Of a stretch of 36,508 nucleotides of DNA, positions 1 through 36,508 are shown piece by piece. The position numbers were made by a program, and so were the translations under genes. Source of the stretch: a virus; IMG/VR virus record IMGVR_UViG_3300013115_000539, positions 1 to 36,508 of that record. The stretch is one strand, 5' to 3'. The notes below the pieces were generated by a model. That model had not been told where the DNA came from. It did no database searches and saw only the letters and a list, made by a program, of their open reading frames with translations. Within the stretch, counting starts at the first letter, position 1, and each line of letters starts with the position of its first letter.

Positions 1-192
1 CTAGTCGGCTACATAGCAGGATCGGCCGCCCACTATGATCACGCCCTCGGGTCCGGCCTCGTCGCTGGCCTCGCGCTCGCTGACGGTAGCGGGGCGGATA
101 TCGTCTCCGGTCTGGTAGTCGACTAGCGTACCGTGGTCGGTTTGAGTTTCGGTGCTGGTGCTGTCGATGTCGATGTCGCTGGCGAGGCTCAT
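1..192 (-). CDS. hypothetical small acidic protein (63 aa)
   Basis: A 63-residue acidic protein, rich in Asp, Glu, Ser and Thr, with no recognisable domain, signal peptide or membrane segment. The ATG at 192 follows a GGGG-containing stretch that could serve as a ribosome site, and the TAG stop is the very first triplet of the window. It is the last gene of the leftward early/middle unit. If the ends of the window are joined, it lies directly upstream of the small terminase. Function unknown. Confidence 0.5.
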   Translation of the reverse strand: MSLASDIDIDSTSTETQTDHGTLVDYQTGDDIRPATVSEREASDEAGPEGVIIVGGRSCYVAD

Positions 193-247
193 ACCCCGAA
201 AGCCGCGTCTGGTAGGTACGCGGCCGGGGTCGATTGAGTGGTCGAGG

Positions 248-451
248 TCACTCTCGCACTAACACTAGGGGGAGGCCATCATCGGACAGGTTAAGGGAAT
301 CGCCGGCCTTGGAGTTATTGAGCCAAATCTCCAAGCGCTCTAACCCGGAGCGGGTGAGAGTGTCACGCATATCAGCGGTCGTTAGTCCCTCGGACTTCCA
401 GGCTGATTTTGCGTCTGATGGGATGCCGAAAGTGTTTGCTGCGTTGCTCAT
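248..451 (-). CDS. hypothetical small protein (67 aa) behind an operator-flanked promoter
   Basis: A 67-residue protein starting MSNAANTFGIPSD, with a helical middle (LERLEIWLNNSK) and no recognised family. The ATG at 451 lies only about 9 bases from a good -10 hexamer, so its mRNA would be nearly leaderless. The promoter carries two copies of an ACCC-GGGT palindrome. First genes behind such promoters are often small regulators, so a self-regulating or late-gene switch protein is possible. That is inferred from position only. Confidence 0.55.
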   Translation of the reverse strand: MSNAANTFGIPSDAKSAWKSEGLTTADMRDTLTRSGLERLEIWLNNSKAGDSLNLSDDGLPLVLVRE

Positions 452-459
452 GAATAGAG

Positions 460-487
460 ACTATACCCTATGGGTTCACAGTGCAAC
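460..487 (-). promoter_or_regulatory. predicted sigma70-type promoter reading leftward
   Basis: On the minus strand, TATAGT (460-465) is a good -10. TTGCAC (481-486), or GTTGCA (482-487), is the best -35, giving a spacer of 15 or 16 bases. It drives the gene at 248-451 and, if the genome is circular, could read on into the terminase and virion operon. The spacer is short for a strong unaided promoter, so an activator may be involved. Confidence 0.45.
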
Positions 488-498
488 CCCCTAGGGTT
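465..498. promoter_or_regulatory. twin operator-like palindromes over the 460-487 promoter
   Basis: Two related inverted repeats: ACCC-TAT-GGGT at 465-475 fills the spacer, and AACCC-CCTA-GGGTT at 485-498 overlaps and extends beyond the -35. Their centres are about 21 bp apart, close to two helical turns, as expected for a dimer binding cooperatively on one face of the DNA. The binding protein is unknown; candidates are the product of 248-451 or one of the ribbon-helix-helix-like proteins. Confidence 0.5.
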
Positions 499-560
499 AC
501 TTAGTTCCCCCGAATTCGGCACTTTAGCGATTTATCTTCAATCACCCGCGCACTTTCGCG

Positions 561-731
561 CTATCCCCCGAAACGCTCTAGCAGCTCCGGGGCGGCGTGG
601 AGCGGCACTAGGAGCACGAGGCCGGCGATCCACACGGGGGCGCGCATACGGGGGCGCTCCCAGCCCCAGAGGGTAGCGCGGGCTGTGTGCTCGCATGCGA
701 TCGAGAGCGCGGTGAGGATAGCGCGGGCCAT
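561..731 (-). CDS. small membrane protein (56 aa), holin or spanin candidate
   Basis: A 56-residue protein, MARAILTALSIACEHTARA then RMRAPVWIAGLVLLVPLHAA, with one clear hydrophobic helix at about residues 30-46 and a weaker hydrophobic N-terminus. The ATG at 731 overlaps the stop of the upstream gene by one base (TGATG), so translation is probably coupled. Small membrane proteins near lysis genes are often holins, but the endolysin is 1.6 kb upstream and nothing here is diagnostic. Confidence 0.5.
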   Translation of the reverse strand: MARAILTALSIACEHTARATLWGWERPRMRAPVWIAGLVLLVPLHAAPELLERFGG

Positions 732-1024
732 CAATCGCCATCCGCAGGTGTGGCGCGCTCTCGGCATACCCAGTTCACATTGAGCGCATCGGCCAGGAGT
801 GCGGGCAGTTCGTGGCGCGGGATGCCCAGTAGCCTCGCTATGTCTCGCTCGTTTTCGCCGTGCTCGCCCACACCATAGGAGCAGGCACACAGGAGCCTGT
901 CCCTCAGGTCATCCCGCTCGGCTGTTACCTTGGCGAGCGCGGCCTCAAGCTCCGCGCACCGCTCTGCTGCTGCCCGCATGGTGGCTAGCTCCCACCCCGG
1001 GGGGAGTTCGTCCCGCGCGCTCAT
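731..1024 (-). CDS. hypothetical protein with short coiled coil (97 aa)
   Basis: A 97-residue protein. Residues about 15-45 (MRAAAERCAELEAALAKVTA and following) form a predicted coiled coil. The next part, ERDIARLLGIPRHELPALLA, resembles a small helix-turn-helix-like or DNA-interacting helical region, but no family is recognised. The ATG at 1024 overlaps the stop of the upstream gene (ATGA), and its own stop overlaps the start of the 56-aa membrane protein. Confidence 0.5.
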   Translation of the reverse strand: MSARDELPPGWELATMRAAAERCAELEAALAKVTAERDDLRDRLLCACSYGVGEHGENERDIARLLGIPRHELPALLADALNVNWVCRERATPADGD

Positions 1025-1275
1025 CGCCCTGCCACGCTCCCCAGCAGTGCCCCCGCCTCAATGCACCCTTCTCGCCATGCCGCGGCCTCGCGTCTCGCCT
1101 GGTCTCGCTCGCGTCTCGCCTGGTCTCGCTCGCGTCGCGCCTGATCTCGCTCGCGCATCATCTCCAGACCCTCAGATAGCAGGGCTTGGATCTTCGCCGC
1201 GCTGGCCTCGCGCTCATCCTGCCATGCTGCCAGCGACCGCGCGATCGCTTCCTCGAATTTATGCGCGGGGTTCAC
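1021..1275 (-). CDS. coiled-coil protein with an exact heptad repeat (84 aa)
   Basis: An 84-residue protein containing RERDQAR repeated three times at DNA and protein level within a long charged helix. A GTG at 1275 overlaps the upstream TGA (GTGA) and is preferred over a more distant start at 1302 that would overlap by 30 bases. Heptad length and Glu/Arg alternation point to a coiled coil, perhaps an oligomerisation rod or accessory lysis or regulatory protein. No homologue is recognised. Confidence 0.5.
   Translation of the reverse strand: MNPAHKFEEAIARSLAAWQDEREASAAKIQALLSEGLEMMRERDQARRERDQARRERDQARREAAAWREGCIEAGALLGSVAGR
1089..1151. repeat. three tandem 21-bp repeats inside a coiled-coil gene
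   Basis: Units at 1089-1109 and 1110-1130 are identical; the third at 1131-1151 differs at two bases. Each unit is exactly seven codons and encodes one helical heptad on the minus strand, so copy-number changes would keep the frame. Confidence 0.85.
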
Positions 1276-1559
1276 GGGATCACCCGCGCGATCTCGAACC
1301 AACCATACCCGGTAGGCTTGGCCATGATGGTCGCACCGCCTAGCGGCGCCAGTGTGTCGATGTGATCGCGGTCGTATCCCTGCGCCCTCGATCGCAGGAT
1401 AGCCTCTGCAGAGGCTACGAGATTCCCGCCCTCGTCATCGTATGAGACTCCCATCATCTCGCACTGATCGCGGTCTAGGTAGATGCGCTGGCCGATCGCT
1501 GGAGATCCGGCCTGTGTGGTTGTTTCGCTGGTTTGTGCCATCGAGAGAGAGACTCTCAT
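1272..1559 (-). CDS. hypothetical protein (95 aa)
   Basis: A 95-residue acidic protein of unknown family. The first ATG (1559) has AGGAAAG some 14 bases upstream; a second in-frame ATG at 1541 would begin MAQTSETT and has no clear ribosome site. The gene starts 20 bases beyond one copy of the 46-bp direct repeat, which may supply its promoter or leader. Its stop overlaps the GTG of the coiled-coil gene, so it leads the cluster 1559 to 561. Confidence 0.5.
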   Translation of the reverse strand: MRVSLSMAQTSETTTQAGSPAIGQRIYLDRDQCEMMGVSYDDEGGNLVASAEAILRSRAQGYDRDHIDTLAPLGGATIMAKPTGYGWFEIARVIP

Positions 1560-1579
1560 ATGTACCGCCGCTTTCCTAG

Positions 1580-1625
1580 TCTTTTTGGCTCTTTTTCAAA
1601 TGTTTGTTTGTTCAGTGTGGGCGCA
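1580..1625. repeat. 46-bp direct repeat, copy A
   Basis: Identical base for base to 3818-3863. It includes two CTTTTTs, the run CAAATGTTTGTTTGTTCAG and ends in GGGCGCA. It lies just upstream of the leftward gene starting at 1559 and overlaps the last ten codons or so of the HNH gene, including its stop. Confidence 0.95.
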
Positions 1626-1949
1626 AAACTCGCGCCCGTACACGTCCGCGCTCGCCTCGGCCCATGCGTGGCCGCCTAGCTCTGGCCACCCCTTAGCGTG
1701 CTGCAGTCCGTGGCATGCCCTGCACAGCGGGATGATATTGCCGCGCCCGTCATCAGTCCACGCGTGCCCGCCTGCGCCTCGGCTCCTTACGTGCGCGGGG
1801 TCGCTGGGTCCCGCCGCGCCGCATGCACAGCAGTCCAGTCCGCGCACGTAATCAGCCAGCGCCCCGAAATCTCGCGCGTATCGCCTCGCCTTTCGCTCTG
1901 GATTCGATCGCCTGATCCAGGCCTTGCGCTTAAGCGGCGTGCGCCTCAT
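1596..1949 (-). CDS. HNH endonuclease (117 aa)
   Basis: A small free-standing HNH nuclease. Zinc-binding cysteines lie at about 40/41 and 43 (CCAC) and at 76 and 79 (CRACH). The HNH core runs from DPAHVRSRGAGG (residues 50-61, His53) through NIIPLCRACHGLQH (residues 71-84, Asn71, His80). Phage proteins of this type act as homing-like nucleases, recombination aids or packaging cofactors. The last residues and stop codon are encoded by the 46-bp direct repeat. ATG at 1949 has TTAGGGCGG upstream. Confidence 0.85.
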   Translation of the reverse strand: MRRTPLKRKAWIRRSNPERKARRYARDFGALADYVRGLDCCACGAAGPSDPAHVRSRGAGGHAWTDDGRGNIIPLCRACHGLQHAKGWPELGGHAWAEASADVYGREFCAHTEQTNI

Positions 1950-2029
1950 AGATCCGCCCTAACCATCAGCTCCAGCACTCGCGCGATGATCATCAGGTAG
2001 GCGATCGCTATTGCATCCCGCACGCTCAA
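1946..2029 (-). CDS. possible 27-aa hydrophobic peptide
   Basis: Fills the gap between the ribbon-helix-helix gene and the HNH gene. From a TTG at 2029 that overlaps the upstream TGA (TTGA), it encodes a hydrophobic helix, DAIAIAYLMIIARVLELM, and its stop overlaps the ATG of the HNH gene (ATGA). The perfect fit at both ends suggests a real, translationally coupled peptide, but a peptide this short can arise by chance. Confidence 0.3.
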   Translation of the reverse strand: MSVRDAIAIAYLMIIARVLELMVRADL

Positions 2030-2277
2030 AATGTGATCACTCCGCCGATCTTTTTTGTGATCTCTGGCTTCGGGCCGCTCTTGGGGCTCGTCCACACACG
2101 ATCCCTAAGTATGTTCTCTTCGGGCTGGCCCTGCCGGTCTAGGTAGGCGGTGGATAGTTGCTCGACTAGCCCAGACAGGGATCGCCCCTCTTGCGCGCAA
2201 TATGACATCAGGCGCTGATGGACTAGCCCCCTGATCGACACAGATCTACGCGTGCTCTTTTTCTTTTTCCTCGCCAT
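2026..2277 (-). CDS. ribbon-helix-helix DNA-binding protein (83 aa)
   Basis: A basic N-terminus (MARKKKKSTRRSVSIRG) is followed by a strand-helix-helix pattern: SVSIRGLVHQRLMSYCAQEG then RSLSGLVEQLSTAYLDR. This resembles the Arc/CopG ribbon-helix-helix fold in its first 55 residues, with an extra tail of unknown role. The ATG at 2277 is chosen because GAGGAGG sits 5-6 bases upstream. Probably a dimeric transcription regulator; its target could be one of the palindromes at 465-498 or 6303-6430, which is inference. Confidence 0.65.
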   Translation of the reverse strand: MARKKKKSTRRSVSIRGLVHQRLMSYCAQEGRSLSGLVEQLSTAYLDRQGQPEENILRDRVWTSPKSGPKPEITKKIGGVITF

Positions 2278-2395
2278 TCGCCTCCTCCTCATCCTTGTCT
2301 GCTGCCTCTATCAGCCTCCGGAGATCCGAGACGGGATAAGACTTGATCACGCTCTCGTGCCACCTTGGCGGGCGCGTCGGGTATTTGCTCACCAT
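2246..2395 (-). CDS. small charged protein overlapping two neighbours (49 aa)
   Basis: A 49-residue protein beginning MVSKYPTRPPRWHES and ending in a Glu/Lys-rich tail (DEEEANGEEKEKEHA). The ATG at 2395 (or GTG at 2392) overlaps the end of the lysin gene by seven bases, and its 3' end overlaps the ribbon-helix-helix gene by 32 bases in another frame. It fills what would otherwise be a 111-base gap in a genome with almost none. No family recognised. Confidence 0.45.
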   Translation of the reverse strand: MVSKYPTRPPRWHESVIKSYPVSDLRRLIEAADKDEEEANGEEKEKEHA

Positions 2396-2997
2396 GCCAG
2401 GATCCCCCGGACAGATTCAGCCCTGCGTTCCAGCGGCACCCTCGGCCCAAGCGTGTCCTTGCCGATTATCTGATCACAAGAATATCCGCGCGCCGCCATT
2501 CTCCCACATATCGTGCGCACTGTGCGATCACTGGGATCCGCCCTCATCCCGTCTGGCGTCCTGACCCATCGACCTGAATAGACAGCTTGGACTTCCAGGA
2601 ACGTCCTTGCTCTATACTTGTCGATCGCTATCCAGGCGATCGCGTGTGCTACCTCTAGGCTGACCTCAGGCATGCAGAAATCAGGATCGGCAGATCCTGT
2701 CCATTTCGCCGCGTGGCTCGCCAGGCTCAGGCCCATGGGCCCGAGCCCATTCTCACCCTGCCCCCTCGTATGCCTGACACTCGATCGACCGTCGCTCTCT
2801 CTCTCTACGATCGACGCAAAGAAGGCCTGAGCGATCCTGCTGTCTCCATGAGCTGCGCTCGCACGACTCACCCTAGAACTGACATCGGCGCGCTGCGCGT
2901 CCGTGAATGTCCTGCGATCGCCAGGCTGATCGCATAGGCCAATAGGCGAGCCCATGATCAGCGCACCCCAAAGTAGTACGAACCAGTCCACCAGCAC
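2389..2997 (-). CDS. lytic transglycosylase-type endolysin with N-terminal membrane anchor (202 aa)
   Basis: Residues 1-20 (VDWFVLLWGALIMG) form a hydrophobic helix, suggesting a signal-anchor (SAR-like) or secreted lysin. The body resembles SLT/lysozyme-fold transglycosylases: SIVERESDGRSS (residues 63-73) carries the catalytic-type Glu followed by Ser, then GLGPMGLS (84-91) and a late AVYSGRW (138-144) matching the usual G-x-M-G-L and Y-N/S-G-x motifs. It would cleave peptidoglycan at lysis. A virion-borne role is less likely because it lies with replication and regulatory genes. The GTG at 2997 follows a run of six G and overlaps the upstream stop (TAGTG). Confidence 0.7.
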   Translation of the reverse strand: MLVDWFVLLWGALIMGSPIGLCDQPGDRRTFTDAQRADVSSRVSRASAAHGDSRIAQAFFASIVERESDGRSSVRHTRGQGENGLGPMGLSLASHAAKWTGSADPDFCMPEVSLEVAHAIAWIAIDKYRARTFLEVQAVYSGRWVRTPDGMRADPSDRTVRTICGRMAARGYSCDQIIGKDTLGPRVPLERRAESVRGILAW

Positions 2998-3284
2998 TAT
3001 CGCCCCCCTATCCTTTCGCGCGCGGGCTCTACGATCTCACGGATCTCTATCTTGCGAAATTTGCCGCGATAATATGTGATTGTGGCTGGATCGCGGTGCA
3101 GGGCCTCGCCCGTGTCCCTGCTAGACATCCTGCCATCGGAAAGCATTATGCGCGCGCACGCAACACGGGCGCGCACTGTCCTGCGCCCCCTATGATCGCC
3201 CTTGATCGCCGCGACTGTCACCCCAGTCACGCTAGACACTGCGCCGATCACCTCGTCTGCCCACTCCTCGGATCCTTTGATCAT
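2997..3284 (-). CDS. DnaA C-terminal-domain-like DNA-binding protein (95 aa)
   Basis: The whole protein looks like DnaA domain IV without the ATPase. VTGVTVAAIKGDHRGRRTVR (about residues 19-38) matches the basic loop and helix of that domain, followed by ARVACARIML, and GEALHRDPATITYY (59-72) matches the DnaA signature helix that reads DnaA boxes. It may mark the phage origin, recruit or block host DnaA, or act as a regulator. The ATG at 3284 overlaps the upstream stop (ATGA) and has GGAGG eight bases upstream. Confidence 0.75.
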   Translation of the reverse strand: MIKGSEEWADEVIGAVSSVTGVTVAAIKGDHRGRRTVRARVACARIMLSDGRMSSRDTGEALHRDPATITYYRGKFRKIEIREIVEPARERIGGR

Positions 3285-3499
3285 CTCGGCCGCCTCCGTG
3301 GGGCGAGTGACATGGGGCGAATTAGGTGGTGGGTCCACTCTGGCGGATCCGCACGCCCGCACCTTACATCATCGATCTGCGATCGCAGGTGCTCGATCTC
3401 CCCTGTGTCTCCGCCGTGCTGCTCGTGGCTTGGATCGTCCGCCGCTTCGATCATGAGATCCGCCGCGTGATCGTGTTCTTCTTTGCTGAAAAATTTCAT
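3281..3499 (-). CDS. hypothetical His/Asp-rich protein (72 aa)
   Basis: A 72-residue protein rich in His, Asp and Glu in its first half (KEEHDHAADLMIEAADDPSH) and basic at the C-terminus. Such a histidine and acid pattern could bind metal, but no family is recognised. The ATG at 3499 follows a run of eight G, used here as the ribosome site, and the stop overlaps the start of the DnaA-like gene (ATGA), so the two are probably translated together. Confidence 0.55.
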   Translation of the reverse strand: MKFFSKEEHDHAADLMIEAADDPSHEQHGGDTGEIEHLRSQIDDVRCGRADPPEWTHHLIRPMSLAPRRRPR

Positions 3500-3508
3500 A
3501 GCCCCCCC

Positions 3509-3790
3509 CTAATATGATCCCATACCCGCCAAAAACAGCGCCCGCATGCGGACCGACTCACCTAGCATGTGCTCTGCTATGTGCTCCGCGCACATGTCCG
3601 CCTGATGATGGGACATGCCCACCTCCACTTCCGGCGCGTCCGTTTTCGCATCACAATAATAATCCACGCGCTCCGGCACCTCATCCCAGACTATCTGCAG
3701 CCACTCATCCCCCTCTTGGCCGCGCTCATAGGCGCAGGCGCCAGGCACAAGGCTCGCTATATCTTCGTGCGTGTATCGCTTGCTCTTCAT
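3509..3790 (-). CDS. hypothetical acidic protein (93 aa)
   Basis: A 93-residue protein, MKSKRYTHEDIASLVPGACA then an acidic middle (PERVDYYCDAKTDAPEVEVG), ending MRALFLAGMGSY. No family recognised. The ATG at 3790 has AGGGTG nine bases upstream; an upstream ATG at 3811 has no ribosome site. It begins 27 bases after copy B of the 46-bp repeat, which may carry its promoter or leader. Confidence 0.5.
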   Translation of the reverse strand: MKSKRYTHEDIASLVPGACAYERGQEGDEWLQIVWDEVPERVDYYCDAKTDAPEVEVGMSHHQADMCAEHIAEHMLGESVRMRALFLAGMGSY

Positions 3791-3817
3791 TGCGTGCACC
3801 CTAGCACGCATTCAGGC

Positions 3818-3863
3818 TCTTTTTGGCTCTTTTTCAAATGTTTGTTTGTTCAGTGTGGGCGCA
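3818..3863. repeat. 46-bp direct repeat, copy B
   Basis: Perfect match to 1580-1625, in the same orientation, about 2.24 kb away. It overlaps the last few codons of the leftward gene ending at 3850 and lies just upstream of the leftward gene starting at 3790. Both copies thus sit between the end of one gene and the start of the next, consistent with a mobile promoter/leader element. Confidence 0.95.
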
Positions 3864-4116
3864 TGACGAGCGGGCGAGCGGATGCAACCAGCCTGCGCGC
3901 GCGATCTGTGCGCCTGCGCAGCCGCGCTAGGCGTCGCTCAGCGCGGCGGATCGCCCGTGTCCCGCCTCGCCTCGCCCGCAGTCTGCGCAATTCTGACTCT
4001 GCTGCATTCTCGATCTCCAACAATTCCCTGAGGCGCCGAGATAGAGCCGCATGGTGCTGCGCTGGCGTGCGCCGCCTGAGTCGATCCCAAGCCCTGCTAG
4101 CTATCTCCCTGATCAT
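3850..4116 (-). CDS. basic coiled-coil protein (88 aa), spanin-like position
   Basis: An 88-residue, very Arg-rich protein beginning MIREIASRAWDRLRRRTPAQ with a long helical region of Glu/Arg repeats (LSRRLRELLEIENAAESELR, RRAERRLARLRRR). It may bind nucleic acid or form a charged coiled coil. It overlaps the end of the upstream membrane-protein gene by 20 bases, an arrangement seen for holin-spanin pairs, but it lacks an obvious membrane anchor. The start at 4116 has AAGGCG upstream. Its stop lies inside repeat copy B. Confidence 0.5.
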   Translation of the reverse strand: MIREIASRAWDRLRRRTPAQHHAALSRRLRELLEIENAAESELRRLRARRGGTRAIRRAERRLARLRRRTDRARRLVASARPLVMRPH

Positions 4117-4327
4117 CAGAGATCGCCTTTCGCTTTGCTGATATGTGCCTGCGCATAGCGGCAGGCGCAAACGTGGCGAGCATCGTAGCCACTGCTACGG
4201 CCGCCTCAGTGTGCTCCGTAGGGATCGCCCCGTATGATAGAGCCCCGAGGATCGCAAGCGCTAGCAGCCCTGCCGCCTTGGCCGCTGCGCCATCACGCTC
4301 CAATAGATCGTCTATTCGTCCTAGCAT
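4097..4327 (-). CDS. two-helix membrane protein, holin candidate (76 aa)
   Basis: MLGRIDDLLERDG is followed by two hydrophobic segments, AAAKAAGLLALAILGALSYG (about residues 14-33) and EAAVAVATMLATFAPAAM (about 39-56), then a basic tail (RRHISAKRKA). Two membrane helices and a charged tail in fewer than 80 residues fit a class II holin. An upstream ATG at 4357 would add ten residues; neither start has a strong ribosome site. The lysin lies 1.1 kb downstream in the same unit. Confidence 0.55.
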   Translation of the reverse strand: MLGRIDDLLERDGAAAKAAGLLALAILGALSYGAIPTEHTEAAVAVATMLATFAPAAMRRHISAKRKAISDDQGDS

Positions 4328-4373
4328 GGGCGGATCGTAGCACGATATACGATCCACCCATCACGCACTGATC

Positions 4374-4859
4374 TCACCTGCCCATCTGGGGCATAGCCGT
4401 TAGCTCGATGCGGAGCGAGCACTCGCGCGGGATAGCTGTGCTGAGTGTCGATGTGATCTCGTTTTCTACGATCTGCGCGTCCTTGAGGACTAGGCCACCA
4501 AATCCCTTCCGTGTTTCGATGGCGTCCCGTATGGCAGTGAGGCACGCGTCGGAATCCGGCTGTGGAAATTCGAAGGCGCCGATCGCAAGGCGCAAGCGGC
4601 AGACCTGTTCAACCTGCAGCCTGTAGAATCCCAAGCCGACCTCAAGGCCTCGACAGTGCGCGGCGATCAGTTGGCGAAAGTGTGCCTGGCGCGGGCTAAC
4701 GATCTTGCCGCCTCGCCCGTTCGGATTGTGCGCCCTGTTTTTCGTAGGCATCAGAGCTCCCCCGATCTTGCCTGTCTTCTTTGATCTCTCCCTGTAGAAA
4801 TCCCGATCTTCTACCTCGATGATTATGCAGGTCGGCCAGCGCTGCTTGAACACCTTCAA
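4374..4859 (-). CDS. rusA-like: RusA-like Holliday junction resolvase (161 aa)
   Basis: RusA-type resolvases are small dimers that cut four-way junctions using conserved aspartates. Here PTKNRAHNPNGRGGK (38-52) resembles the family's conserved basic N-terminal part. PDSDACLTAIRDAIE (101-115) and VLKDAQIVE (124-132) supply the acidic residues (Asp102, Asp104, Asp112, Asp127), though the usual DN dipeptide of the first motif is missing. It lies directly after the ERF gene, a common phage pair for recombination-dependent replication and for clearing branched DNA before packaging. The TTG at 4859 overlaps the upstream stop. Confidence 0.75.
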   Translation of the reverse strand: MKVFKQRWPTCIIIEVEDRDFYRERSKKTGKIGGALMPTKNRAHNPNGRGGKIVSPRQAHFRQLIAAHCRGLEVGLGFYRLQVEQVCRLRLAIGAFEFPQPDSDACLTAIRDAIETRKGFGGLVLKDAQIVENEITSTLSTAIPRECSLRIELTAMPQMGR

Positions 4860-5716
4860 GCGCCGTTCTCCTGCGCCGCGTCGAATGCTGCCTCAGCTCG
4901 CGCGTCATGATCGGGCCGGCCGTTGATCTCTACGCTAAAATCGTGAGCCTCCTTTAGCGCGTCGACATCATCCATCTGTTTCCACTCCATCAGGAATTGT
5001 AGCGACTCGTCTACCAATTCGATCTGTTCGTCGATCTTGCCCCGGCCCGGCCACTCGTCCGCGCGACTTGCCCACACCATAAATTTAATTTTGTTTTGCG
5101 TGTGCCATTCGACGTTGGCGGCCTTGAAAAACTCGGGGCCATTAGTATTCACAAGCTCGCCTTTCGCCTTGAGGATTTTTTGCTTCTTCGCGTGTTCCTT
5201 GCGCGCCGCGGTCTCGGCCTTTACTCGCGCCTTTTGCTGCTCGCTCGCGTATGCTTGGATTATTGCATCGTCTTGGGAATCTCGCTCGTCCGCCTCATCT
5301 ACGCGCGGAATAGTGAGCGCGCCGCGAAGTGTGTAGCTGAGATCGTAGGTTTTCGCCGTGGCCAGTGCCTTGTCGAATAATTTCCCCTTCCCAACATGTA
5401 TCGGTGTTTCGCTGAAATACGGCTTTGCCTCGCCTGACTCGTGGATCATCTCATACTCAGCGATAAGCATCGCATCACATGGACCCCGCGCCGGCTCGAC
5501 CCTGGTTCGGATCGCCGTGAACGCCAGGCCGGTTTCCCGCATCACTGACAGCGCCGCGAGCATCATCGCCTCAGCGCTCGCGTACCTATAGCCGTGGTGC
5601 TGATTGTTGCCGTCCTTCTCGACGCCCCTCATCATGGCTTGCGCCTTGACCAGTGCGGCATAAAGCGCGGCTGTGGGTTTCGCTTCTTCGATTGTGTTTG
5701 TTTCGCTGTTTTCCAT
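4856..5716 (-). CDS. erf-like: ERF-family single-strand DNA annealing protein (286 aa)
   Basis: ERF proteins anneal complementary single strands and circularise or recombine phage DNA. The N-terminal 140 residues fit the family: an initial helix (AALYAALVKAQAMMRGVEKD, 16-35), the HHGYRYASAEAMM region (40-52), a central beta-rich part and the late signature GKLFDKALATAKTYDLSYTL (111-130). It is followed by an acidic, Lys-rich linker and a C-terminal helical extension. It is the first protein gene after the tRNA-like element and overlaps the RusA-like gene by four bases. ATG at 5716. Confidence 0.85.
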   Translation of the reverse strand: MENSETNTIEEAKPTAALYAALVKAQAMMRGVEKDGNNQHHGYRYASAEAMMLAALSVMRETGLAFTAIRTRVEPARGPCDAMLIAEYEMIHESGEAKPYFSETPIHVGKGKLFDKALATAKTYDLSYTLRGALTIPRVDEADERDSQDDAIIQAYASEQQKARVKAETAARKEHAKKQKILKAKGELVNTNGPEFFKAANVEWHTQNKIKFMVWASRADEWPGRGKIDEQIELVDESLQFLMEWKQMDDVDALKEAHDFSVEINGRPDHDARAEAAFDAAQENGA

Positions 5717-5752
5717 TTTCTATCTCTTTTTCTGTGTCGCTATTCAGTTGTC

Positions 5753-5836
5753 TGGCGGACGGGGCAGGATTTGAACCCGCGGCAGACTGGCGGACTGGTT
5801 ACCGCCAGTTGCTCTACCAGACTGAGCTACCCGTCC
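5753..5836 (-). tRNA. tRNA-like gene with abnormal anticodon arm and encoded CCA
   Basis: Read on the minus strand, a 7-bp acceptor stem (5830-5836 with 5757-5763), a perfect D stem GCTC/GAGC, a T arm GCGGG-TTCAAAT-CCTGC (one G-T pair), discriminator G and 3' CCA are all present. Between the D and T arms there are 30 bases rather than about 23. They fold either as an 8-bp stem ACTGGCGG/CCGCCAGT with an 8-base loop TAACCAGT, or as ACTGG/CCAGT with a 6-base loop CGGTAA and a 13-base variable region. Neither gives a normal 7-base loop with U33, so no anticodon can be assigned. It may be a decayed, repurposed or unusual tRNA. Confidence 0.8.
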
Positions 5837-5841
5837 TAGTC

Positions 5842-6051
5842 CTAGGCCAGGCTAACAGGCGTGGACAGGCTGACTGATCTAATTTGATGCTCTAGCATAT
5901 CCATCCGCGTCCTTTGCACTTGTGACAGCATTTTCAATTCAAGGATCGCCGCGCGGGCTGTCTCTACAAATTGAAGGTGCTCAAGTGAAAGCGCGTCGAT
6001 CTCCGCAGCAAGGTCGCGGTCAGGCTGGGCTGTATCGTGCTTGCGCTCCAC
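5842..6051 (-). CDS. hypothetical coiled-coil protein (69 aa)
   Basis: A 69-residue mostly helical protein (EIDALSLEHLQFVETARAAI, LKMLSQVQRTRMDMLEHQIR) predicted to form a coiled coil. The GTG at 6051 follows immediately after the stop of the upstream gene (TAG then GTG), so translation is coupled. It ends six bases before the tRNA-like gene. No family is recognised. It is the second gene of the leftward early unit, where small regulatory or host-takeover proteins are common. Confidence 0.5.
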   Translation of the reverse strand: MERKHDTAQPDRDLAAEIDALSLEHLQFVETARAAILELKMLSQVQRTRMDMLEHQIRSVSLSTPVSLA

Positions 6052-6285
6052 CTATGCGGCCCCCTTGATGCGGCGGTATGCCTCGATGTCATCTGCCTTT
6101 ATCCGGGCCTCCATGCAGCCGCGGATAAACTCGGCCACGCAGTAACGCCCGGTGAAGCCCTCGCGCCTCGCCATATCCTCAAGGGCGCCCTTGGTGCCTG
6201 TGAGCAGCTGCACATTCACGCGCTCGCTAAGTTCTGGGGCCCGGACGGCCATGGATGATTTTGTGGACTCTTCTTGGGGTGTCAT
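6052..6285 (-). CDS. probable ribbon-helix-helix regulator, first gene of leftward unit (77 aa)
   Basis: From the ATG at 6285 the protein reads MTPQEESTKSSMAVRAPELS, then ERVNVQLLTGTKGALEDMAR and GFTGRYCVAEFIRGCMEARI, a strand-helix-helix pattern like Arc/MetJ-type repressors. It lies at the head of the leftward unit directly below a predicted promoter whose -10 is inside a near-palindrome, which suggests autoregulation. The reading frame is open further upstream to 6417, but that part would span the promoter, so the shorter form is preferred. Confidence 0.55.
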   Translation of the reverse strand: MTPQEESTKSSMAVRAPELSERVNVQLLTGTKGALEDMARREGFTGRYCVAEFIRGCMEARIKADDIEAYRRIKGAA

Positions 6286-6302
6286 TCTTCGCTGCAATCC
6301 GT

Positions 6303-6430
6303 GTTGCATTTTGTAACACCCTACAGCGACACTTGCAACCTGGCGCTGCAGCGCGTACCGTGGCGTGGATGAGAGCCCCCGACACAACATGTAGTAGAGA
6401 GCGCACCTGCGACACACTACGCACGTCGCA
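6303..6430. promoter_or_regulatory. operator-like inverted repeats in the divergent control region
   Basis: Three inverted repeats lie between the leftward gene at 6285 and the rightward gene at 6509: near-palindrome GTTGCATTTTGTAAC (6303-6317, one mismatch), perfect 12-bp palindrome GCGCTGCAGCGC (6343-6354), and TGCGAC...GTCGCA with an 11-base gap (6408-6430). The first covers the -10 of the leftward promoter, the second sits just behind its -35, and the third touches a TTGACA that could serve rightward transcription. This is the only divergent control region in the window. Confidence 0.5.
6310..6338 (-). promoter_or_regulatory. predicted leftward early promoter
   Basis: Minus-strand -35 TTGCAA (6333-6338), 17-base spacer, -10 TACAAA (6310-6315). 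Both hexamers match consensus at four of six positions. The expected start of transcription, about 6303, leaves a short leader before the ATG at 6285. The -10 lies within the near-palindrome 6303-6317. Confidence 0.45.
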
Positions 6431-6508
6431 ATTTGACACGCTGGCCTTTTACAGGCACCCTCAATTTCCTACGGACACCACAGCGAGCAAGCGCGACGAG
6501 GCGCAGCC

Positions 6509-7024
6509 ATGAGCGAAGGCATCCCTCCAAGGTTCGACCCTGACGCGGATCCGCTGATCAAGCAGATAGCACGCGCCGCCAACTACCTAGGCGACATCGC
6601 AGGCCAGCTAGCACGCATCGCTGACTCCCTCCAAGGCTCACGTGCTCACACGGTAGGTGCTCAGCCTGCAGAGCACACGGCCCCGGCTGGCGCCTCTCAC
6701 GAGGCTGTTTGGGCTCAAATTAGAACGGAACTGATCGCCATGGGAACGGGCGAGACCTGGCCACGAAGCGCCCCGATCGGATTCGATCAAGTGGCTGCAG
6801 ATTATGACGTGCTGGACATCATCACGAGGTGCCAAAAATATGAAGAGATCTGCGCTAAATCATCCGATGAGCGGCGTTGGTGGGGGCGTGGGATGTTCAA
6901 AGAAACGAGATGGCCTGTAGTGATGGACAAAACAAAGCCGATCCCCAAGCCTAAGCGCGAACTGCCTAGCCCAATGGACCCCGGCACCGTCGCACTTCTT
7001 GGGGCCTATGGGGTCCGGGTGTGA
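6509..7024 (+). CDS. hypothetical protein, first gene of rightward unit (171 aa)
   Basis: A 171-residue protein. Residues about 1-45 (DPLIKQIARAANYLGDIAGQ, LARIADSLQG) form a helix, followed by a Pro/Ala/His-rich linker and a C-terminal part rich in Trp and basic residues (DERRWWGRGMFKETRWPVV). No family recognised. The ATG at 6509 has GAGG seven bases upstream and follows the divergent control region, so this is the first protein made from the rightward promoter. Its stop overlaps the next GTG. Confidence 0.6.
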   Translation: MSEGIPPRFDPDADPLIKQIARAANYLGDIAGQLARIADSLQGSRAHTVGAQPAEHTAPAGASHEAVWAQIRTELIAMGTGETWPRSAPIGFDQVAADYDVLDIITRCQKYEEICAKSSDERRWWGRGMFKETRWPVVMDKTKPIPKPKRELPSPMDPGTVALLGAYGVRV

Positions 7025-7236
7025 TCGTGCCCGGACCTGGCGAGCAGGTAATCTTGGATCGGCCAACCGTAGGCCGCGATCGGATCGTCGCAACGCTACA
7101 CCGGCCGCACACCGACAAGGACGGGCGATACCTAGCAGCGGCGGGACGATGCGACATCACAGAAAAGACGCCGCCCATGCAAGCGGCGAAAATTGCATAC
7201 GAGCAAGCAGCGAGGACAGCGAACGATGAACGATAA
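7021..7236 (+). CDS. hypothetical basic protein (71 aa)
   Basis: A 71-residue protein beginning VIVPGPGEQVILDRPTVGRD, with a beta-rich first half and a C-terminal helix (MQAAKIAYEQAARTANDER). The GTG at 7021 overlaps the upstream TGA (GTGA), and the 3' end overlaps the next gene by 11 bases. No recognised family. Confidence 0.55.
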   Translation: MIVPGPGEQVILDRPTVGRDRIVATLHRPHTDKDGRYLAAAGRCDITEKTPPMQAAKIAYEQAARTANDER

Positions 7237-7552
7237 GAAAATAACAAGAGATCGAAACCTGAAATTGGTTAGTGGCGTGCTGAGTACAATGTCAGCGCCT
7301 ACACAGTGTGAAGGGCTAGCGCTACTGCAGCGCAGGCGCAGTGAATGGAAGGGGCACGGATCGCCTGAAGCGCGGCGCATCTTTCACGCCCTTGACTATT
7401 ATTGCGACGTTGCGCGTTGGGCTGCAGCCGGCGGCACAGGGGAGGCCCCGCGCCTTGCCCTCATGGGCACGCTATTTTCAGACGGCAAACTCCCGCGCGA
7501 AGCGGTAGAGGTCGCAACAGAGGCAGCGCGGTTAGTGAGAGAGAGCAAATGA
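7226..7552 (+). CDS. hypothetical protein (108 aa), N-terminal paralogue of the next gene
   Basis: A 108-residue helical protein starting MNDKKITRDRNLKLVSGVLS. The segment TRDRNL is repeated at the same place in the next protein, with matching DNA, so the two gene starts share ancestry. The rest (LALLQRRRSEWKGHGSPEAR, ALDYYCDVARWAAAGGTGEA) is not recognised. The ATG at 7226 has AGGA about nine bases upstream. Its stop overlaps the next start (ATGA). Confidence 0.55.
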   Translation: MNDKKITRDRNLKLVSGVLSTMSAPTQCEGLALLQRRRSEWKGHGSPEARRIFHALDYYCDVARWAAAGGTGEAPRLALMGTLFSDGKLPREAVEVATEAARLVRESK

Positions 7553-7941
7553 GCAAAGACAGCGAAACAAAAACGAGAGATCGAAACCTTGAGGAAATTG
7601 CGCGGCTGCTAGGTCGGCCGGTCACGCCTAAGCAGGTGGTGATCGAGTCAGCGCTAGACCGCGCGAAGCGGGCCGCACCGAAAGGGGGGCGCGTGATGGA
7701 GGAAGCCAAGCGAAAAGCGATCTCGATGCTCGACGTTTTTGAATGCGACGACGGGCGCAGGGTGGTCCATACGAGGGCTGGCGGGATCGGGGCCGACTGG
7801 GATGAATCAACGGCCGTTGAGTTCATTATGGGGGCCGATGAGCTGTTCAGACCCGGCCCCTTCTCCCGAGCCCTAGGGCATCGCATAGGGGCATGCAATG
7901 GAGGGAGAGATGTTGTGTTTGAGACCAAGGGGGGCGCGTGA
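7549..7941 (+). CDS. hypothetical protein, apparent fusion across a junction repeat (130 aa)
   Basis: Residues 1-45 (MSKDSETKTRDRNLEEIARL ... RAAPKGG) continue without a stop into MEEAKRKAISMLDVFECDDG and end ETKGGA. The join, at 7681-7698, is a copy of the sequence that elsewhere ends one gene in KGGA-stop and starts the next with ATG. Here one extra A shifts the frame, so the stop is skipped and two ancestral genes are read as one. A downstream ATG at 7696 could still give an 81-aa product. Function unknown. Confidence 0.55.
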   Translation: MSKDSETKTRDRNLEEIARLLGRPVTPKQVVIESALDRAKRAAPKGGRVMEEAKRKAISMLDVFECDDGRRVVHTRAGGIGADWDESTAVEFIMGADELFRPGPFSRALGHRIGACNGGRDVVFETKGGA

Positions 7942-8198
7942 TGGCCAAGCAGGACATTCAGCTACCTGGAGGATGGAAGTGGTCCAGCGATTACTGCTTG
8001 TCTATCTGCGCTGAGATCAGCGAGCCCGGCGGCTCTTTCGCTTTTGAGGTACAGGGCGACGCGATCGAATTTTCAGTCGAGGTGCCGTCCGGTTGGTGCG
8101 GCGCAACATCCACAGATTACTACTCGATCCCGCTGGATGTGCTACGGGTGGCGCTAGATGTGGCCGCTAAGCTCGATACACCGAAGGGGGGCGCGTGA
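7941..8198 (+). CDS. hypothetical cassette protein (85 aa)
   Basis: An 85-residue, mostly beta-strand protein (MAKQDIQLPGGWKWSSDYCL, SFAFEVQGDAIEFSVEVPSG) ending DTPKGGA. It resembles no family I know; the alternating pattern suggests a small beta sandwich or barrel. ATG at 7941 overlaps the upstream stop by one base (TGATG) and is preceded by a six-G tract. Both ends are copies of the junction repeat. Confidence 0.55.
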   Translation: MAKQDIQLPGGWKWSSDYCLSICAEISEPGGSFAFEVQGDAIEFSVEVPSGWCGATSTDYYSIPLDVLRVALDVAAKLDTPKGGA

Positions 8199-8425
8199 TG
8201 CGGCTTCTTGGAAAAACCGCATGGGCCGTGGGTGAGCTTCGGCGCAACGGGGGTGGATCGCTCATCGTTCCCAGCGAGACGCACGCGCGCGGAATAGCCG
8301 CCAAGTGGGGTGGCGTCGCACGATTCGCGCCGCGAAAGGGTGCCGCGAGCACGCTCAATCCGAGGCCGCCCGGGACATGGTTCGTTGACTTCTGCGGAAG
8401 CGATACACCGAAGGGGGGCGCGTGA
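8198..8425 (+). CDS. hypothetical cassette protein (75 aa)
   Basis: A 75-residue basic protein (MRLLGKTAWAVGELRRNGGG, SLIVPSETHARGIAAKWGGV) ending SDTPKGGA, the same C-terminal peptide as the preceding protein although the rest is unrelated. ATG at 8198 overlaps the upstream stop (TGATG). Flanked on both sides by the 27-base junction repeat. Function unknown. Confidence 0.5.
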   Translation: MRLLGKTAWAVGELRRNGGGSLIVPSETHARGIAAKWGGVARFAPRKGAASTLNPRPPGTWFVDFCGSDTPKGGA

Positions 8426-8757
8426 TGGCCAACCGCGACCAGACAATGTTGAGCGCCCGCGTTGCGTCTGCCATCGTCTCAGAGCTGCTAGCGGGCCCTG
8501 TGCCGCGCGCTGAGCTTATGCGCCGCACTGGTGTATCTAATGGGACGATAGGGCGCGCGGTGTCACTGCTTAGGCAGAGCGGCGTCGTGATCGATAACTC
8601 AGGCGCGGGCGGCTCGGTGTACTCGCTGAGAAGGCCGGAAGGCGTGCGGGATAGGCTGGCCGGTGCGCTGCGCTTATCCTTGGGTGACCTAATCGCGGCG
8701 GGCGGGGTGTCTCCTGCGGTAGGCGTGGGCCTGCTGATTGAGGCGGGCTGCATCTAG
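8425..8757 (+). CDS. winged-helix DNA-binding protein (110 aa)
   Basis: Residues 10-70 fit a winged helix: helix 1 RVASAIVSELLAGPVPRAEL, recognition segment MRRTGVSNGTIGRAVSLLRQ and wing GVVIDNSGAGGSVYSLRR. The C-terminal part (LAGALRLSLGDLIAAGGVSP) is helical and may dimerise. Likely a transcription regulator of the rightward unit or of host genes. ATG at 8425 lies in the fourth junction repeat; the stop overlaps the GTG of the next gene (TAGTG). Confidence 0.65.
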   Translation: MANRDQTMLSARVASAIVSELLAGPVPRAELMRRTGVSNGTIGRAVSLLRQSGVVIDNSGAGGSVYSLRRPEGVRDRLAGALRLSLGDLIAAGGVSPAVGVGLLIEAGCI

Positions 8758-9293
8758 TGGACCAGGGAGAGAGATGGCTTCCGGTCGTCGGGTACGAGGG
8801 CGTCTATGAAGTAAGCGATCGCGGGCGCGTGAAACGCCTAGCGAACGTGGTCACCATGAAGAACGGCGTGCGTCGCTCGCTACGCGAAATCATGCTCAAG
8901 TGCGGCCCAGACAAAAACGGCTACCCATACGTAAACCTCACCACCGACAAGAGGGCGCGGCACTGGTTCGTCCATCGCCTGGTGCTCCTTGCATTCAGGG
9001 GGCCTCCGCCAGATGGCCACGAGGCGTGTCATGGCGATGGCGACAAAACAAACGGCCGCCTGGGAAATCTTAGATGGGGAACGAAGATGGATAACGAAAT
9101 GGACAAACTCATACACGGAACGCGTTTCTTTGGGGAGAAGCACTGGAAGAATAGGCTCTCCGCAAATGATGCCGTTGCAATCAAGGTGATGCTCAAACGC
9201 GGAGACTCGCATGCTGTGATAGCGGCGCGCTTCGGCGTGTCCACGGGAGCCGTGAATGGCATCAAGGCCGGCCGGAGTTGGAGTTGGCTGTGA
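8757..9293 (+). CDS. NUMOD4-HNH endonuclease (178 aa)
   Basis: A typical free-standing phage HNH nuclease with three parts. NUMOD4 lies at about 6-50 (ERWLPVVGYEGVYEVSDRGR). The HNH domain is at about 70-115 (HWFVHRLVLLAF, then HEACHGDGDKTNGRLGNLRW), with the catalytic-type His and Asn visible. A C-terminal helix-turn-helix DNA-reading domain is at about 132-172 (NRLSANDAVAIKVMLKRGDS, HAVIAARFGVSTGAVNGIKA). Such proteins nick or cut specific DNA and spread by homing. GTG start at 8757. Confidence 0.9.
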   Translation: MDQGERWLPVVGYEGVYEVSDRGRVKRLANVVTMKNGVRRSLREIMLKCGPDKNGYPYVNLTTDKRARHWFVHRLVLLAFRGPPPDGHEACHGDGDKTNGRLGNLRWGTKMDNEMDKLIHGTRFFGEKHWKNRLSANDAVAIKVMLKRGDSHAVIAARFGVSTGAVNGIKAGRSWSWL

Positions 9294-9922
9294 GTAGCAC
9301 CCTGTTACTAGGCGACTCGCGCGAACTGCTAGCGGCGATGGAGCCGGGCAGCGTCAGCGCCATCGTCAAAAAATCCAATCACGCCACGGCGCTGCGCGAC
9401 ATGGTGAATGGTGCCAAGCAACACGAGCAAAGAATCCACACCCCGATGGAGATTCTAAGGCCTATCGCTAAGCTATGGCCTGAGGGCATAGCTTGCGACC
9501 CGTGCGGATCGCCGGATTCGCTTGTGGACGCTGGCGAGGTTTATGGCCCGGAATTTGAGATCAAGGATTCTCTGCTTGTGCCATGGCCCGATCGATCGTT
9601 CGTCAATCCTCCCTATGACAATCTTAAGGCTTTCTTTGCTCACGGAATGCGCTTTGAAGAGCAGGCCTGGCTTATTCCCGTTCGCAGCCATCGATCTTGG
9701 TGGCGAGACGCACGGGCGGCGTGTGATGTGGTTGCATGGCTGAGCCCGATCGCGTTCGTCGGCTTCGATCAATCGTTCCCGGCTGCGCTCGCGATGTTTT
9801 ATCGCGGGAGGCGGCGTTTCGATTTTCACGATCTTTTCAGTCCGCTAGGCCGTGCGGAATTTGAAGATCGAATCGAGCTTGTAGATCAAGGAACCGAAGG
9901 GGCGCAGGGCGACCTGTTCTGA
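9290..9922 (+). CDS. Dam-like phage N6-adenine methyltransferase with a grafted N-terminus (210 aa)
   Basis: The main body (about residue 50 onward) fits phage Dam-type adenine methyltransferases: DPCGSPDSL (70-78), the catalytic NPPY (106-109, SFVNPPYDNL), then WLIPVRSHRSWW and FHDLFSPLG. Dam-type enzymes often methylate GATC, a site very abundant here. The first 26 residues (TLLLGDSRELLAAMEPGSVS and AIV) look like the start of a different class, the CcrM/type III-like methyltransferases, cut off just before their DPPY motif. GTG at 9290 overlaps the upstream stop. Confidence 0.8.
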   Translation: MSSTLLLGDSRELLAAMEPGSVSAIVKKSNHATALRDMVNGAKQHEQRIHTPMEILRPIAKLWPEGIACDPCGSPDSLVDAGEVYGPEFEIKDSLLVPWPDRSFVNPPYDNLKAFFAHGMRFEEQAWLIPVRSHRSWWRDARAACDVVAWLSPIAFVGFDQSFPAALAMFYRGRRRFDFHDLFSPLGRAEFEDRIELVDQGTEGAQGDLF

Positions 9923-10101
9923 TGGGTGCCGACAAAAAACGATGCGCCGATCCTGGCTGCCTCATCACGTGCGAACAGGCGCGCGCGATGAGGGAGGCGC
10001 TGAGGCAAGCGCGGGTCCACGTGTACCGGCAGCTCCAGGGCAGGCACGAGCAAGATCGGGCAGACGCTGAGGCGTGGCTAGCACAGTGGGGCGACCTGTG
10101 A
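9922..10101 (+). CDS. small Cys-containing protein (59 aa)
   Basis: A 59-residue protein starting MGADKKRCADPGCLITCEQA, with three cysteines in the first 17 residues that could bind a metal, followed by a long charged helix (AMREALRQARVHVYRQLQGR) and ending LAQWGDL. ATG at 9922 overlaps the methyltransferase stop (TGATG), and its stop overlaps the GTG of the next gene (GTGA). Exact coupling at both ends argues that it is real. No known family. Confidence 0.6.
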   Translation: MGADKKRCADPGCLITCEQARAMREALRQARVHVYRQLQGRHEQDRADAEAWLAQWGDL

Positions 10102-10631
10102 GCGCTACAAGGCACATCGAGGAGCTGTGCTCAGGGTTTGAGCTGTTGCGCGCAGAGATGAAACGGGCCGGCATGAATACGCGCCAGGCTGCGGCAGTCC
10201 GCACAATGGAGGCGCGGATCGAGTCTGCCAGGCGATGGGCTAGCCAGCAGTGCACTGTCCAGCGCGGGCTGTTCGGTTGCGATCGAGGAGTTCCGGCTGT
10301 GCCATACTCTGACACGGACACAAGCCTGCGGGCTGCTGCTGCCATCGCTAAGGACGCGCGAAGAGTGGTGGCCACTGAGGCCCTTATACTTAAGCTCCTT
10401 TACGTCCGCCCGCGGACATGCAAGGAGATAGTCGATCACCTAGTGGATCGAGACATCAGCGCTGGCAGGCGCCCTGGATCGTATCACTCGCCGGTAGGCG
10501 CTCGGCTGCTTGACCTGAGGCGTCAGGGGCTAGTGATTCGAGATGGAGAACGGCCGACGACAAAAGGGAAGACGGGCAAGATCAACCACATCACAACAAA
10601 GGGGATCGATGCACACAAGGGATCGAGATGA
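10098..10631 (+). CDS. protein with C-terminal winged-helix domain (177 aa)
   Basis: An N-terminal helical part (residues 1-45, IEELCSGFELLRAEMKRAGM) is joined to a C-terminal winged-helix-like domain at about 90-170: ATEALILKLLYVRPRTCKEI, VDHLVDRDISAG, then SPVGARLLDLRRQGLVIRDG and a basic wing TTKGKTGKINH. This matches small phage proteins thought to bind DNA in replication or regulation. The GTG at 10098 is chosen because it overlaps the upstream stop. Confidence 0.6.
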   Translation: MSATRHIEELCSGFELLRAEMKRAGMNTRQAAAVRTMEARIESARRWASQQCTVQRGLFGCDRGVPAVPYSDTDTSLRAAAAIAKDARRVVATEALILKLLYVRPRTCKEIVDHLVDRDISAGRRPGSYHSPVGARLLDLRRQGLVIRDGERPTTKGKTGKINHITTKGIDAHKGSR

Positions 10632-10875
10632 TGTTAAAGGGTGCATTTTGGGTGGCAATATGCGCGCAGCCGCGCTAAACAGGGGCATGTGGATCAAGGT
10701 CACGCCAGGCGAGGATCCGATCGAGATCGAGCGAGTCGAGGCGATTGAGCGAGAGGGTGAGCCGCACTGGCTGATCGTGGGTGTCCCTCGTCGCATCAGA
10801 CATCCGCGCGGCGCGTGTGTCGAGATGACGAGCTATGTCGTCCCGAAAAATTACCGTGGCATGAGGGCTGCCTAG
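10609..10875 (+). CDS. hypothetical protein, last gene of rightward unit (88 aa)
   Basis: An 88-residue, probably beta-rich protein (WIKVTPGEDPIEIERVEAIE, then PHWLIVGVPRRIR). ATG at 10609 follows AAAGGGG five bases upstream and overlaps the end of the previous gene by 23 bases. Its TAG at 10873-10875 overlaps the stop codon of a leftward ORF coming from the other side, so the two transcription units converge with no spacer. Function unknown. Confidence 0.5.
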   Translation: MHTRDRDDVKGCILGGNMRAAALNRGMWIKVTPGEDPIEIERVEAIEREGEPHWLIVGVPRRIRHPRGACVEMTSYVVPKNYRGMRAA

Positions 10876-10985
10876 CCCATCACCGAGATCCCAAACGCGA
10901 TCAGACTCAGCGCGGAGATCGCAAACGGAAGCAGGAAGCTAGGCGCATGGGTGATCGACGGGTGAGCGCTGGTGCCGCGTTGCAT
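10872..10985 (-). CDS. possible 37-aa single-helix membrane peptide
   Basis: From ATG at 10985: a short polar N-terminus (MQRGTSAHPSITHAPS) followed by 20 hydrophobic residues (FLLPFAISALSLIAFGISVM) to the end. It follows another small membrane protein by 18 bases at the end of the leftward virion operon, where phages often keep holin or spanin genes. The ribosome site is weak (ATATGGA), so the call is tentative. Confidence 0.35.
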   Translation of the reverse strand: MQRGTSAHPSITHAPSFLLPFAISALSLIAFGISVMG

Positions 10986-11003
10986 TCCATATCGTGCCAC
11001 GAA

Positions 11004-11297
11004 TCAGGCGATCGTGTCATCTGGCGTGCTCAGTGGGTGGTAGCGGTGGATCGGAACATCATCAGCGCTTGGATCCTCCGTGGCCCTGCGGACCAATTCA
11101 ACGTCTCGCAGCCGCTTTAGCAGAGGATTCGCTTTGTCACGCCAGGCGATCAACCCGTCGACATCGCGCCGGATCTGCAAGAATTTGCGGTAGCCCGCGG
11201 CCAAACTAACGATCGCGGATATCAGCGAGACAGCGCCGATCGCCACCTCTCGCAGCGTTAGCGTCATTGCAGTGTCAGTGCTGATCGGATCTAGCAT
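11004..11297 (-). CDS. small membrane-anchored protein (97 aa)
   Basis: Residues about 15-36 (REVAIGAVSLISAIVSLAAG) form one membrane helix, followed by a basic helical stretch (YRKFLQIRRDVDGLIAWRDK) and a disordered C-terminus. One membrane helix followed by a helical, charged domain resembles an inner-membrane spanin or a type of holin. The frame is open to 11351; the ATG at 11297 is chosen as first ATG, but a G-tract ribosome site lies further upstream, so the start is uncertain. Confidence 0.5.
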   Translation of the reverse strand: MLDPISTDTAMTLTLREVAIGAVSLISAIVSLAAGYRKFLQIRRDVDGLIAWRDKANPLLKRLRDVELVRRATEDPSADDVPIHRYHPLSTPDDTIA

Positions 11298-11351
11298 GGG
11301 CCAATTGTTGTGCGCAGGCCGCCCCCCTTGCAAGTGTGTATTAAGTGGCAA

Positions 11352-12494
11352 CTAGGCGAACAATTCGAAGGCCTGGCCAATTGTGCCTTGCGTCCCTGGC
11401 CCTGCGAGTGTTGCGCCGCCTGCCGCCCCCTGGCTCACATCGAGGACGAGCAGACCGGGATCACCGACGCGGATCCTCGATGTGAGCAACACCGTACCCC
11501 CACCACCTCCACCACCTCCGCCACCTTGTGCTGGGCCGATCGTCAAGTCCGCCCCCCCGTCTCCGCCTCGCGCCGAAATGAACGCAGCGGCATCCGGTGC
11601 GCTCGGGCCGATAATGATCCGCGCACACAGAACAAGCACACCTCCGCCTCCGCCGCCTCCGCCACCAAAACCATTGGGATCCGCAGCGCCAGATCCCGCG
11701 CCCCCACCGCCCCCACCAGCGCCGCCGCTGAGCATGTTCCGGCCTAGACCTGAGAACATCTGCGCGTCTATCATGGCAGGTATAAACGTCGGCCTCGTGA
11801 TTAATGGAGCATCTAACGAAGCAGCGTTGGCACCAGCCTCGTTCACGCCTGGCGATCCGTTGCCGCCCTGGCCCCCGTCTCCCGCGTAGCCTTGGCCGTT
11901 AGCGCTTAGCAGCCCAGCGGGGAATCCAGTTGTGCCAACGCGAGTGGGCGGCGCTGCAGGGTCTGCGTTGCCCGGGGTATTCCCCCCGACGCCACCCGCG
12001 CCCCCACTGCCAAGCGCATTGGCTAGTGTTCCGCCACCTGGCGATCCGCCGACCGGCCCGCCTGTGTAGTCTCCGCCACCAGATCCGCTATTATCAATCT
12101 CGGCCGTCTCCTCCATCGTAAGCACATTGCGAACGAATACGCGGTGCCCGTTTGTTCGCAGCGTAGATCCTGAAGGAACCGTAAGATCCTCGTAGTGCAT
12201 ATCACGCGCGAGCGATGTAGTACCCGCCGCGAGGGTGACTACACCGTCAGAGCCATCGCCGTAGACCCCGGTAACACGATCAAGAATGCTCGCAAGCTGG
12301 CCCTTGTTAGCGAAATCTAGAGCAAGGCCGTTCCCCTCAATCGCGCGGGCCAATTCCTCCTGTATATGATTTGCGGCATCAGGCCCGAAGATTGTGCAGA
12401 TCGGTCCGCTGGTCCAGTACCCAGCGACGCCAAGTCCGTTTGCGTCTGGATCAACGGTTCCGGTTGTTGATGGATCGAGGTCTGCGCGGATCAT
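11352..12494 (-). CDS. glycine-rich tail tip/adhesin protein (380 aa)
   Basis: Residues 1-135 look like a beta-rich fibre part (VTLAAGTTSLARDMHYEDLT, VPSGSTLRTNGHRVFVRNVL). From about 140 onward the chain alternates Gly-rich blocks (SGGAGGGGGGAGSGAADP, GFGGGGGGGGGVLVLCARII, and a run of ten Gly) with short hydrophobic segments. This matches the design of polyglycine-II adhesins such as the T-even gp38 class, where bundled glycine helices expose variable loops that bind host receptors. It follows gp48, the usual tail-fibre position in Mu. ATG at 12494 follows AGGGAAAAC. Confidence 0.7.
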   Translation of the reverse strand: MIRADLDPSTTGTVDPDANGLGVAGYWTSGPICTIFGPDAANHIQEELARAIEGNGLALDFANKGQLASILDRVTGVYGDGSDGVVTLAAGTTSLARDMHYEDLTVPSGSTLRTNGHRVFVRNVLTMEETAEIDNSGSGGGDYTGGPVGGSPGGGTLANALGSGGAGGVGGNTPGNADPAAPPTRVGTTGFPAGLLSANGQGYAGDGGQGGNGSPGVNEAGANAASLDAPLITRPTFIPAMIDAQMFSGLGRNMLSGGAGGGGGGAGSGAADPNGFGGGGGGGGGVLVLCARIIIGPSAPDAAAFISARGGDGGADLTIGPAQGGGGGGGGGGTVLLTSRIRVGDPGLLVLDVSQGAAGGATLAGPGTQGTIGQAFELFA

Positions 12495-12502
12495 TGTTTT
12501 CC

Positions 12503-13099
12503 CTATACGAAAATGACTTGTAAAGTGCACCACTTTGGCCAGAATTTGCGGATCTTGCACTCCAACAAGGAGTCAAGGGCGCCAGACGCAAACGTGAAAG
12601 TAACTGTCAAGATTGAATCGAGACTGCACAATGGATCGCTTGTGCAATTAACGCCTGTGCAAAAGGCCGAATTCTTAGTGATCGTGGGTGCAGAATATCC
12701 GTAAGCGCCAGACAGCGCGGCCCAGTATGCGTCATTCAAAACGTGATCCTGAGCGAACACGTTCACGATATCCTGCTGCCTGGCCGCAACAGTTGACGCG
12801 ACCTCGCCGTCACACGCGTCAGGCAGCCCTGCGATCGCCTCCCAGTGAGTGAGCGTTTGCTGTGCGGTGTCCGGGTATGACTCGGACAGCATCAGATCGA
12901 TGTGGGAATCTGTTCGGCCAAGATCAATTGCTATCGCTGAGCACAGCTTGTGAAGTTCCGTGTCAGGCGCGCGCGGCCACATCGCACCATGCGGAAGGAG
13001 ATCGCAAAACGCTGCAGTGTTATCGCGGCTGAAAAAGTCGATCGTTACAGACGCGCCCGCCTGCGATCCTGCCTGTCCGTACACTGGAATTGTGGCCAT
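12503..13099 (-). CDS. Mu gp48-like baseplate protein, DUF2313 (198 aa)
   Basis: Members of this family link the baseplate wedge to tail fibres. Seen here: FCDLLPHGAMWPRAPDTELH (about 31-50) followed by a helical region, then LSESYPDTAQQTLTHWEAIA and GLPDACDGE (about 70-100), which is the family's central signature. It follows gp47 after one extra gene and precedes the fibre gene. The ATG at 13099 overlaps the upstream stop (TAATG). Confidence 0.85.
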   Translation of the reverse strand: MATIPVYGQAGSQAGASVTIDFFSRDNTAAFCDLLPHGAMWPRAPDTELHKLCSAIAIDLGRTDSHIDLMLSESYPDTAQQTLTHWEAIAGLPDACDGEVASTVAARQQDIVNVFAQDHVLNDAYWAALSGAYGYSAPTITKNSAFCTGVNCTSDPLCSLDSILTVTFTFASGALDSLLECKIRKFWPKWCTLQVIFV

Positions 13100-13884
13100 T
13101 ATGTCGAAACCGTGAAATTCTGCGTGAACGTGCAGCCGGGATCAGAATTTTTTGTCACCGTCACACTAACAACGGTGCCCGGCGCGACGGGCTGAGTGAA
13201 TCCAAAACCCCACTGGGTGTGTGGGACCGGACCGGGCCCGGGAAAGATAGGCCCCTGCAATACGCCTCCATAGAAAAATTCGGCCGTAAAGTCAGATCCG
13301 TCAAAGCCGGTGCTCATTCCGACAGACCCAACACACGGGCCCGTTCCGCCAGCCAGCGGAATTGGTAGCCCGCCAATCGGGACGCTGATCACCTCTAGCG
13401 TCGGCTTTTGGAAAGATGCCATCGCAGGGAGCGGGCATATGTTCGGCGAAACCTCGACAATTATCGGGCAGTCCTGCGAAAGGGATAGACACAGATCACC
13501 CACCTGAAACTGGATGTCGTCACCAGCGGGGATCGTTATATCTCCGGCCTGACCGTACCCAGCATCGACAAACGTCCCGGATGCAAGCAAATTTCCGCCG
13601 GCCAAGGCGTCATATATAGCCCAGCCTCTAGCCACAACATCATCGAAAAAAGGCCCAAAAGAAAGGATGTCATCGTTGCATCGACTAGACACCCCAGGCA
13701 GCCCAGTGATGCTAGTCGTTGACCAATTCACGGCAGGCTGCCTAGCGTATCCGGCCGGACTAACCTCTACGGCGCCTAAGCCATACACCGGCAGGGTCTC
13801 AAGCAGCGCCACATGTGCACCGGACAGCGGCGATAAGAGAAGCTCAAGCGCTGAGATTCGTCCGTATGGTTCAAGGCCTGACAT
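13099..13884 (-). CDS. beta-rich virion protein inserted between gp47 and gp48 (261 aa)
   Basis: The N-terminal half (LLETLPVYGLGAVEVSPAGY, NDDILSFGPFFDDVVARGWA, IYDALAGGNLLASGTFVDAG, ITIPAGDDIQFQVGDLCLSL) resembles beta-sandwich tail-fibre-associated domains. The C-terminal half has paired cysteines and Pro/Gly-rich loops and ends VSVTVTKNSDPGCTFTQNFT, like an Ig-type or fibre repeat. Mu has no gene at this position. Probably a baseplate-attached host-recognition or structural protein. Confidence 0.55.
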   Translation of the reverse strand: MSGLEPYGRISALELLLSPLSGAHVALLETLPVYGLGAVEVSPAGYARQPAVNWSTTSITGLPGVSSRCNDDILSFGPFFDDVVARGWAIYDALAGGNLLASGTFVDAGYGQAGDITIPAGDDIQFQVGDLCLSLSQDCPIIVEVSPNICPLPAMASFQKPTLEVISVPIGGLPIPLAGGTGPCVGSVGMSTGFDGSDFTAEFFYGGVLQGPIFPGPGPVPHTQWGFGFTQPVAPGTVVSVTVTKNSDPGCTFTQNFTVST

Positions 13885-13887
13885 ATT

Positions 13888-14985
13888 CTAACTCCAGGTT
13901 ATCGATCCCAGTGTAGGTAGTTCGCCCAAAGCATACACCTGATCAGTGGCCGGCAAGATCAGCACGTTCGAATCTTCGCCAGGCGCGCGGCTGATCGCCT
14001 CTGTAATCTTTGAAAGTGAAAGGGTGAAGCCTTTTGCACTCGCCTCCCTTAGCAGCATATCTTCAAGCTCAAGCCCCACCGCTGTCCTGACCTCTGGAGT
14101 GTCAGGGGAGATGCTGATCTCTGGATTGATCTGCACCTCGGTTGGGGCAAGCGCGATCGTTGTGGCCGGCGTTGGGGCCTTCGCTGTAATGTCCACATCG
14201 ACAAGCGCCACAAGTGGCGCACCAGGGATCACACTGACCGGATCGTCATCGGTCACGAAAAACACGCCAATCGTTCCGGGCCCGCTGATGTTTGGCACTT
14301 CCCAAGCTCTTGTTACGCCTGGATATTCGAGCGCCCATGCCTCCCAGTCCCCAGGCTTGCCGATCAGTTTTCCGCCCTGGATACGATAAAGGAGTCGCTC
14401 AAGCAGCAGATCATCAGACTCTAGATTCGCACCAGTGATCAGCCCTGAGCTGACGCCTGTTACGATGTCGAATACGCCTTGAACTGTCACTTCGCCATCC
14501 ACATTTGGGATCGGCGTGCTGAATTCTAGCTTAGTGAAAACATCCTTATTACCAGCCGATCCAGTGGCCACCGCTTCGATCGGCACGATGGCCTGCCCGC
14601 CTACACCGATCACTGCTGCGGCCGTGGTGGTGAACAATAGGTCATCGTTCGGGCTCGTCAGCCCAGATCCGATCGGGATCGCTGTCCCTGCAATTCCTGT
14701 TGCCTGCACACTTCCTTGTGATTTTTGCGGCTGAAGTCTTGTGATGCCCCAAATGCCAGCGTGGTGATCCAAGCCTTCCGCGTCCGCTGTGTCCGGGAAC
14801 TGTTGGCGCATCGCGTGATCGATCCGCCCGTTCTTTAGGTGGCTTGCGCCCGCCATAGCTACACAGAAAGCAAACTCAGTCGACAGGGGGATCGTCGGCT
14901 CGTTACCTGGGAGCTCTGCGCGAAAGTCCGCAAAAACACGCCTCTGAATCTCGGCCAATGTGGGCCTCTGAATATTAGATGCCAT
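13888..14985 (-). CDS. baseplate J-like protein, Mu gp47 (365 aa)
   Basis: Baseplate J proteins (T4 gp6 fold) form the wedge ring of contractile baseplates. Visible marks are the N-terminal IQRPTLAEIQRRVFADFRAE, then ATGSAGNKDVFTKLEFSTPI (typical of the family's G-x-x-N-V pattern), and GKPGDWEAWALEYPGVTRAW (the W-A-x-x-V/Y-P-G-V/T segment). The ATG at 14985 (MASNIQRP) overlaps the end of gp46 by 11 bases. Confidence 0.9.
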   Translation of the reverse strand: MASNIQRPTLAEIQRRVFADFRAELPGNEPTIPLSTEFAFCVAMAGASHLKNGRIDHAMRQQFPDTADAEGLDHHAGIWGITRLQPQKSQGSVQATGIAGTAIPIGSGLTSPNDDLLFTTTAAAVIGVGGQAIVPIEAVATGSAGNKDVFTKLEFSTPIPNVDGEVTVQGVFDIVTGVSSGLITGANLESDDLLLERLLYRIQGGKLIGKPGDWEAWALEYPGVTRAWEVPNISGPGTIGVFFVTDDDPVSVIPGAPLVALVDVDITAKAPTPATTIALAPTEVQINPEISISPDTPEVRTAVGLELEDMLLREASAKGFTLSLSKITEAISRAPGEDSNVLILPATDQVYALGELPTLGSITWS

Positions 14986-15469
14986 TGATCGTTTTCTCCC
15001 ACCGAGGCGTCCACAGTGAATCAGGATCGTTTGGCCTGAACAGTTCCAGGCCAAACGCTGCAGTATTGCGATCTACGCGCTCAGCAATTGCTACGGCTCG
15101 ATCAATAAGGCCAACTCCAACCATCCATGACACCGCATCAGCTGCGTAGTCTCGCAAAAGCGCCAGCGTTGCCGATCTGTTTTTGGATCTTTCCAGTGTC
15201 CAGATCAGAGATCCGATCTGATACTGTGGGAGATCAAAACTCTCGCCCCAAAACTGATCGCCCCACCAGCCGCGCAGATCGAGCGGCCCACCTGGCAAAT
15301 CTACACCCGGCGGCGCACGACGATCCGTGAACAGTGACAATTCCACCAGCGAGATCAACCCGTCATCAGTCTCAAGGTTGCCCGCAAATGGTGCGAATTC
15401 TGTCCTCGCCTGCGCGATATCTCCTCGCTGCTCCAAGTTGTCAAAGCGGTGCAAAAGTACCGGCATCAT
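14975..15469 (-). CDS. baseplate protein, Mu gp46 family (164 aa)
   Basis: GP46-family proteins are wedge components related to T4 gp25. DGLISLVELSLFTDRRA (about 36-52), LRGWWGDQFWGESFD (about 64-80) and GSLIWTLERSKNRSATLALL follow the family pattern. The ATG at 15469 overlaps the stop of gp45 (ATGA). It sits between gp45 and gp47 as in Mu. Confidence 0.85.
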   Translation of the reverse strand: MMPVLLHRFDNLEQRGDIAQARTEFAPFAGNLETDDGLISLVELSLFTDRRAPPGVDLPGGPLDLRGWWGDQFWGESFDLPQYQIGSLIWTLERSKNRSATLALLRDYAADAVSWMVGVGLIDRAVAIAERVDRNTAAFGLELFRPNDPDSLWTPRWEKTINGI

Positions 15470-16050
15470 CCAACCTTTGTCTTTCTCGTGGCAACCGGCG
15501 CGATCGTACCTGTTACCACAGGCAAGGGAGTACCGGGAGGAAGCAGCGCATTGACAGCGCCCATCCACGTGACAAACTGCGCGCTCGGCACCACGCTATC
15601 ACCGCCGCCTGCAGCGTATGGCTTAGTGGGATCCACCGCGCCACCAGTATACACGAAGCCAAGGGGGGCGGGGCTGAGCGAGATCGATCCGTCAGTGTGC
15701 AATCGTATGACCTGCCCGTGATCGCTGTAATAATCAACCTCACCAGGTAGCTTATCAGGCGAGGCGGCACCCCTTGGCGCCGCCCCAAGGATCGCCACCT
15801 GATCGCCTGATGCTCCAACTGCGATCGCTATACCCTCTGAACCGGGCGGCAGATAGCTAGAGATGCCATAGGGCTCAAACACTTCCGCTCCATCCCTGCG
15901 TATTCCCTGCAGCATATCGACCGCTGCGATCTGGCCGCCGCCTGTCACTGCAGACGCGACCACCTTGGCGCGCGTGACCATCAGCCGCATTCGGTTAGCA
16001 ATCTTGCGAAGCTCGCCCTTGATTGCATTCCAGCTTGATCGATCTACCAC
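15466..16050 (-). CDS. baseplate spike protein, Mu gp45 family (194 aa)
   Basis: The central spike punctures the outer membrane when the sheath contracts. Residues 25-95 fit the OB-fold start of Mu gp45: LQGIRRDGAEVFEPYGISSY, LPPGSEGIAIAVGASGDQVA, ILGAAPRGA. They are followed by LPGEVDYYSDHGQVIRLHTD, a beta segment heading the spike. The C-terminus (VTGTIAPVATRKTKVG) is shorter than a full needle domain. Overlaps gpP by seven bases. Confidence 0.85.
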   Translation of the reverse strand: MVDRSSWNAIKGELRKIANRMRLMVTRAKVVASAVTGGGQIAAVDMLQGIRRDGAEVFEPYGISSYLPPGSEGIAIAVGASGDQVAILGAAPRGAASPDKLPGEVDYYSDHGQVIRLHTDGSISLSPAPLGFVYTGGAVDPTKPYAAGGGDSVVPSAQFVTWMGAVNALLPPGTPLPVVTGTIAPVATRKTKVG

Positions 16051-17141
16051 GAGAGAACACCTTCTTTTAGCTTTGGCTTTGTCGGCGGAGTCAGGCCCAC
16101 GAAGGCCTCGGGGTTCACCAGATCGATCGATGTCTGGGATCCGCCGCTCTTATCGAAGGTGAAATTCACAGACTCAACGATTAGGCCTTTTTTGCTTAGA
16201 CGCAAAAGCGAATCGTTAGCGATAACCGTCTTTCCTGGCTCCCAAAGTTGCCCCGGCGCAGACTCCCAGCCCTGCACCGTATAGCTGACGCGCTCGCTTT
16301 GGCCTGCCCTCGTGTTTCTCGTCCACTCTGCCGCACGCCGCAGAGTGCCGGTTGTGCTCGCCCCGTCTTGAATAAACACCAGCGGCCTATACCTGAGTAC
16401 GCGCGGGTCCTTGGCTGACTGCTTGCCCTCGCGCGCGGCGTCGCCAAGCACAGTGGAGCTCCCCTGTTTCTGGCCAAACGCGATATACAGATCGTGCCGC
16501 TGTCTGTGGTCGCTCCTGCGCGTGCCGCTTTTGATCTTGGCGCCGCCACGATCCAGAACAATTGCGCCGGCTGTCAGCAGCCCCGGCGGTCTGCCGATCT
16601 CAAGCTTGCCGTCTGGTGTGGTCCTGAGCAAAACTCCGAGCTTCTGCGCTAGCCTGCCCAAGCAATCACCAGGGGACTCGCCAATCTCGACAGAGTGTCT
16701 AGCGATCGGCGCCAGCACGAGCGGATCCACATTGGCTGAGAGTATAGGAACGATCCCGTATGGCTTGCAGATCTGCGCGGCGATCGTCAGGAGCGTTTTG
16801 TGTTGCCAGCTCGAAGGGTCCGGGACTACTGACGAATCTACCAGATCGCCGCTCTTGCTCCTGCCTTGCACTGAGAATCCGTGCGACGTTGCGCCGCCCT
16901 GACCGCCTGCGGAGTAGGACCATTCCGCAACGTCTACATGCCCGGTTATGACCTTTTGCGCACCAATGGACAGTATGCACCTGTCTCCCTCTTTTATGGG
17001 GTAATCCCTTCTGGTGTTTATATCTACATACCCAAGCGAAAAGGTATCAGCCAGTGATGTGATCGATCTGGTAATGCTCACCCTTGTCCATTCTGACAAG
17101 CGGCGGCCATTGACCGAAAGGCTAACCTTAGGGTTAACCAC
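16044..17141 (-). CDS. baseplate hub protein, Mu gpP/gp44 family (365 aa)
   Basis: Hub proteins of the gpD/gp44 type form a trimer on top of the spike. The N-terminal domain shows VSLSVNGRRLSEWTRVSITR and SITSLADTFSLGYV, typical of this fold. The middle (HSVEIGESPGDCLGRLAQKL, GVLLRTTPDGKLEIGRP) is the characteristic hub motif, and the C-terminal part carries QLWEPGKTVIANDSLLRLSK. The ATG at 17141 overlaps gpN by eight bases. Confidence 0.9.
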   Translation of the reverse strand: MVNPKVSLSVNGRRLSEWTRVSITRSITSLADTFSLGYVDINTRRDYPIKEGDRCILSIGAQKVITGHVDVAEWSYSAGGQGGATSHGFSVQGRSKSGDLVDSSVVPDPSSWQHKTLLTIAAQICKPYGIVPILSANVDPLVLAPIARHSVEIGESPGDCLGRLAQKLGVLLRTTPDGKLEIGRPPGLLTAGAIVLDRGGAKIKSGTRRSDHRQRHDLYIAFGQKQGSSTVLGDAAREGKQSAKDPRVLRYRPLVFIQDGASTTGTLRRAAEWTRNTRAGQSERVSYTVQGWESAPGQLWEPGKTVIANDSLLRLSKKGLIVESVNFTFDKSGGSQTSIDLVNPEAFVGLTPPTKPKLKEGVLSW

Positions 17142-18351
17142 CAGTCACCTCTAGCGTTCGCGGCGGGACGAACATGGGGTCGATCACGTTGTTTCTGTCA
17201 ACGATCTCAAGATTGCGATCGTTGTCTCCGTATATTTGATAGGCAACCACAAGCGCGGGCAGTGCCTTGTGTGTGGTGTATGTCGTGAGCTGCGGCAGAT
17301 CCTGCGCGACGCCTGCGAGGTATTCCACCACATTCGCCTTGAGTTGTCTGATCTGGCTATACATCTGATCATCAAGATCAGGATCGATCGTTATCTGATC
17401 AAAGAAACCTAAGAATTCAGACTTGAACAGGTTAACCTCATCTGTGCTACTGAATGACATATCAGTAACGGCTGCGGCTGCGCCTGAAACAAAAGATATT
17501 CTGTTCGCTAACCACCACTGGATCGAATTGTCACGCTCTAGCAGAGATTCAGGAGTGGACAGTCTGGGCTGTGAAGGTCTGGGCTGACCGAATATCTCGC
17601 GCATGGCTTGCGTGAACGTGCTCTGCGCTCGCCTGTTTCTGCTGGGCAGATCGTCGACAGAAGATGCCACACCAGCGATTATCCCGATCGCTGTCCCTGT
17701 CATCGACGTGATCATATCATCAGGCTTTCTTAGCAGCGCTGACGCCTGATCTGCGAACCCTGTCACGGCTGATCCGAATGCCTCGGTAAGATTCATCGCC
17801 GCCTGAATCTTGCCCTCGACTACACGCATCGCAGCAGTTGCCAGGCCGATTGTTCCGATGATCTGCTTTACAAATGTGCCCACCTTGAAGCGCCTTTTGT
17901 ATGATGCAATCAGGGCTAAATTCACTAACCCCACCTGATTGAGCAGATCTAAACTGGCATCACGGATTAGCGGGAACGCTTGATCCTTGGTGACTACCAG
18001 CCTGAATCTGAATTCGCACTTGCCGCCGCTCGTCCTGCTATTTGTTAGCTTGTACCTGCCGGCAAGGGCACACCTAAACGTACCGCGGTACGGGTGCTCA
18101 AATTTGTGAGTTTTGGGCTTCCTTAGGATCTCGATGAAATCATCCATATCCACAAGGTAATCCTCACCCACAAAAACAGCAGTCACGTCGAACGCTTCCT
18201 GACCTTCGCTGATTCCCTCGTACACCGGCCTTCCGCTCGTGGCGATATCGTGTATCACTCCATCCGCGCCGCCCTCATCATCCACGTTTTCATATATGAA
18301 TTTCTTGCCGTCTAGCTTGCCAAACTCCTTCTGATCATCTCGCCAGCCCAT
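17134..18351 (-). CDS. tail/DNA circularization protein, Mu gpN family (405 aa)
   Basis: The first 130 residues fit the DNA-circularization N-terminal domain family: GADGVIHDIATSGRPVYEGI, EGQEAFDVTAVFVGEDYLVD, and THKFEHPYRGTFRCALAGRY. In Mu the protein is a tail/baseplate component, although the family name comes from P22-type work. The rest is helical and variable. Its position between tape measure and gpP is conserved. The ATG at 18351 overlaps the tape-measure stop. Confidence 0.85.
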   Translation of the reverse strand: MGWRDDQKEFGKLDGKKFIYENVDDEGGADGVIHDIATSGRPVYEGISEGQEAFDVTAVFVGEDYLVDMDDFIEILRKPKTHKFEHPYRGTFRCALAGRYKLTNSRTSGGKCEFRFRLVVTKDQAFPLIRDASLDLLNQVGLVNLALIASYKRRFKVGTFVKQIIGTIGLATAAMRVVEGKIQAAMNLTEAFGSAVTGFADQASALLRKPDDMITSMTGTAIGIIAGVASSVDDLPSRNRRAQSTFTQAMREIFGQPRPSQPRLSTPESLLERDNSIQWWLANRISFVSGAAAAVTDMSFSSTDEVNLFKSEFLGFFDQITIDPDLDDQMYSQIRQLKANVVEYLAGVAQDLPQLTTYTTHKALPALVVAYQIYGDNDRNLEIVDRNNVIDPMFVPPRTLEVTGG

Positions 18352-20369
18352 TAGTTCAACCCCACCCCGTCCCCGGCGCTGGCGTTCACTTCACCATCAT
18401 GGTTTGACGCCTTTACGCTGGTAACCTTTACGCGCCCGTCCTCCACGCTAACATTGACATCGATCGCGCTCCTCGCAGCCCCGGCCGCCTTTCTTGCCAT
18501 TGTGCCGATCCCCCCTATGTCCTTCTGACGGCCGAAGCCTTCGCTGATCAGCGTCGTTTCAGCGCTATCGTGATCCTGTCCTGACATCACCAGTTCAAGC
18601 TTCCTCTGTGCGCGCATCTTTTTCAGGGCGGCAGGATCCTTCACCTCCCTGCCGGCTGAATCCCTAACCACGCGCCGGCCGCCGGCCTTGAGTTCCGCGG
18701 CAAGCCCACTCGCGCCCACTCGCTCTACCTTCGCAGCCTTCCCGAATAGACTGTCAAAGCCGCTTAGCAATTTGTCGCTAAGCTTAAATTGTCGCTCTAC
18801 GAAAGTTCCAATTGCGAACCCAAGCGCACCCATGGCACCAAGCCAGCCCATGCGGCCTGGGCCTAGCTTTGCAACTAACCCCGCAGCCTTGCCTGCAGCC
18901 TTGCCCATTACAGGCCCGAGGCCCCGGAACGCGTCTACCGTTCTTGTCACTCCGACCACGCCCTCACCTATCTTTCCAAAACCCACAGCCGCGACGCCTA
19001 GCGCGGCTGCGCCCTTTACTAGGTCTGGGTGATCCTCAGCTAGTTCGCCGCCGATCTTGGCAAGGCTCGTGACCACTGGGATCAGCGTGTCAGCCAGCGG
19101 CGTGATGGCTTCACCGATCGTCAACTTGGCATCGTCCATCTTCGACTTAAGCAGCTTTAGACGGTGTGCGCGCGTCTTACTGATCGTCTTCTCTGCCTTT
19201 TCGGTTTCGCCTGTCCGCTTCGCTTGCGCCTTCCTTGCCTCGTCTAACTTGTCGAGGTTAGCGATTAGGCCCTGCACGCCTTTTCTCGCCCGCTCGCCTC
19301 CAAACAGCTTAGCCAGGTCGGTTTCATCGAGGCCCTTGAACTGCGCCGCGAAGTCCAGGGAGCCCATATCCCTGAGGGCCTTGGAGTCGATGCGCAGCGC
19401 CGCCCGCTTAGTCGTGCCGAGTTTGCGACCAGCCTTCTTGTCTGCCCTCCTATCCTCACGCCTCCGCTCACGATTCAGCCGCTTGAGCGCATCGGTCGCC
19501 GCCTTCGTTGGCTTGACCGTAGCGCTGAGAAAAGCGGCGGCCTGCGTGGATGCATCTGCACTGCTTTTCGCCGTAAGCGTGATCGTTGAGTAGATCGCCG
19601 CAGCCTCGCCTAACTTGAGATTCATCGCGCCCGCCGCTGATGCGACCTTGGGAAACGCTCGCGCCGTCTCTCCCACCGTGGTTCGTCCCTTTTGAACCGC
19701 TACGAATAGCGCGTCAGATGCGTCAGCGGCTGTCACGCCCTCGGCTGTAAAGTTGGCGACGGTAGCGCTCAGCGCCTTGGTGGCGGTGCCGACATCGGTT
19801 AGGCCTCCGATTGAAAGTTTGTTCGCCGCGTCTAGTGTCTGCTGCGCTTGCGTGGCATCGGTCCCCCCTGCCGAAATGATGTCGTAAAGAGCTCCGGCCT
19901 GATCTGCAGCAGTGCCGCCGAACTGCAGCGACGCCTTTTTTGTAATGTCCTCAAGCTGCGCGGTCGAGAAGTGTGCCTCGTCTGTAAGCGTTCGGATATT
20001 AGAAAGGCTGGTTTCGTATTTTAGCGACGCCTGGACGGGCCCGCGCATCAGGCCTTCAGCCGCGCGGCCTAGGTCGGCCATGCCCTGCGCCGATCGCCTT
20101 ATGTCGATGCCCGACGCCTTAGCCTCGCGCCCCATCTGGCCGATCACTGTCACGCCGCCGGGCCCGCCGCCCTTGCCAAGCTTGAGGCCTTTCGTTGCCC
20201 TGCTTAGGCCTTCGACCTCTCGGCGCGTCGCCCTAAATGACGTGGTGCTGAGAACGCCAAACCGTTTGGCCTCTTTTGTCAGTCCGGATAGATCTTTGCG
20301 AAACGCGCGCAGACCCGCGGCGCTCTCGTTAAACGCCTTGATCCTGATGTTTAATGCGAGGTCGGCCAT
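18351..20369 (-). CDS. tail tape measure protein (672 aa)
   Basis: The longest gene of the window. Residues about 105-300 match the TP901-type tape measure core: YETSLSNIRTLTDEAHFSTA, AGALYDIISAGGTDATQAQQ, VQKGRTTVGETARAFPKVAS and AAIYSTITLTAKSSADASTQ. Then come a long charged helical stretch (about 300-410) and hydrophobic segments (LVKGAAALGVAAVGFGKIGE and nearby, about 455-540). At roughly 1.5 angstrom per residue the tail would be about 100 nm, close to Mu. It follows the frameshifted chaperone, as in most tailed phages. Confidence 0.92.
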   Translation of the reverse strand: MADLALNIRIKAFNESAAGLRAFRKDLSGLTKEAKRFGVLSTTSFRATRREVEGLSRATKGLKLGKGGGPGGVTVIGQMGREAKASGIDIRRSAQGMADLGRAAEGLMRGPVQASLKYETSLSNIRTLTDEAHFSTAQLEDITKKASLQFGGTAADQAGALYDIISAGGTDATQAQQTLDAANKLSIGGLTDVGTATKALSATVANFTAEGVTAADASDALFVAVQKGRTTVGETARAFPKVASAAGAMNLKLGEAAAIYSTITLTAKSSADASTQAAAFLSATVKPTKAATDALKRLNRERRREDRRADKKAGRKLGTTKRAALRIDSKALRDMGSLDFAAQFKGLDETDLAKLFGGERARKGVQGLIANLDKLDEARKAQAKRTGETEKAEKTISKTRAHRLKLLKSKMDDAKLTIGEAITPLADTLIPVVTSLAKIGGELAEDHPDLVKGAAALGVAAVGFGKIGEGVVGVTRTVDAFRGLGPVMGKAAGKAAGLVAKLGPGRMGWLGAMGALGFAIGTFVERQFKLSDKLLSGFDSLFGKAAKVERVGASGLAAELKAGGRRVVRDSAGREVKDPAALKKMRAQRKLELVMSGQDHDSAETTLISEGFGRQKDIGGIGTMARKAAGAARSAIDVNVSVEDGRVKVTSVKASNHDGEVNASAGDGVGLN

Positions 20370-20373
20370 GGGG

Positions 20374-20900
20374 TTAGTCCGTGATTCCCAGGGCGATCGC
20401 TGCCCTCATATACCAGCCGTTCAGTTGATCGAGAGTAACGCCTTCGAAATCCCTCGGCTTCCATCCAAAGGTGCGCGCGACTATTGCGATCTGGCTGTCA
20501 ATGAGGCCGCCCCGCTCTAGTCCTTTCCCGCAACAGCGTCGTCCGTAGCCTGAATAACGATCTGGTAATCTTGATAGGACATTCGCCCCATCATCTCGGC
20601 AGACACGCGCCCGCCTCCCGTGTTGCTGCCTGTCAGGATGCAACAGATCGCAAGCTCTCGCGAGCGCTGCCCGGTGTCTGGGTATTCGTCCATGCGCACG
20701 GCATCGCCTGCCGTGAATGATCGCCTGATGCTCACCTTGTCAGGCGGCGCCATGGGCGGATTCTCGCGCTCAGCCTTTACCCGCTCGGGGTCATCGTGCG
20801 GCGCCCATTTGTAGATCTGAATTTCGAAATGTGTAGGCGTAACAGTTACGCGATCGTCATCCCGCCAGGTCTTCTCATCGCTGTTTGCATCTTCGCTCAT
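20374..20900 (-). CDS. tail assembly chaperone, -1 frameshift extension (175 aa)
   Basis: If ribosomes slip back one base at GGGAAAG (20523-20529), translation continues past the chaperone stop for 49 more codons: GLERGGLIDSQIAIVARTFG, WKPRDFEGVTLDQLNGWYMR, AAIALGITD. This corresponds to lambda gpGT, P2 E+E' and the Mu gp41/gp42 region. The extended form is thought to bring the tape measure to the tube protein. Downstream residues resemble small GpE-like segments. The product ends five bases before the tape measure gene. Confidence 0.75.
20517..20900 (-). CDS. tail assembly chaperone, short form, Mu gp41 position (127 aa)
   Basis: A 127-residue acidic protein, MSEDANSDEKTWRDDDRVTV, ending YQIVIQATDDAVAGKD. 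It lies between tube and tape measure, where chaperones of the lambda gpG kind are encoded. The ATG at 20900 is the first one not overlapping the tube gene. The last codons contain the slippery heptamer, one codon before the TAG stop. Confidence 0.8.
   Translation of the reverse strand: MSEDANSDEKTWRDDDRVTVTPTHFEIQIYKWAPHDDPERVKAERENPPMAPPDKVSIRRSFTAGDAVRMDEYPDTGQRSRELAICCILTGSNTGGGRVSAEMMGRMSYQDYQIVIQATDDAVAGKD
20523..20529 (-). other. programmed -1 ribosomal frameshift site GGGAAAG
   Basis: The minus strand reads GCG GGA AAG GAC TAG in the zero frame, so the heptamer is G GGA AAG, exactly the X-XXY-YYZ arrangement and identical to the lambda G-T slippery site. Only one codon separates it from the zero-frame stop at 20517-20519. 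Confidence 0.8.
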
Positions 20901-20916
20901 GGCGGAAGGATAGCAC

Positions 20917-21276
20917 TTAGAATGATTTCGCGGGCTGCCCCTCAAGGCTCACTGAGATGGTTCCGGCCCCCGAGTCCAGCTCAGGCGGATCGCCGACCCT
21001 TGTCGCCTGAGTAACAAGGAACACTGCGCCGGTGTCCGTCACCAACATCAGGGTTGCGTCCGTCACATCGAAATCAGAAACGGCAACACCGGGCCCGTGC
21101 GCGATAACCATGCTGGCCCCGCCTGGCGCAACGTCTGTGACCTTGTAACCTTGGGGCTTGAATTGGCCCTTGACGGTTTCGCGGACCTCCCCGCCAAACA
21201 TAATAGTGGGCCCCTCTGTCGTGCCCATCTTAATGTTGTTTATGAAAACTTCCGCGCGTCCTGTTAACTGTGCCAT
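20917..21276 (-). CDS. tail tube protein, Mu gpM/gp40 family (119 aa)
   Basis: A small beta-barrel tube protein, one hexameric ring per sheath ring. MAQLTGRAEVFINNIKMGTT, MFGGEVRETVKGQFKPQGYK and FDVTDATLMLVTDTGAVFLV follow the Mu gp40 pattern, including its length of about 118 residues. It lies directly after the sheath gene as expected. Confidence 0.88.
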   Translation of the reverse strand: MAQLTGRAEVFINNIKMGTTEGPTIMFGGEVRETVKGQFKPQGYKVTDVAPGGASMVIAHGPGVAVSDFDVTDATLMLVTDTGAVFLVTQATRVGDPPELDSGAGTISVSLEGQPAKSF

Positions 21277-21296
21277 TTGATTGGTCTCCTATCTTC

Positions 21297-22760
21297 CTAG
21301 AGCTTGAAGGCGATAGTTCCTGCCAGGATTCTGAACTGATTAACGGTGTCAGGGTTACCGCTATATTCGAGCCGATCGGGGTCAACCTGGCTTCTCTCTA
21401 CAATGAGCGATTTGGTAAACCCTTCCACATCCTCAAGGATCCCCGCATCCTCAAACACCTCAAAGACCCCGATGATCTCAGCCTTCGCTGTTGATGGCGT
21501 CATTACCCTTTGGCCCGGGCCAAAGTTGTTCCCATCGTCCGCTAGTTTATATCTTGCGAATTTCGAGAAGTGCGAATTGATGGCATCCCTAAACACAAGC
21601 ACAGTTAAAACTGTGTTCAAATTCTTGTAGCTGATGTCAGGGCTTCCGCCTGGATTCGTCTGATACGAAGTTACGATCCGCTCAATTTTCACGGTGCCGT
21701 CGTCGGCTACGCGGGTGGTTGCGATCCCGTCACCAAGCAGTGTATTGCGCTCGGGTCTGCTCCTGCGCTGGCCGGCACCCTCGGGCGCACCTGCGACACC
21801 TGGCAAGCCTAGCGTCTGGAACGGCATAGCGGGATCCGGCTCCCCTGCCATGATAGCGATCCCTGAGGCCATCGCCTCAAAGAGTGGAGACGCTGTACCC
21901 GGATCCAATTCTGGATACACCTGAAGCTGTGAGTTCCTGGCGTTCCCGTATATGGTCAGATTTGCCGTTGAATCATTTACGGCGGTAAAACTGATCCCCC
22001 ACTGCTGATCCTCGGGCCCGAATCTGGAATCTAGCTCATCCTTCATTAGATTCTGAGCTGTCGTGTTCGGATAGGGGAGGTGGATATGCGTGTACTGGCT
22101 GTCAACCATCGCCGCTACAGCGGGAACGATCGACGGATCGCCCGTGCCGCCTGTCTGCACTACAGTGGGCGCAGGGATCCCAGGCGGAAAAGACTCGCGC
22201 ACCCCACGATTGAATTGGATCGTGATTGAATCCCCCGCTTCGCCTGTGAATTTACTCTCAAGTGTGCACAGGTTCGAAGCTACAGACTTCTCTACCATTG
22301 GTAGCGTCGATTTGGCATCCACAGCCGCGCCGATCTTCGTTGCCACTGCATCCTGATCGTCCCCCTCAGCGACAAGCACAGGCACATATTGGCCGCCTAC
22401 ATACAGGTGCAAGGTTGAATTTGCAGTGGATGTCCCGGCGGGAACGGTGATCGCCTGCTCCGCCTTCGTGGATCCGCCAGCCTCGGCAAGTGCAATCGCG
22501 TAGACTGGTATGGATGAATTTGCGCTTACCGCCTGTGAGACCTGGCGATCCAGCATGCTCCCGGTGCCCCATTGTTCCGCGTCTGAGTCAGAGAACATCT
22601 GGACGACAGTATTAACCGGCCCCGATGATCCCGCCGCGGCTGTTCCGATCAGGAGCACCTTATATGATGTCGCAGCCGTAGCCTGTACCGCTGCTGAGTT
22701 GTCAATGGATGCATAACGTCCGGGTAGATTTGTCTGGGGAACGCCTGTAACGAGTGCCAT
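21297..22760 (-). CDS. contractile tail sheath protein, Mu gpL family (487 aa)
   Basis: The presence of a sheath gene defines the phage as a myovirus. The protein starts MALVTGVPQTNLPGRYASID and has the early beta-rich domain (SYKVLLIGTAAAGSSGPVNT, VVQMFSDSDAEQWGTGSMLD). Its C-terminal domain has the typical late motifs GVAGAPEGAGQRRSRPERNT, LLGDGIATTRVADDGTVKIE and RIVTSYQTNPGGSPDISYKN. Length matches Mu gpL (about 495 aa). ATG at 22760 immediately follows the upstream stop. Confidence 0.92.
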   Translation of the reverse strand: MALVTGVPQTNLPGRYASIDNSAAVQATAATSYKVLLIGTAAAGSSGPVNTVVQMFSDSDAEQWGTGSMLDRQVSQAVSANSSIPVYAIALAEAGGSTKAEQAITVPAGTSTANSTLHLYVGGQYVPVLVAEGDDQDAVATKIGAAVDAKSTLPMVEKSVASNLCTLESKFTGEAGDSITIQFNRGVRESFPPGIPAPTVVQTGGTGDPSIVPAVAAMVDSQYTHIHLPYPNTTAQNLMKDELDSRFGPEDQQWGISFTAVNDSTANLTIYGNARNSQLQVYPELDPGTASPLFEAMASGIAIMAGEPDPAMPFQTLGLPGVAGAPEGAGQRRSRPERNTLLGDGIATTRVADDGTVKIERIVTSYQTNPGGSPDISYKNLNTVLTVLVFRDAINSHFSKFARYKLADDGNNFGPGQRVMTPSTAKAEIIGVFEVFEDAGILEDVEGFTKSLIVERSQVDPDRLEYSGNPDTVNQFRILAGTIAFKL

Positions 22761-23045
22761 TTAGATTGCCTCTGTATCCTTCGCCTCAGGTTCTGAGGCC
22801 TTGATCTTCCGTGCGCGCTTTTTCTGCGCCTTCTTTTTTTGGGTCTTTTTTTGGCCTGGCCGATCGTGGGGATAACCGTCGATCTCAAGATCCCCCGCCA
22901 TGTATGCCCGGTGCAGATCTGGCGTTACCTGGAGCGACTCTTGCTGGGCGATCGCGCTTCGGCCGTTGTTGAATTTGACCATCACTGGCGAGCCGTCCGG
23001 GTGCCGCTTCGCTGGCCTCATGCTGTATTTTTTAGGGCTCGCCAT
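22761..23045 (-). CDS. Mu gp38-like small protein, DUF2635 type, with Lys-rich tail (94 aa)
   Basis: It has the position and size of Mu gp38. The N-terminal part (MRPAKRHPDGSPVMVKFNNG, then a late MAGDLEIDGYP) fits the DUF2635 outline, with an added Lys-rich tail (KKTQKKKAQKKRARKIK) that could bind nucleic acid. The tail is encoded by two tandem A AAA AAG heptamers in slip-prone phase. The start at 23045 overlaps the upstream stop (TAATG). Confidence 0.65.
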   Translation of the reverse strand: MASPKKYSMRPAKRHPDGSPVMVKFNNGRSAIAQQESLQVTPDLHRAYMAGDLEIDGYPHDRPGQKKTQKKKAQKKRARKIKASEPEAKDTEAI

Positions 23046-23701
23046 TATGTGAATATTACCTCACCCAGAGCCGGCGGCGTGCCGCCGTCTGGGTGTATGT
23101 CCCCAAAGATGGTATTGAGATCCGGCAACAGATTTAGGTTTATGTTGCCGATCTGAACATCGTGAGACCACTGAATCTCGAAAAGCGAAAAGCCCATTCT
23201 GTCAAGCTTCGCTGAGTACTTGTTGGATGCCCCGATCTCGTTCGCGCGCCGCCAAGGGTATCGCGGATCATCCACTCGGCGTGCCGGTGAAAAACTCGAA
23301 TCGAGCACCTTGGGCGGCACCATCTGATTAACTAGAGACAACACGATCCCCATCATAGAAACCCCGTAGTGGTATCTACCTTTCTCTTCACCAAGATCTG
23401 CGCCAGTCCCGTTGGCAGTGATCCCGGCGGCAGCAAATCGAACCTTTACTATCGGGGCAGCCCCGGAACTATCGATCGATCCGCTCGTGCCTAGACACGT
23501 GACAAATAGCGCCGGTACCTTGAAGCCGAGCCGGGTTGTTTCATTTGCATCTATCTGGCCCCGCCATCTCTCGATCGTCTTGAAAAAAGATTTCCCGTAC
23601 TGCTGCAGGTAGTTGACCGCCCACGCCTCTAGCCTTCCGACTTCTGCGCCCGCGATCCCATCTCTTGCGTTTACCGCGCCGTCTATAACCTCAAGCGCCA
23701 T
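23045..23701 (-). CDS. Mu gp37-like tail terminator/connector, DUF1834 (218 aa)
   Basis: The gp37 family (DUF1834) forms the tail end ring. Here the helical start AVNYLQQYGKSFFKTIERWR is followed by beta segments (VPALFVTCLGTSGSIDSS, GRYHYGVSMMGIVLSLVNQM). Near the end FSLFEIQWSHDVQIGNI precedes a short C-terminus. Its place between the gpG-like protein and gp38 matches Mu. Overlaps the upstream stop by one base. Confidence 0.8.
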   Translation of the reverse strand: MALEVIDGAVNARDGIAGAEVGRLEAWAVNYLQQYGKSFFKTIERWRGQIDANETTRLGFKVPALFVTCLGTSGSIDSSGAAPIVKVRFAAAGITANGTGADLGEEKGRYHYGVSMMGIVLSLVNQMVPPKVLDSSFSPARRVDDPRYPWRRANEIGASNKYSAKLDRMGFSLFEIQWSHDVQIGNINLNLLPDLNTIFGDIHPDGGTPPALGEVIFT

Positions 23702-24162
23702 CAGAAGGAGCCTTCCCAGATCTCACCAGCTAGATCGCTGATGTCTTCCGTGTCGTCATCAGTCACGCCTAACCATGGGCGCGCAGGGAGATCGCGCGGG
23801 CTGGCCTCTGCACCGAAGGCGCCAATAGTTACCCCGATCGATTCGCTGCCGTACTGATTGAAAGTGCCATAATCAATCCGCGTGCCTACCTGCGCCGCGC
23901 CGCGCTGTGCCTCTGCGTGCATTGTATTGAATAGCGCCAAGGTCTCGCGCAGTTTCCCTGGCCCCTTTTTGCGGGATCCGTATGGTTCGCTTAGCGGCTC
24001 CCATGGGGTGCCCTCTGGATCGATCTCGTCGATCATGCGAAGCCGCGTGTTGTCCCTGACCGCGCGGGCATACTTTCCCATAGTCGACTTTATGAAAAGC
24101 CGGGAAACTGCGCGCTCGATCTGCGCAGCCTTGACGCCCTCTATCGTGATCTCCACGCTCAC
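23701..24162 (-). CDS. phage virion morphogenesis protein, Mu gpG / P2 gpS type (153 aa)
   Basis: The protein begins VSVEITIEGVKAAQIERAVS and carries the conserved KYARAVRDNTRLRMIDEIDP, EGTPWEPLSEPYGSRKKGPG, GTRIDYGTFNQYGS and PARPWLGVTDDDTEDI. These are hallmarks of this tail-completion family: the P-W/F-x-P-L segment, Y-x-x-x-H/Q-Q-x-G, and P-R/A-R-P-W-L-G. GTG at 24162 overlaps the gp36 stop (TAGTG) and is preferred to a start at 24213. Confidence 0.87.
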   Translation of the reverse strand: MSVEITIEGVKAAQIERAVSRLFIKSTMGKYARAVRDNTRLRMIDEIDPEGTPWEPLSEPYGSRKKGPGKLRETLALFNTMHAEAQRGAAQVGTRIDYGTFNQYGSESIGVTIGAFGAEASPRDLPARPWLGVTDDDTEDISDLAGEIWEGSF

Positions 24163-24593
24163 TAGATCACCTCGCTTAATTGCGATCGAGTTAATAGCCT
24201 CGCGTTGGCGCACACCTGCGAGGAGTTGGCCTGCACAACCGCCGATCCGCCTGGGTTGATCGTGCCGTCTGCAATCATCCTCAGCTGCTCCATCGCCTCA
24301 TCTCTGCGTTTGGCGATAAGATCAGTCATCGATGCCCACGTTTCAGCAAGATAATAGATCGCCAGATCTGCTGTACACCTCTTGATCCATGCCCAAGCGT
24401 CATCCGTTTCGGCGTTTGCGATAGGCACAGCAAATCTCGTGCTCAGAAACTTGTTTATTTCAGATTCGGCATCAGTAATGGCAAGCGCTACAGAGGGAAG
24501 ATCCACGAATCCATCACAGTTCCGATCTGCGACGCCCTGCAGATAGTCTAGACCATATCTGTCCACTATCTCCTGCGCGGTAATGTATGCCAT
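24162..24593 (-). CDS. head-tail connector, Mu gp36-like, DUF1320 (143 aa)
   Basis: DUF1320 proteins are adaptor-type connectors below the portal. MAYITAQEIVDRYGLDYLQG (with Y-I-T-x-x-x-I/D-R at the start), then LPSVALAITDAESEINKFLS, TRFAVPIANAETDDAWAWIK and CTADLAIYYLAETWASMTDL fit the family well. It is separated from the capsid gene by a 72-base gap with a GC-rich hairpin. Confidence 0.88.
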   Translation of the reverse strand: MAYITAQEIVDRYGLDYLQGVADRNCDGFVDLPSVALAITDAESEINKFLSTRFAVPIANAETDDAWAWIKRCTADLAIYYLAETWASMTDLIAKRRDEAMEQLRMIADGTINPGGSAVVQANSSQVCANARLLTRSQLSEVI

Positions 24594-24616
24594 CGAAAGA
24601 GCCTTTCACCGCCTGT

Positions 24617-24644
24617 GCCCCGCCGCGGCTATGCCGGACGGGGC
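24617..24644 (-). other. GC-rich hairpin between capsid and connector genes
   Basis: Minus-strand GCCCCG pairs with CGGGGC, enclosing an inner CGGC-ATA-GCCG stem. No T-tract follows, so it is not a classical intrinsic terminator. Its place just after the major capsid gene suggests it could protect the 3' end of capsid mRNA or lower expression of the downstream tail genes. Confidence 0.5.
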
Positions 24645-24665
24645 CAAGGGCGCAACACAGACGCC

Positions 24666-25589
24666 TTATGCGAGGAACGGATTGACCACAACCTCCGCGG
24701 CGCCGCGGAGAATGTTAGACGAGCCCGAGCTGTTTCGCTCATTCTGCATCAGTTGCAGGGCTGTTGTCTCAAGCTCCGGGGGAACCATCAGAACATTAGG
24801 CTGAACCATGATTGGCCGATCTCCGTCGCCCCTGAATCGCCGCATTTGCGCACGGGCATCAGAGAACCCGGCGAAGTCGAGGGTAGCTGTACTCTGAAAG
24901 ACCCTGTGTGGCATCGCAGGCGCAACGGCAACACGCGAGAACGCTCCGACGAGGTGCTCACGGCGCATGAATCCGCGCTCGCTGTTCTCGACGTCAGCAC
25001 TGAGAACCTCAAGACTATAAGCCTCTCGCGTCTGAAAAAGAACGGCGCGGCTACTGGTGCGCGTATCCATCAAGAACCACTTAGGGCCAGCCCCTGTGGT
25101 GTCGATGTTGGACCAATCCGAACCCTTCTTAAGCGGGTGAGCTGCGCCAATAAGCGGCGTCCCATCATAGCAAAGGGCTGTAGTCCCCTGGAGATCAAGG
25201 AACTCCCAAGAAAGGCGATCTTTGTGCTCGGCTGCTGCCTCGCCCATCTTTGTGATGTAGTCGCTAATTCCCTGAATGCGCGAGCGATCAAGCAACGCAT
25301 CCCGCTTGATTCCATAGGTAAGCTCGAAATCATCATTTACGACGGTGAATTCACTACCGGAAAGCTCGCGAACTTTGCGCTCGCCTTCCCATTTCTGCAT
25401 TCCAATCGACTGCGACAGAAAAGTGTAGATGTTCTGCTCTGTGTCGCTTTCGACATCCATCAGCAGGCCGCCGGCCTGGCTGTGTACGGTCATCGCATTT
25501 TCAAATGCGCTTTTGAAAATATCCGGAAAGATCTGAGTCAAATAGACCTCAGAGCTAAACGGCTGGCTTCCTGTAACGTTGGTTCCCAT
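24666..25589 (-). CDS. major capsid protein, Mu gpT family (307 aa)
   Basis: A Mu gpT-type HK97-fold shell protein of the usual length (about 305). The N-terminus is FSSEVYLTQIFPDIFKSAFE, followed by SIGMQKWEGERKVRELSGSE, the helix LDRSRIQGISDYITKMGEAA and, further on, GTTALCYDGTPLIGAAHPL, matching the family's F-x-x-H-P/G-x-x-L-F-S-x-x-H region. The C-terminal MVPPELETTALQLMQNE is also typical (P-P-x-L-E-x-x-A). Confidence 0.92.
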   Translation of the reverse strand: MGTNVTGSQPFSSEVYLTQIFPDIFKSAFENAMTVHSQAGGLLMDVESDTEQNIYTFLSQSIGMQKWEGERKVRELSGSEFTVVNDDFELTYGIKRDALLDRSRIQGISDYITKMGEAAAEHKDRLSWEFLDLQGTTALCYDGTPLIGAAHPLKKGSDWSNIDTTGAGPKWFLMDTRTSSRAVLFQTREAYSLEVLSADVENSERGFMRREHLVGAFSRVAVAPAMPHRVFQSTATLDFAGFSDARAQMRRFRGDGDRPIMVQPNVLMVPPELETTALQLMQNERNSSGSSNILRGAAEVVVNPFLA

Positions 25590-25607
25590 CGTTCGATTCC
25601 TTTCAGA

Positions 25608-26000
25608 CTAGAGCACGGTACGGGTGTCAACCCAAACGAGCCCCTCTGCGTCGATGCTGGTGATCTTGCCGGCGACTAGGCCCGTGCCTGCTGCTGGTGA
25701 AAAGGTAATACTCGTTCCGTCGTTTCCGACCTTGCCAGCTAAACCGACATCGGCCTGGGTGACAGGCGCCGCCACATCGTTCTCGAATCCGACGTATCCG
25801 CGCGCGAATTTGATGACATCACCGATTGCGCCGCCACTCTCAGACCAACCGAGAAAGGTAACAGCGGCTCCGCTTCCCGCAGGGACCAAAAGGCCCGCGG
25901 CGTTCAGCGCAACAAGGTTCGACGGATCAATGGCCTCAGCGGCAACGGCGGTTTGCGTAACCGGCGTGCCGAGAGTGGCCATGTTTGTTGAAACGGTCAT
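25608..26000 (-). CDS. capsid decoration-like protein (130 aa)
   Basis: A small beta-rich protein between protease and capsid: AEAIDPSNLVALNAAGLLVP, AGSGAAVTFLGWSESGGAIG, VIKFARGYVGFENDVAAPVT, ADVGLAGKVGNDGTSITF. The pattern of a short beta barrel with a value-state-label-like arrangement is shared with capsid cement proteins of Mu-like and other phages (Mu gp33 position). ATG at 26000 overlaps the protease stop (ATGA). Confidence 0.7.
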   Translation of the reverse strand: MTVSTNMATLGTPVTQTAVAAEAIDPSNLVALNAAGLLVPAGSGAAVTFLGWSESGGAIGDVIKFARGYVGFENDVAAPVTQADVGLAGKVGNDGTSITFSPAAGTGLVAGKITSIDAEGLVWVDTRTVL

Positions 26001-26545
26001 TGGTTTCTTTCCTCAAATTTCTTTCTAGAGAACGCGAGAGGCACGCCGGCCGCCTTGGAGAATTCCTCGGCTGTGTCATACCCTGCGATGTAGCTAGCTT
26101 CGGTTGTGCCCTTGGGCGGTTCAGTGAGCCCGGGCGTGACCTTGGTCAATCCCATGTCCGGCTTGACGGAAAACAGATCCACGAGGCCTGTCAAGCCGGC
26201 CTCGTCTCGCGCGATCGCTGTGTATTTGTCAACTTCAGCAGGCGTGATCTTGCCAGCCTCTAGGGCTCCCATGATTGCCTGATCGCGCTTCACCTCAAAC
26301 GCCTCAGCGGCACGATCTGCGTCTGCCCTCTCTAGCATCTCGATCTTGCCAAGGGCATTTGCCAATTGGCCCTTGCTCGCCTCAAGCAATTCGATCGTGG
26401 ATCCGTGCTCCAGCTTAAGGGCAGCGAAGGCTTCCGCGTCTCGCTTATGCGAAACAACTAGCGCTGTGATCTCGTCGTGCGTCGCGTCCTTTTGGAGCCC
26501 TAGCACAGCGCGCACGCCTGATGGGTTGTTGGTTTTTTCTGACAT
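25997..26545 (-). CDS. possible internal start giving a separate scaffold protein (182 aa)
   Basis: Inside the protease gene an ATG at 26545 (MSEKTNNPSGVRAVLGLQKD) lies just after the proteolytic domain and has AGAGAAAG about seven bases upstream. In Mu the scaffold gpZ is made from an in-frame internal start of gene I. The helical content here (SHKRDAEAFAALKLEHGSTI, IEMLERADADRAAEAFEVKR) fits a scaffold. Inferred from the Mu precedent and the start signal. Confidence 0.45.
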   Translation of the reverse strand: MSEKTNNPSGVRAVLGLQKDATHDEITALVVSHKRDAEAFAALKLEHGSTIELLEASKGQLANALGKIEMLERADADRAAEAFEVKRDQAIMGALEAGKITPAEVDKYTAIARDEAGLTGLVDLFSVKPDMGLTKVTPGLTEPPKGTTEASYIAGYDTAEEFSKAAGVPLAFSRKKFEERNQ

Positions 26546-27106
26546 ATCTGCACTTTCTCTATTGTTTAGCGCTGGCATTCTTAGCGCTGGTGTGTTCGTC
26601 AGCGCAGCCGAGGTAAATTGCTGAATCACCCGCGTTTCGGCGTCAGGAATAAAAGCGGGTGAAATATACCTGACAGATCTAGACGCCACGCTCCTTGCGC
26701 CGTCTTCCGTCCACTCAACATCCGCAACAAGTAGCCCGCCCTCGATTCTCATGCTCGCAGGATCGATCCAGGCCGCCGCCCATGCCTCCCTCACCGGGTG
26801 CCCGCTCTCAGCGTCGTGCCACCAGTCGAGCACAAAACCGTCTGGGTAATCGGCGCGCGTTCTCGCTATGACATCCGAGACATCTTCCTCCGGGAGTCGA
26901 AAAAAACGGCCGTCGCGCGCCTCAACATCACCGATCGGTGCAAGGGGGATCGTCGTCGGCACAGTGCCGCGCGACTCGTCACCGTCACCGTCGAGAGCAA
27001 ATAGATCGATCGCGCCACCAGCGAAAGAGGCGCGAGCCGGATCGGCGTCAGTCGTCGGCACGGACGGCACGCACCCATTGTGGGGGCGAATCCGTTCGCG
27101 TGTCAA
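25997..27106 (-). CDS. prohead protease with C-terminal scaffold, Mu gpI type (369 aa)
   Basis: The protease processes the capsid scaffold and other head proteins. LFALDGDGDES (about 35-45) is the usual beginning. FVLDWWHDAESGHPVREAWA (91-110) holds the catalytic-type His, and RSVRYISPAF (143-152) holds the conserved Ser; SAALTNTPALRM (166-177) ends the domain. The remainder, helical and Glu/Ala-rich, is the scaffold. The start is uncertain: a TTG at 27106, or GTGs at 27070 and 27064, none with a clear ribosome site. Confidence 0.85.
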   Translation of the reverse strand: MTRERIRPHNGCVPSVPTTDADPARASFAGGAIDLFALDGDGDESRGTVPTTIPLAPIGDVEARDGRFFRLPEEDVSDVIARTRADYPDGFVLDWWHDAESGHPVREAWAAAWIDPASMRIEGGLLVADVEWTEDGARSVASRSVRYISPAFIPDAETRVIQQFTSAALTNTPALRMPALNNRESADMSEKTNNPSGVRAVLGLQKDATHDEITALVVSHKRDAEAFAALKLEHGSTIELLEASKGQLANALGKIEMLERADADRAAEAFEVKRDQAIMGALEAGKITPAEVDKYTAIARDEAGLTGLVDLFSVKPDMGLTKVTPGLTEPPKGTTEASYIAGYDTAEEFSKAAGVPLAFSRKKFEERNQ

Positions 27107-27149
27107 GAATAGTGTATAGCGCAGATTGCGCGCTGCTATTTATATCTAA
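27107..27149 (-). promoter_or_regulatory. AT-rich gap with a small inverted repeat upstream of the protease gene
   Basis: One of the larger non-coding gaps within the virion operon. It contains GCGCA-GAT-TGCGC (27119-27131) and AT-rich stretches (TAGATATAAATAG on the minus strand, and TATACACTATTC). No convincing -35/-10 pair was found and no T-run follows the hairpin. It could be a processing site or a weak internal promoter. Confidence 0.25.
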
Positions 27150-28118
27150 TCACCGATCGCGGATCCCTGCGATCGCTCGCGTAACATCTGGGGATCTCCT
27201 TATCGAATTGATCCCCCAATAGATCACCGTGCTGCTGTGCTGCTGCGCGTCATCAATTGCCGCGCGCATCGCTGATCCGGCAGAGTGCCCGCGGATCCCT
27301 GTCTGGCGATAGGCCGCGAGCGCGGGGACGATCCGGATCTCTTCTCCGAATTTATCTCGCCATTGCCTGACGCCCCTGCTGACGACTGTCGACGGATCAG
27401 CCTTGCTCGTGCTTGTGCTGTAGCACTGGGGCACCGCGTAGTCACACACAGCGATCAGCGGGCCAAGCTTTCGCCTCGGGGCATATCGGATCCCTGTCAC
27501 TCCCATTTCGAATTTCCGTCCTGCGAACAGCGACGCCACAAGAGATGCAACCTCTGAGTAATTCATCGGGTTACGCGCCTGGGTAAACGGTTCCTCTGCA
27601 TCCCAGATCAGCGAATTTGCGCCAGTGTCATCCATGAGGGGGATCAGGAATTTTGCAGCATCCTCCAAATATTCCCTATGGGGCATGATCCACGACATCA
27701 GATGGACATCGATCCCGGAGGCATGGCACTCGCCCGCCAAGCGGATCAGCCTTTCTCGCGTCCTTATGCTGAATTTCTGCTTTTTTCGCCAGGCGCTGTG
27801 ATCGTTAACGATGATGTCTGCGCGATTAATTCCGGCCGAAACCATAGCGGCGACATCTCTCGCGGGGTGCGATAGCGACGCGGATCCAGCCCATGCGCCC
27901 ACTGTCTGGATCCGTGTTCGCGCCGCCTCTATTTTTCCGATCGGCGGCGCGTCTGGTCCTTCCTGGTCATCATCTATCGCCGAGTGTGCGCGATCGTGTG
28001 TGCCGCCTGTGAGCTTGGCGAGTTGATCGCCTGGCCTCACAAGTGCCCAGCGCGCAACCCTTATAATATTACCCGCCACCCAGATCAGCACCCTTGGAAT
28101 ACTACCCGCCGCTGACAT
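27150..28118 (-). CDS. putative TIM-barrel glycosidase-like protein in the head gene block (322 aa)
   Basis: After an amphipathic N-terminus (VLIWVAGNIIRVARWALV, 10-27), residues about 70-315 show regularly spaced strands of a TIM barrel: ADIIVNDHS (100-108), GIDVHLMSWIMP (135-146), SLIWDAEEPF (169-178), FEMGVTGIRY (203-212), CDYAVPQCYS (225-234), IRIVPALAAY, TVIYWGINSI. WDAEEP carries acidic residues at the end of strand four, the usual catalytic place of glycoside hydrolases such as GH25. Possibly a virion-borne wall or polysaccharide hydrolase. It overlaps the gpF-like gene by 17 bases; GAGG precedes the ATG. Confidence 0.55.
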   Translation of the reverse strand: MSAAGSIPRVLIWVAGNIIRVARWALVRPGDQLAKLTGGTHDRAHSAIDDDQEGPDAPPIGKIEAARTRIQTVGAWAGSASLSHPARDVAAMVSAGINRADIIVNDHSAWRKKQKFSIRTRERLIRLAGECHASGIDVHLMSWIMPHREYLEDAAKFLIPLMDDTGANSLIWDAEEPFTQARNPMNYSEVASLVASLFAGRKFEMGVTGIRYAPRRKLGPLIAVCDYAVPQCYSTSTSKADPSTVVSRGVRQWRDKFGEEIRIVPALAAYRQTGIRGHSAGSAMRAAIDDAQQHSSTVIYWGINSIRRSPDVTRAIAGIRDR

Positions 28119-28821
28119 CTGGCCTCGACTCTAGCACAGGCACAGCTTCACACCTGCAGCCGGGTGCAACGCCTGGATCGCCGTCCTGTGGCGGGTCCGC
28201 CCACCTGAAGCGCTCACCGTCTCGCTGCTCGTGTAGCGGTCTCACCTCAGAATCCCGCTGCGTCAGCCAATCGTATTCCCCGATCTCGTTCGCAAAATTG
28301 AATTGCGAAGCATATTCGGTGTTCATGCTGTCCGACTCCCAAGCGGCGATCCTATCCGCTCGGCCTTGCGTCATCGTGAACACCAGATCGGCGCCAGCTA
28401 TCGCGCGGGCGATCCGCTCGTCCTTTGTTCCGCGGGTCATCAGCGCCGCCAGCATATGCGCCTCAAGCTTGGCGATTGCCTCGACCCTGATGCTCTCTAC
28501 TAGATCCTCATTGCGAATAAGCATCACCGATTCGATCCTATCCGTATCAGCCGCCTCTGCTTTGCTGTGGATCTCCGCGCGTTCGTCTGCGCCGTCTGTC
28601 AGCTTGGCAATCTGATCGTCAAACATCCCAAGCGCGGCGGGGCGCATGCGTTCCACGTGCTCGGCTGCAGCACGATCGGCCGCCTCCCCTGGCTTGCCTG
28701 CGATGCGACGGGAAGCCCGCCCAAGCGCGGCGTGTAGTGCCGCGCGGGTCGATGGTCGCAACCCGCCCCCATCGTCTAGCCTTACCATTGCGCCGAGCCT
28801 TGACAGCACCTCGGCACCCAC
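28102..28821 (-). CDS. minor head protein, Mu gpF-like (239 aa or longer)
   Basis: The C-terminal motif of the family is clear: EIGEYDWLTQRDSEVRPLHE, then GERFRWADPPQDGDPGV and GCRCEAVPV. These correspond to the W-x-x-x-x-D-x-R-V-R-x-x-H, D-G-x-x-F-x-W and C-R-C elements. The protein is thought to attach at the portal and assist head assembly or DNA ejection. The first standard start is GTG at 28821, but the frame is open and coding-like (DRAAHAYARDLQKYVAELEA) back to an ATA at 28887 that overlaps the portal stop. Confidence 0.82.
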   Translation of the reverse strand: MGAEVLSRLGAMVRLDDGGGLRPSTRAALHAALGRASRRIAGKPGEAADRAAAEHVERMRPAALGMFDDQIAKLTDGADERAEIHSKAEAADTDRIESVMLIRNEDLVESIRVEAIAKLEAHMLAALMTRGTKDERIARAIAGADLVFTMTQGRADRIAAWESDSMNTEYASQFNFANEIGEYDWLTQRDSEVRPLHEQRDGERFRWADPPQDGDPGVAPGCRCEAVPVLESRPDVSGG

Positions 28822-28883
28822 GATCGCCTCAAGCTCTGCTACGTATTTTTGGAGATCCCGCGCGTAGGCATGTGCGGCGCGAT

Positions 28884-30383
28884 CTATTCGATCGCCGTTC
28901 CCGCGAAAGGGGCGCTAGCCCGTGCTTCCATCTTCTGCACATCCGCCGCCATATAACGCCGCCCACCGCCCGCTATCCGCACACTATTCAGCTCCCCCGC
29001 GCCGTCTAGCGCGAACACCTGGGAAACGGGCACCCCGAGCACGCGGGACACCTGCAGCGCTGATAGCATCTCCTCGCTGTCCGGCGGTTCGCTTACTTGT
29101 TCATTGTCTGGGCTGAGTGTCGCTGAAAGCGCATCGACTGGATCTTCGGGCCTTGATAGTCCGAATTTTTCGTAAAGTTCTGAGACGCTGACACTTAGGC
29201 CGCGATCGATAAACGGCACGATCGCCTCAGAGAAAGATACCATATCCTCGGGATCTGATACGTCAAAGGAAAACGAGGGCGGTGTTGCTGTGGCTCCAAA
29301 ATTAAGTTCAACGATAGCCGCGATCAGCTGCTTGTTTATCGTATCTTCGAGAGAGCGCGCGTCGCTGTTCCGGATGTCGTTCCGGACCTCTGCATGAACC
29401 TTTGCCTGGGATAAAGACGCGCCATCCTCTGTTGTCATCGTCTGCCCAAGCGTGACCTTGCTGATCTCCTGGTTCCAAAACCTGACGGCGGATTCGTAAA
29501 AATCACCATGATGAGTGGTGTTCACCCCAAGGAATTCGATCTTCACATTATTAGAAAACAGGGCCTTTCCATCACTGCCAAGAGCCTGCAGTGCTGTGAA
29601 GATTTCACCTTTATCCTTCTCCGTTGCGTTTGCTTGCATCTCTGCATAAACAACAGGCATCCCAAAAACCTCAGAGAACGCTAACCAATCCTTGGTTACA
29701 AATGCCTTCATAAGGTGAAGGGCTGCGACCGTATAGATCAGTCCAGACCGGATCACCTTGCCGCTTTTCAGGCGAGGAGTGTGTTGAATGAAGCGATAGG
29801 ACTTCAGCGGTTCACCAAATTGCGGCGCGTCTTCCGTCAGAAGCTGGATCTCTGTTTGCGTCTGCTCATCAAATCCGAAGTGCCGCTGATCCCTCCACAG
29901 GTAGCGAGATGGCACATACCTCCATTTGTGCAGATCTGGATCGGCCTTGTTTAGCTCCCAAATGATCTCCACCACTGAGAAACCCTTGCTAATCCCGTCA
30001 AGGAGATCCCCGAGGCATGAATCAAACCCGCCAGATGAGAGCGCCCAGGAAACAAACTCTGCGATCCTTGCGTCCTTTTCGTCTTCGCTGGCTGGCGAGA
30101 TATGCCAGGGCAGCTGCCGTACTGCCATCTTCCTCGTTGAGAGCACAGACCTGTAATGTGCGTCTCTCTCCTCTACCTCTTGCGCGAAAATCATGAGGCG
30201 CGAGACATCCCAATTTGCGGCATCCCTAAGGAGCACGCCCAGTGAAACCGGGGTCACTCCGCGGGCTATGAATTGTTGCCATGGGGTGCGCCTGCCCGTG
30301 CGTGATTCCGCCGCGACTTGTCGCGTTAATTCGCCCTTGCTTATCTTTTTTTCGTTGCCCTCGGTATCTTGAACGTCTGGCAT
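28884..30383 (-). CDS. portal protein, Mu gp29-like, DUF935 (499 aa)
   Basis: The dodecameric portal through which DNA is packaged and ejected. Family marks visible are LMIFAQEVEERDAHYRSVLS, TRKMAVRQLPWHISPASEDE, GISKGFSVVEIIWELN, RYVPSRYLWRDQRHFGFDEQ, KAFVTKDWLAFSEVFGMPVV and KVTLGQTMTTEDGASLSQAK. All match the DUF935 portal family. The start at 30383 (MPDVQDTEG) has AAGGAG eight bases upstream. The C-terminal 60 residues (VSRVLGVPVSQVFALDGAGE) form an extra small domain. Confidence 0.93.
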   Translation of the reverse strand: MPDVQDTEGNEKKISKGELTRQVAAESRTGRRTPWQQFIARGVTPVSLGVLLRDAANWDVSRLMIFAQEVEERDAHYRSVLSTRKMAVRQLPWHISPASEDEKDARIAEFVSWALSSGGFDSCLGDLLDGISKGFSVVEIIWELNKADPDLHKWRYVPSRYLWRDQRHFGFDEQTQTEIQLLTEDAPQFGEPLKSYRFIQHTPRLKSGKVIRSGLIYTVAALHLMKAFVTKDWLAFSEVFGMPVVYAEMQANATEKDKGEIFTALQALGSDGKALFSNNVKIEFLGVNTTHHGDFYESAVRFWNQEISKVTLGQTMTTEDGASLSQAKVHAEVRNDIRNSDARSLEDTINKQLIAAIVELNFGATATPPSFSFDVSDPEDMVSFSEAIVPFIDRGLSVSVSELYEKFGLSRPEDPVDALSATLSPDNEQVSEPPDSEEMLSALQVSRVLGVPVSQVFALDGAGELNSVRIAGGGRRYMAADVQKMEARASAPFAGTAIE

Positions 30384-30384
30384 T

Positions 30385-31866
30385 TTAGAATCTCCTTCTC
30401 GTCTGGCGCTTTGGCACGCCCATAGCTGAGACCCTTGAGCCCCCGCCCTTGCTTGCACAATACATCAGCGCCGCCGCTACCGCGAAATCACCGTGTCTAA
30501 GCGCGCCCGTCCTGCCCTTAACCCTTCGTTTTGCGACCCGTGGCTTTCCGTCGATCAGTTCCACGAGGCGAAAATCCTCCGCGCAATCGTCATCGTCAGG
30601 TATGTCAATCTGACGCTCTATCACTCCCCTGTGAAGTTCTGGCCAGTTCTCATCATGCCACTTTGGACCGAGCTGATGGCCTTCGACCATGCGCCCAAAA
30701 TTCTCTGACGCCCATTCTCTGAGTGCAAATCCGTTACCAGTCTCATCCATTGATACGCGGGCCAGCCTGGTAGCGTTGGATATCATGGCACCTAATATCT
30801 GCTCTTGCTGTCTGAGTGGGATACAAAACAGTTCGAGCGTCAGCGCGCACTCTCTCACCTCGCCTGTCATCTGCCCAAGCACCCACACAGAGCCGTCTGT
30901 GTATCGGGCGAAGTCGACGCCGATCGCCTTCCCTTTCATCGGATTCAGCGTGCGCAGCGCAGGAAGCAGCGTCCGATCGATCCAGTCTTGACATGCTCGC
31001 TCCCGATCTCGCTTGTCAGTGTCTCCCCACTCACGAGGCTGCCGCCACCTTATGACCTGTAGACCCGCCTTGCGACAGAGCGCGATCGAGTTTGGATCGA
31101 AGTATCCGGCCCCCTGCTTGGAAGGTATGCAGTCAAGTTCCTCTGCTGCCGCTGGCCCGTAATTTGTCCGTAGCTCCTCCTCCCACTCTTCCGCGCGATC
31201 ATCGGTATAGGGCACCCCTGATACAGTGGCAATTCGCCTGGCGAGGCCCTGATCGATTGCCTCTGAGAGCGGGATCGAGTGGAAGCCCCATGATGGGTTA
31301 GTTCCGCCCCTCGCCTCCTCTACAAGCTTGTTGAAGGCGTTATCTTCCCCGCAGTGTGTCGAGATAAAAGCCACGCGCCCGCCCCACATGAGAAACGCCA
31401 TACACGCGGTTCTGATGCCATCAAGATCATCCACGTGTGCGGCCTCATCGATAAACGCCGCGCCTTGCTTCCCTCTGAATTTGCGGGGCCTGCCAGCTAG
31501 GGCGCAGATCCTGTGCCCGTTCACAAACGCAATCGACAGAATCTTAACCTTGACGCGCTCACCATTGACGGTTCGCGGCTCGCCTCCATCCTCGTCTATC
31601 CACACCTCACCGTGAAGAACGCCAACCACTTTGGCCCATGTCTCACAATCTCGGATAAAGTCCTTTGCATCCTCCTCCGCATAGGTCATGAAGTAAACAT
31701 CCATGCCGCCGCCTGACTTCTGCGCGCTTGCTACTAGGACTGCCTCTAGAGCCGATGCCCATGTGATACCCGTGCGCCTCGACTTCTCGCACACCTTTAC
31801 CGGTGATCGATCTGCGATCCATTCCCTTTGGTATGGCAGAAGGATCGGGTCGCTAGCTGTGCACAT
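30385..31866 (-). CDS. terminase large subunit, Mu gp28-like (493 aa)
   Basis: The ATP-driven packaging motor and nuclease. CEKSRRTGITW (26-36) is the Walker A-like loop, AAFIDEAAH (136-144) Walker B, and ISTHCGE (168-174) the coupling motif. The nuclease half has IGVDFARYTDGSVWVLGQ (315-332) and VSMDETGNG (371-379), giving acidic residues Asp318 and Asp373. ATG at 31866 has GAGGGAT upstream. Unusually, the small subunit is not adjacent: a 4-kb block of fibre-like genes lies between. Confidence 0.94.
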   Translation of the reverse strand: MCTASDPILLPYQREWIADRSPVKVCEKSRRTGITWASALEAVLVASAQKSGGGMDVYFMTYAEEDAKDFIRDCETWAKVVGVLHGEVWIDEDGGEPRTVNGERVKVKILSIAFVNGHRICALAGRPRKFRGKQGAAFIDEAAHVDDLDGIRTACMAFLMWGGRVAFISTHCGEDNAFNKLVEEARGGTNPSWGFHSIPLSEAIDQGLARRIATVSGVPYTDDRAEEWEEELRTNYGPAAAEELDCIPSKQGAGYFDPNSIALCRKAGLQVIRWRQPREWGDTDKRDRERACQDWIDRTLLPALRTLNPMKGKAIGVDFARYTDGSVWVLGQMTGEVRECALTLELFCIPLRQQEQILGAMISNATRLARVSMDETGNGFALREWASENFGRMVEGHQLGPKWHDENWPELHRGVIERQIDIPDDDDCAEDFRLVELIDGKPRVAKRRVKGRTGALRHGDFAVAAALMYCASKGGGSRVSAMGVPKRQTRRRF

Positions 31867-31867
31867 G

Positions 31868-32491
31868 CTAATCCCTCGGCGCAGATATTGAGAGGTTGCC
31901 GAATCTAACGCTTGCGGACGCGGCGCCGTTTAGCCGCGCCTGCAGTCGATATATAGTGAGCGAGTCGACAGGCGGCTCGTCCGTGTCAAAGACGAATATT
32001 TGCCAGCCGCCCGCTGTATCGCTGTGGGTGTACGCTTGCGCGTGCATTTGGATCGCTGGGTCGCCCCTGACGATCCGCATCTCAAAGCCTGACCCGCTGA
32101 CCTTTACCTGTCCGATCGCCCTCCCCCTAGCCCGTAACCATTGCAAGGTGATCCCTGGGACTGATGTCACTATGCCGTCAATGTCTTCCCAGTCCTGATC
32201 GGAGACAACAGATCGATCAGACATTTTCGAAGATGCCTCAAATTCCATCTCCTCCCCCGATGCCATGGGGACAAGGGCGTGCACGGGCTGATCTGTGTCA
32301 ACGCCCCATACCATGCCATCAGGCGGGTCCGTGTATGATGTCCAGCCGGCATCGATCCCGGCGAAGCCTGTAACAGGCGGCGTGTATTCGTTCTCAAATT
32401 GCCATACTGCCGTTGAGATATCGGGCCGCTTTCTGAATTCCTCAACGCGGACGATGCCGCCTGCCCCGCTGTTATAGATTGCTACCCACAT
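31868..32491 (-). CDS. hypothetical fibre-block protein (207 aa)
   Basis: A mostly beta-rich protein: MWVAIYNSGAGGIVRVEEFR at the start (a typical fibre-attached motif with I-Y-N-x-x-x-G), TAVWQFENEYTPPVTGFAGI, and a later part with VKVSGSGFEMRIVRGDPAIQ and IYRLQARLNGAASASVRFGN. No named family. It is the last gene before the large terminase. ATG at 32491 overlaps the upstream stop (TGATG). Confidence 0.5.
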   Translation of the reverse strand: MWVAIYNSGAGGIVRVEEFRKRPDISTAVWQFENEYTPPVTGFAGIDAGWTSYTDPPDGMVWGVDTDQPVHALVPMASGEEMEFEASSKMSDRSVVSDQDWEDIDGIVTSVPGITLQWLRARGRAIGQVKVSGSGFEMRIVRGDPAIQMHAQAYTHSDTAGGWQIFVFDTDEPPVDSLTIYRLQARLNGAASASVRFGNLSISAPRD

Positions 32492-33498
32492 CAACTAGGC
32501 TCCAAGATTGCATACATTGTGCACTCGCCGGGTTTGTCGCTCGCGTCATACTCGATCTCGTAATAGGAACCCGACAGCACATCTATATCGATCACTTCGA
32601 CGCCGCCGAAATCTGCGTTTATGTTCGAGAGTGTCACTGTTGCTTCTGGCGATCCGCTGATATGTACTTTCATGACAGTGCTGCTAGTTGCTTCTTTTGT
32701 CTGATAGACAAGCCTTGTCAGCTTCCCGCCAAATGGTATTGCCTGGCGGGTCTTAGGCTTTGAGCTGTCGTCTGCGTCCGAGCTTTTGCCGTATGCTATG
32801 AGAAATTTTCCTAGTGAGTCGCTCTTTGCGCCGAAGCCTGGCAGTGCTATCTGTACCGTTCCAGATGCCCCATCGTCTCCCTTTTCTCCCTTCTCTCCAG
32901 CAAGGGCGGTGCACGAGAACGAGGATTCTGAGCCAACCCAAGTCGGAGCGAAGGAGACTGTCGCTTGAGATTCTACCTGTATTTGGATCTCTACATAATC
33001 GCCTGCCGAAAGCTTCAGCGGCGGAGGATTTACAACCGCAGACCAATAATCGCTAGCGCTTCCGGAATTGCGTATATACACGCTCCCGTATGGCTGGGCC
33101 TGGATCGCCCCATTGACCAAGATCCTTGCTACAGTCTGTGCGCGCGCGGTTGAAGATGTAACGCGCAGGCTTGCCGCGATCAGGTATGTGCCATCGTGAT
33201 CAACGGTGATCCGGCTTGGGTTTGTAGAGTTTGAGTGAGAAAGGCCGGGGTCCTTTTCTCTTTCGGTGTCCCATGTGCAGATGAGCGGGACTGACTGGGT
33301 AAAGGTGGAAGAGTCATCTGTAGATGTCAGGCTAACGATCGGCTGATACCCTGGAACGCCAAACGGCAGCGCCTGACCGAGTATGATCCCGCGAAATCTG
33401 TCTGTATCCGAATCGTAGAAGATCGTCCCGTTGTCTGTGGGGTGCTGCGCCGCCGCTAGCTGATCTAGGACGACTGCGCCTGCTGCTAGCTCTGACAT
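32491..33498 (-). CDS. fibre/adhesin protein with jelly-roll-like and collagen-like parts (335 aa)
   Basis: Residues 1-40 (VVLDQLAAAQHPTDNGTIFY) resemble the start of the next upstream fibre protein. Residues about 45-195 look like a C1q/TNF-type jelly roll: GTYLIAASLRVTSSTARAQT, VARILVNGAIQAQPYGSVYI, PLKLSAGDYVEIQIQVESQA. Then comes a short collagen-like GEKGEKGDDGASG, then a C-terminal beta domain (GKLTRLVYQTKEATSSTVMK, SGSYYEIEYDASDKPGE). Such proteins are trimeric receptor binders. Start ATG at 33498 overlaps the upstream stop (TAATG). Confidence 0.65.
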   Translation of the reverse strand: MSELAAGAVVLDQLAAAQHPTDNGTIFYDSDTDRFRGIILGQALPFGVPGYQPIVSLTSTDDSSTFTQSVPLICTWDTEREKDPGLSHSNSTNPSRITVDHDGTYLIAASLRVTSSTARAQTVARILVNGAIQAQPYGSVYIRNSGSASDYWSAVVNPPPLKLSAGDYVEIQIQVESQATVSFAPTWVGSESSFSCTALAGEKGEKGDDGASGTVQIALPGFGAKSDSLGKFLIAYGKSSDADDSSKPKTRQAIPFGGKLTRLVYQTKEATSSTVMKVHISGSPEATVTLSNINADFGGVEVIDIDVLSGSYYEIEYDASDKPGECTMYAILEPS

Positions 33499-34655
33499 TA
33501 TGGGTTCGCCGGATTGCTTACTGCCCAGTCTACCGAGACTAAAGGCGTCTTGTTATTTGATCCTAGGCGGATCGTGAATCCGCCCGTGGTCTTGTTTCTG
33601 ACCCGAGGCGTGTAGCCTCGCCCCGTACTGGTGACCCCTAGCGTCACCACATAGGTAGCGCTCGGCTGCGCAGTGTTGAATGTAACGCTAGCCTCAAGCG
33701 GCGTGCCCGTGAAATCGACATTCACCGCCAAGCCTGCCTTGCCACTCGCGCCTGATACTGCAGCGTCAAGCCCCGCGAGGTGTGCCGTCAGTTCGGTAGA
33801 TGCCGTGACCTGTGGGGGCGTCGTGCTGGGTGTGTAGTTCGTTGGAGAATAGTCGATGTGGAGGGTGTCACCATCGATCTGGTCTGCGCCGCCTGCTACA
33901 TGACGCGCCGCGTGCCCCTCGACCGTGACGCCGTTGAAGGTGCCTCCGTTAGTTACGTTATTGGAGCCCATGTCGAGGGCTCCAGCCATCGCCCGCGTTC
34001 CGCTAACTAGCAGATACTGAGTGTGGTCGTCATCAGTAAGGCCCAGTAACGAGCCGTGATCAACCGCGGTGCCAAACGCCACCCAGGCGGCCCCGTTGAA
34101 CATGACGAATTGCGGAACGCTCTCGTCATACGTCATCCAGCCGGCTGCTGGAACCCCGAAGAACTCCCAAGCCGATCCATCCCATTCTGTTATGTAATCA
34201 GCATTGGCCGACCATGCGCCAGTCGGGGCAGTGTCGATTAGATAACGATCGCCAAGCGCCGGAGCTCCTGGCGGTGTATTCAGCGTGTCAAGTACGGGAT
34301 CGTGCCATGCGTCGTTTTGGATCGCCTGTGTAATCTCATCTCGAACCTGCTGCAGGTTTGGCGCGCTGGTTGTGACGGAAGCGGCTGCCACATTTAGAAG
34401 GCCATTGCCGCCCATGTCGACATCACCGGCCAGTGTATTGCCGGCCGTGCGCGCCTGTTCGAGCGTGACTGTATGTGGATTAGTTGCGGCGACGTGTGCC
34501 GCTAGATCGGCAGCGGTCGAGAACGTCTGGATCGTCGTGCCGTCATAATATTTGAAGACTCCGGACGTTGAATTGTACCAGTGTTGCCCGTTCTCAGGCG
34601 TGCCGGGATCAGCGGCTAGCTGATCGTAAAACATTGTTTCGGTTCCGATTGACAT
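33498..34655 (-). CDS. tail fibre-like protein with DUF2793-type domain (385 aa)
   Basis: The N-terminus (MFYDQLAADPGTPENGQHWY) is shared with the downstream gene. Residues about 118-195 match the DUF2793 pattern: DPVLDTLNTPPGAPALGDRY, LIDTAPTGAWSANADYITEW, SAWEFFGVPAAGWMTYDESV. Then DHTQYLLVSGTRAMAGALDM, a common fibre-shaft segment. The last 73 residues (FTGTPLEASVTFNTAQPSAT, YVVTLGVTSTGRGYTPRVRN) are repeated in the upstream gene. The start at 34655 follows AAGGGAAA. Confidence 0.7.
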   Translation of the reverse strand: MSIGTETMFYDQLAADPGTPENGQHWYNSTSGVFKYYDGTTIQTFSTAADLAAHVAATNPHTVTLEQARTAGNTLAGDVDMGGNGLLNVAAASVTTSAPNLQQVRDEITQAIQNDAWHDPVLDTLNTPPGAPALGDRYLIDTAPTGAWSANADYITEWDGSAWEFFGVPAAGWMTYDESVPQFVMFNGAAWVAFGTAVDHGSLLGLTDDDHTQYLLVSGTRAMAGALDMGSNNVTNGGTFNGVTVEGHAARHVAGGADQIDGDTLHIDYSPTNYTPSTTPPQVTASTELTAHLAGLDAAVSGASGKAGLAVNVDFTGTPLEASVTFNTAQPSATYVVTLGVTSTGRGYTPRVRNKTTGGFTIRLGSNNKTPLVSVDWAVSNPANP

Positions 34656-34667
34656 TGGAAATTTCCC

Positions 34668-35030
34668 TTAGTTGAATGGCGTCGTTTGCCAGCGGATCTC
34701 AGCTATGCCGTCTAGGTTTTGCGAGCACAGCTCAAGATCAAACCCGGCGGCTGTGTAGTTCGTTGCGTTTACCAGGACCACTCGCCCGCTCGATGTGGTG
34801 ATCTGGGTTGCGATCGAGTAGTTAGCGTCTGGGTAGAGATCGGGTAACACGATCGAAGCAGTCAGAGGCGAGCCCGTAAAGGCGGCGGGTAACACCGTGC
34901 CGGCCTGGACTGCAGCGCTAGCGGGTAAACCGGGCGGCCCCTGTGTGCCTCCAATATTCTTGACTACCGTGTTCTGCACGCGCACGCGTGCCCTGGGAGA
35001 ACGCGTGCTAATCACTACAGGGATCCCCAT
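34668..35030 (-). CDS. short fibre protein, C-terminal domain paralogue (120 aa)
   Basis: A short N-terminal part with a collagen-like GGTQGPPGLP is followed by a domain (FTGSPLTASIVLPDLYPDAN, YSIATQITTSSGRVVLVNAT, FDLELCSQNLDGIAEIRWQT) aligning with the last 73 residues of the 385-aa fibre gene. The fold is probably a small beta domain like an H-type lectin or fibre head. ATG at 35030 lies three bases beyond the upstream stop. Confidence 0.55.
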   Translation of the reverse strand: MGIPVVISTRSPRARVRVQNTVVKNIGGTQGPPGLPASAAVQAGTVLPAAFTGSPLTASIVLPDLYPDANYSIATQITTSSGRVVLVNATNYTAAGFDLELCSQNLDGIAEIRWQTTPFN

Positions 35031-35033
35031 GCG

Positions 35034-35402
35034 CTACCCCGGTGAATCCCCAACCGTGAATCTTCCGTCCTGGATCGTCCGCAAATTGATCCCGTCCGTG
35101 GCCCTCACTCTGTATCTGTACTGCCCGGCGGCCGGCATATCACCGCCGGGCACAGATAGGCTCAGCACGCCGAGAGTAGGATCGCCGCCGAATGATGCCG
35201 CGATCGTCGCTAGCGTCACGGCAGGATCGAGCGGATCAAACACGATCGCGCTGTCCACAGACAGCCCCGTAAAATCGCGCGGCGTCCCGTTCTCATCCAG
35301 GTGATCATAGTCCCGATCGAACATCTCACCCGTGCGGACAAGATCTGAGAATCCCCCGATCGGCACACTGGCGATCCCTGCCTGAGTGTATGTGATGGCC
35401 AC
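35034..35402 (-). CDS. BppU-N-like beta-sandwich protein (122 aa)
   Basis: The sequence DYDHLDENGTPRDFTGLSVD, SAIVFDPLDPAVTLATIAAS and GQYRYRVRATDGINLRTIQD follows the layout of BppU N-terminal-type domains, which anchor receptor-binding proteins or describe ligand-type Ig folds. Start GTG at 35402. It is the first of five fibre-like genes between the terminase subunits. Confidence 0.5.
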   Translation of the reverse strand: MAITYTQAGIASVPIGGFSDLVRTGEMFDRDYDHLDENGTPRDFTGLSVDSAIVFDPLDPAVTLATIAASFGGDPTLGVLSLSVPGGDMPAAGQYRYRVRATDGINLRTIQDGRFTVGDSPG

Positions 35403-35432
35403 GGCGCAAGCATAGCACGCGCGGCAAGCGCC

Positions 35433-35555
35433 CTAGCAAGCCAGCAGCAACACCGTATATACGATGCCACCGCCAAGGATCAGGCCAGTGATCGCCTGTC
35501 CTGCTGCCTGTAGCAGTTTGCCGATCTGTGCGATAGTGCCTTGATTCGGGTCCAT
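35433..35555 (-). CDS. small membrane protein (40 aa)
   Basis: MDPNQGTIAQIGKLLQAAGQ is followed by a hydrophobic helix (AITGLILGGGIVYTVLLLAC) that ends the protein with Cys. It lies in the gap between a gene of unknown function and the fibre block. ATG at 35553-35555; there is no clear ribosome site. It might be a virion-associated membrane peptide or a holin-like protein. Confidence 0.4.
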   Translation of the reverse strand: MDPNQGTIAQIGKLLQAAGQAITGLILGGGIVYTVLLLAC

Positions 35556-35590
35556 GCGCGCGCAACAGATCGCGCGCGCAATTATTCCCG

Positions 35591-35929
35591 TCAGATTTTC
35601 GCAGGCGGCACTATCCCAAGCTCGGCCAGCCTTCGATCTACCATTGCTGTGAGATTTGCCGCGGATCTCTGTGCGGCGGCTGCCTGGCGCGCAGATGCCT
35701 CGCCCGCCCGCCTCTCGCCCGCCTCTCGCATCCTGTCCCGCCTGGCCGCTGCCTCCCGCTTGGCGGGCAAGATAGCCTCGGCTGATAGCGCCGCGAATCT
35801 AGCTGGGTCTGCCCTGGCTGCCCTGGCGAGCACTGGCTCGCGGTGCCTCGTATCTGCTGCCTGTGCCTCTAGCGCATCCCTGACGGCTGCCCAGTCGATT
35901 TCATCCTGTGCCACGCCATAGCCTATCAT
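35591..35929 (-). CDS. hypothetical Ala/Arg-rich helical protein (112 aa)
   Basis: A strongly helical protein rich in Ala and Arg (DEIDWAAVRDALEAQAADTR, RFAALSAEAILPAKREAAAR, ASARQAAAAQRSAANLTAMV). ATG at 35929 overlaps the stop of the small terminase (ATGA). Co-translation with the terminase suggests a packaging or head accessory protein. No recognised family. Confidence 0.5.
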   Translation of the reverse strand: MIGYGVAQDEIDWAAVRDALEAQAADTRHREPVLARAARADPARFAALSAEAILPAKREAAARRDRMREAGERRAGEASARQAAAAQRSAANLTAMVDRRLAELGIVPPAKI

Positions 35930-36387
35930 GATGCAGCGTCGTCCAGTGCCTCTAGCCCTAGGATTCGCAGGGCTGCGCTGCGCTTGGCGGCGTCCGTGCT
36001 CGCGTCTCCGCCCGCTAGATCGCTGGGTGTCACCACGCTATGCGTGCTGCGATCGCTCATATCGCATAGGTGCTTCGACAGGTGGATCAGCACGCTGCTG
36101 GACCCCGCCGCCTCGGCATCGCGTGCCCGGTCCATCATCAGTCCCATGATTTCCCTGCCGGCTTCGGCCTTTCCCGTCTCGTATGCCGTCTCGATCTTCC
36201 CCTCAGGATCGTCTCTGCGCCATCTGATGAGGGTGACCTCAGCGACGCCTAAGAGCGCCGCTGTTCGCTTCCATGTGCAGTTCAGCTCGCCGCATCCCTT
36301 CACGATCCTAAGGATCCGCATGCGCTCCCTTTCGCCCTTCGATTGCCAACCACAGCCGGCCGGTGCCCCATTCTTGCTCGTTGACAT
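35926..36387 (-). CDS. terminase small subunit (153 aa)
   Basis: It recognises the packaging site and hands DNA to the large subunit. An N-terminal helix-turn-helix (CTWKRTAALLGVAEVTLIRW, about 36-55) is followed by the central helical oligomerisation part (GKAEAGREIMGLMMDRARDA) and SSSVLIHLSKHLCDMSDRS, all typical of small terminases of Mu-like and related phages. The start at 36387 (MSTSKNGAPAGCG) is chosen because AGGGGGC lies about five bases upstream; the frame extends to 36420. Confidence 0.75.
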   Translation of the reverse strand: MSTSKNGAPAGCGWQSKGERERMRILRIVKGCGELNCTWKRTAALLGVAEVTLIRWRRDDPEGKIETAYETGKAEAGREIMGLMMDRARDAEAAGSSSVLIHLSKHLCDMSDRSTHSVVTPSDLAGGDASTDAAKRSAALRILGLEALDDAAS

Positions 36388-36508
36388 TCGCGCCCCCTGC
36401 GCAATCATGTTAGCGCGCATCCTTCGCGCTGTCCACGCACACGAAATCCGTGCAAATGCAGCGGATGTAGCGCGTGGAGAATACCTCGCCAGCCGCTGAG
36501 CATGTCTC

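Follow-up and report, generated by a model that had tools for sequence, protein, structure and literature searches.

A repeated stop, ribosome-site and start joint between unrelated small genes of a phage operon, with a comparable array in a relative

Introduction

Start-Associated Sequences (SAS and ESAS) are known from Cluster K mycobacteriophages and Cluster EF Microbacterium phages (PMC3203893, PMC7302621). In a Cluster O mycobacteriophage, gene-sized insertions and deletions at Catdawg 95-97 were inferred by the authors to arise by recombination between two 17-bp repeats (PMC4351075). Translational coupling, usually dependent on a Shine-Dalgarno (SD) site, has been experimentally established at TGATG overlaps (PMC6728339). 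Of interest is how phages gain small accessory genes singly, without breaking their dense operons. Annealing recombinases promote mosaicism and, to our knowledge, most mosaic joints show no visible homology. The mobile regulatory cassettes of the T4 type, reportedly described by Arbiol and colleagues in 2010, are said to be regulatory units that recur from one small accessory gene to the next, for which shuffling was proposed. In arrays whose joints are exact and phage-specific and whose genes are unrelated, gene acquisition can be seen and tested.

The window, i.e., the whole stretch of 36,508 nucleotides analysed here (IMGVR_UViG_3300013115_000539), encodes a Mu-like terminase, portal, sheath, tape measure, and hub. 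The phage is tailed and carries an array of small genes separated by copies of one junction (Table 1).

Table 1. Positions of the junction copies, array genes and other features in the window
Feature	Position	Strand	Remark
127-base promoter-like module copy	438..564	-	Precedes small gene 248-451 (-); other three copies lie beyond the window end, in contig L019
Erf-family single-strand annealing protein	4856..5716	-	Candidate recombinase for short-repeat exchange
ORF D, 130 aa	7549..7941	+	Spans junction copy 1; no family match
Junction copy 1	7681..7698	+	One extra A; upstream frame unstopped, K-G-G-R-V-M read-through
Junction copy 2	7927..7943	+	KGGA stop / SD / TGATG; 22 bases identical to copy 4
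ORF E, 85 aa	7941..8198	+	Ends LDTPKGGA; orphan
Junction copy 3	8174..8200, core 8184-8200	+	Shares 27 bases with copy 4
ORF F, 75 aa	8198..8425	+	Ends SDTPKGGA; orphan
Junction copy 4	8401..8427, core 8411-8427	+	Upstream half identical to copy 3, downstream half to copy 2
ORF G, 110 aa	8425..8757	+	Weak winged-helix/HTH similarity; first gene past the array
NUMOD4-HNH endonuclease	8757..9293	+	Next gene, TAG/GTG overlap

Copies and identity of the junction

The exact 17-mer AAGGGGGGCGCGTGATG was found at 7682, 7927, 8184, and 8411, i.e., at spacings of 245, 257, and 227 bases and within 746 bases in all, as the initial annotation had described for a core occurring four times at 227-257-base spacing. 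No further site within two mismatches was found on either strand of the whole 36,508-nt record. In shuffled sequence, five matches at three mismatches or fewer were never reached; the four copies are not due to chance. The 17-mer was also the sole family of exact repeats of at least 16 bases with at least three separated copies in the 36.5-kb window.

The identity of up to 27 bases between junctions that had been claimed was seen for copies 3 and 4, which share the 27-mer CGATACACCGAAGGGGGGCGCGTGATG (8174-8200 and 8401-8427). Copies 2 and 4 share 22 bases, and the remaining pairs share 17-18. The identity is mosaic, with the two halves of copy 4 matching different copies. When compared with codon shuffles, the tail homology of copies 3 and 4 gave p 0.0045 and that of copies 1 and 3 a weak p 0.036, both uncorrected for the number of pairs. 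Longer tail homology in the other pairs was rejected, as only these two pairs exceeded the shuffles.

Copies 2, 3, and 4 terminate genes as FETKGGA, LDTPKGGA, and SDTPKGGA, respectively, each followed by the stop, and restart at TGATG. At copy 1, the upstream ORF (ATG 7549) reads AAA GGG GGG CGC GTG ATG, i.e., K-G-G-R-V-M, and has its first stop at 7941. This read-through is caused by one extra A (GAAAGGGGGG vs GAAGGGGGG), which may be biological or an assembly error. The earlier claim that the core always ends a gene in K-G-G-A thus stands for copies 2-4, but not for copy 1.

The junction as a probable translational joint

In copies 2-4, AAGGGGGG lies in the last codons of the upstream gene and is followed by the stop/start overlap TGATG, whereas copy 1 has no overlap. 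The computed SD:anti-SD duplex is -10.9 kcal/mol, compared with -12.5 kcal/mol for the canonical site, when an anti-SD of the E. coli type is assumed, which may not be that of the host. The anatomy bears out the proposal that the junction joins gene end, ribosome site, and gene start, the gene end being present in copies 2-4. The last codons of the upstream gene, AAG GGG GGC GCG, would double as the SD site. Because the TGA overlaps the next ATG, a stopping ribosome would reinitiate on the next small gene. Reinitiation at each joint, i.e., translational coupling through an SD site inside the last codons and an overlapping stop and start, is inferred from this anatomy and the published work.

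In a scan of 2.9 million IMG/VR contigs, the exact 17-mer was present in 13 stretches, one per stretch and never two. These stretches represent 11 distinct contexts of widely varying G+C, and the KGGA and stop were in frame in all. The site was placed between ORFs (40 aa or longer, or truncated where the contig ends) in 10 of the 11 contexts. By the same rule, the looser AAGGRGGNCGCGTGATG was between ORFs at 115 of 127 distinct places. For comparison, 14% of all TGATG of the same loci were at ORF joints by the 40-aa rule alone, a background rate that is approximate, as the control loci were mostly chosen by the motif. Since the 17-mer recurs in unrelated phages, nearly always at ORF/ORF joints, the role of the sequence is general, and it is a convergent, generally useful joint.

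Genes of the array

Each of the four copies ends with the start codon ATG of an ORF that is 75 codons or longer. Codon statistics showed a coding-like composition for the three + strand ORFs between the copies and for none on the - strand, and genes on the - strand of the array were thus ruled out. The three ORFs show no mutual similarity outside their tails and are not paralogues, which agrees with the earlier description of unrelated cargo genes. ORF D can alternatively be split into an upstream part (7549-7695) and an ORF from the internal ATG at 7696 (81 aa, ending FETKGGA). No sigma-70-type promoter was found on the + strand inside the array. Anti-host function of the cargo found no support in any library searched. 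In the window, two successive small genes share a near-identical TRDRNL start segment at 7240-7260 and 7569-7589 (90% over 21 bases).

Relatives of the array genes were searched in IMG/VR and INPHARED. IMG/VR scans with ORF D, ORF E, the upstream ORF 6509-7024, and the methylase gene at 9278 gave no homologue, and ORF G gave a single weak segment of 43%. Nothing useful was obtained from INPHARED by blastn and tblastn. Terminase relatives were found in four IMG/VR contigs, none of which covers the array region, and in 33 distant prophage loci. In the collection scan, the exact 17-mer was absent from the related contigs. Cargo exchange through the joints was not seen, as the IMG/VR and INPHARED searches found no relatives for the array ORFs.

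A comparable array in a relative

A related phage, G005 (IMGVR_UViG_3300033388_004178; L022, L025, L026), has a terminase 60% identical to that of the window. In this phage, ATCCAGGCGCTAGGGGGTGGGGAGTGAT was found at 8465, 8686, 8868, and 9358 (reverse-complement coordinates), two copies being exact and two having 2 mismatches. Every copy ends an ORF in AIQALGGGE and the stop, and a GTG start overlaps the stop. The few differences in the tails are synonymous (GCA/GCT, GGG/GGA), and the ORFs between the copies are unrelated outside the tail. This array is located just upstream of the late operon, and its sequence, genes, and genome place are other than those of the window array. Because the junction differs in sequence and genome place, the two arrays are analogous and not orthologous.

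L019, a near-identical contig of the same phage as the window, is identical to window 20388-36508 and 98% identical at window 1-701. Its segment 701-2964 bridges the two ends of the window, from which about 2.26 kb is missing, so that the genome has about 38.8 kb and is either circularly permuted or circular. At the position of the G005 array, a comparable joint is present in L019 as two diverged copies, which end genes in ELLEACE and ELLGASE before the stop. By eye, GCTAGGGGCCTCGGAGTGA and GCTAGGGGGTGGGGAGTGA of these joints match at 15 of 19 bases. The two copies of L019 and the four copies of G005, at the same genome position, may be homologous. The G005 array and the difference between two and four copies would be expected from copying and gene turnover, and serve as indirect evidence.

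Another array was found in L019:138-2200 (+), where four copies of a 127-base module each stand directly before a small gene. Three of these genes begin METTQ. Two ACCC..GGGT palindromes lie in the module, together with a TATA(A/G)-like hexamer that ends only about eight bases upstream of the ATG. It was not called by a consensus promoter scan; from its layout, it would be a regulated promoter with a nearly leaderless message. Between the same small genes, a hairpin (GGCCCGTAGCTCTCAAGAGCACGGGCC) is present in three copies (L019 1085-1128, 1694-1737, and 2406-2449), G+C-rich and terminator-like without a T run. Other repeats of the window are a T-rich 66-base direct repeat at 1569-1634 and 3807-3872 (86% identical, 46 bases exact, 2238 bases apart) and a 21-base unit, CTCGCGTCTCGCCTGGTCTCG, in three tandem copies at 1087-1155.

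Probable copying of the joint

The best explanation, with a probability of roughly 0.6, is a translational-coupling joint that was copied within the phage lineage and placed new short genes in the operon. Copying of the joint within the phage is likely, since the copies are identical and the 17-mer is rare, i.e., four copies here and one per stretch elsewhere. Convergence does not explain four identical copies among non-paralogous genes, which also argues for copying. The four copies would descend from one another by duplication or by short-homology recombination at gene ends. The new short genes would thereby have entered the operon with a ready-made joint, and cargo exchange through the joints is plausible.

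Both phages encode an annealing recombinase, i.e., Erf in the window and RecT in G005, and the phage's own Erf plausibly performs the recombination. For phage D3, recombination of diverged DNA by Erf has been demonstrated, though phage recombinases were tested there on homologies of hundreds of bases, compared with 17-27 bases here (PMC3945230).

Repeated joints were also surveyed at 1169 joints in all, i.e., the 17 of the window and those of 165 other loci, which were mostly chosen by the motif. Three of the 165 loci, i.e., L005, L066, and the related contig G005, had two joints with in-register identity of at least 17 bases. No family of at least three exact 16-mers was found in six other Mu-like phages or in the right part of TM4. 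As a separate observation, at L005:911-1260, at L104:1555-1964, and at the joints of L066, paralogous small genes keep one SD/stop/start joint, and the repetition there arose by gene duplication.

The array of the related phage, with its different joint, suggests that small genes are gained or lost in such phages by copying of one working joint. It is a tentative and rather doubtful extension that each such phage keeps a private junction, serving both as translational joint and as homology arm for its own Erf or RecT, by which small genes are added and dropped. As a signature, exact repeats (at least 16 bases) at the ORF/ORF joints between non-paralogous genes could be sought in all phage genomes and may lead to accessory-gene islands.

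Alternative explanations

An old tandem gene duplication, with bodies diverged beyond recognition and a joint kept by selection, would also give repeated joints, as in L104, L066, and L005, where they derive from paralogues. ORF D and ORF E are also weakly similar in their tails, on the upstream side of the core (p about 0.04, codon shuffle), which points the same way. However, 27 exact bases, including synonymous positions, stand beside bodies without similarity, and the similarity shows no gradient into the genes, so this origin is unlikely. Pure convergence, i.e., host selection for one optimal SD/stop/start joint with no copying, fits the presence of the same 17-mer at ORF joints of unrelated phages. 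It is already disfavoured and quite improbable, because in some pairs the identity goes beyond the functional core by 10 bases upstream and 5 bases downstream, the motif is missing from the other ORF/ORF joints of the window, and G005 repeats a different sequence four times.

Two further readings concern the junction sequence itself. It could be the target of the neighbouring HNH endonuclease, with genes entering by cleavage and repair; a NUMOD4-HNH gene lies directly 3' of the array, and the G005 array has an HNH-like ORF about 1 kb upstream. Endonucleases of this kind occur commonly in phages, though, and none of nine tested small genes of the L019 arrays was an HNH gene, which makes this reading very unlikely. 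The GGGGGGC G run could instead be a -1 frameshift site that makes fusions of neighbouring proteins, copy 1 being a frozen fusion. The heptamer G GGG GGC does fit X XXY YYZ in the upstream frame, and a -1 slip at copies 2-4 would give KGGRVM and the next protein, as copy 1 encodes. This would nevertheless be most surprising, as the G005 junction, A GGG GGT, is without the heptamer and SD pairing already accounts for the G run.

Comparison with known systems

The T4-type cassettes are reportedly promoter and stem-loop units and differ in this from the window joints, which are translational. The promoter and hairpin array of L019 is closer to these cassettes than the junction array of the window is. 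Termination-reinitiation at TGATG resembles the window joints in its SD site at the end of the upstream gene and its stop/start overlap, but it is a general mechanism without repeated identical joints (PMC6728339). Cluster O mycobacteriophages likewise have short (17-bp) repeats between small genes, although these repeats have dyad symmetry, are in many cases located within genes, and do not mark translation starts (PMC4351075).

Similar to the window joints, SAS are phage-specific, over-conserved ribosome-site repeats on several unrelated small genes; they sometimes take in the upstream stop codon, and their sequence differs by phage group (PMC3203893, PMC7302621). The two share the position at the ribosome site, the pairing to 16S rRNA (with an anti-SD of the E. 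coli type assumed), and conservation beyond the SD site, which is 17-27 bases here. In contrast, SAS measure about 13 bp, are dispersed across the genome, stand before the start codon, and vary in sequence, whereas the window joints are exact and clustered in one operon, copies 2-4 carry C-terminal codons and the stop/start overlap, and an inverted repeat of the ESAS type was not noted in them. Genome-wide spread is lacking in the window, with its four copies, and the repeat is not the same in related phages, as that of G005 differs. Because spread and conservation across related phages are lacking, and a shared coding tail and a stop/start overlap are added, the window joints are a variant of SAS and not a member.
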